Positions 1 to 64,000 of a DNA stretch of 64,000 nt are shown here, piece by piece. This DNA is from Microbacterium sp. UFMG61. Its GTDB lineage: Bacteria; Actinomycetota; Actinomycetes; Actinomycetales; Microbacteriaceae. Under the pieces are notes generated by a model. The model was not told where the DNA came from. It searched no databases and saw nothing but the letters and a program-made list of their open reading frames with translations. Location: the NCBI RefSeq assembly GCF_015354505.1, contig NZ_JACAFP010000001.1, forward strand, positions 26,040 through 90,039, written 5' to 3'. Made by a program: the position numbers and the translations under genes. Position 1 is the stretch's first letter, and every line of letters begins with the position of its first letter.

Positions 1-408
1 CTCATGCTGATCATCAACGGCTGCGGCTACTGGATGCTCGGCATCCTCTTCGTGCTCCGCGGCGCGCTGCAGGGGCTGGGGCACACGCTGGTGCCCACGG
101 TCACGGGCGTGATCGAGCTGGTGATGCGCGTGGGTGCCGCGGTGGTGCTCGGTGCGCTCATCGGCTTCGCGGGCGTCGCGCTCAGCAACCCGCTCGCCTG
201 GCTCGGCGCGATCGTGCTGCTCGTGCCCGCCTACATCCGGGCGCACCGCGCGCTCGGGGCCATGCCCGTCGAGCCGCTCGAGGCGACCGAGACCTCGGCC
301 ATCGCGATCGTCGGGCCCACCGACGGGTCGATGGTCGTCGACGCCGTGATCACCCAGTCGGTGCCGGTGGTACGCGGCTCGCGTTTCGCGTGGTTGAAGC
401 GCCGCTGA
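1..408 (+). CDS. MATE-family efflux transporter, C-terminal part
   Basis: The 5' end lies outside the window; about 135 C-terminal residues are present. The fragment has a helix with LRGALQGLGHTLVPT followed by GVIELVMRVGAA and a last hydrophobic segment (ANPLAW-like SNPLAWLGAIVLLVPA), the typical end of NorM/DinF-type MATE exporters, which move cationic compounds out of the cell using Na+ or H+ gradients. A polar tail of about 45 residues rich in Thr/Val follows the last membrane helix and ends with basic residues. The family assignment rests on the last third of the protein only; substrate cannot be told. Confidence 0.8.
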   Translation, partial: LMLIINGCGYWMLGILFVLRGALQGLGHTLVPTVTGVIELVMRVGAAVVLGALIGFAGVALSNPLAWLGAIVLLVPAYIRAHRALGAMPVEPLEATETSAIAIVGPTDGSMVVDAVITQSVPVVRGSRFAWLKRR

Positions 409-511
409 ACGACTCGTCACGGTTGGGGAACATCATCCTTCAGATGGATGCCGTGTCACCCGATACTTCGTAATCTTGGTGATGCGGAGATACCGCTGAC
501 GGGGGGTCGTC

Positions 512-958
512 ATGACGTCATCGAGGATGGCACACGAGTTGGCAGCATTCCTGGTTCCACTGGGAATCATCGGAGCCGCAGTCGCCGTGCTGTGCGCGGT
601 CATCGCGGGCATCGCGATCGCACGGGGTGCCGGAGGCCTCGCGGGGGGAGCGGTGGGTCTGTGGATCCCCGCCACCGTGCTGAGCCTGACCGCATCGTTC
701 GCGCACGAGTGGACTCCGCTCATCGTGGCGGGTGCCGCGCTGGTGGGCATGCTCGTGGTCGGCACCGTACTGCGGGTGATCATCGGTTCCGCCGCATCGC
801 GTGCGGCTCTGCATCCGGCGACGGCAGCGGCGGAGATCACGCCGATCTCCACAGCGTCGAGTGCCGTGTCGACGGCGACGTCTCACGCGCCCGCGACCGT
901 CACGCCCCGTGTCGCAGCGTCGACGAGCACCGGCAGCGTGCCGGCGCTCGCGAGCTGA
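512..958 (+). CDS. Small membrane protein of unknown function
   Basis: A 148-residue protein with about three hydrophobic segments (residues ~10-30, ~40-62, ~70-92) and an Ala/Thr/Ser-rich C-terminal tail of about 50 residues that looks disordered. The ATG follows a G-rich GGGGGTC ribosome-binding site. The arrangement resembles small actinobacterial DUF4190/DUF308-like membrane proteins, but no diagnostic motif is visible and I do not assign a function. It converges on the acyl-CoA synthetase gene with only about 10 bases between the stops. Confidence 0.6.
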   Translation: MTSSRMAHELAAFLVPLGIIGAAVAVLCAVIAGIAIARGAGGLAGGAVGLWIPATVLSLTASFAHEWTPLIVAGAALVGMLVVGTVLRVIIGSAASRAALHPATAAAEITPISTASSAVSTATSHAPATVTPRVAASTSTGSVPALAS

Positions 959-968
959 GACCGTCGAC

Positions 969-2678
969 TCAGCGGTAGTCGCGGTCCCGGTGCTGCCCGG
1001 CGTCATCGCCTGATGCCACCCGCGCGGACTCTCGCGCGCGCAGCTCGACACGACGGATCTTGCCCGAGATGGTCTTCGGCAGCTCGGGAACGAACTCGAT
1101 GAGGCGCACCCAGAGGTGCGACGACAGTCGGTCGTGCGCGTACGCGAAGATCGACCGCGCCGCCTCGGATTCGGCCTCGGCAGCGTCCGGCCGCAGGCAC
1201 ACGTACGCCTTCGGCACCGCGAGGCGCGTCGGGTCGGGACTCGGGATCACCGCCGCCTCGATCACGAACTCGTGCTCGAGAAGCACCGATTCGAGCTCGA
1301 ACGGGGAGATCTTGTAGTCGGATGCCTTGAAGACGTCATCCGCCCGGCCGATGTAGGTGAGGTAGCCCTCGTCGTCTCGCACCGCGATGTCGCCGGTGTG
1401 GTGGTAGCCGCCCACCCGCGACTCGGCGGTCTTCTCGGGGTCGTCGTAGTACCCGGCCATGAGGCCGACCGGCGGCTGCGCGAGGTCGAGTGCGATCTCT
1501 CCCTCGGCATCCGCGACCTCGCCCGTGGCGGGGTCGAGCAGCACGACCGGGTAGCCCGGCAGCGGGCGGCCCATCGAACCGACCTTGACCGTCTGCCCGG
1601 GGGAGTTGCCGATGCAGGCCGTCATCTCGGTCTGCCCGAATCCGTCGCGGATCGTGCCGCCCCAGGCGTCGCGCACGCGGTCGATGACCTCGGGGTTCAG
1701 CGGCTCGCCCGCGCCGACGAGCTCGCGCGGCGGGTGGGTCAGTCGACCCAGATCCGCCTGGATCAGCATCCGCCACACCGTCGGCGGGGCGCAGAACGTC
1801 GAGACGTGATGCGTGTCCATGACCTGCATGAGGGTGTTCGCATCGAAGCGGTCGTAGTTGTAGACGAAGACGGTCGCCTCGGCGAGGAACGGGGAGTAGA
1901 AGCTCGACCAGGCGTGCTTCGCCCACCCCGGCGACGAGATGTTCAGGTGCACGTCATCAGGACGAACACCCAGCCACCACATGGTCGAGAGGTGCCCGAT
2001 CGGGTACGACACGTGCGTGTGCTGCACGAGCTTGGGGCGATTGGTCGTGCCGCTCGTGAAGTACAGCAATGCGGTGTCGTCGGCGGGTGTCGGAGCATCC
2101 GGCTCGAACGCGGTCGGTGCGCTCGATGACTCGTCGAAGCGGCTCCAGCCCGAGGGGATGCCGTCGCCCACGCCGATGCGCAGCACGTCGGCGTCGATGT
2201 CGGCGATGCGCTCGGCCAGGCCGCCGGTCGTCACGATCGCGCGAGCCCTGCCGTGGTCGACGCGGTAGGCGAGGTCAGATGCCGAGAGCAGCGTCGAGGT
2301 GGGGATCGACACCGCGCCGATCTTGGTGATCGCGAGCATCACCTCCCACAGCTCGATCGTGTTGCCGAGCATCACGATCAGGTGGTCGCCGCGTCGGATT
2401 CCGAGCGAGGTGAGCCAGGCGGCGACCTGGTCGGAACGCGCGGAGAGCTGACCGTACGACCACGACTCGAGGCTGAGATCGGCGGACACGATCTGCACGG
2501 CAGGGCGGTCCGGCGTCTCGCCGGCGATCACGTCGAACCACTCGAGTGCGAAGTTGAACTCGGCGGGCTTCGGCCAGGAGAATCCATCGCGTGCCGCGGC
2601 GTAGTCGGTGGCGTTCGCGAAGAGGAAATCGCGCATCTCGCGGATCGCGGTGGTGGCTGCGGTGGCGGTGCGACTCAT
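969..2678 (-). CDS. AMP-forming acyl-CoA synthetase (ACSM/Acs-like)
   Basis: A 569-residue member of the ANL adenylate-forming superfamily that activates a carboxylic acid with ATP and transfers it to CoA. The AMP-binding signature LLYFTSGTTNRPKLVQH lies near residue 205, the hinge motif YHHTGDIAVRDDEGYLTYIGR-like block near 420, and the catalytic lysine motif PKTISGKIRR near 534. Length and the YFTSGTT variant fit medium-chain/short-branched acyl-CoA synthetases better than acetyl-CoA synthetase. The start was placed at 2678 because AGGGAG precedes it; an upstream extension to 2711 has no such site. A thioesterase gene lies upstream on the same strand, so acyl-CoA turnover is a shared theme. 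Substrate is not predictable from the sequence. Confidence 0.88.
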   Translation of the reverse strand: MSRTATAATTAIREMRDFLFANATDYAAARDGFSWPKPAEFNFALEWFDVIAGETPDRPAVQIVSADLSLESWSYGQLSARSDQVAAWLTSLGIRRGDHLIVMLGNTIELWEVMLAITKIGAVSIPTSTLLSASDLAYRVDHGRARAIVTTGGLAERIADIDADVLRIGVGDGIPSGWSRFDESSSAPTAFEPDAPTPADDTALLYFTSGTTNRPKLVQHTHVSYPIGHLSTMWWLGVRPDDVHLNISSPGWAKHAWSSFYSPFLAEATVFVYNYDRFDANTLMQVMDTHHVSTFCAPPTVWRMLIQADLGRLTHPPRELVGAGEPLNPEVIDRVRDAWGGTIRDGFGQTEMTACIGNSPGQTVKVGSMGRPLPGYPVVLLDPATGEVADAEGEIALDLAQPPVGLMAGYYDDPEKTAESRVGGYHHTGDIAVRDDEGYLTYIGRADDVFKASDYKISPFELESVLLEHEFVIEAAVIPSPDPTRLAVPKAYVCLRPDAAEAESEAARSIFAYAHDRLSSHLWVRLIEFVPELPKTISGKIRRVELRARESARVASGDDAGQHRDRDYR

Positions 2679-2848
2679 TCGGGGCTCCCTTGCTCGGCGG
2701 ACGCACTCCATCCTCGCACCGGGTGCGGGCGCCTGGCCCCGCGCGCTCCGAAGGACTTGTCACGCATCGAAGGACGTGATCCGGCGTGCGCTCCTTCGCT
2801 GCGCGAGTTCTCCTTCCGAACGGGGCGCCGAGATGTCCGCAGGCCGAC

Positions 2849-3316
2849 CTACGGCAGGCGGATGGTCCCCGTCGCGATGCGCTCGGTCGGCATCCGGTCG
2901 CGGTTGTAGGTGATCTCGTTGTAGCCGTGCGGGGTGGGGACGCCGTCTTCGTCGAGGCTGACGAACACGATCTTGTCGATCGTGAGGATGCGCTTGCGCG
3001 TGATCATGTTGCGGGCGACGGCGCGCATCGTGAGCGACGTGCGCCCGAAGTGGGTCGCCTGCAGGCCGATCTCGATCAGATCGCCCTGCACGGCCGACGC
3101 CTCGAAGTTGATCTCCGAAATGTGCTTGGTCACCGCGCGGTAGTTGCCCAGCTGCACGATCGCGTAGATCGCCGCCTCCTCGTCGATCCACTTCAGCAGG
3201 CTGCCGCCGAACAGCGAGCCGTTCGCGTTCAGGTCTTCCGGCCGCACCCACTTGCGGGTGCGGAAGTTGATGCCGTCTTCGGACCACTGCCACTCGGGTG
3301 TCTTCTGCTTCGCCAT
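2849..3316 (-). CDS. Hotdog-fold acyl-CoA thioesterase (YciA/acyl-CoA hydrolase type)
   Basis: A 155-residue single hotdog protein. The core has LNANGSLFGGSLLKWIDEEAA, where the Asn and Asp/Glu cluster matches the acyl-CoA hydrolase (cytosolic long-chain thioesterase/YciA) active site, followed by the beta strands INFEASAVQGDLIEIG and TSLTMRAVARN. These enzymes hydrolyse acyl-CoA to free acid and CoA in the cytoplasm, usually as trimers of dimers. It is transcribed in the same direction as the acyl-CoA synthetase, about 170 bases upstream of it. A stem-loop (3396-3455) separates it from the lrp-like gene upstream. Confidence 0.85.
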   Translation of the reverse strand: MAKQKTPEWQWSEDGINFRTRKWVRPEDLNANGSLFGGSLLKWIDEEAAIYAIVQLGNYRAVTKHISEINFEASAVQGDLIEIGLQATHFGRTSLTMRAVARNMITRKRILTIDKIVFVSLDEDGVPTPHGYNEITYNRDRMPTERIATGTIRLP

Positions 3317-3395
3317 GCCTCGAGGGTAGAAGCGTCATGAGTCGGCGGTGTTACGGGTGCACATCCGTGCACGTCGATTTCGAGGCACTGCGAGG

Positions 3396-3455
3396 TCAGA
3401 AAGGCACCCAGTTCGGCCCGCGCGGGGGCTCTTTCGACCCCGGGTGCTTTTCTGA
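3396..3455 (-). terminator. Stem-loop between lrp-like gene and thioesterase gene
   Basis: The arms TCAGAAAGGCACCC (3396-3409) and GGGTGCTTTTCTGA (3442-3455) pair over 14 bases with one mismatch, enclosing a GC-rich loop. It sits about 50 bases past the stop of the lrp-like gene on the minus strand and runs into TTTC, so it is a plausible terminator for that gene. Confidence 0.5.
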
Positions 3456-3502
3456 ACCCGCGTACGACATCATCGGGGCACCACCAGAGCATCACCGGAG
3501 CA

Positions 3503-3958
3503 TCAGCCCAGCGGTAGGGCACCGTCGTCGACGACCTTGCGCATCACGAGCGTCGAGCTGACCCGCTGCACGCCGGGGAGAGCGGTGAGCTGCTCGTCGT
3601 ACAGACGCTGGAAGTGCTCGAGGTCTGCGGCGACGACGCGCAGCAGGTAGTCGGGGTCGCCGAACAGGCGGTGCGCCAGGGTGATGTTCGGGATGCGGGT
3701 CACGGCCTCCTCGAACGGGATGATCGAGTCGCGGTTCGCCTCTTTCATCGTGACGAAGACGAGGGTCTCGAATCCCAGCCCGAGGGCCTGGGCAGACAGG
3801 GTCGCGTGGTAGCCGGTGATGACTCCGGAGCGCTCCAGCTCGCGCAGTCGGCGGTGACAGGGAGACACGCTGAGCTGCACGCGCTCGGCGAGCTCGGTGA
3901 TGCTCAGGCGCCCATCACGCTGCAGCTCGGCAAGAATCTTCCGGTCGATCGCATCCAT
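3503..3958 (-). CDS. Lrp/AsnC-family transcriptional regulator
   Basis: A 151-residue Lrp/AsnC regulator. It opens with MDAIDRKILAELQRDGRLS, the hallmark N-terminus, with a winged HTH (LAERVQLSVSPCHRRLRELE) at residues ~22-42 and an RAM ligand-binding domain after residue 65 (LFGDPDYLLRVVAADLEHF). The start at 3958 was chosen from this conserved N-terminus. It is divergent from a LysE-type exporter whose start is 113 bases away; the pair resembles amino-acid exporter plus its Lrp-type activator, so it probably senses an amino acid and controls that exporter. Confidence 0.9.
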   Translation of the reverse strand: MDAIDRKILAELQRDGRLSITELAERVQLSVSPCHRRLRELERSGVITGYHATLSAQALGLGFETLVFVTMKEANRDSIIPFEEAVTRIPNITLAHRLFGDPDYLLRVVAADLEHFQRLYDEQLTALPGVQRVSSTLVMRKVVDDGALPLG

Positions 3959-4070
3959 GAAGAAGATTCTTGCGCAGAACGGCTCCGACCGTGCAAACAA
4001 CGCAAACACCTTCCGCCGCTTCCTTCCTAGAGTTGCCCTCGCACCGCAGGACCGACGAAAGAGAACAGCC

Positions 4071-4685
4071 ATGGCACCCACCGCGATCACCGCCTTCTGG
4101 GGTGTCTCGATGCTGTTCGTCGTCACCCCCGGGGCCGACTGGGCGTTCGCGATCTCGGCAGGGTTGCGCCGTCGAGCAGCTCCCGCAGTGCTGGGGATGC
4201 TGTCGGGCCACGTGCTCGCCGTGCTCATCGTCGCCGCGGGCGTCGGAGCGCTCGTCGCCCGGTACCCGCTCGCCCTCACCGTGCTGACGGTGGCCGGGGC
4301 GCTCTACCTGGTGTGGCTCGGCATCGGCACCCTCCGCACGCCCGCCGTCGTCCGCGAGGGCGCGGAACTCGTCGAGGCATCGCCGGGACGATGGATGCTC
4401 AAGGGGTTGGGCATCAGCGGATTGAACCCGAAGGTGACCCTGCTGTTCCTCGCGATCCTCCCGCAGTTCACCGCGGCCGACTCGTCCGTGCCGCTCGGGG
4501 TGCAGATCGTGGTGCTCGGCGCCGTGCACCTGGTGGGCTGCGCGGCGGTGTACTTCGCGGTCGGTTTCGGCGCCGGCGCCGTTCTCGGTGCCCGTCCCGC
4601 GGCCGCGCGCGCGGTGAGCATCGTCTCGGGCGTGGCCATGATCGTGATCGGCATGGTCCTGCTCGTCGGACAGCTCGTGCGATGA
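4071..4685 (+). CDS. LysE/RhtB-family amino-acid exporter
   Basis: A 204-residue integral membrane protein with five to six hydrophobic segments. The N-terminal FWGVSMLFVVTPGADWAFAISAGL is the LysE/RhtB signature (P-G-x-[DN]) and GLNPKVTLLFLAILPQF matches the second conserved block. These proteins export basic or neutral amino acids. The preceding sequence GAAAGAGAACAGCC supplies a weak ribosome-binding site. The stop overlaps the start of the next gene (ATGA), so the two are probably translated together, and the divergent Lrp-type regulator is its likely controller. Confidence 0.88.
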   Translation: MAPTAITAFWGVSMLFVVTPGADWAFAISAGLRRRAAPAVLGMLSGHVLAVLIVAAGVGALVARYPLALTVLTVAGALYLVWLGIGTLRTPAVVREGAELVEASPGRWMLKGLGISGLNPKVTLLFLAILPQFTAADSSVPLGVQIVVLGAVHLVGCAAVYFAVGFGAGAVLGARPAAARAVSIVSGVAMIVIGMVLLVGQLVR

Positions 4686-5491
4686 CGACGTTCTACGATC
4701 CGAGGGTGACCGCATACTTCGAGCGCCTCTCCGACACCGCCTTCCGCGCCACGGAGGCCGTGCAGGGAGCCTGGAACACGTCCGAGCAGCACATCGCGCC
4801 GACCATCGGACTGCTGGCGCACCTCGTCGAGGTGCACCGCGATGCGCGGCGCGACGACGCGCTGGTCCTGGCCCGCGTCTCGTACGACATCCTCGGGGTG
4901 CTCCCGATCGATGTGGTCGATGTCGAGATCCGTGTGCTCCGACCGGGGCGCACGATCGAGCTCGTCGAGGCGACGCTGAGTCACGCCTCAAGGCCCGCGG
5001 TGATCCTCCGAGCCTGGCTGATGCAGACCGCCGACACGGCATCGATCGAAGGCGGCGCGCTGCCCGTGATGCCGCCCCTCGACGCGCACGCCGACTGGCA
5101 GGCGGGTGCGGTGTGGCCCGGCGCATTCGTGCGCTCGGGTGACTTCCGCCACCGCGAGGACGAGCCGGGTCGCGCCTCCGCGTGGGTGCGCCCCCATCAC
5201 CCGCTGCTCGCCGATGAGCGGGTCAGCCCGACGGCACGCGCCCTCGGCGTCGTCGACCTCGCCAACGGCATGACTCCGCGAGTGCCGATCGGCTCGGCTT
5301 TCTTCCCTAACGTCGACCTCACCGCCCATCTGTTCCGCGAACCCGACGACGGATGGATCGGCCTCGACACGACCGTGACGTTCGGCGCCAACGGGGTCGG
5401 AATCACGCACTCCGTGCTCAACGACGCCTCGGGCCCGTTCGGCACGTCGGTGCAGAGCCTGACCGTGCGACCGGTCGCACTGCGGGACTGA
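4682..5491 (+). CDS. TesB-like thioesterase-family protein
   Basis: A 269-residue protein with two hotdog-like halves: an N-terminal half (AFRATEAVQGAWNTSEQHIAP, ARVSYDILGVLPID, RPGRTIELVEATL) and a C-terminal half ending in VTFGANGVGITHSVLNDASG. The layout matches the actinobacterial thioesterase-family (Acyl-CoA thioesterase II-like) proteins. It presumably hydrolyses an acyl-CoA. The start overlaps the LysE-family stop by four bases (ATGA), so translation is coupled. Substrate is unknown, and the linkage to an exporter does not by itself explain the role. Confidence 0.75.
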   Translation: MTTFYDPRVTAYFERLSDTAFRATEAVQGAWNTSEQHIAPTIGLLAHLVEVHRDARRDDALVLARVSYDILGVLPIDVVDVEIRVLRPGRTIELVEATLSHASRPAVILRAWLMQTADTASIEGGALPVMPPLDAHADWQAGAVWPGAFVRSGDFRHREDEPGRASAWVRPHHPLLADERVSPTARALGVVDLANGMTPRVPIGSAFFPNVDLTAHLFREPDDGWIGLDTTVTFGANGVGITHSVLNDASGPFGTSVQSLTVRPVALRD

Positions 5492-5500
5492 GCGCAGTCG

Positions 5501-6400
5501 TCAGGCCTCGGCGCGATCCGACACCGCGGAGTCGGTGCCGGAAGACGCGGATGCCGCAGCATCCGTCGCCGCCCAGCTCGCGAGCATCCGCAGCTTCTCC
5601 TCGGACGCTGACCCCGGCTCCGCCGTGTAGGTCGACATCTGAAGCCCGGGGTCGGCCGGCAGCTCGAACGCCTCGTAGGTGAGTTCCATCTCGCCGACGA
5701 CGGGGTGGTTGATGCGCTTGACCCCGCTGCGGTGGAAGCGCACGTTGTGCGCGGCCCACAGGGTGCGGAAGCGCTCGCTCCGGGTCGACAGCTCGCCCAC
5801 GAGATCGGTGAGCGTGCGGTCGAACGGGTTGCGCCCGGCCTCGCCGCGCATCGCGGCGACGAGCTCCTGGGTGTTGCGCTCCCACTCCGGGTAGAACTCC
5901 TGCGCCGCCGGATCGAGAAAGGCGAAGCGGGCGCTGTTGGGAACCGGAGTCGTGAACAGCGGGGCGTAGAGCGCGCGGCCCAACGCGTTCGCGGCGAGAT
6001 AGTCGAAGTAGTTGTTCCGCACGATCGCGGGCGCCTCGGTCATCGCGTCGAGCAGGCGCAGGATGCTGGGCCGCAGCGTCTCGACCTTCTTGCGCGGCTT
6101 GCGGGCGACCGGTGACGCGTTGGCCGTGCGGGCGAGGTCGAACAGATGCGCCGTCTCGGCTTCGTCGAGCTGCAGGGCGCGGGCGAGTGAGTCGAGCACG
6201 CTGTCGGAGACTCCGGACAGGTCACCGCGCTCGAGTCGGGTGTAGTAGTCGACGCTGACGCCGGCGAGCAGCGACACCTCTTCGCGCCGGAGCCCCGGAA
6301 CGCGGCGGTTGCCGCCGTATGCGGGCAGGCCTGCCTGATCGGGGGTGATGCGGTCGCGCCTCGACGAGAGGAATTCGCGCACCTCGTTGCGGGTGTCCAT
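5501..6400 (-). CDS. XRE-family regulator with MmyB-like ligand-binding domain
   Basis: A 299-residue regulator. The N-terminal HTH includes GLRREEVSLLAGVSVDYYTRLERGDLSGVSDSVLDSLARAL (residues ~33-75); the C-terminal ~200 residues (RPSILRLLDAMTEAPAIVRNNYFDYLAANALGRALY, then HNVRFHRSGVKRINHPVVGE) match the MmyB-like PAS-type ligand domain. Such actinobacterial repressors usually sit next to an oxidoreductase they control. Here the divergent neighbour is only a 15-codon stub of an aldo/keto reductase (6488-6535), so this regulator may have lost its local target. The start at 6400 gives the standard MDTRNEVREFL beginning. Confidence 0.87.
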   Translation of the reverse strand: MDTRNEVREFLSSRRDRITPDQAGLPAYGGNRRVPGLRREEVSLLAGVSVDYYTRLERGDLSGVSDSVLDSLARALQLDEAETAHLFDLARTANASPVARKPRKKVETLRPSILRLLDAMTEAPAIVRNNYFDYLAANALGRALYAPLFTTPVPNSARFAFLDPAAQEFYPEWERNTQELVAAMRGEAGRNPFDRTLTDLVGELSTRSERFRTLWAAHNVRFHRSGVKRINHPVVGEMELTYEAFELPADPGLQMSTYTAEPGSASEEKLRMLASWAATDAAASASSGTDSAVSDRAEA

Positions 6401-6487
6401 GACTTCGACGGTACGCCCCCGCGCGGCACGAAGGGAGGTACTGGTGGACTCTCCCTCAGCGTGGATCATTCCGCGCACAGTGGAGGC

Positions 6488-6535
6488 ATGACCATGAACA
6501 TCACACTCAACAACGGCATCGAGATCCCCGCCTGA
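6488..6535 (+). pseudogene. 5' stub of an aldo/keto reductase gene
   Basis: A start codon with a good ribosome-binding site (GTGGAGGC) begins a 15-codon reading frame MTMNITLNNGIEIPA followed at once by TGA. This is the canonical N-terminus of DkgA/YvgN-type aldo/keto reductases, which continue with LGFGVFQ. The rest of the gene is absent: the next two bases lead directly into the stop codon of the marR-like gene on the other strand. It looks like the remnant of a deletion. A genuine 15-residue peptide is the less likely alternative. Confidence 0.7.
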
Positions 6536-6536
6536 G

Positions 6537-7010
6537 CTAGAGAGCCGCGGTCACACCCGGGAGCAGCTTGGCCGCGATCGCGCCGAGCTGCTCCCGCTCG
6601 GCGTCGGTGAGCGGATCGAAGATCAGTTCACGGATCTGTGCGACGTGCACGGGGGCCGCCCCGCGCAGCAGCTCGCGGCCGGCATCCGTCAGCGCGGCTG
6701 TCAGCGTGCGCTTGTCGCTGCTGCACGAGGTGCGGGCGACCCAGCCGCGCTCCTCGAGAGAGTCGATCGCGTGACTGAGCCTCGAGCGGCTGAGCCCGGC
6801 GATCTGCGCGAGCTCGGTCATCGGGATCGGTCGGTCGTCCTGCCCGGCCAGCGAGACGAGGATCGCGTAGTGCGCGTGCTTGAGTCCGGTCTCGGCCTTC
6901 AGCGCGCGGTCGAGCACCTGCGGCAGCAGCTGCACGAAGCGGATGGTGGGCAGCCAGGTCTGCATCTCGGTGTCATCGAGCCGCCGGTCGTTCACCACCT
7001 GCGCGTTCAT
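6537..7010 (-). CDS. MarR-family transcriptional regulator
   Basis: A 157-residue MarR-type regulator with the winged-helix core IPMTELAQIAGLSRSRLSHAIDSLEERGWVARTSCSSDKRT, including the wing residues DKR, and flanking dimerisation helices. The start at 7010 overlaps the ribA stop as TGATG, so it is translationally coupled to ribA; a GTG one codon upstream is also possible. The coupling to a riboflavin-pathway enzyme is curious, but MarR members respond to many small phenolic or oxidant signals, and the signal here cannot be inferred. Its 3' end abuts the truncated aldo/keto reductase stub. Confidence 0.88.
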   Translation of the reverse strand: MNAQVVNDRRLDDTEMQTWLPTIRFVQLLPQVLDRALKAETGLKHAHYAILVSLAGQDDRPIPMTELAQIAGLSRSRLSHAIDSLEERGWVARTSCSSDKRTLTAALTDAGRELLRGAAPVHVAQIRELIFDPLTDAEREQLGAIAAKLLPGVTAAL

Positions 7011-7669
7011 CACGCGGCGGAGAGATCGAGCGTGTGCGAGGTGTGGTCGCGCTTGGCCTCGAGGTAGCGGTGGTTCGCGTCAGACAGGTGCACGCCGGTG
7101 CGCACCTGCTCGGTGACGCGGATGCCGAGGGATTCGAGCTGCGCCGCCTTGTCGGGGTTGTTGCTCAGCAGGCGGATGCTGTCGGCACCCACCGCCTGCA
7201 GCATCTGCGCCGCGACGGTGTAGTCGCGCTCGTCCTCGCCGCGCCCGAGCGCCACGTTCGCCTCATACGTGTCGAGGCCCGAATCCTGCAGCGCGTAAGC
7301 GTCGAGCTTGGCGTACAGGCCGATGCCGCGACCTTCCTGGCGCAGGTAGAGCAGGAATCCGCCCTCCTCGGCGATGCGCTCGACGGCTTCCCGCAGCTGC
7401 GGACCGCAGTCGCAGCGCTCGGATCCGAACACGTCACCGGTCAGGCATTCGCTGTGCGGGCGCACAAGCGGAGCATCCCCGCCGTCGGCCGCACGGTCGA
7501 GCGCGCCCTTCCAGTCGCCGAGGCCGAGCAGCAGGTGCTCGCGCCCGTCGATGAGGCCGTCGAACGTCACGACATCTGCGGCGGTGGAGAACCCGTCGGC
7601 GAAGCGCATCGGCACGCGAACGCGCGTGCGCTCGGTGGCGACCGGAACGACGGTTGAAGTTTCAATCAT
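7010..7669 (-). CDS. ribA: GTP cyclohydrolase II
   Basis: A 219-residue RibA that opens the imidazole ring of GTP to start riboflavin synthesis. The zinc site is visible in HSECLTGDVFGSERCDCG (three cysteines near residues 75-90) and the catalytic YLRQEGRGIGL follows near 105. The C-terminal NNPDKAAQLESLGIRV motif is also present. It is the monofunctional form without a RibB domain. The protein ends in a short tail and the stop overlaps the marR-like start. No FMN riboswitch is apparent in the 116-base gap that separates it from the divergent alcohol dehydrogenase, so it is probably an auxiliary copy outside the main rib operon. Confidence 0.95.
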   Translation of the reverse strand: MIETSTVVPVATERTRVRVPMRFADGFSTAADVVTFDGLIDGREHLLLGLGDWKGALDRAADGGDAPLVRPHSECLTGDVFGSERCDCGPQLREAVERIAEEGGFLLYLRQEGRGIGLYAKLDAYALQDSGLDTYEANVALGRGEDERDYTVAAQMLQAVGADSIRLLSNNPDKAAQLESLGIRVTEQVRTGVHLSDANHRYLEAKRDHTSHTLDLSAA

Positions 7670-7785
7670 GTGGGGTGAAACGCGGGCCGCCGGAGTCTAT
7701 TCCCGTGAAAGGAGTTTTATCAGAACCTCCCGAGCCGGCTCGATGAGGCGTTGACTGGAGTCACAAGACCGAAGGAGCACCACTC

Positions 7786-8805
7786 ATGCGTGGAGTAGTC
7801 ATGTACGCCCCCGGCGACGTTCGCGTCGAGGATCGCGAGAAGCCGACCATCACCCGTCCGACCGATGCCGTGATCCGGATCGCCGCGACCTGCATCTGCG
7901 GATCCGACCTCTGGCCCTACCGGGGCGCGAACGAGGTCGACCACGACCCGATGGGTCACGAATACGTCGGCATCGTCGAGGAGATCGGCGCCGAGGTGAA
8001 GACCGTTAAGGTCGGCGACTTCGTCGTCGGGTCGTTCATGGCCTCGGACAACACCTGCGAGATCTGCCAGGCCGGATACCAGTCGCGCTGCGTGCACGTC
8101 GTGCCGATGGGTCGCTACGGCACACAGGCCGAGTACTCGCTGATCCCGCACGCCGACGGCACGCTCGTGGCGACGCCGGGGCAGCCCGACGCCGATCTGA
8201 TCCCGTCGCTGCTCGCGGCATCCGACGTGCTGGGCACCGGCTGGTTCGCGGCCGTCGCCGCCGAAGTGGGCCCGGGCAAGACCGTGGCGGTCGTCGGTGA
8301 CGGGGCGGTGGGTCTGCTCGGCATTCTCGCCGCGCGTGAGCTCGGCGCCGAGCGGATCATCGCGATGAGCCGTCACGCCGACCGCCAGGCGCTCGCCCGC
8401 GAGTTCGGCGCGACCGACATCGTCGAGGAGCGCGGAGACGAGGGCGTGGCCCGCATCAAGGAGCTCACGAACGGGCTCGGCGCGCACTCGGTGATCGAGG
8501 CGGTCGGCACGCAGGAGTCGATGATGCAGGCGATCCGCGCGACCCGACCCGGCGGTCACGTCGGGTACGTCGGCGTCTCGCATGATGTCGCGCTGCCAGG
8601 TGAGGAGCTCTTCCTCTCGGGGGTGCACCTGCACGGCGGCCCGGCTCCGGTGCGCCGCTTCCTTCCCGAGCTGATCCAGCTCATCTGGGACCGCAAGATC
8701 GACCCCGGCACGGTGTTCGACCTCACGCTTCCGCTCGAGGAGGCCGCCGAGGGCTACCGCGCCATGGACGAGCGCCGCGCCACCAAGGTGCTGCTCACGG
8801 TGTGA
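7786..8805 (+). CDS. Zinc-dependent alcohol dehydrogenase (MDR family)
   Basis: A 339-residue medium-chain dehydrogenase/reductase. The catalytic zinc site has ATCICGSDLWPYRG and GHEYVGIVEEIG; the Rossmann motif VAVVGDGAVGLLGI is near residue 165. The structural-zinc loop NTCEICQAGYQSRC carries three rather than four cysteines, so the second zinc may be altered. It oxidises an alcohol or reduces an aldehyde with NAD(P). An AAGGAG site precedes the ATG. It is divergent from ribA with a 116-base gap and converges on an EamA transporter gene. Confidence 0.9.
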   Translation: MRGVVMYAPGDVRVEDREKPTITRPTDAVIRIAATCICGSDLWPYRGANEVDHDPMGHEYVGIVEEIGAEVKTVKVGDFVVGSFMASDNTCEICQAGYQSRCVHVVPMGRYGTQAEYSLIPHADGTLVATPGQPDADLIPSLLAASDVLGTGWFAAVAAEVGPGKTVAVVGDGAVGLLGILAARELGAERIIAMSRHADRQALAREFGATDIVEERGDEGVARIKELTNGLGAHSVIEAVGTQESMMQAIRATRPGGHVGYVGVSHDVALPGEELFLSGVHLHGGPAPVRRFLPELIQLIWDRKIDPGTVFDLTLPLEEAAEGYRAMDERRATKVLLTV

Positions 8806-8822
8806 GCCGGACCTCCGGGCCG

Positions 8823-9752
8823 CTACTCCGGCGGAGGAGCTGGGGCCGGCTCCGATTCGGGAGCCGGTTCCTGCTCGCGGCGGCGCACGAGCTTGAGCTC
8901 GCTGGCCAGGATGCCGAGCACGACGAGCGCGCCGCCGATCAGCGCCGTGACCGGCAGGCGTTCGCCCGCGATGCGCCCGATCGCCGCTGCCCACACCGGC
9001 TCACCCGCGTAGATGATCGTGGCGCGGGTCGGCGATACCGACTTCTGCGCCCAGTTCATCGTGAGCTGGATGATGCAGCTCGCCGCCCCGAGCCCGACCG
9101 CGCAGCCGACCCAGATCCAGGAGAACTCGGGCAGCCCCTCGCCGACCACCGGCATCGTCAGGATGCCGAGCACGCCCGCGGTGAGCAGTTGGATGATCGT
9201 GATCCGGCCGAGGTCGATCCTGCCGGCGAACACGCTGATCAGGATGATCTCGGCCGCGATCGGCAGCGTGCTGATCATGGTGAGGATCTCGCCCGACCCC
9301 AGCGTGAGGGCGAACGCGTCGGGGCCGGCGATGAGCATCAGCCCGACGAAGGCGAGCCCGGCGCCCACGAATGCCATGGCCGGCGGTCGCTTGCGGAACA
9401 CCGCCCACTGGGCGAGAGGCACGAGCGGGATGTACATCGCGGTGATGAAGGCAGAGGTGCTGGAGTCGATGGTCTGCAGCCCGACGGTCTGCAGGCCGTA
9501 GCCGAGATAGATCATGACGCCGATCGCGACGCCCGCACCGATGTCGCGCCAGCGGATGCCACGCAGCACGCGCCGGAAGATGACGACGCTGATCAGACCG
9601 GCGACCAGGAAGCGGATGCCGACGAAGAACCAGGGTCCCGAGTGCTGCATCGCCCAGTGCACGAGCAGGAACGTGCTGCCCCACACGGCCGTGACGGCGA
9701 TGAGGGCGACCTCCTGACGGCGCAGGCTCATCCAGCGGAATCGAGTGGACAT
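8823..9752 (-). CDS. EamA/DMT-family transporter
   Basis: A 309-residue protein with ten predicted membrane helices in two EamA repeats; the first begins EVALIAVTAVWGSTFLLVHWAM and the second ends with IYAGEPVWAAAIGRIAGERLP, a standard DMT signature. It ends in a Pro/Glu-rich tail (residues ~295-309). The start at 9752 is preceded by AAAGGA. Members export metabolites or amino acids; the substrate is not predictable. The region just upstream carries a long inverted repeat (9804-9864) that also appears near 43.7 kb. Confidence 0.88.
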   Translation of the reverse strand: MSTRFRWMSLRRQEVALIAVTAVWGSTFLLVHWAMQHSGPWFFVGIRFLVAGLISVVIFRRVLRGIRWRDIGAGVAIGVMIYLGYGLQTVGLQTIDSSTSAFITAMYIPLVPLAQWAVFRKRPPAMAFVGAGLAFVGLMLIAGPDAFALTLGSGEILTMISTLPIAAEIILISVFAGRIDLGRITIIQLLTAGVLGILTMPVVGEGLPEFSWIWVGCAVGLGAASCIIQLTMNWAQKSVSPTRATIIYAGEPVWAAAIGRIAGERLPVTALIGGALVVLGILASELKLVRRREQEPAPESEPAPAPPPE

Positions 9753-9803
9753 GCTGTCCTTTCCCGACGCGGCCCGGACGAGCTTATCGCCGCCTGTCTC
9801 GCC

Positions 9804-9864
9804 GTTCGAATCGCGCACTGTGCAGATGATGACGGTGGAAAACTGCCAAGTGCGCGATTCGAAC
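9804..9864. repeat. Inverted repeat, copy 1 of a dispersed element
   Basis: The arms GTTCGAATCGCGCACT (9804-9819) and its exact complement (9849-9864) pair over 16 bases, and a GCAG/CTGC pair extends the stem inside. The loop is about 17 bases. The right arm, read on the minus strand, includes TTCGAATCGCGCACTTGGCA, which is identical to the left arm of a second copy at 43724-43783. It lies in the gap between the divergent EamA and rhodanese genes. Confidence 0.85.
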
Positions 9865-9886
9865 GCCGTCTCGATAGCCTCGCACC

Positions 9887-10723
9887 ATGAGCAACTTCGT
9901 GAGCGTCGACGAACTGAACGAGCTGCGGGCGTCGGAGACGCCGGTCCGGGTGATCGACGTGCGTTGGCGACTCGACCGCCCGGACGGTCACGCCGACTAC
10001 CTCGAGGGCCACATCCCCGGAGCGGTCTACGTGCCCCTCGACACCGAGCTGGCCACGCACGGCGAGCCGTCGGAGGGCCGGCATCCGCTTCCCTCGACGC
10101 AGACGCTGCAGGATGCCGCGCGCCGCTGGGGTGTGAACCAGGGCGAGGTCGTCGTGGCCTATGACGACAGCAAGGGGCTCAGCGCCTCGCGTGCGTGGTG
10201 GCTGCTGCGGCAGGGCGGAGTCGACGTGCGCGTGCTCGACGGCGGCATCCGCGCCTGGACGGCGGCCGGGCTCCCGGTCGCGACCGACGACGTGCAGGTC
10301 GAACCCGGCGACGTGGTGCTCGACGAGATCGGCGGAGACGCGATCACGATCGACGAGGCGGCCGCGTTCCCGGCATCCGGTGTTCTGCTCGATGTGCGGG
10401 CTCCGGAGCGGTACCGCGGCGAGCACGAGCCGCTCGACCCGATCGCGGGGCACATTCCGGGCGCCCTCAACGTGCCGATGGCCGCTCACCTGAGCGCCGA
10501 GGGCAAGATCCTCGACGTCCACACTCTGCAGGCGACCTTCGCGGCCGTCGGCGTCACCGAGGGCACGCCGGTGGCGGCCTACTGCGGCTCGGGCATCACC
10601 GCGGCGCACACCGCGCTGGTGCTCGACGAGGCGGGTATCGAGGCCAAGGTCTTCCCCGGCTCGTGGAGCCAGTGGTCGAACACGCCAGGCCGTGCGGTGG
10701 CCCTGGGGGAACAGCCGGGATGA
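9887..10723 (+). CDS. Thiosulfate/3-mercaptopyruvate sulfurtransferase (two-domain rhodanese)
   Basis: A 278-residue protein with two rhodanese domains. The N-terminal inactive domain has VIDVRWRLDRPDGHADYLEGHIPGAVYV; the C-terminal domain has LLDVRAPERYRGEHEPLDPIAGHIPGA and the active-site loop YCGSGITAAHTALVL with the catalytic cysteine near residue 228. It transfers sulfane sulfur from thiosulfate or 3-mercaptopyruvate to an acceptor. The six-residue loop CGSGIT is nearer to the mercaptopyruvate type. It is convergent with the HTH gene that follows. Confidence 0.92.
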   Translation: MSNFVSVDELNELRASETPVRVIDVRWRLDRPDGHADYLEGHIPGAVYVPLDTELATHGEPSEGRHPLPSTQTLQDAARRWGVNQGEVVVAYDDSKGLSASRAWWLLRQGGVDVRVLDGGIRAWTAAGLPVATDDVQVEPGDVVLDEIGGDAITIDEAAAFPASGVLLDVRAPERYRGEHEPLDPIAGHIPGALNVPMAAHLSAEGKILDVHTLQATFAAVGVTEGTPVAAYCGSGITAAHTALVLDEAGIEAKVFPGSWSQWSNTPGRAVALGEQPG

Positions 10724-10739
10724 CGGTCAGGTCGCTCGT

Positions 10740-11651
10740 TCAGCGACCGTCGTCGTAGCTCCAGCTGATCCCGAGAGCACCGGGTCCGAACGCCCGGCGC
10801 ACCTGATGGATCGAGGTGCGCCCGCCCAGGTCGAGGATCGTCGTCTCCGCGCCGTTCGGCGTCTCGACGCGCTCCTCGATGCGGTCGGGCAGCGCATCCG
10901 GGTGGAATCGCGTCCACACCAGGAGCTCGCGGCTCTGTCGTGCCAGCGCGTGGCCGGTCTCGCGCTGCGGCGGGTACCCGGGCGGGTACTCGACCGACCA
11001 CTCGACCATCGCCGTGTCGGGCGCGGTCAGCGGCACCTCGAGCTCGAACAGCACTCCGTGGACCTCGCCGTTCGGGTGCGAGTACCGCGCGGCGATCCGC
11101 CCGCCCGAGACCGCCTCGATGAACGGCGCCGGGGTGCTCTCGCCGGGAGTCAGTTCGAGGAAGGGGATCGCGTCGATGGTGCCGACCGTGGACTGCACGA
11201 TGCTCCGCGTCAGGGACCGGCAGACGTTGCCCGCCTCGTCGACATCGGTCACCGAATGGGTGGTGAGTTCGCGAGAGGTGTCGGGGTACTCGGCCCCGAG
11301 CGCCGCGAACGCCTCCATCACCGCACGTTCGAGTTCCTCCTCGTCGAGGGGGAACTGGTTGGGCCCCAGCGGTCCGGTGCGGTTGGTCGCCCCGAGCAGT
11401 GCGGTCAAGGCGCCGCGTTCCAGGCCGAGCAACTCCTCGATGTCGCTGAGGGCCGCCATCGACTGCACGCCCTCGGGGCGCCGCGCGCCGGAGCGCCAGT
11501 AACTGAGTGTCGCCATCGAGACGCTGTTGCCGCGGATGCGCAGGAGCTCGTGGAGCCGGGCGAGCGTCAGCCCGCGCGCGTTGATGGCATCGCGGAAGGA
11601 ACCGGAGAAGGCGTCCGCCGCCCTCCGGATCCCACTTTCCATACTCGTCAC
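10740..11651 (-). CDS. HTH regulator of unknown type with a large C-terminal domain
   Basis: A 303-residue protein. The N-terminal ~90 residues contain an XRE-like HTH, ARLHELLRIRGNSVSMATLSYWRSGARRPEG, of the kind seen in actinobacterial cell-division-associated or WhiB-like-neighbour regulators; the remaining ~200 residues (SVEYPPGYPPQRETGHALARQ, SIHQVRRAFGPG) match nothing I recognise. The start is taken as the GTG at 11651 because GGAGGGG lies 6-7 bases before it, whereas the ATG at 11642 is too far from that site. No partner gene is evident. Confidence 0.65.
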   Translation of the reverse strand: MTSMESGIRRAADAFSGSFRDAINARGLTLARLHELLRIRGNSVSMATLSYWRSGARRPEGVQSMAALSDIEELLGLERGALTALLGATNRTGPLGPNQFPLDEEELERAVMEAFAALGAEYPDTSRELTTHSVTDVDEAGNVCRSLTRSIVQSTVGTIDAIPFLELTPGESTPAPFIEAVSGGRIAARYSHPNGEVHGVLFELEVPLTAPDTAMVEWSVEYPPGYPPQRETGHALARQSRELLVWTRFHPDALPDRIEERVETPNGAETTILDLGGRTSIHQVRRAFGPGALGISWSYDDGR

Positions 11652-11827
11652 AGCACCCCTCCGGTATGTGAAGAAACGAGCCCTAGAGTGAGCTTACGAC
11701 CACACCGGCGCTCCGTAGGGGACGAGGCGCTGTTTCTGGGGTCCAAGGGTTGTACCGCCGCAAGCAGGGTGCCCGACCTTGTGAGCGGTCACGACCCGAC
11801 GCAGTGCCGCCCCCGTCGCTGCGTTTG

Positions 11828-11874
11828 TCGCGGGGCCTGACGATCGATCTGGGGAGATCCGTCGGGCCCCGCGA
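11828..11874. repeat. GC-rich stem-loop upstream of membrane-protein pair
   Basis: TCGCGGGGCCTGAC (11828-11841) pairs with GTCGGGCCCCGCGA (11861-11874), 14 bases with one G-T mismatch. It lies about 80 bases before the start of the 11952 gene, without a T tract, so it may be a leader structure or a terminator remnant. The rest of the gap 11652-11951 shows no gene. Confidence 0.45.
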
Positions 11875-11951
11875 ACAACTCCTCCGCGTCGGCATCCACC
11901 CAGCGCCCCCGCGTAGACTGGGGGGAACACCCCGGAGGACTCTGGATCGTC

Positions 11952-12602
11952 ATGTCTGCCCCTGCCCGCGCGTTCACCGCGCGCCACGTCCAGCTGCTGC
12001 GCGCGCTCTTCGCCGCGGCCGCCGCCGTGATGATCACGTTCTCGCCCGACCATTCCGCGGCCGTGGGACTCTCTGTCTTCAGCGGCTTCGTGCTGACCAC
12101 CGCACTGGTGATGATCGTCGCCGTCTGGCTCGTGTTCCCGGCGGGTCAGCGCTGGCCGTGGGTCGTGCTCGCACTGCTCGGCTTCGCCGCCGGCATGACC
12201 GCGGGCGTTCCCGTCTGGCGCACGGATGACATGTTCTTCATCGTCGTGATCGCCTGGGCGGCCACGACGGGACTCGTGGAGCTGATCGTGGGTCTGCGTG
12301 CACGCCGCGCGGGCGACATCACCGCGCGTGACTCCATCACGGTCGGCGCCCTCGGGCTGCTGCTCGCGGTGGTGCTGATCGCGATCCCGGCCGGCTTCGT
12401 GCAGCCCTACGCCATCGAGGGCGCGGGCGACTTCGTGCTCACCGGCATCATTCTCGGAGTCGGCATGTTCGGCGGATACGCGGCGATCGTCGCTGTCTTC
12501 CTCGGCATCGCCGGACTCACCCCGAAGCACGCGGACGCCGTCGATGTCGCCGCCGCCAATGACGTGAGCCCCGCGCCCGTCGACCACGGAGGAGACCGAT
12601 GA
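11952..12602 (+). CDS. Membrane protein of unknown function (HdeD/DUF308-like)
   Basis: A 216-residue integral membrane protein with six hydrophobic segments (LLRALFAAAAAVMITFS, LSVFSGFVLTTALVMIVAVW, WVVLALLGFAAGMTAGV, FFIVVIAWAATTGLVELIVG, VGALGLLLAVVLIAIPAG and FVLTGIILGVGMFGGYAAIV). The paired short helices and the ELIVGLRARR turn recall HdeD/DUF308 membrane proteins. The stop overlaps the next gene's start by four bases (ATGA), so the two form a coupled pair. Function is not known. Confidence 0.65.
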   Translation: MSAPARAFTARHVQLLRALFAAAAAVMITFSPDHSAAVGLSVFSGFVLTTALVMIVAVWLVFPAGQRWPWVVLALLGFAAGMTAGVPVWRTDDMFFIVVIAWAATTGLVELIVGLRARRAGDITARDSITVGALGLLLAVVLIAIPAGFVQPYAIEGAGDFVLTGIILGVGMFGGYAAIVAVFLGIAGLTPKHADAVDVAAANDVSPAPVDHGGDR

Positions 12603-12952
12603 GCGACGAGAAGCCCACCCGCAGCGACATCCTGCGCCCGCTGCACCTGCTCGGCATCGCACTGGCCTGCGGCATCTTCGCCGCCATCGTCACGCTCGTG
12701 TCCACCGGCGCCTTCACGTCGCGCGTCAACGCGGCGATCGCGAACGGCACCTACGACGGCCTGACCCCGATCGCACTCGGCCTGGTGGTGGGCGGCGGCG
12801 CGTTCATCGTGACGCTGCTGATCCTCGCGATGCTGATCCTCGTCGTCGACCCGGCCGACGTCACCAAGACGGTCGACCGCCCCGTGCTCTACGACCCCGA
12901 GACGCCGGACGAGCCGGACTCGGGCGCGACGGGACGCACCACCTCCTCCTGA
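12599..12952 (+). CDS. Small two-helix membrane protein, unknown function
   Basis: A 117-residue protein with two hydrophobic helices (LHLLGIALACGIFAAIVTLVS and LGLVVGGGAFIVTLLILAML) and an acidic C-terminal tail. It overlaps the upstream membrane-protein gene by four bases and is therefore probably its partner. The motif TFSRVNAAIANGTYDGLTPIALG-like spacer between the helices is moderately polar. I do not recognise the family. Confidence 0.65.
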   Translation: MSDEKPTRSDILRPLHLLGIALACGIFAAIVTLVSTGAFTSRVNAAIANGTYDGLTPIALGLVVGGGAFIVTLLILAMLILVVDPADVTKTVDRPVLYDPETPDEPDSGATGRTTSS

Positions 12953-13024
12953 GCCGGCCCCGCCCGCGACGCCGTATTCAGCCGAGGTCGATCGTGCACC
13001 GGAATCGAGGGATTCGGGTGCATG

Positions 13025-13091
13025 ACTGACCCCGCTCGAGCCGGGGATACGCAACTGACCCCGCTCGAGCCGTGGGGCCGAGCGGGGTCAG
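13025..13091 (-). terminator. Repeat-built stem-loop downstream of purB
   Basis: ACTGACCCCGCTCGAGCCG occurs twice as a direct repeat (13025-13043 and 13054-13072). The second copy starts a hairpin: CTGACCCCGCTC (13055-13066) pairs perfectly with GAGCGGGGTCAG (13080-13091). It lies 13 bases past the purB stop on the minus strand and is its likely terminator, possibly also serving the convergent 12599 gene. No T tract is present. Confidence 0.6.
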
Positions 13092-13104
13092 GATGCGCGG
13101 ACGA

Positions 13105-14487
13105 TTACGTCGCGAGCTGCTCGGCGATGCCCGTGTAGGTCGCAGGGGTCAGAGCCAGCAGACGCTGCTTGGCGGCATCCCCGATCTCGAGCCCCTCGAC
13201 GAACGCGGCCAGGTCTGCGGCACCGACGCGGTGACCGCGGGTGAGCTCCTTGAGCAGCGCGTAGGGGTCGGTGATCGACGAGCGCCCGGCGACGACCTCG
13301 GCACGGATGACGGTCTGGATCGCCTCGGCGAGGACCTCCCAGTTCACGTCGAGGTCGGCGAGCAGCACGTCGCGCGACAGCGAGATCGCGTTCAGTCCGC
13401 GGCGCAGGTTGTCGATCGCGAGCAGCGAGTGCCCGAACGCGACGCCGATGTTGCGCTGCGTCGTCGAGTCGGTGAGGTCGCGCTGCAGACGGCTCGTCAC
13501 CAGCGTCTGGCCAAGGGAGGCGAGCAGTGCGCCCGAGATCTCGAGGTTCGCCTCGGCGTTCTCGAAGCGGATCGGGTTGATCTTGTGCGGCATGGTCGAC
13601 GACCCGGTCGCTCCGGCGACGGGGATCTGCGCGAAGTAGCCGAGCGAGATGTAGGTCCAGATGTCGGTGGCGAGGTTGTGCAGGATGCCGCCGGCGTGAC
13701 GCACGCGGTCGTAGAGCTCGACCTGCCAGTCGTGCGACTCGATCTGCGTGGTCAGCAGGTTGAAGCCCAGACCGAGGCCCTCGATGTACTCGCGCGAGAT
13801 CGTCGGCCAGTCGGCGACGGGGTCCGCCGAGAGGTGCGCAGACCAGGTGCCGGTCGCGCCCGAGAACTTGGCGAGGTAGTCGGATGCCGCGATCTGCGCG
13901 CGCACGCGCTCGAGGCGCCACGCGAAGACCGCGAGCTCCTTGCCCATGGTCGACGGGGTCGCGGGCTGTCCGTGCGTGCGCGACAGCATCGCGGCGTCGG
14001 CGTGCTCAGCAGCCAGCTCGCGCAGCTTCGCGATCACGACGTCGAGGGCCGGAAGCCAGACCTCTTCGACGGCGCGCTTGACGGTGAGCGCGTACGACGC
14101 GGAGTTGATGTCCTCGCTCGTGCAGGCGAAGTGCGTGAGCTCGGCGATCGCGTCGAGGCCCAGCGCCGACAGGCGGTCGCGCATCAGGTACTCGATGGCC
14201 TTGACGTCGTGCTGGGTCACCGCTTCCTTCTCGGCGAGCCAGTCGATCTCGGCCTGGCCGAAGTCACGGTAGAGAGCGCGCAGGCGCTCCTTGTCGGCAT
14301 CCGACAGCGGGCTCGTCTCGAAGAGCGAGCGGTCGGTGAGGGCGATCAGCCACTCGACCTCCACCTCGACGCGAGCGCGGTTGAGGCCCGCCTCCGAGAG
14401 GAAGTCGGCGAGTCCGGTGACGGCACCGCGGTAGCGGCCGTCGAGCGGGCTCAGGGGCTGCGGCGGGAGCGAGGGCTGGAAAGTCAG
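13105..14487 (-). CDS. purB: Adenylosuccinate lyase, apparent CTG start
   Basis: A 460-residue PurB that cleaves SAICAR and adenylosuccinate in purine synthesis. The signature GSSTMPHKINPIRFENAEAN lies near residue 295, the second active-site region SRTHGQPATPSTMGKE near 165, and the conserved N-terminus PLSPLDGRYRGAV near residue 11. That N-terminus lies upstream of every ATG, GTG or TTG in the open frame: the frame is closed by a TGA at codon -11 and only CTG (14487), with AGGAGG six bases before it, is well placed. A non-AUG start is therefore inferred. The gene follows the phosphatase gene by 14 bases on the same strand. Confidence 0.92.
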   Translation of the reverse strand: MTFQPSLPPQPLSPLDGRYRGAVTGLADFLSEAGLNRARVEVEVEWLIALTDRSLFETSPLSDADKERLRALYRDFGQAEIDWLAEKEAVTQHDVKAIEYLMRDRLSALGLDAIAELTHFACTSEDINSASYALTVKRAVEEVWLPALDVVIAKLRELAAEHADAAMLSRTHGQPATPSTMGKELAVFAWRLERVRAQIAASDYLAKFSGATGTWSAHLSADPVADWPTISREYIEGLGLGFNLLTTQIESHDWQVELYDRVRHAGGILHNLATDIWTYISLGYFAQIPVAGATGSSTMPHKINPIRFENAEANLEISGALLASLGQTLVTSRLQRDLTDSTTQRNIGVAFGHSLLAIDNLRRGLNAISLSRDVLLADLDVNWEVLAEAIQTVIRAEVVAGRSSITDPYALLKELTRGHRVGAADLAAFVEGLEIGDAAKQRLLALTPATYTGIAEQLAT

Positions 14488-14501
14488 GGGAATCCTCCTG
14501 A

Positions 14502-15023
14502 TCAGGCCCCGAGATCACGGGGCGTGCGGGGCTGGCGAAGGGCCGGTTCGAGCTGGCGGAACAACCCGCGGGTCGCCGCCTCAATCATACCGAGCACCGA
14601 ATCGAACATCTCGGGGCCCGCGTAGTACGGATCGGGCACGTCCTGCGTCGAGGCCGCGGGGTCGAAGGCGAGCAGCAGGGTGACCTTGCCCTCTTCGTCT
14701 TCGTCGCGGGCCCATTCGCGGAGGTTGCGCTCGTGCGTGCGGTCGAGCGCGACGATCAGGTCGTTGTCGGCGAACGAGGCGAACGTGAACTGCTTCGCCC
14801 GGTGCTGGGAGCCGTCGTATCCGCGACGGGCGAGGGAATCGAGTGTGCGATGGTCGGCCTGCTCGCCGAGGTGCCAGTCGCCCGTGCCGGCGCTGCGCGA
14901 GACGATGCGTGACCCCAGCCCCTGGCGCTCGGCGAGATCACGGAAGACGACCTCCGCCATGGGGGATCGGCAGATGTTCCCCGTGCAGACGAAGATCACG
15001 CGAAAGGGATCCGGGGATGGCAC
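14502..15023 (-). CDS. Low-molecular-weight protein-tyrosine phosphatase
   Basis: A 173-residue LMW-PTP. The P-loop VCTGNICRSP (C13-X5-R19) opens the protein and the general-acid segment DPYYAGPEMFDSVLGMIE lies near residue 140. It dephosphorylates phosphotyrosine in cytoplasmic proteins. A GTG at 15023 is the best-fitting start because it leaves the usual 8-12 residues before the first strand. It is 14 bases upstream of purB on the same strand, so the two are probably co-transcribed. The substrate is unknown. Confidence 0.9.
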   Translation of the reverse strand: MPSPDPFRVIFVCTGNICRSPMAEVVFRDLAERQGLGSRIVSRSAGTGDWHLGEQADHRTLDSLARRGYDGSQHRAKQFTFASFADNDLIVALDRTHERNLREWARDEDEEGKVTLLLAFDPAASTQDVPDPYYAGPEMFDSVLGMIEAATRGLFRQLEPALRQPRTPRDLGA

Positions 15024-15192
15024 TGTTCCATTGTGCCGGTCGAGGGCGGATCGCGCGATGCGAGAATCCCGAGCGCGGCGCGGGCTCCACCCGTTCTGCA
15101 CATGCAGTCGCATCGAGAGCGGCGTTCACGCGGTCTGGGGGTTCGGGCTCCCCGCAGCTCGACGGGCGGTGCGAATCCCGGATGCTGGGCGC

Positions 15193-15456
15193 ATGAACTC
15201 CATCGCACTGACGCAGATGTCCGCGGCCGAGGCCGAGTGGGCGAAGAATCAGGCTGCCCGCGAGCTGCGCGCGGCCGTCGACGCACTCGACGACGCTCGG
15301 GCATCGTTGAGGGGGCTGGCTGACGACACCGCCTGGCAGTCCGATGGCGTGCGAGCGATGCACGACGCCCTGGCCGACTACGGGCGGCGCACCCACGCCG
15401 AGGCATCCGACACGCAGGGGCGCGTGCACGAGGTGGCAGGGATCGACGTCTCGTGA
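15193..15456 (+). CDS. WXG100-like small helical protein
   Basis: An 87-residue, mostly helical protein. It has two amphipathic helices separated by LADDTAWQSDGVRAMHDALADYG, where W-Q-S-D-G sits where WXG100 proteins carry W-x-G. Ala, Arg and Glu dominate. It overlaps the following lipase-like gene by GTGA, which is the usual layout of a WXG100 partner upstream of a type VII secretion (ESX-like) effector. It may act as chaperone or co-secreted partner. The family assignment is by size, context and the central motif only. Confidence 0.6.
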   Translation: MNSIALTQMSAAEAEWAKNQAARELRAAVDALDDARASLRGLADDTAWQSDGVRAMHDALADYGRRTHAEASDTQGRVHEVAGIDVS

Positions 15457-16823
15457 GCGGGATCGACATCGGGCATGGCGGCGTGATCTCGGTCGACCCC
15501 GACGTCCTGCGCGCGGTCGCACGGCGGATGGATGCCGTCGCGTCCCGCTTCGACGACGCGCAGGATGCGATCGCGCGGGCATACCGGGTGATCGTCGATG
15601 CGCCGGGATTCAGTGCGTACGTCGACACCGTCTCGCTCTGGTCGTCGGGGGTGCGGGTGTCGCGCCTGCAGTCGGAGTGTCAGGAGACCACCGCGAGCAC
15701 GCGGCTCATGGCCGACGTCTACGAGTACGTCGAGCTGCGAGCCGAGGCCGAGATGCTCGCGCGAACGGATCCGGCCACCGCACACCGCCTCACGGTTCAG
15801 GCCGACCGGTTGGCAGCGCGCGATGATCGCATTCCCGACATCGCGCAGCAGCTCGAGGCGCAGTGGGAGATCGACAGGTTCGAGGGGCTGTTCCCGGCGC
15901 CGTTCCTGCCGGCCGTCTACGGGCCCGTCTTCGCGGCCGCGGCGGCCGCCGGCGCCTTCTCGGGATTCGGGAAGGTGACCCCCGGCGAGACGCTGACCGG
16001 AAAGAGCGACCCGGTGACGGTCGCGCCGGTGAAGACGTCGACGCCCGCGTCGGCCCCGGGCGGCCTCGCGGCCGCGCTGAAGCGCATGCCGACCTCCGAC
16101 GGGGCGCAGATCGCGGTCGAGAAATACACGTTTCCGGACGGCAGCACGAGGTTCGTCGCATTCATCAAAGGCACTCAGAGCGTGGGATTCGGCGGTGCGG
16201 AACCGTGGGACATGAAGTCGAACGTCGAGCTCTATCAGGGGCAGCGATCGGCCTCCTATCAGGCCACGGTCGAGGCGCTCAGGGCGGCGGGAGCAGGCCC
16301 CGGCGATCGGGTCGACGTCGTCGCGCACTCGCAGGCCGGCATGGTGACGGCGCATCTCTCCATGGAGAGCGAGTTCGACGTGCAGGTGCAGGTCACCGCC
16401 GGCAGTCCGGTCGAGCCGACTCTCGACGACGATCAGACCATCGTGCAGCTCCGGCACACCGATGATCCCGTTCCTGCTCTCAGCGGAGGGGGCTCGCCCG
16501 AGGGCACGGGATCCTCCGACAGCTTCACGGTGTCGCGTCAGGCTGATCCGGGTGCCAGCGTCGGTGACATCGTGCTCGGCCAGCACCTGCTCGATTCCTA
16601 CACCGAGACGGCGGGAATGGCGGATGCGTCAGGAGACCCGCGCGTCGAGAAGCTCGACGGGTACTGGCAGGAGCTCGATCGGGCTGTGACGATCGAGCGG
16701 ACCGAGTTCCACGCCGAGCGTGTGCAGGACGAGCCGCGCGATGCTGCGGCCGACGCCGCGACCGAGGCGCCGCCCGACGCCGGGATCAGTCGCGAGCGCG
16801 CTTCCGCTGCGGGCGCAGGATGA
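15453..16823 (+). CDS. Predicted ESX/T7SS-type secreted alpha/beta-hydrolase (lipase-like)
   Basis: A 456-residue protein. The first ~160 residues form a WXG/LXG-like helical domain (VISVDPDVLRAVARRMDAVASRF). A hydrophobic linker (FLPAVYGPVFAAAAAAGAFSGFG) precedes an alpha/beta-hydrolase domain with the nucleophile elbow VAHSQAGM near residue 290, an acid in the following strand, and a late histidine in GQHLLDSY. The region between is Ser/Pro rich. It starts with GTG and overlaps the small WXG100-like gene, so both are translated together. A secreted lipase, esterase or toxin acting on cell-envelope lipids is likely. The stop overlaps the convergent holin-family gene by 38 bases. Confidence 0.7.
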   Translation: MSGIDIGHGGVISVDPDVLRAVARRMDAVASRFDDAQDAIARAYRVIVDAPGFSAYVDTVSLWSSGVRVSRLQSECQETTASTRLMADVYEYVELRAEAEMLARTDPATAHRLTVQADRLAARDDRIPDIAQQLEAQWEIDRFEGLFPAPFLPAVYGPVFAAAAAAGAFSGFGKVTPGETLTGKSDPVTVAPVKTSTPASAPGGLAAALKRMPTSDGAQIAVEKYTFPDGSTRFVAFIKGTQSVGFGGAEPWDMKSNVELYQGQRSASYQATVEALRAAGAGPGDRVDVVAHSQAGMVTAHLSMESEFDVQVQVTAGSPVEPTLDDDQTIVQLRHTDDPVPALSGGGSPEGTGSSDSFTVSRQADPGASVGDIVLGQHLLDSYTETAGMADASGDPRVEKLDGYWQELDRAVTIERTEFHAERVQDEPRDAAADAATEAPPDAGISRERASAAGAG

Positions 16824-17187
16824 AGCCGAAGACGCCGTTGATCAGCGAGATGATCAGTGCCGCCAGAACGCCCCACCAGAAGCTTCCGACGGTGAGCCCC
16901 CAGCCGAAGCCGCTCGTGATCCAGGCCGTCAGCCACAGCAGGAAGCCGTTGATGACGAACCCGATCAGTCCGAGCGTGAGGATGTACAGGGGGAAGGCCA
17001 CGATCTTCACGACCGTGCCGATGATCGTGTTCACCAGGGCGAAGATCGCGGCGACCGCGAGAAGGGTGAGCACGAGCTGCAGCGTCTCGCCCGGCGCGAA
17101 TGCTCGGATCTGCACCTGCAGAGCGGGGATCAGCGTCACGACCCACAGGGCGAACGCGTTGACGACGACTCGGATGATGAAGCGCAT
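16786..17187 (-). CDS. Phage holin-family (YvlD/DUF360-like) membrane protein
   Basis: A 133-residue membrane protein with four hydrophobic segments: RFIIRVVVNAFALWVVTLIP, LVLTLLAVAAIFALVNTIIGTVVKIVAFPLYILTLGLIGFVINGFLLW split over two helices, and VGSFWWGVLAALIISLINGVFGFI, then a basic tail. This is the pattern of the superfamily IV holin/YvlD proteins that are common in actinobacterial chromosomes and not phage-derived. Function is not established. Its 3' end overlaps the end of the convergent lipase-like gene. Confidence 0.82.
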   Translation of the reverse strand: MRFIIRVVVNAFALWVVTLIPALQVQIRAFAPGETLQLVLTLLAVAAIFALVNTIIGTVVKIVAFPLYILTLGLIGFVINGFLLWLTAWITSGFGWGLTVGSFWWGVLAALIISLINGVFGFILRPQRKRARD

Positions 17188-17231
17188 GGTCAGGCCAGTC
17201 TCCCATGAGGGCGATGGGATGTCAGAGCGGA

Positions 17232-17600
17232 TCACCCCGACCGGGTGTGTTCGGCGAAGGTTGCCGCGATCTCCTCGAGCGGAGCCATGCTCTGTGCAGT
17301 GCGCAGAACCAGGTCGAAAGCCGTGTCGAGGTCGATATCGACGACAACGCCGTTGAGCTCGAGAAACGTCATCGTCATGACCCAGGCGAAGCGCTCGTTT
17401 CCGTCGAACAGAGGATGGTTCTGACTCAATGACGACAGAAGCGCGGCCGCCTTCACCTCGATCTCGGGATACGCCTCCACGCCGAACATCGAACTCGACG
17501 GGCGGGCGAGGGCAGAGGAGAGCAGCCCGATATCTCGAACATGCAGTCCGAAGTCCTCGAGGATCCCGACCGCCTGCGGGAGCTCGAGGTATCGGGTCAC
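17232..17600 (-). CDS. Doc/Fic-family toxin
   Basis: A 122-residue Doc-type Fic-fold protein with the catalytic loop HPLFDGNERFAW near residue 62; the canonical form is HPF-x-D/E-GN-K/G-R, so here the third residue is Leu and the Lys is replaced by Glu. The rest (ALARPSSSMFGVEAYPEIEVKAAALLSSL) matches Doc-family toxins that phosphorylate EF-Tu to stop translation. The start overlaps the antitoxin stop by four bases. Whether the altered loop remains active is uncertain. It sits on its own between a holin-family gene and an aminotransferase gene. Confidence 0.85.
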   Translation of the reverse strand: MTRYLELPQAVGILEDFGLHVRDIGLLSSALARPSSSMFGVEAYPEIEVKAAALLSSLSQNHPLFDGNERFAWVMTMTFLELNGVVVDIDLDTAFDLVLRTAQSMAPLEEIAATFAEHTRSG

Positions 17601-17803
17601 GCGTCTTCCAGCTTCTTCAACAGGGCCGAGTATCGAGTCGCGACGCCACGGGCGATCTCGACCGCCTGCTCCGTCGTGACCTCTTCACGGAGGAAGCGAT
17701 CTGCCGCCTCGATCAACAGCGCATGCTTCGACGTATGACGCCGCTCGGCGAGCGCGTTGAGCTGCGCATCGAGTTCCTCTGGGAGCCTGACGGTCATTGC
17801 CAT
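17597..17803 (-). CDS. Ribbon-helix-helix antitoxin (CopG-like)
   Basis: A 68-residue protein starting [30 protein letters not shown], the standard ribbon-helix-helix DNA-binding fold, followed by a helical tail that would bind the toxin ([22 protein letters not shown]). It is upstream of and coupled to the Doc-type toxin. It should repress its own promoter; the sequence ACCATTTTGGTAT just upstream of the start (plus-strand ATACCAAAATGGTA) has the AT-rich palindromic look of an RHH operator. Confidence 0.85.
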
Positions 17804-17811
17804 ACCAAAAT

Positions 17812-17825
17812 GGTACTACTTCCGA
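17812..17825. promoter_or_regulatory. AT-rich near-palindrome at the antitoxin start
   Basis: ATACCAAAATGGTACT overlaps the antitoxin start region: TACCA and TGGTA form an inverted repeat around an AAA centre. It stands out in this GC-rich sequence and lies where an autorepressed toxin-antitoxin promoter would be. The adjacent aminotransferase gene starts about 45 bases further on. Confidence 0.4.
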
Positions 17826-17867
17826 ACAAGAGCAGTCAGAGCCGGCGGAATCCATAGACTCATCCTT

Positions 17868-18935
17868 GTGACCGATCCGATCCTGCCGCGCATCCGCCCC
17901 GCCATCGCCGCTCTCGCGCCGTACCGCCAGGGCAAGCAGGCCGGCCCCGACGCCTTCAAGCTGTCGAGCAACGAGAACCCGTTCGAGCCGCTGCCGTCGG
18001 TCGCCGCGGCGCTGCAGCACACGACCCCGATCAACCGGTACCCGGATGCGACGGCCGGCCGCCTGCGCGAGCGACTCGGCGCGCGCTACGCCGTCGAGCC
18101 CGATCAGGTGCACGTCGCCGCAGGCAGCGTCTCGATCCTGCACCAGCTGATCCTCGCCACAGCATCCGTCGGCGACGAGGTCGTCTACGCGTGGCGCTCG
18201 TTCGAGGCGTACCCGAGCCTGCCGCTCGTCGCGGGCGCCACCGGAGTGCAGGTGCCCCTGACCGTCGACTCGCGTCATGACCTCGACGCGATGGCGGATG
18301 CCGTCACCGAGCGCACCCGTGCGATCATCCTGTGCACGCCGAACAACCCGACCGGTCCGATCATCACGAGCGACGAATTCGCGACATTCGTCGAGCGCGT
18401 GCCCGCCGACGTGCTGATCATCCTCGACGAGGCGTACGCCGAGTTCGTGACCGCACCGGACGCGGTCGACGGTCTCGCCGAGCGGGTCTTCGAACGGCAC
18501 CCGAACGTCGTCGTGCTGCGCACCTTCTCGAAGGCCTACGGTCTCGCCGGCCTGCGCATCGGCTACGCGATCGGCAACGAGAAGGTCCTCGATGCCGCGC
18601 GCACCACCGGCATCCCGCTCTCGGTGACCTCGGCGGCGGAGAACGCGGCCATCGCCAGCCTCGACGCCGAGAGCGAGCTGCTCGAGCGCGTCGCCGTGAT
18701 CGTCGAGCGGCGCACTCGTCTGCTCGAGGGGCTGCGCGCACAGGGCTGGGATGTCCCCGACTCTCAGGCCAACTTCGTCTGGCTGCCCACGGGTGAGCGC
18801 ACCGACGAGGTCGCTGCGGCGTTCGTCGCGGGCGACCTGATCGTGCGGCCCTTCCCCGGCGACGGCATCCGCATCTCCGTCGGCGAAGAAGAGTCGGTCG
18901 CCCGCGTCCTCGACGTCGCCTCGACCCTGCTCTGA
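17868..18935 (+). CDS. HisC/Pat-family aminotransferase (histidinol-phosphate or aromatic)
   Basis: A 355-residue fold-I PLP enzyme. [16 protein letters not shown] opens the catalytic core, the cofactor-binding CTPNNPTGP lies near residue 150, DEAYAEF near 186, and the PLP lysine is in [16 protein letters not shown] near 221. The C-terminal ANFVWLP and RISVGEEE segments agree with the HisC family; the motif set also fits Pat, the actinobacterial aromatic amino-acid aminotransferase. A GTG start follows a TAGACT -10 by 8 bases, so the transcript is probably leaderless. It precedes the branched-chain-type 2-oxoacid dehydrogenase operon and may feed 2-oxoacids into it. Confidence 0.87.
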
Positions 18936-19030
18936 GCGTGCGCTGACCGCCGTTTCTCCGGTTTCCCGGGAGATGCGAGGACGTCCTAGGTATGCGTGAC
19001 CGGGCATGCGCGCGGCGGTAGCGTGGCAGC

Positions 19031-20158
19031 GTGACCTCGTCAGAGACTGAACTCGTCCGCGTCCTGGAGAAGGACGGCCGTTTCGCACCCAGTCCGTCTG
19101 CCGAGAGGTATCTGCCGCTGATCGAGGCGATCAGCGATGCGGAGCTCGAGCAGTTCTACCGCGACATGGTGACCATCCGCGCGATCGACACCCAGGCGAC
19201 CAACCTGCAGCGCCAGGGACAGCTCGCCCTCTGGCCGCCGAGCCGTGGCCAGGAGGCCGCGCAGGTGGGGTCGGGCCGTGCCGCACGCGCACAGGACACG
19301 ATCTTCCCGTCGTACCGCGAGCACGTCGTGACGCGCATCCGCGGAGTCGACCCGCTCGACATCATCAAGCTCATGCGCGGCGTCTCGCACGGCGGCTGGG
19401 ATCCGACCGACCCGAAGAACGGCAACACCCGCCTGTACACGCTGGTGCTCGGCTCGCAGACGCTGCACGCGGCCGGCTACGCCATGGGCCTGAACTTCGA
19501 CGGACGCTCGGGCACCGGCGACCTCGACACGGATGAAGCGGTCATCACCTACTACGGCGACGGCGCGTCGAGCCAGGGCGACGTGCACGAGGCGATGGTC
19601 TTCGCCGCCAGCTACCAGGCGCCGACCGTCTTCTTCCTGCAGAACAACCACTGGGCGATCTCCGTGCCCGTGGCGACCCAGTCTCGCGTGCCGCTCGTCG
19701 AGCGCAGCGCCGGCTACGGCATCCCCAGCGTCCGCGTCGACGGCAACGACGTCCTCGCCAGCTACGCCGTCTCGCGCACCGCTCTCGACGAGGCGCGCAG
19801 CGGCGGTGGACCCCGCGCCATCGAAGCCGTGACCTACCGCCTCGGCGCGCACACCACCAGCGACGACCCCACCAAGTACCGCGGCTCCGACGAAGAGCAG
19901 TCGTGGGCAGAGCGCGACCCGATCGACCGCATGCGGGCGTTCCTCGAGAGCAGGGGAGCGTCGGCGCAGTTCTTCGCCGACGTGGATGCCGAGGCCGCCG
20001 ACGCTGCCGAAGACCTGCGTTCGCGTTCGGTGGAGCTCGGACCGCCGACGGTCGACAAGATGTTCGACCACGTCTACAGCGAGCCTCATCCGCTCATCGC
20101 GGAGCAGAAGGCCTGGCACGCGCGCTACGAGGCATCGTTCGAAGGAGACGCCCAGTGA
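19031..20158 (+). CDS. 2-oxoacid dehydrogenase E1 component, alpha subunit
   Basis: A 375-residue TPP-dependent E1 alpha subunit. The TPP motif GDGASSQGDVHEA...FFLQNN is complete near residues 178-210, and GRGQEAAQVG-like SRGQEAAQVGSG lies near 75. Together with the beta subunit it decarboxylates a 2-oxoacid. In actinobacteria the heterotetrameric E1 goes with branched-chain 2-oxoacid dehydrogenase, since pyruvate dehydrogenase uses a homodimeric AceE. The gene starts with GTG and overlaps E1 beta by four bases. Confidence 0.92.
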   Translation: MTSSETELVRVLEKDGRFAPSPSAERYLPLIEAISDAELEQFYRDMVTIRAIDTQATNLQRQGQLALWPPSRGQEAAQVGSGRAARAQDTIFPSYREHVVTRIRGVDPLDIIKLMRGVSHGGWDPTDPKNGNTRLYTLVLGSQTLHAAGYAMGLNFDGRSGTGDLDTDEAVITYYGDGASSQGDVHEAMVFAASYQAPTVFFLQNNHWAISVPVATQSRVPLVERSAGYGIPSVRVDGNDVLASYAVSRTALDEARSGGGPRAIEAVTYRLGAHTTSDDPTKYRGSDEEQSWAERDPIDRMRAFLESRGASAQFFADVDAEAADAAEDLRSRSVELGPPTVDKMFDHVYSEPHPLIAEQKAWHARYEASFEGDAQ

Positions 20159-21135
20159 CTCTCGAGACCATGCCCTTGAGCAAGGCGCTCAACGCGGGCC
20201 TGCGCAAGGCGATGGAGGACGATTCCAAGGTCCTGCTCATGGGCGAGGACATCGGCAAGCTCGGCGGTGTCTTTCGGGTGACCGAGCATCTGCAGCGCGA
20301 CTTCGGCGACCGCCGGGTGCTCGACACCCCGCTCGCCGAGTCGGGGATCGTCGGCACCGCGATCGGGCTCGCGATGACCGGATTCCGTCCCGTCATCGAG
20401 ATCCAGTTCGACGGCTTCGTGTTCCCCGCGTTCGACCAGATCACGACGCAGCTCGCGAAGCTCACGAACCGCCACGAAGGCGCACTGAGCGTGCCGATCG
20501 TCATCCGCATTCCGTACGGCGGACACATCGGCGCCGTCGAGCACCACCAGGAGAGCCCCGAGGCGTACTTCGCGCACACCCCGGGTCTGCGCGTGGTCTC
20601 CCCGTCGACGCCGAACGACGCGTACTGGATGATCCAGGAGGCCATCGCCTCGAACGACCCCGTGATCTTCATGGAGCCGAAGAGCCGCTACTGGACCAAG
20701 GGCGAGGTCGAGCTCGACGCGTCGGCTGCCCCGCTGCACTCGTCGCGCGTCGTGCGCACAGGGTCCGACGTGACCCTCGTCGGACACGGCGCCATGGTGA
20801 CGACACTGCTGCAGGCGGCGGCGCTCGCCGAATCCGAGGGCACCAGCTGCGAGGTCGTCGACGTGCGCTCACTGTCGCCCATCGACTACGAGCCCATCCT
20901 GAACTCGGTGCGCAAGACCGGGCGCATGGTCTACGCGCAGGAGGCGCAAGGTTTCACGAGCATCGGCAGCGAGGTCGCGGCGACCGTCATGGAGCGCGCC
21001 TTCTACGCACTCGAGGCTCCGGTGCTGCGCGTCTCGGGCTACGACACCCCCTTCCCTCCTGCGAAGCTCGAGGGCTCCTACCTTCCGGATGCCGACCGCA
21101 TCCTCGAGGCCGTCGATCGCTCGCTGGCCTACTGA
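20155..21135 (+). CDS. 2-oxoacid dehydrogenase E1 component, beta subunit
   Basis: A 326-residue E1 beta subunit (transketolase-like). LMGEDIGKLGGVFRVTEHL and the dimer/K+-binding region DTPLAESGIVGTAIGLAMTGFRPVIEIQF are typical; IPYGGHIGAVEHHQESPEAYFAH holds the conserved histidines. The C-terminal transketolase domain ends with GYDTPFPPAKLEGSYLP. The GTG start overlaps the E1 alpha stop. It forms the alpha2-beta2 E1 that hands the acyl group to the lipoyl domain of E2. Confidence 0.94.
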   Translation: MTLETMPLSKALNAGLRKAMEDDSKVLLMGEDIGKLGGVFRVTEHLQRDFGDRRVLDTPLAESGIVGTAIGLAMTGFRPVIEIQFDGFVFPAFDQITTQLAKLTNRHEGALSVPIVIRIPYGGHIGAVEHHQESPEAYFAHTPGLRVVSPSTPNDAYWMIQEAIASNDPVIFMEPKSRYWTKGEVELDASAAPLHSSRVVRTGSDVTLVGHGAMVTTLLQAAALAESEGTSCEVVDVRSLSPIDYEPILNSVRKTGRMVYAQEAQGFTSIGSEVAATVMERAFYALEAPVLRVSGYDTPFPPAKLEGSYLPDADRILEAVDRSLAY

Positions 21136-21171
21136 CCCTCACCCTGATCTCGCCGTTCCGAAAGGACCGAA

Positions 21172-22551
21172 ATGAGCACGCAGAACTTCAACCTCCCCGA
21201 TGTGGGCGAGGGCCTGACCGAGGCCGAGATCGTGACGTGGAAGGTCGCTCCCGGTGACACCGTCGCGATCAACGACGTCATCTGCGAGATCGAGACGGCC
21301 AAGTCGCTCGTCGAGCTGCCGTCGCCGCACGCCGGTGTCGTCGGCGAGCTGCTCGCCGCCGAAGGCACGACGGTCGAGGTCGGCTCGCCGATCATCACGT
21401 TCGTGACGGACCCTTCGACGAGCTCAGGGACCCAGGGAGGTGCGGCCGGACCCGGCGTGATCGCGACCGCCGAGGCCCCAGCGCCCGAAGAGGGCGGCGG
21501 CTCGGTGCTCGTCGGCTACGGCTCGGGAGGCGGCGCCACCTCACGCCGCAAGCGTCCGGCCGAGCGCCCGGTGCGCTCGTCGGTCGGCGTGATCGCGAAG
21601 CCTCCGATCCGCAAGCTCGCCCGCGACCTGGGCGTCGACCTCACGACCGTCACGCCGACCGGTGCCGACGGCGAGGTGACGCGCGACGACGTCATGACGC
21701 ACGCGCAGCAGGCCAGCGTGTTCCGCAACATCGAGACCCCCGAGTGGGGTGCTGTGCGCGAAGAGACCGTGCCGGCGCCGCAGAATGCCCCGGCCGGCCT
21801 CGCCCGTGGAGTGTCGGCGTCGCCGGCATCCGCCTCCGGTCAGACCGATGACCGCACCGAATCGATCCCGGTCAAGGGTGTGCGCAAGGCGACGTCGTCG
21901 GCGATGGTGCAGAGCGCCTACTCGGCCCCGCACGTCACCGTGTGGAAGGAGATCGACGCGAGCCGCACGATGGAGCTCGTCAAGCGGCTCAAGGCCTCGC
22001 CCGACTACGCCGACATCCGCGTGTCGCCGCTGCTGATCATGGCTCGTGCCGTCATCTGGGCCGCTCGTCGCACCCCGATGGTCAACGCCGCGTGGATCGA
22101 GACCGAGGGCGGCGCCGAGATCTCGGTGCGCCACTACGTGAACCTCGGCATCGCCGCGGCCACGCCCCGCGGGCTACTCGTGCCGAACATCAAGGACGCA
22201 CAGGACCTCAGCATGAAGGACCTCGCCCGCGCCCTGAACCGCCTCACGCTCACCGCCCGCGAGGGCAAGACGAGCCCTGCCGATCAGCAGGGCGGCACTA
22301 TCACGATCACCAACATCGGCGTGTTCGGGATGGATGCCGGCACACCGATCATCAACCCCGGTGAGGCCGGAATCGTGGCGATGGGCACGATCAGCCAGAA
22401 GCCATGGGTCGTCGACGGCGAGGTGCGTCCCCGCTGGGTCACCACGGTCGCCGGCTCCTTCGATCACCGCGTGATCGACGGCGACGGCATGAGCCGCTTC
22501 ATCGCCGACGTGGCATCTGTTCTCGAGGAGCCCGCGCTGCTCGTGGAGTGA
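21172..22551 (+). CDS. Dihydrolipoamide acyltransferase E2 (branched-chain type)
   Basis: A 459-residue E2. It has one lipoyl domain with the lipoyl-lysine in [10 protein letters not shown] (K44), a subunit-binding domain ([32 protein letters not shown], residues ~142-175) and a catalytic domain ending in the DHRVIDGDG active site (His near 432). The linker after the lipoyl domain carries PSTSSGTQ at residues ~80-88, which is the translation of a REP-like repeat (21411-21433). The gene follows E1 beta by 36 bases. No E3 is present here, so the complex uses one encoded elsewhere. Confidence 0.94.
21411..21433 (-). repeat. REP-like element inside the E2 linker
   Basis: CCCTTCGACGAGCTCAGGGA (starting 21411) is the reverse complement of the same element that is tandemly repeated at 38977-39087 (GGTCCCTGAGCCTGTCGAAG). 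Here it is in frame in the flexible linker after the lipoyl domain and is translated as PSTSSGT. Confidence 0.75.
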
Positions 22552-22605
22552 TGTGAGATGACCTTGAACCCGCGCCAACGGAGCACTCAAGTTGCTCCTG
22601 AAAAT

Positions 22606-22624
22606 CAGATCTGCTCCAGATCTG
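22606..22624 (+). terminator. Short hairpin after the E2 gene
   Basis: CAGATCTG-CTC-CAGATCTG forms an 8-base stem with a 3-base loop 55 bases past the E2 stop. The same small region carries the direct repeat AGTTGCTCC twice (about 22590 and 22627). It may end the dehydrogenase operon or mark the edge of the accessory island. No T tract follows. Confidence 0.35.
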
Positions 22625-22679
22625 GTAGTTGCTCCATGGAATCACTGGGATCTCCACAAGACGTCGCCGGAGGGTCCTG

Positions 22680-22952
22680 ATGACAGAGCGAGTTCCTCGT
22701 AAGCCGCCGGCGGCTCTCGTGGATCAGTGGCCGGACACGCCGACCATCGATCCAGCAGCTGAGACAGCACGCCGATTCGTACTCAACCTCCACGATGCTC
22801 TCGGAGATCGAAGCATCCGCGGCGTCGCGCGTGATGCCGGGGTCAACGAGCGCACCATTCGCCACATACTTGCCGGTTCCGTGTGGCCCGACCTGCACAC
22901 GATCTCAAATCTCAAAACTGCCCTCGGCCGAGCGCTCTACCCATCGCGGTGA
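22680..22952 (+). CDS. Small HTH (XRE-like) DNA-binding protein
   Basis: A 90-residue protein whose second half, LGDRSIRGVARDAGVNERTIRHILAGSVWPDLHTISNLKTALG, is a helix-turn-helix of the XRE/lambda-repressor type. GGAGGG lies 8 bases before the ATG. It stands at the left edge of the accessory region and could be a regulator of the island; it has no partner gene. An earlier in-frame start at 22629 exists but has no convincing ribosome-binding site. Confidence 0.65.
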   Translation: MTERVPRKPPAALVDQWPDTPTIDPAAETARRFVLNLHDALGDRSIRGVARDAGVNERTIRHILAGSVWPDLHTISNLKTALGRALYPSR

Positions 22953-23270
22953 GGGCGGGAGGCCGTGACTGTCGCTGGCCGTGCACTTGTTGGCCGCACT
23001 ACCCGCCCTGACTCAGTCATACGGCGAGGCGACGGCGCCGGGGTTGAACACGTCGACCAGATCGCCATCGTCTCGCGGTTTACGTAGACATCGCATCCAC
23101 TGTCGCGTACACCGCATCGACCCGGTCACTTGAGAGGGCTGACGCCTCCTCGCGTGGCACTACAGAGATCTTGACTCGGCCGTGTCAACTCGGGTGAAGC
23201 ACGCCGCGCGGTGGTGACACACCAACGCCAGTGTCCGATTTTTGCCGGAACATGAAGTTATAGTGTTCGC
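22953..23270. other. Non-coding stretch, 318 bases
   Basis: No gene is supported on either strand. It contains a probable promoter for the next gene: TATAGT (23259-23264) is only 6 bases before the ATG at 23271, the pattern of a leaderless transcript. The rest shows no clear repeat or RNA structure. Confidence 0.4.
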
Positions 23271-24020
23271 ATGGGGACGAACCGTGAAGGGGACGCGATG
23301 CAAGACAACGAGGGGCGCCTGTGGGCCGTTGAGACGTTCGGTGCCGACGGGGTGCAGGTCCGGACCTTGGCCCCGGTCATCGTTCGCGAGTGCCACGACA
23401 AGCTAGCTAACGCCCAGGTCGAGGCGGATATGGAGCACCAGGGTGTCTACGGCAACATCTGGCACCGGTGCCTGAAAGAATTCGCATCCCAGCTTGGCCG
23501 GCTTCCCTCGGCGGAGCGTGTCCCGGTGCCTGGCGCTGGTTACTCGGTGGTCGCGTTCGGCGATGTCGTCCTCTTCCCGTGGCGGTACTCGCGCGACGCG
23601 GGGGTCGAGATCGGCTCCCGGAAGTTCGCGGTCTCGGACGCACGCGTCTCCCTCTTCCGCACCGTCAACGACAAGCGCGGTCAGCAGCTTGACCTGGGGT
23701 TCGAGCACCCCGAGCTGACCGCGGAGGAGATGGAACTCGTCGACAAGCAACAGCACGAAGCGCTCGACGCGGTGATGCATCAGTACTCGCGCGTCGTGGT
23801 CGTCGGCTATGCGAGCAACTCCTCCGGCCTGCACAATGTCATGTGGGGTGAAGCGAGGCTCGGCCAGGACGGCTTCCTGGTCTTCTCCACCAGCGAATCG
23901 CTCATGGAACTCGCCTCGGCCGCTCTCGTCCACGTCAACGCCGAGGAGAGTTTCGACAGCGGAGACGTGCCCACCGCCATCCTGGAGGTGAAGGAAGCGC
24001 AGGGAGGGTCCGATGACTGA
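23271..24020 (+). CDS. Unknown protein paired with ImmA/IrrE peptidase
   Basis: A 249-residue soluble protein (240 if the ATG at 23298, preceded by AAGGGGA, is used). It is acidic, without membrane segments or signal peptide. Segments such as YSRVVVVGYASNSSGLHNVMWGEARLG and PVPGAGYSVVAFGDVVLFPWRY look like a compact alpha/beta domain. I do not recognise the family. The last eight bases overlap the downstream XRE/ImmA gene, so the two are translated together, the classic layout of a toxin-antitoxin or phage-defence pair in which the XRE-peptidase protein acts as regulator or antitoxin. The likely -10 TATAGT supports a leaderless start at 23271. Confidence 0.6.
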   Translation: MGTNREGDAMQDNEGRLWAVETFGADGVQVRTLAPVIVRECHDKLANAQVEADMEHQGVYGNIWHRCLKEFASQLGRLPSAERVPVPGAGYSVVAFGDVVLFPWRYSRDAGVEIGSRKFAVSDARVSLFRTVNDKRGQQLDLGFEHPELTAEEMELVDKQQHEALDAVMHQYSRVVVVGYASNSSGLHNVMWGEARLGQDGFLVFSTSESLMELASAALVHVNAEESFDSGDVPTAILEVKEAQGGSDD

Positions 24021-25161
24021 ATGGGAGCCACCTCTCTCACTGTTCTCGTCCATCGACTCTGCCGTCGCCGGCGGGACCTTCGACGCGGAACGTCTGACGC
24101 AGGCCCGCTACGCCGCCGGCCTGTCCAAAGCAAAGCTGGCCGACCAGATCGGGGTGACCCCCGCTGCCATCGGACAGTACGAGTCGCGGCAGATGAGTCC
24201 GAGGGCAGACGTCCTCGCCTCGCTCAGCGAAGTGCTCGACGTCCCCGTGGACTTCTTCACCCTCACCGTCGGGCGACCGCTCACCCGTGTGGACGGGATG
24301 AAGGCCCACTTCCGAAGCCTGCGGTCGACCACGACCCGCGACCGGCAGAAGGCGCTCGCGTTCATCGAGCAGGTGTGGGAGCTCGCGAACGCGTTGGAGC
24401 GGCGGGTGCGGCTTCCTGACCTCGCGCTGCCGCCTGATCTCGACACCACCAGCCCTGCTGCTGCCGCGCAGGACCTGCGGGCGCGGTGGGGGTTGGGGGT
24501 GAAGCCCATCAAGCACCTAGTCGCTCAGCTGGAGACCCGCGGGCTCATCGTGTCGATCTTGTCGCTGGCGAGCGCCGACGTGGCTCGTGTGGGCGCCTTT
24601 TCTACCTCGCACCTGCCGCGGCCCGTGGTCGTCATCACCCCGGAACGGGCGATGTCTGTGTACGTGCATCGGTTCACCGTCGCGCACGAGCTCGGGCACC
24701 TGATCCTGCACCGTGACGCGGCGCCGGGCGACCCGCAACAGGAACGTGAGGCAGATCAGTTCGCCGCTGAGCTGCTGACCCCCCGCGCGCAGATCATCAA
24801 TATGTTGCCGCGCACAGTCAACTTGCCGAAGCTCGCCGCCCTCTCCCAGCACTGGGGAGTGTCCGTAGACTCGCTTCTCATCCGGATGAAGGAGACGGGA
24901 ACGGTATCCGAGGTGTCGGTGCGCCGTGGCTATCAGCGCCTCAATCAGCTCCGAGCTGCAGGTGGTGACCCAGCAGAGCCGGTCTCGAACTTTCCCGGAG
25001 AGATGCCGAGCATGCTCAGGCAAGCCGCGACGCTCGCCGACGCGACTGGGTACTCCATCGCGCACCTAGCCCGCGAGCTCAGATGGAAGCCCGCGCGAGT
25101 GCGCGAGGTGCTCGGCGTGGTGGACGAGCGTCCTCAGCTTCGCATCTTGCCGCCGGCGTAG
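24013..25161 (+). CDS. XRE regulator fused to ImmA/IrrE metallopeptidase
   Basis: A 382-residue protein. An XRE helix-turn-helix (AGLSKAKLADQIGVTPAAIGQYESRQMSPRADVLASLSEVL, residues ~35-76) is followed by an ImmA/IrrE (M78) zinc peptidase with VAHELGHLILHRDA, i.e. HExxH near residue 225, and the third ligand in EREADQFAAELL near 247. A C-terminal ~110 residues include a helical YQRLNQLRAAGGD region. It probably represses its own operon and cleaves a partner upon a signal. It overlaps the unknown upstream gene by eight bases. COG2856-like antitoxins in RosmerTA-type systems have this architecture, as I recall it. Confidence 0.88.
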   Translation: MTEWEPPLSLFSSIDSAVAGGTFDAERLTQARYAAGLSKAKLADQIGVTPAAIGQYESRQMSPRADVLASLSEVLDVPVDFFTLTVGRPLTRVDGMKAHFRSLRSTTTRDRQKALAFIEQVWELANALERRVRLPDLALPPDLDTTSPAAAAQDLRARWGLGVKPIKHLVAQLETRGLIVSILSLASADVARVGAFSTSHLPRPVVVITPERAMSVYVHRFTVAHELGHLILHRDAAPGDPQQEREADQFAAELLTPRAQIINMLPRTVNLPKLAALSQHWGVSVDSLLIRMKETGTVSEVSVRRGYQRLNQLRAAGGDPAEPVSNFPGEMPSMLRQAATLADATGYSIAHLARELRWKPARVREVLGVVDERPQLRILPPA

Positions 25162-25256
25162 CTAAGTGTCGAGCGTGACCGGCTGTGACGAGCTGCATCA
25201 CATCCCAGATCTCACTGCATCGATGTGACTGGACACCTTTCGATAGTGTGCCGAGC

Positions 25257-25838
25257 ATGAAGAAGCCTGATGACGTCTTACTGCTTGTCTCACTCGTACT
25301 GAGCGGGGTGGTCATCGGCGGAATGTCCGTTTTTCTGTTCTCGAGAGGTTGGACCGCCGAGTGGGTGGAGACGGCCGGGACCTGGGCGGGGGCTATAGGT
25401 ACGGTCCTTGCCCTGGTGTGGGCGGTCCGAGTGTTTCGGTCAGAGCAGCGACGCAAAGCCACGCAAGAGCTGGCTGACCGAAGGTTCGCAGCCGAGCGAG
25501 TCGATCTGCGGCTCGTGGGTGGAGGTTCGATACACCCCAACCTACTGACGGATGGCCATATCGAGTTCTTCAACGATTCGGACTCACCCGTTCGAATCAC
25601 TCGGGTGGACATCCCCACTCTCGAATTTAAGTCGCGGTTGCCGATCCCGATTCGATTGCGACCCCTCGGCGGCTGGAAGGAACACTTCCAGCCAGTCGCG
25701 CCAGTTCAAGTGGAGAAGGGAGAAACCGCTCAGCGCCCGATCCTCAGCCACCCATGGACAATGGAGTTTGAGTGCCGCGGGGAGACGTGGCGCCTGAGCT
25801 CGGATCGCACATTGGTCAACCAGAATGCAGTTGACTAG
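25257..25838 (+). CDS. Two-helix membrane protein of unknown function
   Basis: A 193-residue protein with two membrane helices at the N-terminus (VLLLVSLVLSGVVIGGMSVFLFS and WVETAGTWAGAIGTVLALVWAVRVF) and a cytoplasmic C-terminal domain of about 120 residues. The TAGTWAGAIGTVLALVWAVRVFRSEQRR segment is a pattern often seen in small accessory-region membrane proteins. Base composition is lower in G+C than in the core genes. It follows the ImmA gene by about 95 bases and belongs to the accessory island. Function is unknown. Confidence 0.65.
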   Translation: MKKPDDVLLLVSLVLSGVVIGGMSVFLFSRGWTAEWVETAGTWAGAIGTVLALVWAVRVFRSEQRRKATQELADRRFAAERVDLRLVGGGSIHPNLLTDGHIEFFNDSDSPVRITRVDIPTLEFKSRLPIPIRLRPLGGWKEHFQPVAPVQVEKGETAQRPILSHPWTMEFECRGETWRLSSDRTLVNQNAVD

Positions 25839-26150
25839 TCCACTTCTCTAGGAACGGCAGGTTCACCCCCGACAGCATCACGGCGGGATCGAGTGAACGC
25901 TTGTCCTGGATCTGTGAACTCGGCCACGACTGGCCCGCCGAGGTACGGAACCTCGCTCGGGGCTCACGATGCCTGTATTGCATCAACAAGTGGGTGTGGG
26001 TGGGGTTCAACGACATGGCGACCACCCGGCCAGACATGGCCGACTAGCGGGCAGCAGAAGGCTCGAGGCGCCAGCTGCCAGGACTGCCTTGCGGAGCGCA
26101 TCGAGCGAGAACGGAAGCAGGTGCGAGCTGCAGCAGGAGTGTTGTCGCCT
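25835..26150 (+). pseudogene. Degraded zinc-ribbon (treble-clef, DUF4379-like) domain gene
   Basis: No start codon exists, but the frame that opens after TGA at 25832 and ends with TAG at 26045 reads RFTPDSITAGSSERLSWICE then LGHDWPAEVRNLARGSRCLYC and GFNDMATTRPDMA. This is the repeat unit of the zinc-ribbon proteins (LTPDxVTxGSxxxxWWxCxxGHxWxxxxxxRxxGxxCPYC...xxGxNDLATxxPxLA). A second fragment, GASCQDCLAERIERERKQ, follows in another frame (to about 26140). The gene has lost its start and is frameshifted. Such proteins often neighbour nucleases in defence regions. Confidence 0.6.
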
Positions 26151-26428
26151 TCAATGATGCTGGGTCGGCTCGAGCGTACGTCTCGGCAACGCCAAGCGCC
26201 TCCTGCAAGCACCCGAACGTGATCTGGTCGCGCAGCTCTTGGAACTCACGGTTCACGTGACCGCATCTCAGTATGGGGCGCACGGTGACGGCGCCGGCTA
26301 GAGACAAGGTCGCCGACCTGATGCACAATGAAGACATCGAGAGTCAGGTTGTTGTCGGCCCCCGTGGGCCAGCCGCCGAACTCCACATTGCCAGCCCGCC
26401 GTCGGGCTGAGCTTCTTGGGTAGGGATT
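26151..26428. other. Stretch between zinc-ribbon remnant and OLD nuclease gene
   Basis: No gene is supported. A 45-codon frame on the plus strand (26273-26410, beginning MGRTVTAPARDKVADLM) could be a further fragment, and a 97-codon minus-strand frame (26044-26337) has no ribosome-binding site; neither resembles a known family. The region looks like decayed sequence. Confidence 0.35.
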
Positions 26429-28141
26429 CTAGAGGAACGCCGAAGTCGGGACGCTCTCAAGAATCTTCACTACTTCAGCATCGAGCCAGCGAGCCAGCGC
26501 TTGCATATGGGGCCCGGGATCGCTTCCCTCACGAACGGCTTTCGCCAGTAGCGGCTTCTTTTCTTCGAGAACCTTGCGCTTGACCGCGTACCTGGCGTTG
26601 GGAAGGGCGTTCTCGAGGCCCAGTTTTGCTGACGTGACGACTGTCTCGATTAGATCAGTCGACAGGAACCGTTCTATGCCTACGAAGGTCTGATCCAACT
26701 GAGGGTTCGCGACGGCCTCGGGCGGGACAAGACAGACGGAATGAGGATGAACCGCGAGCACCTGGTTGTACTTCGGCGCGTCGGAATCCTCCCAGTCGCG
26801 AAGAACCAATACAGGGGCGGACAACGGGCGGGAAGCAACCACCTGCTTGTTGTACTTCAGGTACTGGAGCACGCTGTCGCCCCCGATCTCGTCGCCGAAT
26901 GCAGCGCTTGGAGACAGCAACCGCCATCGTGGTCGAAGACCTGCTGCTTGAATCGCTGCGCGAATATGAACCTCGTCGAACTTTCCCTCGACAATCACGA
27001 TGGGTTCGTTCGGATGTGTAAAGAGCGGATGGGCGAACGAAGTCACCGATGCGCGCATGCTGGCTTCGAGGGCTTGGCGCGCTGTCAGCTTTTCGTAAGC
27101 GGTGTCCGGATTCTTCGATGCGAACCAGGCGTGATTCGCCACACGCACGAACTCGTCCTGATGCGTAGTTACGAGCACCTGGCGCTTCGCGTCCGTCGAG
27201 TACGCATGGAGATCGGTAGAAAACTGTGCGCGAAGTGCGGCATGAAGAAAGGACTCGGGCTCCTCCATCGCCCAGACACTCGCCTGGACCCATCCGAAGC
27301 CGCCGCCCCGTCTCGTACGGTCAGCCAAGTCGAGCACATGAAGCAGCATAAAACTCTGCGCCCCCGAGCCTTCGAACTCGGGAGAGCGTGCAACATCGCC
27401 TTCTGCGATTGCGTTCACGCCCATCGTGAAGACGAGGTCGGCGAAATCACCAGGTAGGTCAGGTTCAAGCGCGAGCCCAGGAAGACCCTGGCCGAGTGCT
27501 GTTGAGGTATCGCCGAACATCCGGCTTCCCATGTCCCGCAACTCGGTCAACAGCACATCCACGGAAGACTCTCTGTAGGCCTTTGTGGACCGAAGTCGCG
27601 AGACAAGGTTCGAGCGGAGAGGTGCCAGCTCCGACTTGATGAGGTCTGCCGCTCGAGTGTGATTTGGTACGTAGACGAAACGAACCGCTCGAATGTGAGC
27701 CAACACGGATGCTAGGGCGTCGCCGGCTGCTTCGACGAGAGACTCCCGGTCTGCGCCGAATTGAAGAGTGTCAACGACCGTGGTCTTGTCAAACCCCAGA
27801 CTCCATTGCCTGCGAATGAACAACTCGTCGCTTATGCCCGATTCCGCATGGAATGCCTCCTGGCCTCGAACCTTGAAGTCTTCACCGATTCGCAGTCCGA
27901 CCGTAACTGAGATCGTCTTCTTCTTACGCTTGGGTGCGAAGCTGCTGAAGTCTTCGGTCATCACGAGAGTCGAGCGGTGCTCGTCTAGGAACCCATTGAA
28001 GAAGAGGTTCAGAGCTCGAAGAATATTCGACTTCCCGGCGCTATTGAGCCCAACGATGGCGGCGTAGTCCTCGAGCCCTTCAAGACTTGCCGAGCGAATC
28101 GAGCGAAAATTCTCCACGCCGACATAGGTGATGACCGTCAT
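26429..28141 (-). CDS. OLD-family ATP-dependent nuclease (AAA ATPase + TOPRIM)
   Basis: A 570-residue overcoming-lysogenization-defect family protein. The Walker A motif GLNSAGKS (residues 31-38) starts an ABC-type ATPase, Walker B is WAMEEPESFLHAAL near 291 with a histidine switch THQDEF near 325, and a TOPRIM nuclease domain begins at PIVIVEGKFDEVHIRAAI near 380. It lacks an adjacent UvrD-type helicase, so it is a stand-alone class 1 OLD nuclease and not Gabija. The start at 28141 is preceded by GGAGGA and opens with MTVITYVGVENFRSI. Its codon use is less G+C rich than that of the flanks, consistent with transfer. Confidence 0.85.
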   Translation of the reverse strand: MTVITYVGVENFRSIRSASLEGLEDYAAIVGLNSAGKSNILRALNLFFNGFLDEHRSTLVMTEDFSSFAPKRKKKTISVTVGLRIGEDFKVRGQEAFHAESGISDELFIRRQWSLGFDKTTVVDTLQFGADRESLVEAAGDALASVLAHIRAVRFVYVPNHTRAADLIKSELAPLRSNLVSRLRSTKAYRESSVDVLLTELRDMGSRMFGDTSTALGQGLPGLALEPDLPGDFADLVFTMGVNAIAEGDVARSPEFEGSGAQSFMLLHVLDLADRTRRGGGFGWVQASVWAMEEPESFLHAALRAQFSTDLHAYSTDAKRQVLVTTHQDEFVRVANHAWFASKNPDTAYEKLTARQALEASMRASVTSFAHPLFTHPNEPIVIVEGKFDEVHIRAAIQAAGLRPRWRLLSPSAAFGDEIGGDSVLQYLKYNKQVVASRPLSAPVLVLRDWEDSDAPKYNQVLAVHPHSVCLVPPEAVANPQLDQTFVGIERFLSTDLIETVVTSAKLGLENALPNARYAVKRKVLEEKKPLLAKAVREGSDPGPHMQALARWLDAEVVKILESVPTSAFL

Positions 28142-28182
28142 TAGTCCTCCGGCTCGACTGGGCTGGGCGGCGCTCTCGCGAC

Positions 28183-28641
28183 CTAGCCTCGTCGTGGCGA
28201 TTGCGATAGCGGCTTTGCAACGAAGATAGACGGCTCGTGCCCGACACCGCCAATCCGACCATGCTCCATGAGTCCGGCTCGACGCCAGAACCCATCCTGA
28301 TCTGAGAAAACCACGAGCTGGTGCTGGGGCCACATTTCTCGGAGAGTTGCCACCGCCGCGCGTCCAATGCCGCAGCGGCGGCGGTCTCCGCGCACTTCAA
28401 AACGACTGATCTCTAGCGTCGGGTGTCGCGCATCGAAGTCGGCAATGGGCACTTGAATCTTGTGCTCGAGGATGACTGAACGAGCCACCTCTTCGTCCTC
28501 GACAAACGCAACGAGAAACTTCGGCTGCGCACTCATCGCCCAACCAAGATCTGACCACCAGTCACGTTCGTACCCCGGAACGCTCACGTCGAAAGCCCCG
28601 TTTACTCGATGAAGTTCTACGATTGCAACTCTCTCAGTCAT
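28183..28641 (-). CDS. GNAT-family N-acetyltransferase
   Basis: A 152-residue GNAT protein. The acetyl-CoA-binding loop is RFEVRGDRRRCGIGRAAVATLREM near residue 80-100 (R-x-x-x-G-I-G-R/A), followed by the beta-4/alpha-4 block QLVVFSDQDGFWRRAGLMEHG with the conserved FWRRAGL. The start at 28641 opens MTERVAIVEL. It is divergent from the precursor-peptide genes, whose first start is 98 bases away, so it could modify the peptide product or give self-resistance, but it could equally be independent. Confidence 0.82.
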   Translation of the reverse strand: MTERVAIVELHRVNGAFDVSVPGYERDWWSDLGWAMSAQPKFLVAFVEDEEVARSVILEHKIQVPIADFDARHPTLEISRFEVRGDRRRCGIGRAAVATLREMWPQHQLVVFSDQDGFWRRAGLMEHGRIGGVGHEPSIFVAKPLSQSPRRG

Positions 28642-28739
28642 GGGACAAGTGTGCATGGTGCGGCAAGTTGATCCACGACCGACGGCTGATGCAGCCGAGG
28701 ACATGTAGTCTGCAGGCATCGACGGAGAAGGAGATAGCA

Positions 28740-28892
28740 GTGGGAAGTTCTGAGTCGCTGTTCACGACGCTCGCATCGGCGAACAGCAATCCGCGGCCGC
28801 GCCCTCAGCCTCAACCGTCCACCCTCACGGCAACCGTCGAGACGTCGGATCACGGATACGGGTATGGCGTAGCGCTGGTGGCGGGGCGCTGA
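28740..28892 (+). CDS. Candidate graspetide precursor peptide 1
   Basis: A 50-residue peptide from a GTG start with AAGGAG eight bases upstream. It opens MGSSESLFTTLASANSN, has a Pro-rich stretch (PRPRPQPQP, residues 18-26) and ends in a Thr/Ser/Asp/Glu/Gly-rich part: STLTATVETSDHGYGYG, then VALVAGR. SLFTTLASA (6-14) aligns with SLYSVLAVA in precursor 2 and TATVETSD (30-37) with TETLETSD, suggesting a leader recognition motif and a core. It lies directly upstream of precursor 2 and an ATP-grasp ligase. Known graspetides have Thr/Ser to Glu/Asp esters; which residues are linked here is inference. Confidence 0.7.
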   Translation: MGSSESLFTTLASANSNPRPRPQPQPSTLTATVETSDHGYGYGVALVAGR

Positions 28893-28894
28893 AC

Positions 28895-29047
28895 TTGGCA
28901 TCCGCGACGCTGACCGTTCCGTCCCTCTACTCTGTTCTCGCGGTGGCTGCACGTCAGGATCTGTCCGGCGGTCGTGCGACAGCCACGATGACTGAAACGC
29001 TCGAAACCAGCGACAGTGACGAGTCTGTTTCGCATCTGCTTCGATGA
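28895..29047 (+). CDS. Candidate graspetide precursor peptide 2
   Basis: A second 50-residue peptide begins with TTG two bases after the stop of precursor 1. It has SATLTVPSLYSVLAVAARQD at the N-terminus and TATMTETLETSDSDESV near the C-terminus. The shared T-x-T-x-E-T-S-D is encoded by entirely different codons (six of six conserved residues), which is expected from selection on protein. Its TGA overlaps the ATG of the ATP-grasp gene (ATGA), so translation is coupled. A later GTG at 28943 would give a shorter peptide lacking the SLYSVL leader motif. Confidence 0.62.
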   Translation: MASATLTVPSLYSVLAVAARQDLSGGRATATMTETLETSDSDESVSHLLR

Positions 29048-29997
29048 AGCGTGACGCCACCAGCACGCCACTGATCGTTGGCGACATCGATGACCCACAC
29101 GTCCAATCGGTGCGCGCGGCGCTGATCTCGCGAGACGCCGCGCCCGTGATCCTCGACCTCAATACCGTGATGAGCGCCGGTCTGACCATCTTCGAGGATC
29201 GCGCGGTAGTGAGCATCGACGGAGAATGGATCGAGACGAGTCGACTGCGAAGCGGGTGGCTGCGGCGCATGCACCGTGCGCAGTGGGGTCTCGGGGTGGA
29301 GACAGGAACTGTTGAAGCGCTGGAGCTCGGAACGTGGCACTCCGCCTACTCGTGGATGCTGGACGATGCCGAGATCCAGTGGGTAACGTCTCCGCGGAAT
29401 CTGCGCAAAGCGGAAGGGAAGATAGACCAGTGGCGGGCGGCTCGGCAGCTGGGTGTTGACTACCCCCACACGATGTTGACCACCTCGGCGCAGGCCGTTC
29501 GCTCCGAGTATCAGTGCGAAGTCATTGTCAAGCCTCTCGGCTCTGGTCAGTTCCTCGACGGAACTCAGATGAAGACTGTCTACGCCGAGTCGATGCTTCC
29601 GACCGATCCTCGTCTCGAGAACCTCGGCAAGGCTCCATTCATCGTTCAGGAACGCATCAAGGCGAAGCGACACTGGCGCGTAGTTACCGTTGGTGCTCAG
29701 GTGTGGGCTGGTGTCCTTCCTGTGGAACCCGGGGACCCCGCCGATTGGCGCCGAACAGCCGAGAACCACACCTCGTTCGAGGAGCAGGGCGACGTGAACG
29801 CCGACATCGCCAACGGAGCGATTGCCGTCGCGGGGCACTTCGAGCTTGGCTACTCCAGTCAAGACTGGGTAGAGACTTCCGAAGGGCGCACCGTTCTGCT
29901 CGACGTAAACCCCTCAGGTCAATGGCTGTTCCTCCCGGAGCGCGTCGGGGAGGAGGTGGCGATGGCGCTCGCAGACCGGATCGCGGGAGCGATATGA
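29044..29997 (+). CDS. ATP-grasp ribosomal peptide maturase (MvdC/MvdD-like)
   Basis: A 317-residue ATP-grasp ligase. The ATP-binding lysine is in CEVIVKPLGSGQF (~160), with PFIVQERIKAKRHWRVVTVGAQVW (~210-235) and the catalytic magnesium site LLDVNPSGQWLFLPE (285-299), the hallmark of graspetide ligases (microviridin-type MvdC/D: E-x-N-P-x-G-Q-W). The N-terminal ~100 residues form the family pre-ATP-grasp domain. It would form omega-ester or amide links in the two peptides encoded just upstream, to which it is joined by an overlapping start. It also overlaps the following membrane-protein gene (ATGA). Confidence 0.86.
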   Translation: MKRDATSTPLIVGDIDDPHVQSVRAALISRDAAPVILDLNTVMSAGLTIFEDRAVVSIDGEWIETSRLRSGWLRRMHRAQWGLGVETGTVEALELGTWHSAYSWMLDDAEIQWVTSPRNLRKAEGKIDQWRAARQLGVDYPHTMLTTSAQAVRSEYQCEVIVKPLGSGQFLDGTQMKTVYAESMLPTDPRLENLGKAPFIVQERIKAKRHWRVVTVGAQVWAGVLPVEPGDPADWRRTAENHTSFEEQGDVNADIANGAIAVAGHFELGYSSQDWVETSEGRTVLLDVNPSGQWLFLPERVGEEVAMALADRIAGAI

Positions 29998-30626
29998 CGT
30001 CCGATGCCCTCATCGAGGGACGGATGATGCTGAGCACGATTGCCGGGCTATGGTTCGGGCGGAAGGTTTGGTTGCCGAAGGACCCGAAGCCGGCTGACAG
30101 CAGTTGGGTGGATGGAACGCACCGCAGGAACATCGACGGAATCACTGACCTCTACCGAGGACGTCTAGCGAGTGAGCGGGCCGGCATCGAAGCAGTGCGA
30201 CGACGGGCCGAGTTTGCCCTCACCGCCGTCATCGCTGCCGCAGGACTGAGCGCCAGCGGATTCGAACGTCTGATGGCCGCATCGGCGTTCAGCTCGCTTC
30301 CGCTCCTTTTGTGGCTTGGCGGTCTCGCGGTCGAGATCTTCGCGATACTGGTTTTCGCAGGGGTCGCGGTATCGAGCAAATCGATAGGCGAGGTGGACGT
30401 TACCGCGTACAGCGCCATGAAACACGGAACGAGAGAGGAGCTTCGACAGTACGTATGGGCCACCCAAGTGACTTCTCGTACCCGTCGCGCTGTAGTGACG
30501 GTGTTCAGGGATGCGTTCCTTGTGGCCTTGCTCGGACTCATGCTGTTCGGTGGGGCTCACCTCGCGGCGTGGATGACGCCCGTTCCCGCTGACCCTCCCG
30601 TGGTCGTGAACGTCGTGACTCCCTGA
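29994..30626 (+). CDS. Membrane protein of the graspetide operon
   Basis: A 210-residue protein with a soluble, Arg-rich N-terminal ~75 residues and three hydrophobic segments (FALTAVIAAAGLSASG, LPLLLWLGGLAVEIFAILVFAGVAV, and DAFLVALLGLMLFGGAHLAAWM). A charged helix (GTREELRQYVWATQVTSRTRR) lies between the second and third. It is not an ABC or MFS transporter. The helix-loop-helix arrangement recalls SLATT-like 2TM effector modules only weakly. Its start overlaps the ligase stop, so it is part of the same operon and could serve as immunity factor, export aid or activity effector. Confidence 0.7.
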   Translation: MTSDALIEGRMMLSTIAGLWFGRKVWLPKDPKPADSSWVDGTHRRNIDGITDLYRGRLASERAGIEAVRRRAEFALTAVIAAAGLSASGFERLMAASAFSSLPLLLWLGGLAVEIFAILVFAGVAVSSKSIGEVDVTAYSAMKHGTREELRQYVWATQVTSRTRRAVVTVFRDAFLVALLGLMLFGGAHLAAWMTPVPADPPVVVNVVTP

Positions 30627-30650
30627 GCGTGGCAGGGGGCTTGGCCTGGG

Positions 30651-30670
30651 CGCTGGAGTCCGCTCCAGCG
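30651..30670 (+). terminator. Hairpin after the graspetide operon
   Basis: CGCTGGAG-TCCG-CTCCAGCG forms a perfect 8-base stem with a 4-base loop, 25 bases after the membrane-protein stop. It is a plausible operon terminator though no T tract follows. The region to 30877 shows no gene. Confidence 0.45.
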
Positions 30671-30877
30671 GGCTCGCCGTCAGAGTTTCGCACTGGAGCA
30701 TCTTTTCTGACGTGAAGGCCGCGTACCCAGTTCGACGGTTCTCACTGATTGCATGGAGCAGGCGCTACTTAGTTGATGCAGGTCGGAGGTCACCTCATAA
30801 GTGATGGCGGATCGTGCGGGGATACAGTGGCAGCAGAACCGCGACGACCGGCCCCCCGACAGAACGGACTCCAGCGG

Positions 30878-31792
30878 ATGAAGATCGAACCCACGCCCAT
30901 CACCCTCGGAACCTCCGGCCTCGGCCGGCACTCGGAGCCGGGGTCCGCCGAGGAGAGAGCGGCCGTCGAGGTCGCGATCGACCTGCTCACGAGCCGACAC
31001 GGGTTCGTGGACACCTCGAACAACTACGCCGGCGGTCGCTCCGAGGCCGTGCTCGGGATCGCGCTGCGCGAGCTCGGGATGGACGGCTCGCGGGTGATCT
31101 CGAAGGTGGATCAAGACCCGGAGACCGGTGTGTTCGACCGCGACCGCGTGCTCCGCTCGTTCGAGGAGACCACCGCCCGGCTCGGGGTCGACCGCCTTCC
31201 GCTGTTGCACCTGCACGACCCGTACTCGGTGTCGTTCGAGGACACGATCTCGATCGGCGGCGCGGTGCAGGGTCTCATCGAACTCCGGAGCGCGGGCGTG
31301 GTGGACGCGATCGGCGTCGCGGCCGCTCCGGTGCCGCTGATGGCGAAGTACGTCGAGACGGGCGTGTTCGATGCCGTGCTGATCCACAACCGGTTCACGC
31401 TCGTCGACAGCTCGGCTGAGACGGTGTTCGCCGACGCCAAGGCCCGCGGCATGGCCGTGTTCAACGCGGCACCGTTCGGTTCGGGACTGCTCGTCAAGGG
31501 GCCGCATGCCGGTGCCCAGTACGCCTATCGACCTGCCACCGAAGAGCTGCTGGCGTGGACCGAGCGGCTGCAGCTTCTGTGCGCGGAGCACGGGACGTCG
31601 ATGGCCGCCGCAGCGCTGCACTACTCGCTGCGATCGCCACTGGTCGACTCGACGGTCGTCGGGGTGTCGTCACCGCATCGTCGCGAGCAGCTCGACGAGC
31701 TGGTGCAGGCGGAGGTTCCGGAAGGGCTGTGGGATGCCGTCGAGAGCCTGGGGCCGGCGCCCTCCCCGGTGGACGACAGCGACTACGCCTGA
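30878..31792 (+). CDS. Aldo/keto reductase
   Basis: A 304-residue NADPH-dependent aldo/keto reductase of the L-fucose/D-threo-aldose dehydrogenase type. The catalytic tetrad is present in outline: FVDTSNNYAGGRSEAVLG (Asp, Tyr), ISKVDQD (Lys) and LLHLHDPYSV (His). The C-terminal block LVDSTVVGVSSPHRREQLDELV is the cofactor-binding loop. It converges on and overlaps the 3' end of the EamA gene by 10 bases. Substrate is probably a sugar or small aldehyde. Confidence 0.85.
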   Translation: MKIEPTPITLGTSGLGRHSEPGSAEERAAVEVAIDLLTSRHGFVDTSNNYAGGRSEAVLGIALRELGMDGSRVISKVDQDPETGVFDRDRVLRSFEETTARLGVDRLPLLHLHDPYSVSFEDTISIGGAVQGLIELRSAGVVDAIGVAAAPVPLMAKYVETGVFDAVLIHNRFTLVDSSAETVFADAKARGMAVFNAAPFGSGLLVKGPHAGAQYAYRPATEELLAWTERLQLLCAEHGTSMAAAALHYSLRSPLVDSTVVGVSSPHRREQLDELVQAEVPEGLWDAVESLGPAPSPVDDSDYA

Positions 31793-32724
31793 ACGCTCTC
31801 GCTGTTCAGCTGCGCGACCGGCGCCTCGAGCGCGCGGTGCCGGTGGCGTCGCTCGATCGCCTGCCCGGCGTAGGACGCGGCGACGATGAGAGCGGCGCCG
31901 AGCAGGCCGACGGCGCCGACGCTCTCCCCGCCGAGCACGATTCCGACCAGGAGTGCCCAGACCGGCTCTGTGCCCATGAGGATGCTGGCGCGCGTCGCCG
32001 AGGTGCGCCGCACCGCCCAGAGCTGAACGACGAACGCGAACACCGAGCACATCAAGCCCAGGAACAGGACGTTCGCCCACCCGAAGACGTCGAGTCGGGC
32101 GACCGCCGCGGGCAACTCCGCTCCTGCGACCAGTGATGCCGTAGCCGCGCAGACGATGAGCTGCACCAGGACGACCGCGAGAGTGCTGTCATCGCGCCCG
32201 CGGGTCAGCCTGGCGCTCGCGGTCACGTGAAACGCGCGGACGACCGCCGCCGCGACCACCAGGGCGTCGCCTGCGTTCGGCATCCGCAGCCCGCCGTCCG
32301 ATACGAGAAGGGCGACCCCCACCACGGCTGCGACCGCCGCGACGAAGTACGAGCGCGGAAGCCATGACCGTGCGGCGAGACTCTCGAGCACCGGGGTGAA
32401 GATCAGCGCGAGGCTGATGAGCAGGCCGGCGTTGGTCGCCGAGGTGAGATGCACGCCCCAGGTCTCGAGTCCGATGATGGCGGCTTGAGAGAAGCCGAGC
32501 ACGACGGCCACGGCGAGGCCGCGACCGCGCGGCATCCGCTCCCTGCGCGCCGCGCAGATCAGGCCGAGAGCGACCGCCGCGACGAGGAACCGGAGGGCGA
32601 CCGCGGGGGCGACTCCGATGTCGAGCGCGAGACTCTTCGCAGCGACGAAGCTTGCTCCCCAGACGGCCGCGACGGCGATCAGCAGAACGTCGACGAGCAG
32701 GTCAAGAGGGTGACGGCGAGGCAT
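31783..32724 (-). CDS. EamA/DMT-family transporter
   Basis: A 313-residue, ten-helix DMT exporter; the first repeat has VLLIAVAAVWGASFVAAKSLAL and the second ends MGTEPVWALLVGIVLGGESVGAVG. The start at 32724 is preceded by TGGAG, and the upstream ATG at 32778 would place the start inside the divergent lysR promoter, so it is less likely. It is divergent from a LysR-type regulator that is its likely controller, the same arrangement as in YdcZ/EamA-LysR pairs. Confidence 0.88.
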   Translation of the reverse strand: MPRRHPLDLLVDVLLIAVAAVWGASFVAAKSLALDIGVAPAVALRFLVAAVALGLICAARRERMPRGRGLAVAVVLGFSQAAIIGLETWGVHLTSATNAGLLISLALIFTPVLESLAARSWLPRSYFVAAVAAVVGVALLVSDGGLRMPNAGDALVVAAAVVRAFHVTASARLTRGRDDSTLAVVLVQLIVCAATASLVAGAELPAAVARLDVFGWANVLFLGLMCSVFAFVVQLWAVRRTSATRASILMGTEPVWALLVGIVLGGESVGAVGLLGAALIVAASYAGQAIERRHRHRALEAPVAQLNSESVQA

Positions 32725-32795
32725 TACTCCAGATTCTCGGCTTTCTCGATGAAGAGCCAGACTCAGTTGCTTAGCCATCCTTTAAGGTTGCCCTT

Positions 32796-33698
32796 ATGGA
32801 TCCCGCCCACCTCCGCCTGCTGCGCGAGCTGCGGGATCGGGGCAGCGTCACGGCGGTCGCCGGCGCCCTCGGCATCTCCGCCTCGGCGGTCTCGCAGCAG
32901 CTCTCGACGCTGCAGTCGAGCGCGGCGCTGCCGCTCACCGCGCGGCGAGGTCGCGTCCTGACGCTCACCGCGGCGGGCGAGGCGCTCGCCGCGGCGAGCA
33001 CCCGTGTCGATGAGGCACTCACGGCGGCGCGTGATGCGGTGGGCGCTCTGCTCGACGCGGGCGACCGGCCGGTTCGGCTCTCGTCCTTCACCAGTGCGGG
33101 TCTCGCACTGTTCGGACCCCTGGTGCGAGAGCTCGGTGGCACTCCCTCGGTGCACCTCGCCGATGAGGACGTGGCGCACCGGGACTTCCCCGGCCTGACC
33201 GCCGACTACGACCTCGTGATCGCGCATCGGCTCGCTCACGATTCGCCCTGGCCGCTCGATCGTGTCGTCGCGACGCCGCTGATCGACGAACCGCTCGACA
33301 TCGCGCTGCACGCCGAGCATCCTCTGGCGAATCGTGCGCAGATCGACCTCGACGATCTGGTGGACGAGGACTGGGTGTCGGTGCATCAGGGATTCCCGCT
33401 CGCCGGCGTGCTCGATCATCTGGCGGCGCGGGCCGGGCGGCCCTTTCGCATCGCACACCGCATCAACGAGTTCTCGGTGACGGCCGAGGTCGTCCGCGCC
33501 GGGGCGGCCATCGCCATCATGCCCCGCACGACCGCCTCGTCTCTGGCCGTCGACGGGCTCCTGCTGCGGCCGCTGGCCGGTATCGAGCTCGTGCGTCACC
33601 TCGATGTGCTCGCGCGGCCCGATGCGCTCGCCTACACCTCGGTGCGACGCGTGCTGCGTACGCTGCAGGTCGTCGCGGCGCGTGTGCAGCACGCCTGA
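32796..33698 (+). CDS. LysR-family transcriptional regulator
   Basis: A 300-residue LTTR. The N-terminal winged HTH (RLLRELRDRGSVTAVAGALGISASAVSQQLSTLQ) is followed by a substrate-binding domain from about residue 90. It is divergent from the EamA exporter with a 71-base gap that must contain both promoters and a T-N11-A-type binding site, and it presumably regulates that exporter. The inducer cannot be predicted. Confidence 0.9.
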   Translation: MDPAHLRLLRELRDRGSVTAVAGALGISASAVSQQLSTLQSSAALPLTARRGRVLTLTAAGEALAAASTRVDEALTAARDAVGALLDAGDRPVRLSSFTSAGLALFGPLVRELGGTPSVHLADEDVAHRDFPGLTADYDLVIAHRLAHDSPWPLDRVVATPLIDEPLDIALHAEHPLANRAQIDLDDLVDEDWVSVHQGFPLAGVLDHLAARAGRPFRIAHRINEFSVTAEVVRAGAAIAIMPRTTASSLAVDGLLLRPLAGIELVRHLDVLARPDALAYTSVRRVLRTLQVVAARVQHA

Positions 33699-33815
33699 GG
33701 GCGGGGAAACGGAGACCGATCGGGCGGATGCCGGCGCGTCGTGTGCCCGACCCGCGGGCACACGAGCTATTCGTCTGCGTTGTCCAGCTGGCCCGACGGA
33801 CGGCGCCGGGGACGA

Positions 33816-34355
33816 CTATGGGCGCCGCAGGTCAGCGAGGGTCGTGGTGAGCGCGGTGCCGGGATCCCAGTGCCGCACGGTGGCGGCATGAGCGCGGATG
33901 TCTCCGCCGACCAGCTCGAGCGCGGCCGGAAGATCGGCGATGCGCAGCCGGCGGGCGAGGGCGACGTGCGGCATCCACTCGCCCGGTGCGGTGTGCGGGG
34001 CATCGTCGCCCGACCCGGCGGCGGCGAGGATCGTCTCGCGAAGACCGAGCAGCTCTGCACTGGGAACGATGCTGCGTGCCAGCACACGCCGCTCGCCGGT
34101 GCCGAAGAGCAGGGGAGCGCCCAGCGTGACGGGGAACGACGGGATGCCGGCCAGGACACCCGGGTCGAGTGGTGACAGGTCGACGCGCGCGACAAGTGTG
34201 ACGTGGGGTCGGTTGCTCGCCGACGTGTGCCTCGCGAGGCTCGACATTCCGCGGGTCGCAAGTGCATCCCACTCGGCCCGGATCGCGTTCTCGGCATCCC
34301 GGTCGAGGAGCAGTTCGATCGCCGCGGGGGAGATGCGGGGCTCTGGTTCGCGCAC
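33816..34355 (-). CDS. 2'-5' RNA ligase-like (2H phosphoesterase) protein
   Basis: A 179-residue 2H-superfamily protein. The first H-x-T/S motif is RPHVTLVARVD near residue 50; the second is MPHVALARRL near residue 128, where Ala replaces the usual Ser/Thr. These proteins act on 2',3'-cyclic or 2'-5' phosphate bonds in RNA or nucleotides. The altered second motif may reduce activity. It is convergent with the lysR-like gene. The gap to the next gene (34356-34496) shows nothing distinct. Confidence 0.78.
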   Translation of the reverse strand: MREPEPRISPAAIELLLDRDAENAIRAEWDALATRGMSSLARHTSASNRPHVTLVARVDLSPLDPGVLAGIPSFPVTLGAPLLFGTGERRVLARSIVPSAELLGLRETILAAAGSGDDAPHTAPGEWMPHVALARRLRIADLPAALELVGGDIRAHAATVRHWDPGTALTTTLADLRRP

Positions 34356-34496
34356 GGATCGATTATGTCGCGACCCCCGCCCGGCATCCGCCCGGGAAAA
34401 CCCAGGCCGTTCCTGTCAGGGTCGGCGGGTCGTACCTCGACCCGCCGGGTTGGGCACGGATGGTCCCCGTTTTCCGACGAGAGACACGCCGCGACG

Positions 34497-35717
34497 TCAG
34501 CTCACCGCGGTGAGCCGCCGCTCCGCGAGCAGCGGCACGGCGACCTCGCGCGCGGCGCGGCGTGCGGTCGTGACGGCTCCGACCGACACGACCTCAGCAC
34601 CGAGCGTCGAGGCGAGGATCTCGGGTGCCGGCAGGTGCAGCTCGGTCGGCAACACCTCGCGCGCGGCGGAGACGACGGGTGCGACGCTCTCGGCGACAGC
34701 GCCGCACACGATGACGCGCAAGGGGTCGTACATGCTGCCGAGCACGCCGACCACGCGGGCGAGCGTCGCGCCGACGCGCGACGTCGCGAGCAGTGCGTCG
34801 ACATCGCCCGAGGCTGCCGCCGTCAGCACGATCCGCGGGTCCACCCGCTTCTCGGCCGCGAGTCGGCCGATCGCCGAGTCCGGGTCGATCTCTGCGCTGG
34901 CGACGGCGGCCCGCACCTCGTCCTGCAGGGCGTAGCTCAGGCCGAAGGCTGATCCGACCCCCACGATGTGGTCGAACACGATGCCCTCGCCGACCCCGCC
35001 GTGCGCGCCGTGCAGCACGTGGCCGTCGACGACGACGCCCCCTCCGAAGCGCTCGCCGGCGAGCAGGGCGACGTAGTCGCGGCATCCGACCGCCGCCCCC
35101 ACCGATCCTTCGGCGATCGCGGCGAGCTGTGCGTCGTTCTTGATCTCGACGGCGGGCGCCCAGTCGGCCAGCGCCTCGGCGAGGCCCGGATTCGTGCGCT
35201 CCCAGAAGCCGTCGGGATGCGGGGGAGAGATGCCCGCGCGGTTCACCGGCGCCGCGACGCCGACGCAGATCGCGAGAATCGACTCGTGCGAGACGTCCGC
35301 CTCGGCGAGCGCCTGCTCCATCTGTTCGAGGATCGTCGCACGCCGTGTCGATGCCGACTGGGTCGAGTCGATGTCGGTGCGGTGGTGCACGAGAGTGCGG
35401 TCGAGCAGGTCGGCGATCGTCACGGCGACGTGGTTGTCACCGGCATCCACGCCGATCACCACGCCGAGATCGGATGCCAGCACGAAACGTCGTGCGGGCC
35501 GCCCGGCGCGGTAGCTCCCTGCTGCTCGCGCATTGGGCAGTTCGTGCAGCACCTCGGCGCGGACGAGCGTGTCGATCGCGTCGATCGCGGTGGAGCGGGT
35601 CAGCGAGGTGGCGGCCATGACCTCGGTCGCAGTGAACTCGCCTGCCGTCCACGCGAAGTCGAGCACGGTGCCGACGCTCGCGCGTCCGGTGCCGAGACCT
35701 GCGGATACTTCTGTCAC
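34497..35717 (-). CDS. ROK-family transcriptional repressor
   Basis: A 406-residue ROK regulator. The N-terminal winged HTH is GEFTATEVMAATSLTRSTAIDAIDTLVRAEVL; the ROK ATPase-like domain starts near residue 88 (GVVIGVDAGDNHVAVTIADL). The zinc-binding CXCGXXGC(L/V)E stretch of canonical ROK proteins is missing: GAHGGVGEGIVFDHIVG stands in its place, so it has lost that site. A GTG start at 35717 with GAGG before it gives the normal length. It is divergent from the alpha-glucoside operon and is its likely sugar-responsive regulator. Confidence 0.88.
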   Translation of the reverse strand: MTEVSAGLGTGRASVGTVLDFAWTAGEFTATEVMAATSLTRSTAIDAIDTLVRAEVLHELPNARAAGSYRAGRPARRFVLASDLGVVIGVDAGDNHVAVTIADLLDRTLVHHRTDIDSTQSASTRRATILEQMEQALAEADVSHESILAICVGVAAPVNRAGISPPHPDGFWERTNPGLAEALADWAPAVEIKNDAQLAAIAEGSVGAAVGCRDYVALLAGERFGGGVVVDGHVLHGAHGGVGEGIVFDHIVGVGSAFGLSYALQDEVRAAVASAEIDPDSAIGRLAAEKRVDPRIVLTAAASGDVDALLATSRVGATLARVVGVLGSMYDPLRVIVCGAVAESVAPVVSAAREVLPTELHLPAPEILASTLGAEVVSVGAVTTARRAAREVAVPLLAERRLTAVS

Positions 35718-35764
35718 GGGTCTTGACCTCACTCTCGTCCAGATGAGAGAGTACCGTTCATCGA

Positions 35765-35789
35765 AGTAAATTCGCTCACTAGATTTAGT
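35765..35789. promoter_or_regulatory. AT-rich inverted repeat, candidate ROK operator
   Basis: AGTAAAT (35765-35771) and ATTTAGT (35783-35789) form an inverted repeat with one mismatch in the gap between the ROK gene and the binding-protein gene. AT-rich TTAGTAAATT-type palindromes are typical ROK operators. It is 30 bases before the GTG of the binding-protein gene. Confidence 0.45.
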
Positions 35790-35818
35790 CTGCGGATCTA
35801 CAGGACGAAAGGACAACG

Positions 35819-37144
35819 GTGTCTCCGAAATCTCCATCCCCGGTGCGAATCGTGGCCGGCGCGGCCGCGCTCGTGCTGGTCGGGGCCGGGCTGGCCGGCT
35901 GCTCGACGTCAGGCGGTGCCGAGACGATCCGCTTCACGTTCAACAAGCGTGAGGCGATCGGTTTCATGACCGATCTGGTCTCTCAGTTCAACTCGTCGCA
36001 GAGCGACGTGCGTGTCGAGATCGACACGTCGGGTCCCGACGTCATCTCGGCGAGCTTCGTGCGGGGCAACCCGCCGGACCTCATCCTCGGCAACTACAAC
36101 TATGAGATCGCGCGCTTCGTGCAGCGGTGCGCCATGAGCGATCTCTCCGGCACGGATGCCGCGGCATCCGTCCGCGACGACCTGCAGCCGCTCATGGATC
36201 AGTACGGCTCGTGCGAGGGCCGCACCAGCGCCCTGCCGTACTCGGTGATGGCCGCATCGGTCATCTACAACAAGGAGATCTTCGACGCTCAGGGGCTCGA
36301 GGTGCCGCAGACCTGGGACGAGCTGATCGCCGTGTGCGACCAGCTGAAGGAGGCGGGCATCGACCCGTTCTACGCGACCTTCAAGGACGACTGGACGGTC
36401 GGTCAGGGCTGGTACGACTACTCGATCGGCGGCTCGGTCGACACGATCGAGTTCTTCGACGCGATGGCCGAGGAGGGGGCTTCCGTCGGTCCCGACTCTC
36501 CCGTCTCGTTCGAGCAGGACTTCGCCGAGCCCATGGAGCAGATGATGCAGCTCGCTGACGGCTATACGAACGAGGATGCTGCGAGCCGCGGATACGGCGA
36601 CGGCAACCTCGCCTTCAGCAAGGGCGAGGCCGCGATGTACATGCAGGGCCCCTGGGCCTTCAGCGAGATCGCCAAGACGGCGCCCGACCTCGAACTGGGC
36701 ACCTTCCCGCTGCCGATGACCGATGACCCCGCCGACCTCGGCGTGCGCGTCAACATGGACCTGGGCGCCATGATCCCCGAAGGATCCACGCACCAGGAGG
36801 CGGCCCGGGAGTTCCTCGAGTACCTCTACCTGCCCGAGAACATCGAGGCGTACAACGAGTCGCAGCTCGGCTTCACGCCGACGAAAGACGCCCCGGCTCC
36901 GAATGACCCGCGCATCGAGGGGATGATCGAGTACTACGAGAACGGCCAGATCTATCAGGGGCCCTCGGTGCTCGTACCCAAGACGATCCCGGTGATGAAC
37001 TACGCCCAGGCGATGGCGCTGGGTGCCTCCACCACCTCGACGCTGCGCACCATGGACGCGGACTGGGCACGCATCGCCTTCCGCGCGCCGATTCCCAAGA
37101 CCGATGATGCGGCATCCGGCGAGACAGAGGAGTCCGCACCGTGA
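35819..37144 (+). CDS. Sugar ABC transporter substrate-binding lipoprotein
   Basis: A 441-residue family-1 (MalE-type) solute-binding protein. It has a lipoprotein signal with the lipobox LAGC (VGAGLAGCSTSGG) near residue 26, then the binding fold (RGNPPDLILGNYNYEIARF, IYNKEIFDAQGLEVPQTWDE, GEAAMYMQGPWAF). It collects an oligosaccharide at the outer face of the membrane for the two permeases downstream. It starts with GTG and overlaps the first permease by four bases. With the GH13 glucosidase downstream the substrate is probably maltose, isomaltose, trehalose or sucrose-like alpha-glucosides. Confidence 0.9.
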   Translation: MSPKSPSPVRIVAGAAALVLVGAGLAGCSTSGGAETIRFTFNKREAIGFMTDLVSQFNSSQSDVRVEIDTSGPDVISASFVRGNPPDLILGNYNYEIARFVQRCAMSDLSGTDAAASVRDDLQPLMDQYGSCEGRTSALPYSVMAASVIYNKEIFDAQGLEVPQTWDELIAVCDQLKEAGIDPFYATFKDDWTVGQGWYDYSIGGSVDTIEFFDAMAEEGASVGPDSPVSFEQDFAEPMEQMMQLADGYTNEDAASRGYGDGNLAFSKGEAAMYMQGPWAFSEIAKTAPDLELGTFPLPMTDDPADLGVRVNMDLGAMIPEGSTHQEAAREFLEYLYLPENIEAYNESQLGFTPTKDAPAPNDPRIEGMIEYYENGQIYQGPSVLVPKTIPVMNYAQAMALGASTTSTLRTMDADWARIAFRAPIPKTDDAASGETEESAP

Positions 37145-38097
37145 GCACCACCACCACCTCGAACACCACGAGGCCGAACAGCCCGACGACCGACACGACG
37201 TCGATCGTCACGGGGCAGGGGCGCAAGCTCCACCGTCGCAAGGGGCGCGTCGAACCCATCTACTACCTGTTCCTGCTGCCGACGCTCGTGATCTTCACGC
37301 TGGCGATCACGGTTCCGGCCGTCATGGGCATCTTCTTCAGCTTCACCGACTCGATCGGCATCGGCGAGTGGAGCTTCAGCGGACTGACCAACTACATCGC
37401 GATGTTCAGCGATCCGGCCATCCTGCAGAGCTACCTGTTCACGTTCGGGTTCTCGATCGCCACGGTGATCACGGTCAACGTGATCGCGTTCCTGCTCGCG
37501 GTGGGGCTGACCTCGCGCATCCGGTTCAAGACGGGCCTGCGCACGATCTTCGTGATCCCGATGGTGATCTCGGGCATCATCATCGCCTACGTCTTCAACT
37601 TCCTGTTCTCGAACTCGCTCCCCGCCGCGGGTGCCGCCGCCGGTATCCCATGGCTCGAGACGAGCCTTCTCGCCAATCCCGACCTGGCCTGGGTCGCGAT
37701 CGTGATCGTCACCGCCTGGCAGGCCGTGCCCGGCGCTCTCTTGATCTACATCGCAGGGCTCCTGTCGGTTCCCAGCGAGGTCTACGAGGCTGCGAGCATC
37801 GACGGCGCGAGCAGGACGCAGCAGCTGACCCGCATCACGATCCCGCTGGTCGCGGGGTACGTGGTGATCAACGTGATCCTCGGATTCAAGGGGTTCCTCA
37901 ACGCCTACGACATCATCGTCGGACTCACCAACGGCGGCCCCGGCACCTCGACCCGCAGCGTCGCGATGACGATCATCGCGGGCTTCAACGGCGGCGACTA
38001 CGCCTACCAGATGGCGAACGCGACGATCTTCTTCATCGTCGCCGTGCTCATCTCCCTGCTGCAGCTCTCGCTGACCCGCGGAAGGAACACACTCTGA
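37141..38097 (+). CDS. Sugar ABC transporter permease (MalF-like)
   Basis: A 318-residue permease with six membrane helices. It starts after a Thr-rich cytoplasmic segment; LPTLVIFTLAITVPAVMGIFFSF is the first helix, and the ATPase-contacting EAA loop is EVYEAASIDGASRTQQLTRITIPL near residue 220. The start overlaps the binding-protein stop (ATGA) and the stop overlaps the next permease (TGATG), so all three are in one operon. No ATPase gene is present, so it probably shares MsmK-like ATPase encoded elsewhere. Confidence 0.92.
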   Translation: MSTTTTSNTTRPNSPTTDTTSIVTGQGRKLHRRKGRVEPIYYLFLLPTLVIFTLAITVPAVMGIFFSFTDSIGIGEWSFSGLTNYIAMFSDPAILQSYLFTFGFSIATVITVNVIAFLLAVGLTSRIRFKTGLRTIFVIPMVISGIIIAYVFNFLFSNSLPAAGAAAGIPWLETSLLANPDLAWVAIVIVTAWQAVPGALLIYIAGLLSVPSEVYEAASIDGASRTQQLTRITIPLVAGYVVINVILGFKGFLNAYDIIVGLTNGGPGTSTRSVAMTIIAGFNGGDYAYQMANATIFFIVAVLISLLQLSLTRGRNTL

Positions 38098-38975
38098 TGT
38101 CGACGCAGACACTCACCACCATCCCGGCCTCGGGCAAGAAGCCCCGCACTCGCATGGAGCGCGTCAACTGGTCGACCACGATCATCCTGATCCTGTGCGC
38201 CGTGACCGTGCTGCTGCCGCTGTACGTCACGCTCTCGATGGCCTTCAAGACGACCGGTCAGGCCGTCGACGGCAACGCGTTCTCGCTGCCGGCCCCCTTC
38301 AGCATCGACGGCTTCGTCGAAGCATGGAACCTCACGAAGTTCCCGGTCGGCGCGGGCATCTCGCTGCTCGTCACGGCCGGAACGGTGATCGCGACGATCG
38401 TGCTCGCGGCCTTCGCGTCGTACGCGATCGTCCGCAACTGGGACCACCGCCTCTTCCGCTGGTCGTTCTTCTACCTGCTGGCCGCGATGTTCATCCCCTT
38501 CCCGGTTGTGGCGCTGCCGCAGATCCAGCTGACCGGACGCGTCGGACTGGACAATCCGTTCGGCGTGATCATCCTCGCGACCATGTTCCAGCTCAGCTTC
38601 AGCGTGCTGCTCTTCACGGCGTTCCTGCGGTCGATCCCGCTCGAGCTCGAAGAGAGCGCCCGCATGGACGGGGCCTCGACGTGGCAGACGTTCTGGCAGC
38701 TGATCTTCCCGCTGCTCGCACCCATGAGCGCCACGGTCGGCATCTTCGCCTTCCTCTACGCCTGGAACGACTTCATGATGCCGTCGCTGATCATCTCGGA
38801 CCCTGCGATGCAGACGCTGCCGGTGCGGCAGAACCTGTTCCAGACTCAGTTCAGCAACAACTACAACGTGTCGTTCGCCTCGTACCTCATGGCGATGGCC
38901 CCGGCGATCCTCGCCTACCTGTTCACGCAGCGCTTCGTCATGGAGGGCGTGACGCAGGGCGCCGTCAAGGGCTGA
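38097..38975 (+). CDS. Sugar ABC transporter permease (MalG-like)
   Basis: A 292-residue permease with six membrane helices. The EAA loop is LEESARMDGASTWQTFWQLIFPLL near residue 180-203, and FAFLYAWNDFMMPSLII is the MalG-type fifth helix region. It overlaps the upstream permease by TGATG. After its stop a hairpin and REP-like repeats occupy 38977-39087 before the glucosidase gene, so part of the transcription may end there. Confidence 0.92.
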   Translation: MSTQTLTTIPASGKKPRTRMERVNWSTTIILILCAVTVLLPLYVTLSMAFKTTGQAVDGNAFSLPAPFSIDGFVEAWNLTKFPVGAGISLLVTAGTVIATIVLAAFASYAIVRNWDHRLFRWSFFYLLAAMFIPFPVVALPQIQLTGRVGLDNPFGVIILATMFQLSFSVLLFTAFLRSIPLELEESARMDGASTWQTFWQLIFPLLAPMSATVGIFAFLYAWNDFMMPSLIISDPAMQTLPVRQNLFQTQFSNNYNVSFASYLMAMAPAILAYLFTQRFVMEGVTQGAVKG

Positions 38976-38976
38976 C

Positions 38977-39087
38977 GCTTCGACAGGCTCAGCGACCCAT
39001 CGGTCCCTGAGCCTGTCGAAGGGTCGCCCTCTGGGTCCCTGAGCCTGTCGCAGGGCCGACCTCTGGGTCCCTGAGCCTGTCGAAGGG
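38977..39087. repeat. REP-like array between permease and glucosidase genes
   Basis: Three copies of GGTCCCTGAGCCTGTCGAAG (start 39002, 39034, 39066; the middle one has CAGGG for AAGGG) occur with an exact 32-base period. A fourth, inverted copy (38977-38998) faces the first and pairs over 20 bases with one mismatch and a very short loop. The array follows the permease stop and may stabilise or end the upstream message. The same element lies inside the E2 gene and near 59.2 kb. Confidence 0.85.
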
Positions 39088-39137
39088 CCGCAGACCACAC
39101 ACACCGCAGACCGCAACACAAAGGAGCAACACCCCTC

Positions 39138-40820
39138 ATGACCGATGCGCTTCTCACCGAGACCCGCGACGACACGACGGCAGCATGGTGGCGACAGGCC
39201 GCCGTGTATCAGATCTACCCCCGCAGCTTCGCGGACGCGAACGGCGACGGACTCGGCGACATCCCGGGCATCGTCTCGCGGGCCGACTACCTGCAGCAAC
39301 TCGGCATCGATGCGGTGTGGCTGAGCCCGTTCTACCCCTCGGCTCTGGCCGACGGCGGCTACGACGTGGCCGACTACCGCAATGTCGATCCGCGCCTGGG
39401 CACGCTCGAGGACTTCGACGAGATGGTCGCCGCTCTGCACGAACGGGGCATCCGCGTCGTCGTCGACATCGTGCCGAACCATTCGTCCGACCTGCACGAG
39501 TGGTTCCAGGAGGCGCTCGCCGCAGGCCGCGGCTCGGCCGCCCGTGAGCGGTACATCTTCCGCGAGGGGTCCGGGCCCGACGGCGCCGAGCCGCCCACCG
39601 ACTGGACCGCCGCGTTCGGAGGCTCGGCGTGGGAGCGGGTGGCCGACGGTCAGTGGTTCCTGCACAGCTTCGCCCCCGAGCAGCCCGACCTCAACTGGGA
39701 TCACCCCGAGGTGCGGGAGGACTTCCTGACCACCCTGCGCTTCTGGTCGGACCGCGGTGTCGACGGCTTCCGCATCGACGTGGCGCACATGCTGACCAAG
39801 GACCTCAGCGAGCCGCTGCCCAGCACCGCCGAGCTCGAGCTGCTGCCGCACGACGGCAACCACCCGCTGCACGACCGCGATGACGTGCACGAGGTCTACG
39901 CCGAGTGGCGTCGGGTCTTCAACGAGTACGACCCGCCCCGCACGGCGGTGGCCGAGGCGTGGGTGAGCACCCCCGAGCGTCGGGCCAAGTACGCGTCGGC
40001 CGAGGGCCTCGGTCAGGCGTTCAACTTCGACCTGCTCGTCGCCGACTTCGACGCGACGCAGTTCCGCACGATCATCGCCGACAACCTGGCGCAGGCGCGC
40101 GAGACCGGGTCGTCGACGACCTGGGTGCTCTCGAACCATGACGTCACACGTCATGCCACGCGATACGGACTCGCGCAGCTGGCCGGTCGCAAGGGCGTCA
40201 AGCAGGGCGTCGAGTGGGTCGCCGCCGGCGGACCGGCCGACCAGCTCGACCGCGAACTCGGGCTCCGTCGGGCGCACGCCGCGACGCTGCTGCTGCTCGG
40301 CCTGCCCGGCAGCACCTACCTGTATCAGGGCGAGGAGCTCGGCCTGCAGGAGGTCGCCGAGATCGGACCCGACGATCGCCAGGACCCCGCGTTCTTCCGC
40401 GGGGCGGAGTTCGACGGACTCGGGCGCGACGGATGCCGCGTGCCGCTGCCGTGGACGGCATCCGGGTCGTCCTTCGGGTTCGGCGCGGGCGATGCGCACC
40501 TGCCGCAGCCGGAATGGTTCGCCGAGTATGCGGTCGACGTCGAGGAGGCTGACCCGTCGTCGACGCTGTCGCTCTACCGCGAGGCATTGCGCCTGCGCCG
40601 CGAACTGCAGACCGACGAGAGCCTCGAGTGGATCGAGACCGGACGCACCGATGTGCTGCGCTTCGCTCGCCCGAACGGCTGGCAGATCGTGACGAACTTC
40701 GGCTCGGAGCCTTTCGACCTCGGGGCTGATGCGGCGGATGTCGTGCTCGGCTCGGTCGAGGCCGGCGCCGTGCCGGCTGATTCGACCGTCTGGATCGCGC
40801 CGGCGGGTCTGACCCGCTGA
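39138..40820 (+). CDS. GH13 alpha-glucosidase
   Basis: A 560-residue GH13 enzyme. It starts AAVYQIYPRSFADANGDGLGDIPGI, has the nucleophile Asp in GFRIDVAHML near residue 213, the acid Glu in AVAEAWV near 271, and the transition-state Asp in LSNHDVTRH near 333. VVDIVPNHSSDLHEWF is the first conserved region. It hydrolyses terminal alpha-1,4 or 1,6 glucosidic bonds in the cytoplasm after import. It is preceded by AAGGAG at 11 bases. Being the last gene of the ROK-controlled locus, it degrades what the ABC system brings in. Confidence 0.93.
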   Translation: MTDALLTETRDDTTAAWWRQAAVYQIYPRSFADANGDGLGDIPGIVSRADYLQQLGIDAVWLSPFYPSALADGGYDVADYRNVDPRLGTLEDFDEMVAALHERGIRVVVDIVPNHSSDLHEWFQEALAAGRGSAARERYIFREGSGPDGAEPPTDWTAAFGGSAWERVADGQWFLHSFAPEQPDLNWDHPEVREDFLTTLRFWSDRGVDGFRIDVAHMLTKDLSEPLPSTAELELLPHDGNHPLHDRDDVHEVYAEWRRVFNEYDPPRTAVAEAWVSTPERRAKYASAEGLGQAFNFDLLVADFDATQFRTIIADNLAQARETGSSTTWVLSNHDVTRHATRYGLAQLAGRKGVKQGVEWVAAGGPADQLDRELGLRRAHAATLLLLGLPGSTYLYQGEELGLQEVAEIGPDDRQDPAFFRGAEFDGLGRDGCRVPLPWTASGSSFGFGAGDAHLPQPEWFAEYAVDVEEADPSSTLSLYREALRLRRELQTDESLEWIETGRTDVLRFARPNGWQIVTNFGSEPFDLGADAADVVLGSVEAGAVPADSTVWIAPAGLTR

Positions 40821-40845
40821 GGCGTCTCGTCTCGTCGCTGCGCTC

Positions 40846-40883
40846 CTCGCTCAACGACCGGGCACTTCCGGTCGTTGAGCGAG
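40846..40883 (+). terminator. REP-like hairpin after the glucosidase gene
   Basis: CTCGCTCAACGACCGG (40846-40861) pairs perfectly over 16 bases with CCGGTCGTTGAGCGAG (40868-40883), loop GCACTT. Flanking CGTCTCG/GAGGCGAG extend the pairing. It is a copy of the GGTCGTTGAGCGAG repeat family and probably terminates the glucosidase operon. It lies immediately before the Zur-like promoter of znuA. Confidence 0.7.
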
Positions 40884-40906
40884 CGCAGTGAGGCGAGCCG
40901 CTCGAT

Positions 40907-40936
40907 TTGATAATGGTTCTCATTAGCTCGTACACT
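40907..40936 (+). promoter_or_regulatory. znuA promoter with Zur-like box
   Basis: A -35 TTGATA (40907-40912) and a -10 TACACT (40931-40936) are separated by 18 bases. Between them TAATG-GTTCT-CATTA (40911-40925) is a perfect 5-5-5 inverted repeat, similar in size and AT content to actinobacterial Zur boxes, and would block the polymerase when bound. The start codon lies 6 bases after the -10, so the transcript is leaderless. Confidence 0.7.
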
Positions 40937-40942
40937 GAAGCA

Positions 40943-41956
40943 ATGAAGAAGCCCGTCCTCGCCCTCGCCTTCGTGTCCGCCGCCGCTCTCGCGCTCGCCG
41001 GATGCTCCTCGACCCCCGCCGCGGGGGAGGGCGATGCCGACGGCACGATCCAGGTCGTGGCGAGCACCAACGTCTACGGCTCACTCGCCGCGCAGATCGG
41101 CGGCGACCGCGTCGAGGTCGAGTCGATCATCACCTCGGCATCACAGGACCCGCACTCGTACGAGGCATCGGCACGCGACCGTCTGACGGTGAAGGATGCC
41201 GATCTCGTGATCGAGAACGGCGGTGGCTACGACTCGTTCATCGACACGCTGCTGCAGGATGCCGGCGACGTGCACGTCGTGACGGCCGTCGAGTCGTCGC
41301 ACGACTACCCGGGCAACGAGGGCCACGCCGACGAGGAGCACGCTGAGGACGAGCATGCCGCCGAAGAGGAGGCTCACGACCACGAGCACGCCGAGGGCGA
41401 AGAGGGTCACGAGGGCCACGATCACATCGAGGGCTTCAACGAGCACGTCTGGTTCGACCCGCACACGATGGTGCACGTGGTCGAGGCGATCGCCGCCGAG
41501 CTCTCGGCGATCGACCCTGACGGCGAGGCCGACTTCACGGCCAACGCCGAGAAGATCACGGCCGACCTCGAGGGCTTCGAGGCCGAGCTCGAGACGATCA
41601 AGACGGATGCCGCCGGTGCGAATGTCATCATCACCGAGCCGCTTCCCGGTTACATCGCCGCCGCTGCCGGGCTCACCGACGTCACGCCCGAGGGCTTCGC
41701 CGAGTCGGTCGAGGAGGGCACCGATGTCGCGCCCGCGACCCTGCTCGCCACACTGCAGGAGATCGAGGGCGGCGAGGTCACGGCCGTGCTGACCAACGCG
41801 CAGACCGGCGGTGCCGAGACGCAGCGCGTGGAGGATGCCGCGACGGATGCCGGAATCCCGGTTGTCGCGTTCACGGAGCTCCTGCCTGACGGATCGTCGT
41901 ACTCTGAGTGGATGAGTGACGCGATCCAGAGCCTCGCCGACGCCCTCCAGTCGTGA
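40943..41956 (+). CDS. znuA: Zinc ABC transporter substrate-binding lipoprotein
   Basis: A 337-residue ZnuA-type (cluster A-I) binding protein. The signal peptide ends in ALAGCSS (lipobox). Metal-binding histidines are in DPHSYEASARDR and EHVWFDPHTMVHV, with an acidic/His-rich loop (HADEEHAEDEHAAEEE and further His-Asp-His repeats) at about residues 128-165, the hallmark of zinc carriers. The final Asp motif is in FTELLPDGSSYSEW. It delivers zinc to the ZnuB permease. Start at 40943 follows the predicted -10 by 6 bases and the gene overlaps znuC by GTGA. Confidence 0.9.
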   Translation: MKKPVLALAFVSAAALALAGCSSTPAAGEGDADGTIQVVASTNVYGSLAAQIGGDRVEVESIITSASQDPHSYEASARDRLTVKDADLVIENGGGYDSFIDTLLQDAGDVHVVTAVESSHDYPGNEGHADEEHAEDEHAAEEEAHDHEHAEGEEGHEGHDHIEGFNEHVWFDPHTMVHVVEAIAAELSAIDPDGEADFTANAEKITADLEGFEAELETIKTDAAGANVIITEPLPGYIAAAAGLTDVTPEGFAESVEEGTDVAPATLLATLQEIEGGEVTAVLTNAQTGGAETQRVEDAATDAGIPVVAFTELLPDGSSYSEWMSDAIQSLADALQS

Positions 41957-42849
41957 GTGGGGGCCCTCGACACGATCAGGGACCCACGGGACCAGCCCGA
42001 GGCTCTTCGGGTGACGGGCGAGACAGTCACGGCCGCAGACCGGTGCTCGAGGTGCGCGGCGCCGCGCTCAGCCGCGGCGACCGTGAACTCTGGTCGGGTC
42101 TCGACCTGACGGTCGAGCCGGGCGAGTTCATCGCCGTTCTCGGGCCGTCCGGCTCGGGCAAGACCACCCTCCTGCGCAGCATCCTGGGTCTGCAGGCCCT
42201 GTCCGCCGGCACGATCGAGGTCGACGGCGAGCCTGTGCGCAAGGGCAACCGTCGCATCGGGTACATCCCCCAGCAGCGCTCGCTCGCGCCCGACACGAGC
42301 ATGCGCGCTCGCGACCTCGTCGCCCTCGGCGTGCAGGGCAGCCGCTTCGGCTTCCCGATCCCGCACCGCGGCGACAAGGCCAAGGTCGACCAGCTGCTCG
42401 CCTCGGTGGGGGCCGCGCACTACGCCGACCGCCGCGTCGGACTGCTCTCGGGCGGCGAGCAGCAGCGTCTGCGCGTCGGTCAGGCGCTCGCCGACGAGCC
42501 GTCGCTGCTGCTGTGCGACGAGCCCCTGTCGAACCTCGACCTCGCGAACCAGGTCGCCGTCACCGACATCATCGACCGCCAGCGCCGTGAGCGCGACGCG
42601 GCGGTGCTGTTCGTCACGCACGATGTGAACCCCATCCTCGGCCGCGTCGACCGCATCCTGTACATCGCCGGCGGCCGATTCGTGCTGGGCACCCCCGAAG
42701 AGGTGCTGCAGACCCGCGTGCTCACCGAGCTGTACGGCACCCCGGTGTTCGTGCTGCGCGCCGGCGACCGGCTGGTGGTCGTCGGCGTACCGGATGCCGA
42801 GCCCCACCACGAGCATGCGCACGACCACGATCACGGAGGTGCCGCATGA
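41953..42849 (+). CDS. znuC: Zinc ABC transporter ATP-binding protein
   Basis: A 298-residue ABC ATPase. Walker A is LGPSGSGKTT near residue 66, the signature LSGGEQQRLRVGQALA near 160, Walker B LLLCDEPLSNLDL near 185 and the H-loop THDVNP near 220. It powers zinc import with ZnuB. The C-terminal tail HHEHAHDHDH is His rich and may hold zinc. It starts with GTG overlapping znuA and overlaps znuB by four bases (ATGA). Confidence 0.93.
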   Translation: MSGGPRHDQGPTGPARGSSGDGRDSHGRRPVLEVRGAALSRGDRELWSGLDLTVEPGEFIAVLGPSGSGKTTLLRSILGLQALSAGTIEVDGEPVRKGNRRIGYIPQQRSLAPDTSMRARDLVALGVQGSRFGFPIPHRGDKAKVDQLLASVGAAHYADRRVGLLSGGEQQRLRVGQALADEPSLLLCDEPLSNLDLANQVAVTDIIDRQRRERDAAVLFVTHDVNPILGRVDRILYIAGGRFVLGTPEEVLQTRVLTELYGTPVFVLRAGDRLVVVGVPDAEPHHEHAHDHDHGGAA

Positions 42850-43721
42850 ACCTCATGACCGGCATCGTGCAGACGGTCGACTGGAGCGACGTCTTCTCGT
42901 TCCAGGACTACGGCGACCTCGTCGCCCTGCTCGCGAACTCGATCATCGCGGGTGCTGTTCTCGGCATCGTCGGCGGGCTCATCGGCGTCTTCGTGATGCA
43001 GCGCGACCTCGCGTTCGCGGTGCACGGCGTCAGCGAGCTGTCGTTCGCCGGTGCCGCGGCGGCTCTGCTGTTCGGCGGCAGCGTGGTGGCGGGATCTCTG
43101 GGTGGCGCCCTGATCGCCGCGATCCTCATCGGCGTGCTCGGCGCGAAGGCCCGCGATCGCAACTCGATCGTCGGGGTGCTCATGCCGTTCGGCCTCGGCC
43201 TCGGCATCCTCTTCCTGTCTCTGTACGACGGGCGCAGCGCCAACCGGTTCAGCCTGCTGACCGGGCAGATCGTCTCGGTGTCGAGCCCCGATCTCGGCTG
43301 GCTGCTCGGCATCAGCATCGTCGTGCTGCTCGGACTGCTGCTCATGTGGAACCCGCTGCGCTTCGACTCGCTCGACCCCGAGTCGGCTGCTGCCCGCGGC
43401 GTGCCCACCCGCGCCGTGAGCCTGCTCTTCATGGTGCTGCTCGGACTCATCGTCGCCGTGAGCGTGCACATCATCGGTGCGCTGCTCGTGATGGCGCTGC
43501 TCGTGACGCCGGCCGCCGCGGCGATGCGTATCACCGCGGGGCCGGTGGCCGTACCGCTGCTCGCGGCGCTGTTCGGCTTCGTGTCGGCCGTCGGCGGCAT
43601 CCTGCTCGCGCTCGCCGGCACCCTGCCTGTGAGCCCGTACATCACGACCCTCTCGTTCACGATCTACGTCGTCTGCTGGATCATCCAGCGCACCCGCGCC
43701 CGGGTGCGGCGCACACGGTAG
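42846..43721 (+). CDS. znuB: Zinc ABC transporter permease
   Basis: A 291-residue ABC-3 family permease with 8-9 membrane helices. VMQRDLAFAVHGVSELSFAGAA and FGLGLGILFLSLYDGRSANRFSLLTGQIV are typical of ZnuB/MntB. It overlaps znuC by ATGA. Directly downstream lies the inverted repeat copy 2 (43724-43783) and then the zur-like gene, which would allow coordinated zinc control. Confidence 0.92.
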   Translation: MNLMTGIVQTVDWSDVFSFQDYGDLVALLANSIIAGAVLGIVGGLIGVFVMQRDLAFAVHGVSELSFAGAAAALLFGGSVVAGSLGGALIAAILIGVLGAKARDRNSIVGVLMPFGLGLGILFLSLYDGRSANRFSLLTGQIVSVSSPDLGWLLGISIVVLLGLLLMWNPLRFDSLDPESAAARGVPTRAVSLLFMVLLGLIVAVSVHIIGALLVMALLVTPAAAAMRITAGPVAVPLLAALFGFVSAVGGILLALAGTLPVSPYITTLSFTIYVVCWIIQRTRARVRRTR

Positions 43722-43723
43722 GC

Positions 43724-43783
43724 GTTCGAATCGCGCACTTGGCAGAAAATCCGTCGCCGGATCTGCAAAGTGAGCGATTCGAA
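43724..43783. repeat. Inverted repeat, copy 2 of a dispersed element
   Basis: The left arm starts GTTCGAATCGCGCACTTGGC (43724-43743) and pairs with CTGCAAAGTGAGCGATTCGA (43763-43782) over 21 bases with two mismatches. It follows the znuB stop and is the second copy of the element at 9804-9864; the arm is identical to that of copy 1 over 22 bases. The loop is 17 bases in both copies. Confidence 0.85.
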
Positions 43784-43837
43784 AGACCGGTGCAGTTCCC
43801 AGGGCCTCGCAAGGACGGCGCGCCTAGAATCGTCGGT

Positions 43838-44254
43838 ATGGCTCAACGGAACACCTGGCAGCGCGAACGCGTGCGCGAAGCCCTCGCCGATGCGCGCGGC
43901 TTCGTCAGCGCGCAGAGTCTGCACGCCGCGCTCCGTGACGAGAACACCGGCATCGGCCTGGCCACCGTCTACCGCGCGCTCGCGGGACTCGCCTCGTCGG
44001 GAGACGCGGACTCGCTGCAGAGCCCCGAGGGTGAGGCCCTCTACCGCGCCTGCACGACGCAGGGCCACCACCACCACCTGATCTGCCGCAACTGCGGGTT
44101 GACCGTCGAGATCGAGGCGACCGACGTCGAGCAGTGGGCGCACCGCACCGCGGCCCTGCACGGCTTCACGGATGCCGCACACGTCGTCGACATCTTCGGA
44201 CTGTGCGCCCCGTGCACCAACAAGCGCGACGCAGAAGAGGCAGCGAACGCGTGA
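43838..44254 (+). CDS. zur: Fur-family repressor, probably Zur
   Basis: A 138-residue Fur-family protein. The HTH region is RVREALADARGFVSAQSLHAALRDENTGIGLATVYRALAGLA and the metal-binding region is TQGHHHHLICRNCGLTVEIE followed by FGLCAPC, giving the two CxxC structural-zinc pairs. Its position between znuACB and a zinc-linked membrane operon supports Zur rather than Fur. A TAGAAT -10 lies only 7 bases before the ATG, so a leaderless start is likely. It overlaps the following permease gene by GTGA. Confidence 0.87.
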   Translation: MAQRNTWQRERVREALADARGFVSAQSLHAALRDENTGIGLATVYRALAGLASSGDADSLQSPEGEALYRACTTQGHHHHLICRNCGLTVEIEATDVEQWAHRTAALHGFTDAAHVVDIFGLCAPCTNKRDAEEAANA

Positions 44255-45297
44255 CCGCTCAGGCCACGACGCGGCCGGGCCATGCGCACGGTTCCCACCG
44301 CACGCCCGTCCGCCCGCCGCGCTCGCCGTGGATCGGTGTTGGCATCGGGGCCGCGATCGTGGCCGCACTGTTTTTGATCGATCGGTTCCTGCCGACGCTG
44401 TTCACAGCCAGTCTTCCGGCCCGAGCCCAGGACGGACTCACTCTCGCGCTGAGCGTGCTGATCGAGGCGCTGCCGTTCGTGATCCTCGGCGTGCTGCTGT
44501 CGATCGTGGTGCAGGTGTGGCTGCCGGCCGACGTCATCCACCGCTGGCTGCCGAAGCGCGCCTGGGCCCGTCGTGCCGTGCTCTCGCTGCTGGGCATGCT
44601 GATCCCGGTGTGCGAGTGCGGCAACGTGCCGTTCGCCCGCGGCCTCATGATGCGCGGACTCGCTCCCGCCGAGGCGCTGACCTTCCTGATCGCCGCGCCG
44701 ATCGTCAACCCGATCGTGATCCTCACCACGCACGCGGCGTTCGGTTTCGACGACGGCATCCTCGTCGCGCGTCTCATCGGCGGCTACCTGATCGCGAACC
44801 TGATCGGCTGGATCTACAGCCGCCACCCCTCGCCCGACTCCCTGCTCACGCAGCGCTTCGTGGACACCTGCGATCGGGTCACGCATGAGCCCGGCACCCC
44901 GGTGCGCCGCAGCCTGACGCAGTTCCTCGTCGAGCTGCGCGCGGTCATGCCCGCCCTGATCATCGGCTCGGCCCTCGCCGGAGCCGTGCAGGTGCTGATC
45001 CCGCGCGATCTGCTGCTGGCCATCGGATCGAACCCGGTGCTGTCGATCGTCGCGATGATGGCGCTCGCCATGACCGTCGCGATCTGCTCGAACGTCGACG
45101 CGTTCTTCGCGCTGTCGTTCGCGTCGACCTTCTCGTCGGGTGCACTCGTCGCCTTCCTGCTCGTCGGACCGCTCGTCGACGTCAAGATGCTCGCCCTCAT
45201 GCGCACGACCTTCACGACCCGCACGCTCGCGGGCATCGTGGGCGTGGTCGTGCTCGCCGCCTTCGTGATCGGGATCGGGGTGAACGTCCTTGTCTGA
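44251..45297 (+). CDS. Permease (YraQ/DUF318, ArsP-like)
   Basis: A 348-residue membrane protein with about 8-10 helices. IPVCECGNVPFARGLMMRG and FLIAAPIVNPIVILTT are the signature segments of the COG0701 permease family, and AICSNVDAFFALSFAST is the second repeat. Members form a pair with TIGR03943 proteins, which is the very next gene. It starts with GTG overlapping zur, so it is part of the zinc-regulated unit. The transported substrate is not known; zinc or another metal is an inference from context. Confidence 0.82.
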   Translation: MTAQATTRPGHAHGSHRTPVRPPRSPWIGVGIGAAIVAALFLIDRFLPTLFTASLPARAQDGLTLALSVLIEALPFVILGVLLSIVVQVWLPADVIHRWLPKRAWARRAVLSLLGMLIPVCECGNVPFARGLMMRGLAPAEALTFLIAAPIVNPIVILTTHAAFGFDDGILVARLIGGYLIANLIGWIYSRHPSPDSLLTQRFVDTCDRVTHEPGTPVRRSLTQFLVELRAVMPALIIGSALAGAVQVLIPRDLLLAIGSNPVLSIVAMMALAMTVAICSNVDAFFALSFASTFSSGALVAFLLVGPLVDVKMLALMRTTFTTRTLAGIVGVVVLAAFVIGIGVNVLV

Positions 45298-46111
45298 GTC
45301 CTCTTCGTCAGAGCGCTCGGCCCGCCGCCGCGCGCTCGGCAGCCGCTGGCTGGGCATCGGTCTCGCCACGGTCGTCGCCGTCGTGACCCTCGGTCTCGGC
45401 CTCACGGGCCGCCTCACGCTCTACATCAGCCCCGAGTCGGTGTGGTTCGCCTGCGCCGCGGCGGTGGTGACGCTCGCCGGAGCGATCTGGTCGTGCACGC
45501 TGCCGCTCGGCGAAGAGGGCGACCACGGTCATGATCACGGGCACGGCGCGGGTCACGGGGCCGAGGCCGACCACGACGACGCCGAGCACGATGCTCCGTC
45601 GACGCGGCGTCGCACCCTGGCGCTCGCGGGAACCGTGACCGGAGGCGTCGTCGCCTCGGGCGTGGTCGTCGCGGCTCTCGTGCTGCCGCCAGCCTCGCTG
45701 TCGGTCGAGCTCGCGATGTCGCGCGTGGGCGAGCAGACCGCGCTGTTCCAGGGAGCAGACGACATCACGCTCGGCGTCGCCGACACCGCCACCTTCGGCG
45801 TCGGCGACTGGGCGAGTGTGTTCGCCACCGCGACGAACACCTCGGCGTACGACGGCAAGACGGTCACGCTGACCGGGTTCGTCACACCGACCGACGACGA
45901 CGGCGTGAACCTCACGCGCATGGTCATCACGCACTGCGTGATCGACGCGCAGCCGGCCACGGTGCCGGTCACGATCGACGCCGGCGAGTTCGACACCGGC
46001 CAGTGGGTCGAGATCGAGGGCACGGTCAGGGCGGATGCCGATGGCGCGCTGCACGTCGACCCGACCACCGTGACGCCGATCGACGAGCCCGGGGACCCGT
46101 ATGAGTACTGA
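45290..46111 (+). CDS. TIGR03943-type membrane protein (YcgQ-like)
   Basis: A 273-residue protein with two to three N-terminal helices (LGIGLATVVAVVTLGLGL, LYISPESVWFACAAAVVTLAGAIW), a His-rich loop (DHGHDHGHGAGHG...) that may bind metal, another helix (LALAGTVTGGVVASGVVVAALVL) and an extracytoplasmic domain with NTSAYDGKTVTLTGFVTPT and MVITHCVIDAQPATVPV, typical of TIGR03943. It overlaps the permease by eight bases from a TTG start. It is the standard partner of the COG0701 permease and is assumed to work with it. Confidence 0.83.
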   Translation: MSESSSSERSARRRALGSRWLGIGLATVVAVVTLGLGLTGRLTLYISPESVWFACAAAVVTLAGAIWSCTLPLGEEGDHGHDHGHGAGHGAEADHDDAEHDAPSTRRRTLALAGTVTGGVVASGVVVAALVLPPASLSVELAMSRVGEQTALFQGADDITLGVADTATFGVGDWASVFATATNTSAYDGKTVTLTGFVTPTDDDGVNLTRMVITHCVIDAQPATVPVTIDAGEFDTGQWVEIEGTVRADADGALHVDPTTVTPIDEPGDPYEY

Positions 46112-47960
46112 CGACGAGCGTCCCGAGACGCCCGCCGTTCCTCGCACCCGCGCCGAGATGCGCGCCGCCCGCGAGGCAGAGGCGGCAGCGGCCGCGGCGT
46201 CGGGGTCCGGGTCGTCGAGCGAGGACGGCGGAGCCGACCGAGACGACACGCGCTCCGCTCCGCATGAGCCCGCTCCGGAGTCGGACCGGCGCTTCACCCC
46301 GCCGGCGGCCGGCTCGACGACCGAGGATGAGACCGCTCCTTCCCGGTCGAGCGAGGCTGCGGGGGTGGTCCCTCCTGCCCGGTCGTCGAGCGAGGAAACG
46401 CGCGAGCCGGCTTCGTCCCGGTCGTCGAGCGAGGAAACGCGCGAGCCGGCTTCGTCCCGGTCGTCGAGCGAGGACGCCGGAGCCGACCGAGACGACACGC
46501 GCTCCGCTCCGCATGAGCCCGCTACGGATTCGGACCCCGGTTTCACCCCGCCCGCGGCCGGATCGACGACCGAGGGTGAGCCCGCCGCCCCGCGCGACCG
46601 CCGGTTCATCCTGGCGCTCGGTGCCGTGCTCGGCATCCTGGTGCTGGTCGGCGCGGGTCTCGGGGTGGTCAGCCTGACGCAGGGTCCCCGCATCACCGAG
46701 GTGCAGGTCGATCCGGCCCAGGCGATCGAGGCCTCGGGCAGCCGCATGATCCTCACGGCGAACCAGTCGCTCACGGCGATCGACGAGTCGCAGGTCACGG
46801 TCGAGCCCGCGGTGCCGTTCACGCTTGATGCGGCGGGCCGTGGCATCGGCATCCGCTTCACGGTTCCTCTCGACGACGACACGAAGTACACCGTGAGCAT
46901 CGCCGACGTGCAGGGCGCGGGTGGCGGACCGTCGACGACGCTGACCCAGAGCTTCACGACGCAGGCGTCGAACATCTTCCTGCTGCGACGCGACGTCGAC
47001 GGCAAGGACTCGATCTTCCGCACCGATCTCACGGGCGAGAAGGCCGTGGCGGTGTTCTCGGCAGACAAGATCAACGACTTCCGCGCGACGTCGACGCAGC
47101 TCGTCGTGTCGCTCGAAGAGGACGACGGCTCGAGGCTTCTCGTCATGAACCGCGACGGTTCCGAGCAGCGCGAGCTGGCCCTGCCGGGCGAGGGCTACGT
47201 CGGTGCGATCCAGGTCTCGGAGCGCGGCGGCTACGTGGGGTACAGCTACTCCGACAAGGAACTCAGCGACACGGAGGGCCGCGCGAGCGTGCTCGTCACC
47301 CAGTCGCTGAGCGGAGACGACGAGCCGGTGGTCACGGAGGTCGGAGGCGAGGAGGCGAACATCTTCGTGTGGCAGTTCGTGCCCGACAGCGCCGCGGTGC
47401 TGTTCATCGACTTCGACGGCGCCCTGTCGCTCGTCGACCGCTCGACGGATGCCGGTGTGCAGTCCCTCGGGCTCGCGACGACGATCCAGGGCATCAGCCG
47501 CGGCACCTACACGGCGATCGTCGAACGCCTCGACGGCTCGGTCGTCGAGCTCAACCTCGCGGACGGATCGGAGCAGCCCCTCGCGGCATCCTCTCCCGAC
47601 TACGGCACCGCCACCACCATCACGCCGTTCCCCGGCGGAACCCTGCGCCACGTCGTCGCGCGCAGCGAGAGCGGCGTGCCGAACGGTCAGGCGATCATCA
47701 AGGTCAACGACGAGGGCGCCGCGACACCGCTGGTCGAGGTCGGGTCCACCGACTCGATCCTGCAGGCGTGCGCCTCGCCCAGCGGGCAGTATGCGGCTGT
47801 CGTGATCGCCCCCGACCTTGCTGACAACGCGTACGACCAGATGCTGCTGCCTCTGCCCGAGAACATGGAGACGCACCTGATCGACCTGCGCTCCGGCGAC
47901 GAGCTCGTCGCGCTCACCGGTTTCGACGCCTCGTGGTGCCAGACGGCGCCGCAGTTCTAG
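46101..47960 (+). CDS. Large anchored protein with repeat-rich N-terminus, unknown function
   Basis: A 619-residue protein. The first ~165 residues are disordered and low-complexity (SSSEETREPASSRSSS tandem units; GADRDDTRSAPHEPA twice). One membrane helix follows (FILALGAVLGILVLVGAGLGVV, ~168-190), then a large extracellular domain: an Ig-like part (GPRITEVQVDPAQAIEASGS) and a repeated-strand part resembling a beta-propeller (LLVMNRDGSEQRELALPGEG). It overlaps the TIGR03943 gene by 11 bases, so it is translated with the zinc-linked operon. I do not recognise the family. Confidence 0.7.
   Translation: MSTDDERPETPAVPRTRAEMRAAREAEAAAAAASGSGSSSEDGGADRDDTRSAPHEPAPESDRRFTPPAAGSTTEDETAPSRSSEAAGVVPPARSSSEETREPASSRSSSEETREPASSRSSSEDAGADRDDTRSAPHEPATDSDPGFTPPAAGSTTEGEPAAPRDRRFILALGAVLGILVLVGAGLGVVSLTQGPRITEVQVDPAQAIEASGSRMILTANQSLTAIDESQVTVEPAVPFTLDAAGRGIGIRFTVPLDDDTKYTVSIADVQGAGGGPSTTLTQSFTTQASNIFLLRRDVDGKDSIFRTDLTGEKAVAVFSADKINDFRATSTQLVVSLEEDDGSRLLVMNRDGSEQRELALPGEGYVGAIQVSERGGYVGYSYSDKELSDTEGRASVLVTQSLSGDDEPVVTEVGGEEANIFVWQFVPDSAAVLFIDFDGALSLVDRSTDAGVQSLGLATTIQGISRGTYTAIVERLDGSVVELNLADGSEQPLAASSPDYGTATTITPFPGGTLRHVVARSESGVPNGQAIIKVNDEGAATPLVEVGSTDSILQACASPSGQYAAVVIAPDLADNAYDQMLLPLPENMETHLIDLRSGDELVALTGFDASWCQTAPQF
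46211..46577. repeat. Duplicated segments and in-frame 39-base repeats inside the 619-residue protein gene
   Basis: Two near-identical copies of about 118 bases (46211-46328 and 46460-46577, 249 bases apart) encode GADRDDTRSAPHEPA and flanking residues. Between them a 39-base unit starting CGGTCGTCGAGCGAGGAAAC occurs at 46380-46418 and 46419-46457 with a partial third from 46458. The unit resembles the intergenic GGTCGTTGAGCGAG repeat. Confidence 0.8.
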
Positions 47961-47965
47961 ACGCC

Positions 47966-48679
47966 ATGTCGTCGGATGCGCTGCACCGCGCGACCCGCGC
48001 CGAGCTGACCGGTCTGGCGGTCGATGTCGCGCCGCTGCTGCTCGGGGCCGAGCTGCGCACTGTCGTGAGAGGGCTCGACGGCGCCGCCCCCGAGGTGCGT
48101 CTGCGCCTCACCGAGGTCGAGGCGTATCACGGGCACGGCACGGGCGCTCAGCCCGACCCGGGATCCCACGCCCGCATGGGGCGCACGGCACGCAACGCGA
48201 CGATGTGGGGCGAACCCGGTCACCTGTACGTGTATCTGAGTCACGGCATCCACTCGTGCGTCAACGTCGTCTGCGGGCCCGAGGGGCAGGCCGGCGGAAT
48301 CCTCATGCGCGCGGGCGAGATCGTCGGCGGGCTGGATGCGGCGGCGGTGCGCCGCGGCGTGACACCGCCCCTGCGACCGACCGCGCTGCGCGACCTCGCC
48401 CGCGGGCCGGGTCGGTTCGGCCAGGCGTCGGGGCTGCGGCATCCGATCCACGATGGGATCGACGCGGTCACCGGTGCGGAGTTCGCGGGTGCGACCGCCG
48501 AGCTGTGGCTGCGTGACGACCCGGTGCGCGATGTCGCGACCGGGCCGCGGGTCGGTGTCGCCGGCATCGCCGGGACCGAGGCGTTCCCCTGGCGCTTCTG
48601 GATCGCGGGCGACCCGACGGTCTCGCCGTTCCGCTGGGGGAGGGGCGCGCAGGTAGCATCCGCCGAGCGCGATTCTTGA
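47966..48679 (+). CDS. DNA-3-methyladenine glycosylase (AAG/MPG family)
   Basis: A 237-residue alkyladenine glycosylase. The catalytic and base-flipping parts are RLTEVEAYHGHGTGAQPDPG, then SHARMGRTARNATMWGEPGHLYVYLSHGIHSCVNVVCG, both characteristic of the mammalian-type AAG family. It removes alkylated purines to start base excision repair. It begins 5 bases after the previous stop and is followed by the candidate small RNA. Start at 47966 chosen as the first ATG with the family N-terminus. Confidence 0.92.
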   Translation: MSSDALHRATRAELTGLAVDVAPLLLGAELRTVVRGLDGAAPEVRLRLTEVEAYHGHGTGAQPDPGSHARMGRTARNATMWGEPGHLYVYLSHGIHSCVNVVCGPEGQAGGILMRAGEIVGGLDAAAVRRGVTPPLRPTALRDLARGPGRFGQASGLRHPIHDGIDAVTGAEFAGATAELWLRDDPVRDVATGPRVGVAGIAGTEAFPWRFWIAGDPTVSPFRWGRGAQVASAERDS

Positions 48680-48727
48680 TGCGTCGGGACAAGAGACGCG
48701 ATGTGGCCACGACCACCCAGCGGCTTG

Positions 48728-48810
48728 TATGATTGATACACGCCTCCCCCTGAGGGGTGCGAGGAAGTGAAGCCGGGACCCCCGCCGCAGGACGGGACCC
48801 GGCTTTCGCG
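48728..48810 (+). ncRNA. Candidate small RNA (6C-like layout)
   Basis: A TATGAT -10 (48728-48733) is followed by a roughly 70-base stretch: a first C-rich hairpin around CCTCCCCCTGAGGGG, a short GAAGTG linker, and a GC-rich terminator-like hairpin GCCGGGACCCCCGCCGCAGG... pairing back to GGGACCCGGC and ending in TTTCGC. C-rich loops in two tandem hairpins recall the actinobacterial 6C RNA, but each C run here is five. The end also serves as a terminator for the convergent gene at 48814. Confidence 0.35.
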
Positions 48811-48813
48811 CGT

Positions 48814-49401
48814 CTACAGCTCGAACATGGCCTCTTCAAGCTTGTCCTCGAAGCAGGCGCGATAGAGGGTGCGGCCGTCGTGAGCTGCGGCGACTGCGCC
48901 GGCTACTGCGTCGGGAACCCACAGAAGAGGTTCTTCCAAGGGCTTGGCGTGGTCGACGCGCAGTGTCGGAGGGAGCGCGTCTGTGGTGCGGAGGTTGGCG
49001 ACCATCGCGAGGTCTCTTCTGTTGCCGATCTCATCTCGCGATTCGAACCAGACCTGTGTGACGCTCCCTGAAGCGAGCTTATGGAGCAGCTGCTGCATGC
49101 ACTTTCGACGAGCGCGCTCCTGTCGCCGCGGATCGATCCGCGTGGCAGTGACGACGATGTTCGTCAGCGGCAGATCCCCGATGAGTCTGGAGATCCGGAG
49201 CCTGTCGCGCTCATCCTCACTGTTCCAGTGAGTTCTCCCGCGGGTGCGCCGTGCCATGGCCCGCAACCGTAGGCGGGTCGTGTCCAAGTCCTCGGCCGCT
49301 GCTGTCGTCACTGCCGCTGCAAGGAGGTAGAGGTTCGCTCTGACATGGATGGACTCATCGACCCACGCATGCAGTTCCGTGGTCGGGCGCGTATGCGTCA
49401 C
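48814..49401 (-). CDS. DUF3800-like protein (RNase H-fold)
   Basis: A 195-residue soluble protein. AWVDESIHVRANLYLLAAAV opens the domain with the D-E pair seen in DUF3800 (YVDESG), and RVDHAKPLEEPLLWVPDAVAGAVAAA is its C-terminal conserved block (in DUF3800 an A-D residue sits in the same helix). DUF3800 proteins have an RNase H-like fold and are found near mobile or defence elements. The start overlaps the stop of the upstream HTH gene by four bases. Function is unknown. Confidence 0.6.
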   Translation of the reverse strand: MTHTRPTTELHAWVDESIHVRANLYLLAAAVTTAAAEDLDTTRLRLRAMARRTRGRTHWNSEDERDRLRISRLIGDLPLTNIVVTATRIDPRRQERARRKCMQQLLHKLASGSVTQVWFESRDEIGNRRDLAMVANLRTTDALPPTLRVDHAKPLEEPLLWVPDAVAGAVAAAHDGRTLYRACFEDKLEEAMFEL

Positions 49402-50384
49402 GAGTGCTTCCCCGGCCAGTCGATGTCAAAGTAGCCAGTTCTGGGCGAGCCGGGGCGACCATCCCAGACTTCGATGATCGATCGAGCGAACTCGTCAGGA
49501 TCCACGGAGTCCGGGCCCTCGAGAGAGGCGGTGATGAAGAAGGTCAGCATCGCTCCGGGTTCGTTGATCATCGGTGGAGGCGCGGTCACCGACGAATCGA
49601 TCCCCCTGCCGGCGATGCGGTAGTCGCGCGCGAGCCACACCAGCCACTCGGAGACCAGCCATCCCTCCGGTGACGGGCCGACGTCGCCTACTTGGAGGTT
49701 GGCGTCGGCTGACTCAATCGACCACCACAACTCCCATCGGTGATCATCGTCCCGAGTGTCCATTGAGGCCCATCCCCCAATGCCGGGCATGGCGTTGAGG
49801 ACCTCGGAGAGCCACTGCAAACGAGGGGGAGCGCCGAACTCGCTAGAGCCATCCGGCTTAGGGGGCGTGGAGGGCTCGATGCTCGCGAGCTTGCTGAGAT
49901 ACTGCGCTCTCTTGAAGCCTCGATAAAGCGTCTCCCATGAGTCGCTGTCGCCGTCGGGGGGAGCCGCCAAGATCCAGATGCTGTCGAGTTCCGCGACGAC
50001 GTGCGAGAGCACTCCTACGTTGGTCGAGCTCGCAATCACCGCTTTCGCATGTAGGAGCTCTGGGGAGTCTGGAGCAACGGATTCCGTGGCTCCGACCAGG
50101 TCGTGCAAGAGGTCAACGTCTCGTCGCCGGAACTCTGACGACGCCAAAGACACTGTCTTCGCAGACACGCCCAGCTCTTCTGCCACACTTCTCCCGGTAG
50201 CGCCCGGACGGAGGGTGGCCTCATAGATTGCCTGACGGCGCACCTGCGCCAACCGACCATGGACCGTTCGAAGCTCTTCACCCACAGCAACACACTCTCG
50301 CGCCCGCTCGATGGGGTCCGGTATCGCTGCAACGGAACGCACGAGACGTTCGAGCAGTTCTGACGAGGCCGGTTCCTGGTTCAT
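49398..50384 (-). CDS. HTH protein of unknown function, paired with DUF3800-like gene
   Basis: A 328-residue protein. The first ~90 residues have a helix-turn-helix (IYEATLRPGATGRSVAEELGVSAKTVSLASSEFRRRD), preceded by a helical region; the remaining ~220 residues are unlike anything I know (PPPMINEPGAMLTFFITASLEG, WELWWSIESADANLQVGDVG). It overlaps the DUF3800-like gene, so they form an operon. An 18-base perfect palindrome (50405-50422) sits 20 bases before its start and is its likely operator. Confidence 0.6.
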   Translation of the reverse strand: MNQEPASSELLERLVRSVAAIPDPIERARECVAVGEELRTVHGRLAQVRRQAIYEATLRPGATGRSVAEELGVSAKTVSLASSEFRRRDVDLLHDLVGATESVAPDSPELLHAKAVIASSTNVGVLSHVVAELDSIWILAAPPDGDSDSWETLYRGFKRAQYLSKLASIEPSTPPKPDGSSEFGAPPRLQWLSEVLNAMPGIGGWASMDTRDDDHRWELWWSIESADANLQVGDVGPSPEGWLVSEWLVWLARDYRIAGRGIDSSVTAPPPMINEPGAMLTFFITASLEGPDSVDPDEFARSIIEVWDGRPGSPRTGYFDIDWPGKHS

Positions 50385-50390
50385 GCGGCT

Positions 50391-50422
50391 ATCGTATACC
50401 CACAGTTACCCCTAGGGGTAAC
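50391..50422 (-). promoter_or_regulatory. Promoter and 18-bp perfect palindrome of the HTH/DUF3800 operon
   Basis: GTTACCCCTAGGGGTAAC (50405-50422) is a perfect palindrome. On the minus strand it is followed by a -10-like TACGAT (plus ATCGTA at 50391-50396) and the ATG only 6 bases later, again leaderless. Weaker outer arms ATACCCAC and GTGGGGGTAT flank it. The position, overlapping the -35/-10 spacer, fits repression by the operon's own HTH protein. Confidence 0.6.
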
Positions 50423-50516
50423 GCCTGTACCGGTGGGGGTATCTAAACTCGAAGCGCTCGCTTCGACCGTTCTTGTCTCCGGTGAGAAATCGCCCGATGG
50501 CCCCCGCGAAGCCGGG

Positions 50517-51527
50517 TCAGGCCGACTCTCTCCACACGACCGGCGTCGGCAGCATGATGCCCGCCCGCGGGCGCTGATCGTCGCGCAGCTGCGCGAGGAC
50601 GGATGCCGCGGCGGCCGCGCCGAGCCCCTGCGCGGGCTGGTCGACGGTCGACAGCTGCGGCGTCGTGCGGGTGGCCCAGGTGCTGTTGTCGAACCCGACG
50701 ACGCCCACATCCTCCGGAACGCGTCGGCCCGCTTCGCGCAGGGCCCACATGGCGCCAGCGGCGACGGCATCCGAGGCGGCGAACACCCCGTCGATGTCGG
50801 GCACGCGCTCGAGCAGTCGCGTCATCGCGGCGGCGCCGTCGGCGTACGAGTACAGCGGCACCTCTTCGACGAGGGCCGGGTCGAAGGCGTCGCCGAGCGC
50901 GTCGGTGAAGCCCGCGAGACGGTCGGTGCCCGAGTCGCGGTCGAGCGCGGCCGCGATCATTCCGACGCGCCTCCGCCCCGTCGCCAGGAGGCGTGAGGTC
51001 ACGGCCTTCGCGGCGCCGCGGTTGTCGACGCCGACCCAGGCGGCGTCCACGTCGGGCGGGTGGCCGACGTAGGCGACCGGCAGGTCGAGGCGCATGACGG
51101 CCTTGGTGATGGGGTCCTGCGCTCGCGCCGAGACGATCACGGCGCCGTCGACGAAGCCGCCGTTCAGATACCGTGCGACGCGTTCGGTGTCTCGCACCGA
51201 GTCCACCACGAGGCACACCATCTGATAGTCCGCCTCGGACAGCGTCTCGTTCGTGCCCAGCATGATCGCGCCGATGTTGGGGTCTTCGAGGAACAGCGCG
51301 TGCGGCTCGTGAACGATGAACGCGATGGCCTGGGTGCGCTGGCGCACGAGGTTCTGCGCGGCGGTGTTCGGCACGTAGCCGACCTCGCGGATCGCGTCTT
51401 CGATGGCGGTGCGCGCGGCATCCGACACGTAGCCGCCGTTGATCACCCGGCTGACGGTTCCCCTCGACACTCCGGCCACGCGCGCCACGTCGTGCACGGT
51501 GCTGCGACGACGGGCGGAAGTGCTCAT
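50517..51527 (-). CDS. LacI-family repressor of the galactoside operon
   Basis: A 336-residue LacI/GalR regulator. The HTH and hinge are TVHDVARVAGVSRGTVSRVINGGYVSDAART; the periplasmic-binding-like domain follows from about residue 60, with GIFxxSDxxAxGA-like GVFAASDAVAAGAMWALREAG near 255. It is divergent from the GH42 gene, and two TGTGCAC-type operators lie in the shared promoter region. It should release DNA when a galactoside is present. Start at 51527 chosen for the MSTSARRRSTVHDVA beginning. Confidence 0.93.
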   Translation of the reverse strand: MSTSARRRSTVHDVARVAGVSRGTVSRVINGGYVSDAARTAIEDAIREVGYVPNTAAQNLVRQRTQAIAFIVHEPHALFLEDPNIGAIMLGTNETLSEADYQMVCLVVDSVRDTERVARYLNGGFVDGAVIVSARAQDPITKAVMRLDLPVAYVGHPPDVDAAWVGVDNRGAAKAVTSRLLATGRRRVGMIAAALDRDSGTDRLAGFTDALGDAFDPALVEEVPLYSYADGAAAMTRLLERVPDIDGVFAASDAVAAGAMWALREAGRRVPEDVGVVGFDNSTWATRTTPQLSTVDQPAQGLGAAAAASVLAQLRDDQRPRAGIMLPTPVVWRESA

Positions 51528-51582
51528 GATCCACAGCCTAGCGACCCGGACTTGACGAGATTCGTCACGACATGCAACGATG

Positions 51583-51642
51583 TGTGCACGTTCACAGAAA
51601 TCCCGATCGCTGTTCTCATGCCGCGAACTGTGCACGTGCACA
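51583..51642. promoter_or_regulatory. Two LacI-type operators in the lacI-GH42 gap
   Basis: TGTGCACGTTCACA (51583-51596) and TGTGCACGTGCACA (51629-51642, a perfect palindrome) lie 46 bases apart centre to centre, both in the intergenic region. The second is 25 bases before the GH42 start. CpG-centred even-spaced palindromes are the usual sites for LacI/GalR proteins, and two sites allow cooperative binding. Confidence 0.8.
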
Positions 51643-51667
51643 CATGATCCGCAAAGGAGCGCCTCGC

Positions 51668-53677
51668 ATGGCCGCCGCAGTGTCCGACCGCATCGCCACC
51701 CTCTCCGCAGGGCGCGGCCTCGTCTTCGGATGCGACTACAACCCCGAGCAGTGGGACCGCAGCGTCTGGCCCGACGACGTGCGGCTCATGCAGCAGGCGG
51801 GCGTCGGACTCGTGGCGATCAACATCTTCGGCTGGTCGTCGATCAACCCGGCCAGGGGAGTGTGGGATTTCAGTGCGCTCGACGAGATCATCGCGCTGCT
51901 GCACTCGGCAGGGATTCGCATCAACCTCGGCACCGGCACGGCGTCACCCGCACCGTGGCTCACCGCCGCACACCCCGAGATCCTCCCGGTCGGCGAAGAC
52001 GGCACGGTCTTCCAGCAGGGCGGACGCCAGGGCTACTGCCCGAGCTCGCCGATCTTCCGCGCCTACGCCGCCGAGGTCGTGACCCGCGTGGTCGAGCGCT
52101 ACGGCGACCACCCCGCCGTGTCGCTCTGGCATGTGTCGAACGAGCTGGGCTGCCACAACGCTCTCTGCTACTGCGACACGAGCGCCGAGGCGTTCCGGGG
52201 CTGGCTGCGCGACCGCTACGACGACATCGACGCGCTCAACCGCGCGTGGGGCACCACATTCTGGAGCCAGCGCTACAGCGACTTCGACGACGTGCGCGTG
52301 CCCGCTCAGGCGCTGTCGCTGCGCAACCCCGGTCAGATCCTCGACTTCCAGCGCTTCAGCTCCGACGAGCAGCTCGCGCTCTACCGGGCCGAGGCGGCGA
52401 TCCTGCGCGAGCGCAGCGACGTGCCGGTCACGACCAACTTCATGGTCACCGCGCACATCCGCAACCTCGACTACTGGACGTGGGCGGGCGACATGGATCT
52501 GATCGCCAACGACCACTACCTCGATCGCCGCCTCGACGACGCCCGAGAAGAGCTCTCGTTCGCCGCCGACCTCACCCGCGGTCTCGCCCAGGGTGCGCCC
52601 TGGCTGCTGATGGAGACATCGACCGGTGCCGTGAACTGGCAGCCGTACAACCTCGCCAAGGCCCCGGGTGAACTGCAGCGCAACATCGCCGCGCACGTCG
52701 CGCGCGGTGCCGACGGCATCTGCTTCTTCCAGTGGCGGGCGTCCACCCAGGGTGCCGAGAAGTATCACACGGCCCTCGTGCCGCACGCGGGTGAGGACTC
52801 CGATCAGTGGCGCGATGTCGTCGAGCTGGGCGGGCTGCTCGAGCGCCTCGGCGAGGTCGCGGGCACCCGCGTCGCCGCCGACGCCGCGCTGTTCTTCTCG
52901 TGGGAGAGCTGGTGGGCCGCCGAGAACGAGGGCCGTCCGAGTGAGGCGCTCACCTACCTCGGCCAGGTGCACGCGGCGCACGCGGCGCTGTCGGATGCCG
53001 GTGTCACCACCGACGTCGTGCGTCCGGGCGGCGATCTCGACGGCTACCGCCTGCTGATCGTCCCGGCGCTGCACCTCATCAGCGATGCGGATGCCGCGGC
53101 GATCGCCCGCGCCGTCGAGAACGGCGCGACCGCGCTGATCACCTTCTTCAGCGGCATCGTCGACGAGCAGGACCGGGTGCGCACCGGCGGATACCCCGGC
53201 GCGTTCCGCGACCTGCTCGGCATCCGCTCGGAGGAGTTCGCGCCCCTGCGTCCGGGGGAGACCGTGTTCCTCACCGACGGCACGAGCGGATCGGTATGGG
53301 CCGAGCGACTCAAGACGACGGATGCCGAGACCGTGGCGTCGTTCGCCGACGGCCCCGCCGCAGGCGGCCCCGCGCTCACCCGTCGCGAGGCGGGAAAGGG
53401 TGCGGCCTGGTTCGTCGCCACGCAGCCCGACCGCATCGCCTACCGGGATCTGATCGCGCGCCTCGCCTCGGACGCGGGCATCGCGACGCACACGGGGGCG
53501 AGCCGCGACGTCGAGATCGTCCGGCGCTCGGGGGAGAACGGCAGCTACCTGTTCGTCATCAACCACGGCGACTCCGGCGCCGAGGTCGTTGCCACGGGGC
53601 ACGACCTCGTCACCGACGCACCCGCCACCGGCTTCGTCCCGGCCGGCGGAGTCCGCATCATCAAGGAGGATGTATGA
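51668..53677 (+). CDS. GH42 beta-galactosidase
   Basis: A 669-residue GH42 enzyme. GCDYNPEQWDRSVWPDDVRLM is the family N-terminus; the acid/base Glu is in WHVSNELGCHNALC (~158) with cysteines that may bind zinc (CHNALCYCD), and the nucleophile Glu is in LLMETSTGAVNW (~316). The C-terminal trimerisation domain ends with GFVPAGGVRIIKEDV. It hydrolyses beta-galactosides such as lactose or galacto-oligosaccharides inside the cell. AAGGAG precedes the ATG by about 10 bases; an upstream ATG at 51644 is less likely. It overlaps the first permease (ATGA). Confidence 0.93.
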   Translation: MAAAVSDRIATLSAGRGLVFGCDYNPEQWDRSVWPDDVRLMQQAGVGLVAINIFGWSSINPARGVWDFSALDEIIALLHSAGIRINLGTGTASPAPWLTAAHPEILPVGEDGTVFQQGGRQGYCPSSPIFRAYAAEVVTRVVERYGDHPAVSLWHVSNELGCHNALCYCDTSAEAFRGWLRDRYDDIDALNRAWGTTFWSQRYSDFDDVRVPAQALSLRNPGQILDFQRFSSDEQLALYRAEAAILRERSDVPVTTNFMVTAHIRNLDYWTWAGDMDLIANDHYLDRRLDDAREELSFAADLTRGLAQGAPWLLMETSTGAVNWQPYNLAKAPGELQRNIAAHVARGADGICFFQWRASTQGAEKYHTALVPHAGEDSDQWRDVVELGGLLERLGEVAGTRVAADAALFFSWESWWAAENEGRPSEALTYLGQVHAAHAALSDAGVTTDVVRPGGDLDGYRLLIVPALHLISDADAAAIARAVENGATALITFFSGIVDEQDRVRTGGYPGAFRDLLGIRSEEFAPLRPGETVFLTDGTSGSVWAERLKTTDAETVASFADGPAAGGPALTRREAGKGAAWFVATQPDRIAYRDLIARLASDAGIATHTGASRDVEIVRRSGENGSYLFVINHGDSGAEVVATGHDLVTDAPATGFVPAGGVRIIKEDV

Positions 53678-54603
53678 CCACCACGCTCACCGCTCCGGCG
53701 GTCGGCTCGGCGCCCCCGGCGCCCGGTCGCCGCCGCCGCATCCCGCACAAGGGCGCGATCGCGTTCCTCCTCGTGCCGTTCGGCGTGCTCTTCGCACTGT
53801 TCTACGTCGTGCCCATCGCCTATGCGTTCTGGCAGTCGCTGCTGGTCGTGAAGCGCGACGGCACCTTCGGCAAGGCCGAAGAGGTGTTCGGCGGCCTCAC
53901 CCAGTACGTGCTCGTGTTCCAGAACGAGGCGTTCTGGGCCTCGATGGGGCGGATGCTGATGTTCGGGGTCGTGCAGGTGCCGGTCATGCTCGGCCTGGCC
54001 CTGGTCTTCGCGCTGCTGCTCGACTCGCCGCTCGTGCGCGGCAAGCGCTTCTTCCGCCTCGCGTTCTTCGTGCCGTACGCGGTGCCCGGCGTGATCGCCG
54101 CCATCATGTGGGGATCGCTGTTCTCGCCGAACCTGTCGCCGTTCACCGCGATCACGAAGAACATCGACTTCCTCGGCGCCGACCTGGTGCTGTGGTCGAT
54201 CGCGAACGTCGTGACCTGGGTCTACGTCGGCTACAACATGCTGATCATCTACTCGGCGCTGCTCTCGATCCCGCAGGAGCTCTACGAAGCGGCTCGCCTC
54301 GACGGCGCGAGCCAGTGGCGCATCGCCTGGTCGATCAAGATCCCGCTGGTGCGCCCGGCGATCGTCATGACCGCGATCTTCTCGATCATCGGCACGCTGC
54401 AGCTGCTCGCCGAGCCGCAGGTGTTCCGGTCGTTCAGCTCCGCGGTCACCAGCACCTTCACCCCGAACATGACCGTCTACGCCACGGCATCCATCCCGAA
54501 CACCAACCTGGCGGCGGCCTTCTCGGTCGTGCTCGCCGTGACGACCTTCGTGCTGTCGTTCGGCTTCATGAAGTACATGCAGCGCAAGGAGCAGAACGCA
54601 TGA
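53674..54603 (+). CDS. Galactoside ABC transporter permease 1 (MalF-like)
   Basis: A 309-residue permease with six membrane helices. AIAFLLVPFGVLFALFYVVPIAYAFW is helix 1 and the EAA loop is ELYEAARLDGASQWRIAWSIKIPL near 210. Start and stop overlap the flanking genes by four bases each, so it is translated in series with the GH42 and the second permease. The system lacks its own ATPase. Confidence 0.92.
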   Translation: MTTTLTAPAVGSAPPAPGRRRRIPHKGAIAFLLVPFGVLFALFYVVPIAYAFWQSLLVVKRDGTFGKAEEVFGGLTQYVLVFQNEAFWASMGRMLMFGVVQVPVMLGLALVFALLLDSPLVRGKRFFRLAFFVPYAVPGVIAAIMWGSLFSPNLSPFTAITKNIDFLGADLVLWSIANVVTWVYVGYNMLIIYSALLSIPQELYEAARLDGASQWRIAWSIKIPLVRPAIVMTAIFSIIGTLQLLAEPQVFRSFSSAVTSTFTPNMTVYATASIPNTNLAAAFSVVLAVTTFVLSFGFMKYMQRKEQNA

Positions 54604-55508
54604 GCACCATGTCGATCGTCGCCCCGGGTCGCGCGTCGAAGCGCGGCACCGCCACGGGCGGAAAGGCCGCTCGCGAATCGGGCATCTCGCGCACCGCCGC
54701 GATGCTGATCATGGCCGTGTTCACGGTCTACTTCCTGCTGCCGCTGTGGTGGCTGCTCGTCGCGTCCAGCAAGGAGACCGGCGACATCCTGACCACGGCT
54801 CCGCTGTGGTTCGCCGACTTCCACCTGTTCGACAACATCGCCGAGCTGTTCACCTACCGCGACGGCATCTACCTGCGCTGGCTGCTGAACTCGGTGCTCT
54901 ACGCCGCGCTCGGTGGTGCCATCGCCACGCTGCTCGCCGCCATGGCCGGCTACGCGCTGGCCAAGTACCGCTTCCCGGGTCGCGACCTGATGTTCGACAT
55001 CGTGCTCGGTGGGGTTCTCGTGCCCGCGACCGCGCTCGCGCTGCCGCTGTTCCTGATCTTCAGCCAGGCGCAGCTGACCAACACGTTCTGGTCGGTCTTC
55101 CTGCCCTCGATCGTGAGTCCGTTCGGGGTGTACCTGGCGCGGATCTTCGCGAGCTCCTCGGTGCCCGACGAGCTGCTCGAGGCCAGCCGCCTCGACGGCG
55201 CGGGCGAGATCCGCACGTTCTTCACGGTCAGCATCCGTCTGATGACCCCGGCGCTTGTGACGATGTTCCTGTTCCAGTTCGTGGCCATCTGGAACAACTT
55301 CTTCCTGCCGATGATCATGCTGCGCAGCGAAGAGCTCTTCCCCGTCGTCTTCGGTCTCTACAACTGGAACAACCAGCTGAACCAGTTGCCCGAACTCCGC
55401 GGTCTCGTGCTGATCGGCGCTCTGCTGTCGGTCATCCCGCTGATCGTGACCTTCCTCCTGCTCCAGCGCTTCTGGCGCAACGGACTGGGCGCCGGCGCCC
55501 TGAAGTGA
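54600..55508 (+). CDS. Galactoside ABC transporter permease 2 (MalG-like)
   Basis: A 302-residue permease with six membrane helices. AVFTVYFLLPLWWLLVAS is helix 1, the EAA loop is ELLEASRLDGAGEIRTFFTVSIRL near 195, and FQFVAIWNNFFLPMIML is the MalG-type region. It overlaps permease 1 by ATGA and is 100 bases before the binding-protein gene. Confidence 0.92.
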   Translation: MSTMSIVAPGRASKRGTATGGKAARESGISRTAAMLIMAVFTVYFLLPLWWLLVASSKETGDILTTAPLWFADFHLFDNIAELFTYRDGIYLRWLLNSVLYAALGGAIATLLAAMAGYALAKYRFPGRDLMFDIVLGGVLVPATALALPLFLIFSQAQLTNTFWSVFLPSIVSPFGVYLARIFASSSVPDELLEASRLDGAGEIRTFFTVSIRLMTPALVTMFLFQFVAIWNNFFLPMIMLRSEELFPVVFGLYNWNNQLNQLPELRGLVLIGALLSVIPLIVTFLLLQRFWRNGLGAGALK

Positions 55509-55608
55509 GCAGGCCGCCGCGCGGTTCGACCGCGCGGCACCGCACCACCCGCATCACCCCCACCCACAGCACCACACGCACCACATCGCATCCATGAAAG
55601 GGATCGAA

Positions 55609-56934
55609 ATGCATTCGAAGAAGAAGGCAGCGGCCGTCATCGCCATCTCGGCGTTCGCGCTCGCAGGCTGCTCCGCCGGCGGCGGAGACAGCACCGGCGG
55701 CGATGCAGCCGTCGCATGCACCCCGGCTGACGGCGACGTCACGCTCGAGTTCACCTCCTGGATCCCCGGCATCGAAGACGTCGTGGAGATCTGGAACGAC
55801 GCCAACCCGGAGATCCAGGTGAAGGTGCAGACCGGCCCGAACGGCAACGGTGGCACGTACCAGAACTTCTTCAACCAGATCAAGGCGGGCGACGCCCCGG
55901 ACCTCGGCCAGATCGAGTACGACGCCCTGCCGAACTTCCTCGTGCAGGACGGCGTCGAAGACCTCAGCGCGTGCGAAGACGTCGTCGCCGCCGAGGACCA
56001 GTTCGTCGACTGGGCCTGGGGGCAGGTCACGCTCGGCACCGACAGCGTCTACGGCATCCCGCAGGACACCGGCCCCATGGCGCTGTTCTACCGTGCCGAC
56101 CTGTTCGAGCAGAACGGCATCGCGATCCCCACCACCTGGGACGAGTACCGTGAGGCCGCCGTGAAGGTCCGCGAACTCGGCGGCTACATCACCATCTTCT
56201 CGCAGTCCGACATCAACCAGTTCGCCGGCTTCGCCTGGCAGGACGGCGCGCAGTGGTTCTCGAGCGACGACGCCGGGTGGACCGTGACCCTCGCCGACGA
56301 CGCCACCACCACGGTCGCCGAGTTCTGGCAGGGCATGCTCGACGACGACCTCGTCGCGACGGTTCCCGCGTGGACCGACGAGTGGAACAACGCCTACAAC
56401 TCGGGCGAGGTCTGGACCTGGAACTCCGCCGTCTGGGGAGCCAACTCGATCTCGAGCGGTGCACCCGACACGGCCGGCAACTGGGCCGTCGCACCGCTGC
56501 CGCAGTGGGAGGCCGGAGCGACGGCCGCCGGAAACTGGGGCGGATCGTCGACCGCCGTCCTCAAGGGCAGCGAGCACGTCTACGAGGCGACCAAGTTCGC
56601 GCTGTGGCTCAACACCTCCGACGAGGCGCTGACCGCGCTCGCCGAGGCCGCCAACCTCTACCCGGCCACCACCGCGGGCCTGACCCTGCCGGTCTACGCC
56701 GAGGGCGTGGACTTCTACGGCGGCCAGAAGATCTACGACGTGTTCGCCGAGGCGGCCACGCAGGTCTCGCCCGACTTCGCGTGGGGTCCGACCATGACGC
56801 AGACGTACGCCGACGTCTCCGACGGCTTCAAGGCCGCGGTCTCGGGCAGCGGCACCCTGCTCGACGCGATCGAAGAGGGGCAGACGTCGACGATCGACGC
56901 CCTCAAGGCGGCGTCGATCCCCGTCACCGAGTAA
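55609..56934 (+). CDS. Galactoside ABC transporter substrate-binding lipoprotein
   Basis: A 441-residue family-1 binding protein. The lipoprotein signal ends AISAFALAGCSAGGG (lipobox LAGC); VTLEFTSWIPGIEDVVEIWND, then APDLGQIEYDALPNFLVQDGV and GIPQDTGPMALFYRADLFEQNGI follow the MalE-like fold. The start at 55609 has AAGGGA five bases upstream; the ATG at 55594 has no site. It supplies the galactoside permease pair. A strong terminator follows 25 bases after its stop. Confidence 0.9.
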   Translation: MHSKKKAAAVIAISAFALAGCSAGGGDSTGGDAAVACTPADGDVTLEFTSWIPGIEDVVEIWNDANPEIQVKVQTGPNGNGGTYQNFFNQIKAGDAPDLGQIEYDALPNFLVQDGVEDLSACEDVVAAEDQFVDWAWGQVTLGTDSVYGIPQDTGPMALFYRADLFEQNGIAIPTTWDEYREAAVKVRELGGYITIFSQSDINQFAGFAWQDGAQWFSSDDAGWTVTLADDATTTVAEFWQGMLDDDLVATVPAWTDEWNNAYNSGEVWTWNSAVWGANSISSGAPDTAGNWAVAPLPQWEAGATAAGNWGGSSTAVLKGSEHVYEATKFALWLNTSDEALTALAEAANLYPATTAGLTLPVYAEGVDFYGGQKIYDVFAEAATQVSPDFAWGPTMTQTYADVSDGFKAAVSGSGTLLDAIEEGQTSTIDALKAASIPVTE

Positions 56935-56959
56935 CCACTCGGCGTCTGTAACACCCTGC

Positions 56960-56998
56960 GAGGCCCACCCGTATGCTCACGGGTGGGCCTCCCTTCTC
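56960..56998 (+). terminator. Intrinsic terminator after the binding-protein gene
   Basis: GAGGCCCACCCG (56960-56971) pairs perfectly with CGGGTGGGCCTC (56980-56991), 12 bases, loop TATGCTCA, followed by CCTTCT. It lies between the binding protein and the GH36 gene, whose start is only about 20 bases on. It may thus attenuate the GH36 gene, or protect the binding-protein mRNA. Confidence 0.8.
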
Positions 56999-57011
56999 GT
57001 CTGGAGCGGCA

Positions 57012-59132
57012 ATGAGCGAACTCGTCCACCTGACCTCGGCCGGCGTGAGCGTCGTCATCGACACAGACCGTGCGCGTCTGCTGCACTGGGGCGCCGAGCT
57101 CGCCGACGCCGACCTCGCGGCCCTGCGCGCATCGTCGACGGGATCGGTCACGTTCAGTTCGTTCGATGCGCCCCGCACGGTTCCGCTGCTCGCCGTCGAG
57201 GCCGACGGGTGGTCGGGAGCGCCGGCGCTCGCGTGGCATCGGGGCGGACGGCACAGTGCACCCCTGCTGCGGTCGGCGGGGTGGGAGTCGACGCCCTCGA
57301 CGCTGCGAGCCCGGTTCGAGGATGCCGGGGCGGGCGCTGTGGTCGTGCTCGATCTCGCGCTGGATGCCGGGGGAGCGCTGACCGCGCAGGTGTCGGTCAC
57401 GAGCACCGCATCCGCCGACGAGCCGCTCGACCTGCTGGCCGCACGCGTGCTGCTGCCCATCCCCGCCTACGCGACCGAGGTGCTCGATCACACCGGACGC
57501 TGGACGGGGGAGCGCCACCCGCAGCGCGGACCCCTGCGCCACGGCGCGCACCTGCGACAGGTGCGGCGCGGTCGCGGCGGCCACGATTCCCCCTACCTCA
57601 CGGTCGTCGGCGCCGACGGATTCGGCTTCCGTCGTGGCGAGGTGTGGGCCGCCCACGTCGCCTGGAGCGGCGACCTCGAGGTCGGTGTCGAGCGGCTGCC
57701 CGAGGGGGCAGGCGTGCACGGCGCGGTGCTCGGCGGCGGCGAGCTGCTGCTGCCGGGTGAGATCCGTCTCGCGGCGGGGGAGACCTACACCTCGCCGGTC
57801 GTGTACCTGGCCTACGGCGAGAGCGGGCTGGATGCCGTCTCGAACCGCCTGCACCGCGCCGCACGGGCGCTGCCCGGCCACCCCTCGACCCCGCGCCCGC
57901 TCGTGCTGAACACCTGGGAGGCCGTGTACTTCGACCACGACCCGGCGAAGATCCGCGCGCTTGCCGAAGCCGGAGCATCCGTCGGGGTCGAGCGGTTCGT
58001 GCTCGATGACGGCTGGTTCACGGGACGCCCCGACGACCGCTCGGGACTCGGAGACTGGTTCGTCGACGGTGAGAAGTGGCCCGACGGGCTGCGTCCGCTC
58101 GCCGACCACGTGCACGGACTCGGCATGCAGTTCGGCCTGTGGTTCGAGCCCGAGATGGTGAACCCCGTGTCCGAGCTCGCGCGACAGCATCCGGACTGGA
58201 TCCTGCAGGCATCGGCGGACTCGGCGACCTGGCGGCACCAGAAGGTGCTCGACCTCACGAATCCGGATGCCGCGGCCTTCGTGCTCGAACGCATCAGCGC
58301 GCTCGTGACCGAGGTCGGCATCGACTTCATCAAGTGGGATCACAACCGTGACCTGCACGCCGCGGTGTCGCCTCTCACGGGGCGTGCGTCGGTGCACGCG
58401 CAGACCGCGGCGTTCTACGTGCTGCTCGACGCGCTGCGCGACCGGCATCCCTCGCTCGAGATCGAGTCGTGCGCGAGCGGAGGCGCCCGCGTCGACCTGG
58501 GCGTGCTCAGCCGTACGCAGCGGGTGTGGGCTTCGGATTCCAACGACCCGGTCGAGCGGCAGAGCATCCAGCGGTGGACGGGCACGCTCGTTCCGCCCGA
58601 GGTCGTGGGCTCGCATGTGGGGCCGGCGATCGCCGAGACCACGCATCGGGCGGCATCCCTGCCGTTCCGCATGACCTCCGCCCTGTTCGGCCACGCGGGG
58701 ATCGAGTGGGACATCACGCTGTGCACTGATGAGGAGCGCGAGGCCCTGTCGAGATGGACGGCGCTCTACCGCGAGCTGCGACCGCTGCTGCACGGCGGCG
58801 TCACGGTGCGCTCCGACGAGGTCGACGACGAGACGCTGCTGCACGGGGTGGTCGCGCCCGACGGGTCTCGCGGAGTGTTCGCCTGGGTGCGGCTCGGCAC
58901 CTCGGCCGACGGATTCACGCCACGCACCCGCATCCCGGGGCTGGAGGCGGGGGAGCGGTACCGCCTGCGCGTGCGCGAAGACCTCGGCCGGGTGTCGCGC
59001 CATCAGGTCGCCGACCCCGAATGGATCGAGACGGGGATCGAGGCGTCGGGAGCGTTCCTCGAGCGCGTCGGAGTGCCGCTGCCGCTGCTGGCGCCCGGGG
59101 CCGCGCTGCTGGTGGACGCCGTTCGGGTGTGA
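57012..59132 (+). CDS. GH36 alpha-galactosidase
   Basis: A 706-residue alpha-galactosidase. [21 protein letters not shown] marks the start of the catalytic TIM barrel; the nucleophile Asp is in [11 protein letters not shown] (~444), and the acid/base Asp in [17 protein letters not shown] (~508). [13 protein letters not shown] supplies the cysteine-containing substrate loop. It cleaves terminal alpha-galactosyl groups of raffinose- or melibiose-type sugars, so the operon handles both beta- and alpha-galactosides. TGGAG precedes the ATG. An intrinsic terminator just upstream probably makes its expression lower than that of the transporter. Confidence 0.93.
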
Positions 59133-59145
59133 GTCTCTCGCGTGC

Positions 59146-59293
59146 TAGACTGACTCTTTGTCTGCGCACACTCCTGTGCGCAGTTCGCATGCTGTTCTCC
59201 TTCTGGGCCCTGAGCTCGTCGAAGGGGGCGGCGTGCAGACAAGGGATCTTGGGTGGGGCCGTCCGGCCTCACGGTATAGAAGGAGTCACCATC
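59146..59293 (+). promoter_or_regulatory. Promoter and leader of rpmB-rpmG-rpsN
   Basis: An extended -10 TGC-TAGACT (59143-59151) starts a leader of about 135 bases. A perfect 9-base hairpin, CTGCGCACA-CTCC-TGTGCGCAG (59162-59183), lies near the 5' end, and a REP-like element GGCCCTGAGCTCGTCGAAGG (about 59206) follows. AAGGAG precedes the rpmB ATG. No AT-rich Zur-type palindrome is apparent. Confidence 0.45.
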
Positions 59294-59530
59294 ATGGCAG
59301 CAGTGTGCCAGGTGACCGGAGCTGTTCCCGGCTTCGGTCACAACGTCTCGCACTCGCACCGCCGGACGAAGCGTCGCTTCGACCCGAACGTGCAGAAGAA
59401 GACCTACTACGTCGCTTCGCTCGGTCGTAAGATCACGCTCAACGTGTCCGCCAAGGGCATCAAGGTGATCGACGTCCGCGGCATCGAGAACGTGGTCAAG
59501 GACCTCCAGGCGAAGGGTGTGAAGCTCTAA
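59294..59530 (+). CDS. rpmB: 50S ribosomal protein L28
   Basis: A 78-residue L28. [24 protein letters not shown] is the family signature. The N-terminus has MAAVCQVTG with a single cysteine rather than the CxxC pair, so it is the zinc-free (C-minus) type. It is followed without a gap by L33 (TAATG overlap) and S14. The start has AAGGAG at 9 bases. Confidence 0.95.
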
Positions 59531-59700
59531 TGGCCAAGAAGGCTCAGGACATCCGTCCGATCATCAAGCTGCGTTCGACGGCAGGTACGGGCTACACGTA
59601 CGTGACCAAGAAGAACCGCCGCAACACCCCTGACCGCCTCGTGCTCAAGAAGTACGACCCGGTCGTCCGTCAGCACGTCGAATTCCGAGAGGAGCGTTGA
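59530..59700 (+). CDS. rpmG: 50S ribosomal protein L33
   Basis: A 56-residue L33. [20 protein letters not shown] is the family core and the C-terminus reads [17 protein letters not shown]. There are no cysteines, so it is the zinc-free form. It overlaps rpmB by TAATG and rpsN begins three bases after its stop, giving a three-gene ribosomal unit. It is too short to appear in a 60-codon ORF list but is unambiguous. Confidence 0.95.
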
Positions 59701-59703
59701 TCA

Positions 59704-60009
59704 ATGGCTAAGAAGAGCAAGATCGCTCGCAACGAGCAGCGCAAGGTCATCGTCGAGCGTTACGCAGAGCGTCGCGCCGAGCTGAAGAAGACCCTGGTCG
59801 ACCCGAACGCCACCGACGAGGCCCGCGAGGCCGCACGCGTCGGCCTGCAGAAGCTGCCGCGCAACGCGTCGCCGGCTCGCGTGCGTTCGCGCGACGTCAT
59901 CGACGGCCGCCCCCGCGGTGTCCTCACGAAGTTCGGCATCTCGCGTGTCCGCTTCCGTGACATGGCACACCGTGGCGAGCTGCCCGGTGTCACCAAGTCG
60001 AGCTGGTAA
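59704..60009 (+). CDS. rpsN: 30S ribosomal protein S14, long zinc-independent form
   Basis: A 101-residue S14. It has no CxxC zinc motif; the C-terminal [22 protein letters not shown] and [22 protein letters not shown] are typical of the long type. It stands in the rpmB-rpmG-rpsN unit rather than in the S10/spc operon. In some actinobacteria such zinc-free paralogues are Zur controlled; no Zur-like palindrome is seen upstream here, so it may be the only constitutive copy. Confidence 0.95.
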
Positions 60010-60026
60010 GTCTCAGCAGACAGAAG

Positions 60027-60057
60027 GGGGCGAGGATCTTCGGATCCTCGCCCCTTT
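60027..60057 (+). terminator. Intrinsic terminator of the ribosomal protein unit
   Basis: GGGGCGAGGATC (60027-60038) pairs perfectly over 12 bases with GATCCTCGCCCC (60043-60054), with a TTCG tetraloop and a following TTT. It is the clearest terminator in the window and ends the rpmB-rpmG-rpsN transcript. Up to 60265 the DNA is non-coding, with GGCGGCCT-type short repeats. Confidence 0.9.
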
Positions 60058-60265
60058 CGCGTGTCTGGGGCGAGTGGCCGCCGGTGGCGGCGGCGCGTCG
60101 GGCGGCCTTCTCGGCGTGGGGCGGCCTCTTGCAGGTGAAACCTCCGCCCAACGCGGTGTTCGCCGCCTGAAAGTGTCTCCTGCACAGACAGGGACCCGGT
60201 CCTCGGATCCACAGATGCCGGCTGCGCGGCGGCTGTGGACCGCACCGGGCGGGCATCATCGGCGG

Positions 60266-61093
60266 ATGGATGTCGAAGGGATGCTGGCTGCGAGGCAGGG
60301 CGTCGCGCGAGTCGCCACGCTGCGTCGGCTGGGGGTGACGGAGCACGGGCTGCGGTCTGCGGTTCGAGGCGGCCGGGTCGTGTCGGTGTGCAGAGGGTGG
60401 GTGGCTCTTCGCGGAGCCGACCCGATGCTCGTCGCGGCTGCCAAGAGGGGCGTCGTGCTGAGCTGTGTGACGCTCGCGGGCCGGCGAGATCTGTGGGTGA
60501 CGTCAGCCGGAGAGCCGCATGTGGCGGCGCCGGCCAACTCGGGCCATGCGGGGTCCGTCCGCGGTGTCGTCCATTGGAATCGGCCGATCTTCCCTCGGGA
60601 TCCTGATGCACTGGAAGACTCGGTCGAGAATGCACTGGTCCTCGTCGCCCGGTGTCAGCCGCATGAGGATGCTCTGGCGACGTGGGAATCAGCGATGCGC
60701 ACGAAGGCCGTCGACCCCGATGTGCTCGCTCGCGCCGCATTGCCTCCGGCTGCCCGAGAGCTGCTGGCTGAGGCCCGGCCCTTCGCCGACTCGGGGACCG
60801 AGACGATCTTCCAGACACGACTCCGCTGGCTGGATGTGCCTCTCACGCCGCAGGTCTGGATTCTCGGCCATCGCGTGGACCTTCTGATCGGAGAGCGTCT
60901 GGTCGTGCAGATCGACGGTGGGCATCACGTCGGAGGCCAACGAAGCAGTGACATCGCGCACGATGCCGAGCTGATGCTTCACGGCTATCACGTCATCCGC
61001 ATCGGGTACGACCAGCTGATGAACCAATGGGGGTCGGTGCAGCACGTGATCCTCGCCGCGATCGCTCAGCGCCTGCATCTCCGTGATTGGTGA
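60266..61093 (+). CDS. AbiEi-like/DUF559 protein
   Basis: A 275-residue protein. The N-terminal part (ARQGVARVATLRRLGVTEHGLRSAVRGGRVVSVCRGWVAL) matches the winged-helix AbiEi-like domain common in actinobacterial type IV antitoxin-like proteins; the C-terminal part has the DUF559 (very-short-patch-repair-like) endonuclease fold: GTETIFQTRLRW, GHRVDLLIGERLVVQIDGGHHVGGQ and AELMLHGYHVIRIGYDQLM. The D-L-L-I and Q-I-D-G-x-x-H residues are the likely nuclease site. No cognate toxin is adjacent. It is flanked by 19-base repeats on the 3' side. Confidence 0.75.
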   Translation: MDVEGMLAARQGVARVATLRRLGVTEHGLRSAVRGGRVVSVCRGWVALRGADPMLVAAAKRGVVLSCVTLAGRRDLWVTSAGEPHVAAPANSGHAGSVRGVVHWNRPIFPRDPDALEDSVENALVLVARCQPHEDALATWESAMRTKAVDPDVLARAALPPAARELLAEARPFADSGTETIFQTRLRWLDVPLTPQVWILGHRVDLLIGERLVVQIDGGHHVGGQRSSDIAHDAELMLHGYHVIRIGYDQLMNQWGSVQHVILAAIAQRLHLRDW

Positions 61094-61196
61094 CCTCCGT
61101 GTTGGGCGGCCTCCTCCATGTCGGGCGGCTTCCTCCGTGTCGAGCGGCCTGCCGGTGACCACCGTGTCGGGCGGCTTCCTCCGTGTTGGGCGGCCT
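61094..61196. repeat. 19-base repeats after the DUF559-like gene
   Basis: CCTCCGTGTTGGGCGGCCT (61094-61112) is followed by degenerate copies at 61113-61131, 61132-61150, 61159-61177 and 61178-61196, each with minor changes (TCGGG, CGAGC). Related GGCGGCCTTCTC-type motifs are present at about 60100-60160 and 63950-63990, on either side of the DUF559-like and CopD genes. Confidence 0.65.
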
Positions 61197-61477
61197 CCCG
61201 CGGCCGATTCCTCCGCCCCTCGCAGAGTTCTCCGCCCCACGCGGTGCGGGCCAGAGGCGTGATGGGGTGGCCGACGGAACGCGGCCGATCAGGGTGTCTC
61301 AGGCGCCACTTTCGTCACATCTGCACCACGACACGCCCAGTAATAGCCCAAAACCCGCGAAATGACGCGGAAATGTCGGTCAGCGTTGGTACATTCGAGG
61401 CGGTCACTCGACCAACGGAGGGCAGTCGCCCTCCGCACCACAACGATGCGACGGTATCCTCGTCGCTGGAGGATGAC
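61197..61477. other. Gap before the HU gene
   Basis: No gene is supported. A small hairpin GGAGGGC-AGTC-GCCCTCC (about 61420-61437) lies in the HU leader. Upstream, GGTACATTCG may be part of the promoter. The rest is unremarkable. Confidence 0.35.
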
Positions 61478-61765
61478 ATGGCTGACAAGTCCATCACCAA
61501 GACCGAGCTCGTCGCGAGCATCGCTTCCGCCACCGGCCAGAGCCAGGCCACCGTCTCGGGTGTCCTCGACGCGCTGTTCTCCTCGGTCTCCGACGCTGTT
61601 GCCAAGGGCAGCAAGGTCTCGATCCCGGGCTGGATCTCGTTCGAGCAGGTCGCGACCGCAGCTCGCACGGGCCGCAACCCGCAGACCGGCGCCGAGATCA
61701 AGATCCCGGCCGGCCACCGCGTCAAGGTGACCGCTGGTTCCAAGCTCAAGGCTGCCGTCAAGTAA
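61478..61765 (+). CDS. HU-family DNA-binding protein
   Basis: A 95-residue HU protein. KTELVASIASATGQSQATVSGVLDALFSSV is the helical part and GRNPQTGAEIKIPAGHRVKVTAGSKLK the DNA-binding arm with the intercalating proline region. TTG-free, it starts with ATG after GGAGGATGAC. It bends DNA as a nucleoid protein. It lacks the long Lys/Ala-rich tail of mycobacterial HupB. Two hairpins follow, the first a probable terminator. Confidence 0.95.
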   Translation: MADKSITKTELVASIASATGQSQATVSGVLDALFSSVSDAVAKGSKVSIPGWISFEQVATAARTGRNPQTGAEIKIPAGHRVKVTAGSKLKAAVK

Positions 61766-61778
61766 GACCGCACCTCTT

Positions 61779-61835
61779 CGAAGGCCGCTCCCGACGTGTC
61801 GGGGGCGGCCTTCGGGCATCCGGCTTCGGATGCCC
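61779..61835 (+). terminator. Tandem hairpins after the HU gene
   Basis: CGAAGGCCGCTCCCGA (61779-61794) pairs with TCGGGGGCGGCCTTCG (61799-61814) with one mismatch, loop CGTG; a second perfect hairpin GGGCATCCG-GCTT-CGGATGCCC (61814-61835) follows. Together they should end the HU transcript. Confidence 0.75.
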
Positions 61836-61891
61836 GCAAGCGCCTCCCTCAGGCGGGCGAGCGGTCAGCCGCCGCGGCTTAGGCTTGAGGG

Positions 61892-63913
61892 GTGACCTCC
61901 CGCGCCGTCCAGACCCGCACGAGCCCCGCGTACCGCGTGGTCGGTCTCGCGATCCTGGTGGGCGCCGGTCTGATCGGCGCGATCGCCGCCCTCGCCCTCG
62001 GTGGAGGTGCGGCGCCCCTGCTGCTGGGCGATCCCGGCCCGGCGGTGCGGTGGGCGATCCCGATCGTCAAACTGGCCATGAACGTCTCCGCGGCCGCGAT
62101 GCTCGGCTCTCTCGTGCTGGCGCTGTTCGCTCTGCGCAGCGAGCAGAAGTCCTTCGACACGGCGCTGAACACGGCATCCATCGCGGCGGCGATCTTCACC
62201 GTGACCGCCGGCGTCAGTGCCTTCCTCGCCCTCGTCGCGGCGTTCAACCCGAAGATCAGCGCCGATCGCCAGTTCGGCGAACAGCTCGGTTTCTTCCTGC
62301 TGCAGACGGCTCTCGGGCAATCATGGCTGATCACGACGATCGTCGGATCCGTCATCACGGTGCTCGCGTTCGCGTGGCGCACCTGGACGCCGACGCTGAT
62401 CACGGCGCTGCTCGCCGCCGCATCCTTCCTCCCGCTGGCGACGCAGGGGCATTCGGGCGATCTCGCGGGGCACACCGTCGCCGTGAACTCGATCCTGCTG
62501 CACACGATCGGCGCCGCGGTCTGGCTCGGCGGGCTCATCCTCGTGGTCATCCTGCGCGACCGCTCGGGCGTCGGCACCGCGGCTCTCGTCAGCCGCTATT
62601 CGAGTCTCGCGATCGCCGCGTTCGCGGTGGTCGCCGTCTCGGGTCTCGCCCGCTCGGTGGTCGCGCTCGGCGACATCAGTGAGCTTCTGACGCCGTATGG
62701 CGGCATCCTGATAGCGAAGGCCGTGCTGCTCGTCGGCATGGGGCTGCTCGGCGCCTGGTACCGCATCCGTCTGATCCCGCGCCTCGAAGGCGCGAACGCG
62801 TCGCGCTGGTTCTGGATGCTGGTGCTGTGCGAGATCGCACTGATGGGTCTCGCCTCGGGTGCGGCCGCCGCTCTTGCGCGCACGCCTCCGCCGACCGGCG
62901 AAGAGGCCGCGTTCGAGCAGACGCCGGCCGAGAACCTCACCCGCTCACCCCTGCCGCCCGAGTTCACGATCGACCGCTGGTTCACGGCCTGGGACATCGA
63001 CATCCTCTGGCTGGTGGCCGCCGGCTTCGGACTGTTCTTCTACCTGGCGGGTGCATATCGACTCCGCAGGCGCGGCGACCGCTGGCCGATCCATCGCACG
63101 ATCTTCTGGGTGCTCGGCATGCTGCTGCTCGTGTGGGTCACCTGCGGCCCGATCAACGCGTACCAGGAGTACCTCTTCAGCGTGCACATGCTCGGGCACA
63201 TGATGCTGTCGATGGCGATCCCGCTGCTGCTGGTGTCGGGCGCACCGATCACCCTCGCGCTCCGCGCGGTCCACAAGCGCGACGACGGCACCCGGGGAGG
63301 CCGCGAGTGGATCATGTGGGCGGTGCACTCGCCGTTCGCGAAGGTGGTCACGCATCCGTTCGTCGCCGCGGGCATCTTCATCCTGTCGCTGTGGGCGTTC
63401 TACTTCACCGATCTGCTGCGGTGGTCGATGTATGAGCACCTGGGGCACGAGTGGATGGTCGCGCACTTCCTGATCTCGGGCTACCTGTTCGTGATGAGCC
63501 TCGTCGGCGCCGATCCGGTGCCGTACCGACTGCCGTATCCCGGTCGACTGATCACGCTCATCGCCGTGATGGCCATGCACGCGTTCTTCGGCATGGCGAT
63601 GATGATGCAGGAGGGTCTGCTCGTCGCGGACTGGTTCGGCTCGATGGGGCGCACCTGGGGCCCGGAACCCATGGACGACCAGTACATCGGTGGCGGTATC
63701 GCATGGTCGATCGGAGAGATCCCGACCCTGATCCTCGCGATCACGGTGGCGATCCAGTGGAGTCGCAGCGACACCAAGCTGCAGAAGCGCCGCGACCGGC
63801 ACGCCGACCGCACGGGTGAGGCGGAGCTCGAGGAGTACAACGCCCAGCTCGCGGCTCTCGCCGAGCGCGACCGGCGCGCGGCGGAGCGAGAGGCCGAGCG
63901 CCAGGCGCGCTGA
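61892..63913 (+). CDS. CopD and CtaG-type fusion membrane protein
   Basis: A 673-residue, ~14-helix membrane protein. The first half (LLHTIGAAVWLGGLILVVIL, SRYSSLAIAAFAVVAVSGLARS) matches the CopD copper-import domain; the second half (WDIDILWLVAAGFGLFFYLAG, HMLGHMMLSMAIPLLLVSGAPITLALRA, MHAFFGMAMMMQEGLL) matches the caa3-type CtaG/cytochrome c oxidase assembly family. It probably handles copper for cytochrome oxidase or resistance. A TAGGCT -10 lies 6 bases before the GTG at 61892, so it is leaderless. A charged coiled tail ends the protein. Confidence 0.9.
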   Translation: MTSRAVQTRTSPAYRVVGLAILVGAGLIGAIAALALGGGAAPLLLGDPGPAVRWAIPIVKLAMNVSAAAMLGSLVLALFALRSEQKSFDTALNTASIAAAIFTVTAGVSAFLALVAAFNPKISADRQFGEQLGFFLLQTALGQSWLITTIVGSVITVLAFAWRTWTPTLITALLAAASFLPLATQGHSGDLAGHTVAVNSILLHTIGAAVWLGGLILVVILRDRSGVGTAALVSRYSSLAIAAFAVVAVSGLARSVVALGDISELLTPYGGILIAKAVLLVGMGLLGAWYRIRLIPRLEGANASRWFWMLVLCEIALMGLASGAAAALARTPPPTGEEAAFEQTPAENLTRSPLPPEFTIDRWFTAWDIDILWLVAAGFGLFFYLAGAYRLRRRGDRWPIHRTIFWVLGMLLLVWVTCGPINAYQEYLFSVHMLGHMMLSMAIPLLLVSGAPITLALRAVHKRDDGTRGGREWIMWAVHSPFAKVVTHPFVAAGIFILSLWAFYFTDLLRWSMYEHLGHEWMVAHFLISGYLFVMSLVGADPVPYRLPYPGRLITLIAVMAMHAFFGMAMMMQEGLLVADWFGSMGRTWGPEPMDDQYIGGGIAWSIGEIPTLILAITVAIQWSRSDTKLQKRRDRHADRTGEAELEEYNAQLAALAERDRRAAEREAERQAR

Positions 63914-64000
63914 CCCCGGCTGCGAGAGGCTGCGGCGTGCAGCTTTCGGCTCCGTGTGGGGAGGCCTTCTCCGCGTGGGGAGGAGGATGCTGGCGCACGG
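63914..64000. other. Non-coding end of the window
   Basis: This short stretch holds GTGGGGAGGCCTTCTCCGCG-type repeats related to those near 60.1 and 61.1 kb. No gene is visible. Confidence 0.4.

What the first reader, a model, noticed from the sequence alone, without database searches (positions are those of the whole stretch)
28740..30626. Candidate graspetide (ATP-grasp RiPP) operon with two new precursor peptides
Two 50-residue peptide genes are followed, with a coupled ATGA overlap, by an ATP-grasp ligase with the DVNPSGQW motif of MvdC/MvdD-type graspetide ligases and by a small membrane protein. The peptide genes are below usual annotation limits. Leader (SLFTTLASA/SLYSVLAVA) and core (TATVETSD/TETLETSD) are conserved between the two peptides; this core differs from the microviridin (TxKxPSDE) and plesiocin-type cores I know, so it may be a new group.
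Basis: partly seen in the sequence, partly recalled or inferred. Interest (0 to 1): 0.93.

Follow-up and report, generated by a model that had tools for sequence, protein, structure and literature searches.

The report
Mobile graspetide operon with membrane partner
A four-gene operon in an actinobacterium encodes two tiny precursor peptides, an enzyme related to those that tie peptide side chains into rings, and a predicted membrane protein; since relatives sit beside known phage-defence genes in several actinobacteria, it likely makes a new group of ring-closed peptides used in microbial conflict.

Summary
The ligase is kin to graspetide synthetases by sequence and predicted fold (the nine best solved entries are all graspetide macrocyclases). 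It belongs to a separate clade (100/100), patchy in its own genus (8 of 366 genomes). All 30 clade loci examined (near copies included) have a precursor with core T-x-[TS]-[IV]-E-[TS]-x-D that no Pfam or NCBIfam model recognised in the 12 peptides scanned; the core is more constrained than the rest. The membrane protein follows in 28 of 30. New here: the cassette lies in a variable chromosomal hotspot and its relatives lie beside Thoeris, RosmerTA-type, ApeA-type and mobility genes; neighbours matched 81 PADLOC families, against 5 around ordinary graspetide-type ligases. Ring formation and function are untested. I favour a conflict peptide with a self-protecting membrane partner; an anti-phage module is a serious rival.

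The parts
28740..28892 (+). precursor peptide 1 (A1), 50 aa, GTG start, leader motif SLFTTL, core STLTATVETSD (28818-28850)
   Evidence: homologues and constraint:
28895..29047 (+). precursor peptide 2 (A2), 50 aa, TTG start, leader motif SLYSVL, core TATMTETLETSDSDE (28979-29023)
   Evidence: homologues and constraint:
29044..29997 (+). ATP-grasp ligase of the graspetide-synthetase kind, 317 aa
29994..30626 (+). predicted small membrane protein, 210 aa, long helices 44-88, 102-126, 145-194 in the model, no known family
23271..24020 (+). neighbour in the island: partner gene of the RosmerTA-type antitoxin, no family match
   Evidence: same pair as L074:9706-10488 by position
24013..25161 (+). 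neighbour in the island: HTH plus ImmA/IrrE-type protease, RmrA (RosmerTA antitoxin) model E 1.2e-86
26429..28333 (-). neighbour in the island: AAA ATPase of the OLD/AriA kind (Old E 9.4e-18, AriA E 1.2e-16); true start probably inside
22552..34496 (.). variable stretch (hotspot) between two conserved flank genes; low GC part about 25-31 kb

Best explanation
The operon encodes two 50-residue precursor peptides, a ligase kin to graspetide synthetases and a predicted membrane protein, and the ligase likely ties Thr/Ser hydroxyls to Glu/Asp side chains in the conserved T-x-[TS]-[IV]-E-[TS]-x-D core, giving a predicted ring-closed conflict peptide against which the membrane protein would protect its maker. 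Shown: the four coupled genes, their conservation as a unit, stronger constraint on the core, the ligase's kinship and predicted fold, the variable hotspot, and the defence and mobility genes next to relatives. Inferred: the conserved [STD]-[LF]-[YF] leader motif docks on the ligase; ATP activates a core Glu or Asp and a nearby Thr or Ser displaces the phosphate, so that peptide 1, with only E34 and D37 in core and tail, carries at most two such links and peptide 2 possibly more; the products act outside the cell or at its membrane; the membrane protein gives self-protection, perhaps also export, which would let it persist alone in a genome without ligase and precursors.
Against: No ring, product, secretion or activity has been shown. 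No exporter, protease or conserved double-glycine site was seen in the cassette, so release of the core is unexplained. The orphan is a single case, and its pN/pS against relatives (0.58-0.69) is no lower than between other distant pairs (0.39-0.62). The membrane partner is missing in Frankia L088. Company with anti-phage systems fits defence at least as well.
Confidence: 0.5

Rival explanations
1. An anti-phage (or anti-plasmid) module: the cross-linked peptides stay inside the cell and hold back or trigger the membrane protein, which damages the membrane when infection disturbs them.
For: Neighbours of 10 clade loci (107 proteins, 8 kb each side) matched 81 PADLOC families at E 1e-12, those of 12 ordinary graspetide-type ligase loci (117 proteins, 7 kb each side) matched 5. 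Thoeris macro-domain protein in 3 members, RmrA in 3, ThsB in 2; a ThsA-type and a TIR gene also in the distant locus L163. No exporter in the cassette.
Against: Neither ligase nor membrane protein matches any PADLOC model. An intact membrane protein occurs alone. Lanthipeptide clusters are also reported near phage-defence genes (abstract of PMC12715929), so company does not decide. Many of the 81 families are overlapping models of the same few genes.
Confidence: 0.28
2. The ligase does not close rings within the peptide but adds amino acids or another molecule to its acidic side chains, as RimK-type ligases do.
Against: Sequence and fold both rank graspetide synthetases first. The core keeps hydroxyl residues (T at -4 in 38 of 42 cores, T or S at -2 in 33 of 42), which glutamylation would not need.
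Confidence: 0.1
3. The product is a protease inhibitor used inside the cell, for instance against the ImmA-type protease of a neighbouring toxin-antitoxin pair or against a phage protease.
For: All graspetides characterised by 2022 were protease inhibitors (PMC8939145); an ImmA-type protease lies in the window's island.
Against: The ImmA-type gene is not a constant neighbour (RmrA in 3 of 107 neighbour proteins from 10 loci). It would not explain the membrane partner.
Confidence: 0.07

Closest known systems
Microviridins (MdnA with MdnB/MdnC)
   Different: One ligase instead of two; no PFFARFL-like leader; acceptors fall at E(0), D(+3), D(+5) of the anchor instead of the run DxEE; ligase 95 and 75 bits against MvdC and MvdD cut-offs of 425 and 475.
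TgmB / GRASP_SAV_5884 graspetide ligases of Actinomycetota (TIGR04187; includes groups such as the graspimiditides)
   Same: Best NCBIfam match of the window ligase (107 bits).
   Different: Far below the cut-off of 350 bits; separate clade from five other graspetide-type ligases; a methyltransferase partner was not seen in the neighbour lists (by eye).
Plesiocin (PsnB) and thuringinin type graspetides
   Different: No repeated TTxxxxEE-type cores (motif recalled). Whether their membrane protein families (clusters 18 and 40) are kin to this one could not be checked.
Rosaritide (MirA/MirB/MirC)
   Same: A conserved partner protein beside the ligase, as shown there to be needed for the reaction (PMC13097080).
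   Different: MirC is a PpiC-type isomerase-like protein, not a membrane protein; rosaritide loci have a peptidase-containing transporter.
Anti-phage systems on the same islands: type II-like Thoeris (TIR plus macro-domain membrane protein), RosmerTA
   Same: Shared islands and a small membrane protein as the possible end point.
   Different: No TIR, macro or toxin model matches the operon's own proteins.

Membership tests
graspetide class | ATP-grasp ligase of the graspetide-synthetase kind | tested here: met
   invariant K163, H210, R212, D287, N289 in 39 relatives
graspetide class | adjacent encoded precursor with conserved Thr/Ser/Lys donors and Asp/Glu acceptors after a conserved leader | tested here: met
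   30 of 30 loci; 42 cores from 23 loci; constraint
graspetide class | side-chain ester or amide links (loss of 18 Da each) | not testable with these tools
   needs mass spectrometry
TIGR04187 (GRASP_SAV_5884) | curated score of 350 bits | tested here: not met
   107.1 bits
MvdC (TIGR04185) and MvdD (TIGR04184) | curated scores of 425 and 475 bits | tested here: not met
   95.3 and 74.7 bits
known precursor families in Pfam or NCBIfam (microviridin, Strep_pep, Actino_peptide, Frankia_peptide and others) | match of the precursor to the family model | tested here: not met
   no precursor model among matches for 12 peptides: 2 of the window with E up to 1, 10 of other loci with E up to 10, only unrelated matches at E 0.019 and above. 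HMMER is weak on such short sequences, and I did not verify that each named model is in the library
the 43 numbered graspetide groups | group consensus core or ligase network cluster | not tested
   group tables not readable (supplements closed)
known anti-phage systems (PADLOC-DB 2.0.0) | operon protein matches a system model | tested here: not met
   0 families for ligase and membrane protein at E 0.01
anti-phage system in general | co-location with known defence genes beyond a control | tested here: met
   81 against 5 PADLOC families; supportive, not proof of function
anti-phage system in general | protection against a phage | not testable with these tools
   needs plaque assays
immunity protein of a peptide toxin | protects against the product | not testable with these tools
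   indirect only: gene order, one intact orphan

The most novel reading that the evidence does not exclude
A peptide-gated anti-phage system: an ATP-grasp ligase knots two tiny peptides and the knotted peptides control a membrane effector, so that a ring-forming natural-product enzyme has become an immune module passed between genomes beside Thoeris and RosmerTA.
Probability: 0.28. Interest if true: 0.93.

Novelty: new variant of a known kind. Interest (0 to 1): 0.72.

Why it matters
It adds a clade of graspetide-type ligases with its own precursor core and a nearly fixed membrane partner, found in several families of Actinomycetota. The peptides are hard to see for annotation: a search of about 5.8 billion proteins with peptide 1 found nothing at that tool's sensitivity, though a 52-residue relative is annotated as hypothetical on a Streptomyces plasmid. 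The cassette is three to four small genes without an exporter, protease or regulator of its own, so it is easy to test. Its company of anti-phage systems on variable islands makes a clear question testable: are ring-closed peptides weapons that travel with defence genes, or part of defence themselves?

Tried and rejected

The 30 loci are not independent: L070-L075 with L079, and L076, L077 with L159, are near copies. Seven near copies were left out of the 42 cores and two (L073, L079) out of the tree.

Full report
What is there. Two 50-residue frames (28740-28892, 28895-29047), an ATP-grasp ligase (29044-29997) and a 210-residue predicted membrane protein (29994-30626) run head to tail on the + strand; peptide 2/ligase and ligase/membrane protein are ATGA overlaps. 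The window lies in a genome of 3.72 Mb with one such ligase. Its genus is Microbacterium by inference: G203, placed in the same genus, has a contig of the same length, 2,456,631, as the record of Microbacterium sp. AG238.

Distribution. In the genus 8 of 366 genomes carry a close relative (187 bits or more); six more matches are weak (55 bits or less). A sample of 398 genomes of the family adds four, 396 of the order add one, 394 of the class add three at 33-37 % identity. Named genomes give clade members in Leucobacter, Gulosibacter, Rarobacter, Actinotalea, Microbacterium, Agromyces, Nocardioides, Pimelobacter, Plantactinospora, Asanoa, Actinomadura, Frankia and MAGs of Solirubrobacteraceae and Acidimicrobiaceae (capped at 80 loci). 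Actinotalea (Cellulomonadaceae) groups with Leucobacter (Microbacteriaceae) at 99/97 and Actinomadura with an Asanoa at 100/99, which suggests transfer between families.

The peptides. In 30 clade loci a first pattern matched beside the ligase in 25, with 1 stray match on the same strand in 296,442 bp and 0 antisense in 353,442 bp; the other five have such peptides when read by eye. A second pattern found 54 frames in 28 loci, two or more in 23, and none elsewhere on either strand. Forty-two cores from 23 loci were laid on the anchor E[TS]xD, which fixes three positions by construction; beyond these, T stands at -4 in 38, T or S at -2 in 33, I or V at -1 in 33, D or E at +5 in 32 of 42. In the subclade of the window two types are kept apart, peptide 1 (tail HGYGYG or alike) and peptide 2 (tail DSDE or alike). 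Over all pairs of eight loci pN/pS is 0.13 and 0.22 in the 13-codon cores against 0.46 and 0.53 outside. No precursor model of Pfam or NCBIfam matched the 12 peptides scanned. The common Phhx(1,2)h leader motif of PMC8939145 (about half of precursors) is not the conserved leader here, which reads [STD]-[LF]-[YF].

The membrane protein. A profile of 26 relatives finds it directly downstream of the ligase in 28 of 30 loci (10 of the 30 gave rows to the profile); the matches in L085 (contig end) and L091 are partial, and it is missing in L088 and L163. In L163 and in the Streptomyces plasmid relative an EcsC-family gene lies just upstream of the peptide. The model is confident (pLDDT 90.0) but without a clear solved relative. 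Hydropathy shows three membrane segments in 9 of 12 proteins looked at and two in the window's own, whose C-terminal tail has no Lys or Arg. In the genus it occurs in 10 of 361 genomes: eight with the ligase, one intact orphan (G038) and one remnant (G335).

The place. Windows between 25 and 31 kb have GC 0.59-0.63, against 0.64-0.72 in most of the window. The flank genes, by my reading of their sequence an acyltransferase subunit of a keto-acid dehydrogenase (21172-22551) and a ROK-like repressor (34497-35837), have alignments ending 28 bases apart in G174; in G071, G100 and G094 they are 0.9, 1.9 and 13.9 kb apart, and in G302 9.7 kb, with the same operon inside. In G335 the remnant of the membrane protein abuts the same acyltransferase gene. 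So this is a variable hotspot with a nearly empty site in one relative.

The company. In the window: an RmrA-type antitoxin gene with its partner and an OLD/AriA-type ATPase. RosmerTA systems are anti-phage toxin-antitoxin systems (passages of PMC10440598). Around relatives: Thoeris TIR and macro-domain proteins (E 8e-94 and 5.8e-131, L074), TrwC relaxase (L075), serine recombinase (L074), tyrosine integrase (L077), GmrSD (L078), ThsB-type TIR (L159), TIR (L163), ThsC (L160), RelA/SpoT-like and Panacea genes (L157), ApeA (L162). By such matches, or by similarity of an RmrA-like gene in L151 (31 %), 8 of the 10 loci in the comparison have a defence-type neighbour; L156 has only weak ones and in L164 (Frankia) I saw none. 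The like-for-like test is the bulk scan at E 1e-12: 81 PADLOC families among 107 clade neighbours, 5 among 117 control neighbours, many of the 81 being overlapping models of the same genes.

How it most likely works. In the class, the ligase phosphorylates a carboxylate and a side-chain nucleophile attacks it (PMC13097080, first part). Applied here this is inference. The nearly fixed membrane partner, an intact orphan and the lack of other cassette genes make self-protection my first choice; an effector in an anti-phage module is the main rival, and an abstract on lanthipeptides (PMC12715929) shows that company with defence genes does not decide.

What is in print. Papers seen: PMC8939145 parts 1-5 of 9 and passages; PMC13097080 parts 1-2 of 6 and passages; passages of PMC12291112, PMC11118758, PMC10440598 and PMC9576775; abstract and outline of PMC12715929. 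Searches for graspetide with phage defence, defense island, anti-phage or ATP-grasp, ATP-grasp with phage, defense system and RiPP (67), ATP-grasp with Thoeris (68) and graspetide with Microbacterium (69) listed no title or abstract that describes this cassette. The library lacks most subscription journals, and supplements could not be read, so prior listing in a table remains possible.

Noticed in passing
window 23271-25161 and L074:8562-10488: RosmerTA-type pair: RmrA-like antitoxin (E 1.2e-86) with a partner gene that no PADLOC or Pfam model recognises; the same arrangement stands beside the operon in other genera.
   Followed up: partly
L074:7124-8485, L160:7207-9133, L163:2178-4224: Macro-domain ThsA with a TIR gene, with a HIT-family ThsC gene in L160, next to the operon; in the distant L163 the TIR is of another kind (TIR-TM model).
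   Followed up: partly
L188:7884-8564: Intact orphan of the membrane protein in G038 without ligase or precursor-like frame nearby.
   Followed up: yes
L189:7869-8186: Remnant of the membrane protein abutting the acyltransferase gene of the hotspot in G335, so the cassette once stood there too.
   Followed up: yes
L168:278-14212: A different 13.9 kb insert at the same hotspot in G094; some frames look like a nucleotidyltransferase and a toxin-antitoxin pair by eye, not tested.
   Followed up: no
L075:4185-4541, L076:4124-4576 and relatives: A conserved 118-150 residue membrane-like protein (MIRQLW...) between a TrwC relaxase and the operon in several genera, without Pfam match.
   Followed up: no
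L159:886-4793: Two ThsB-type TIR genes around a TPR-S protein, with an integrase nearby: possibly another defence system.
   Followed up: partly
L163:9159-9707 and L192:8168-8716: EcsC-family gene upstream of the precursor in the Streptomyces branch that lacks the usual membrane protein: a possible replacement partner.
   Followed up: partly
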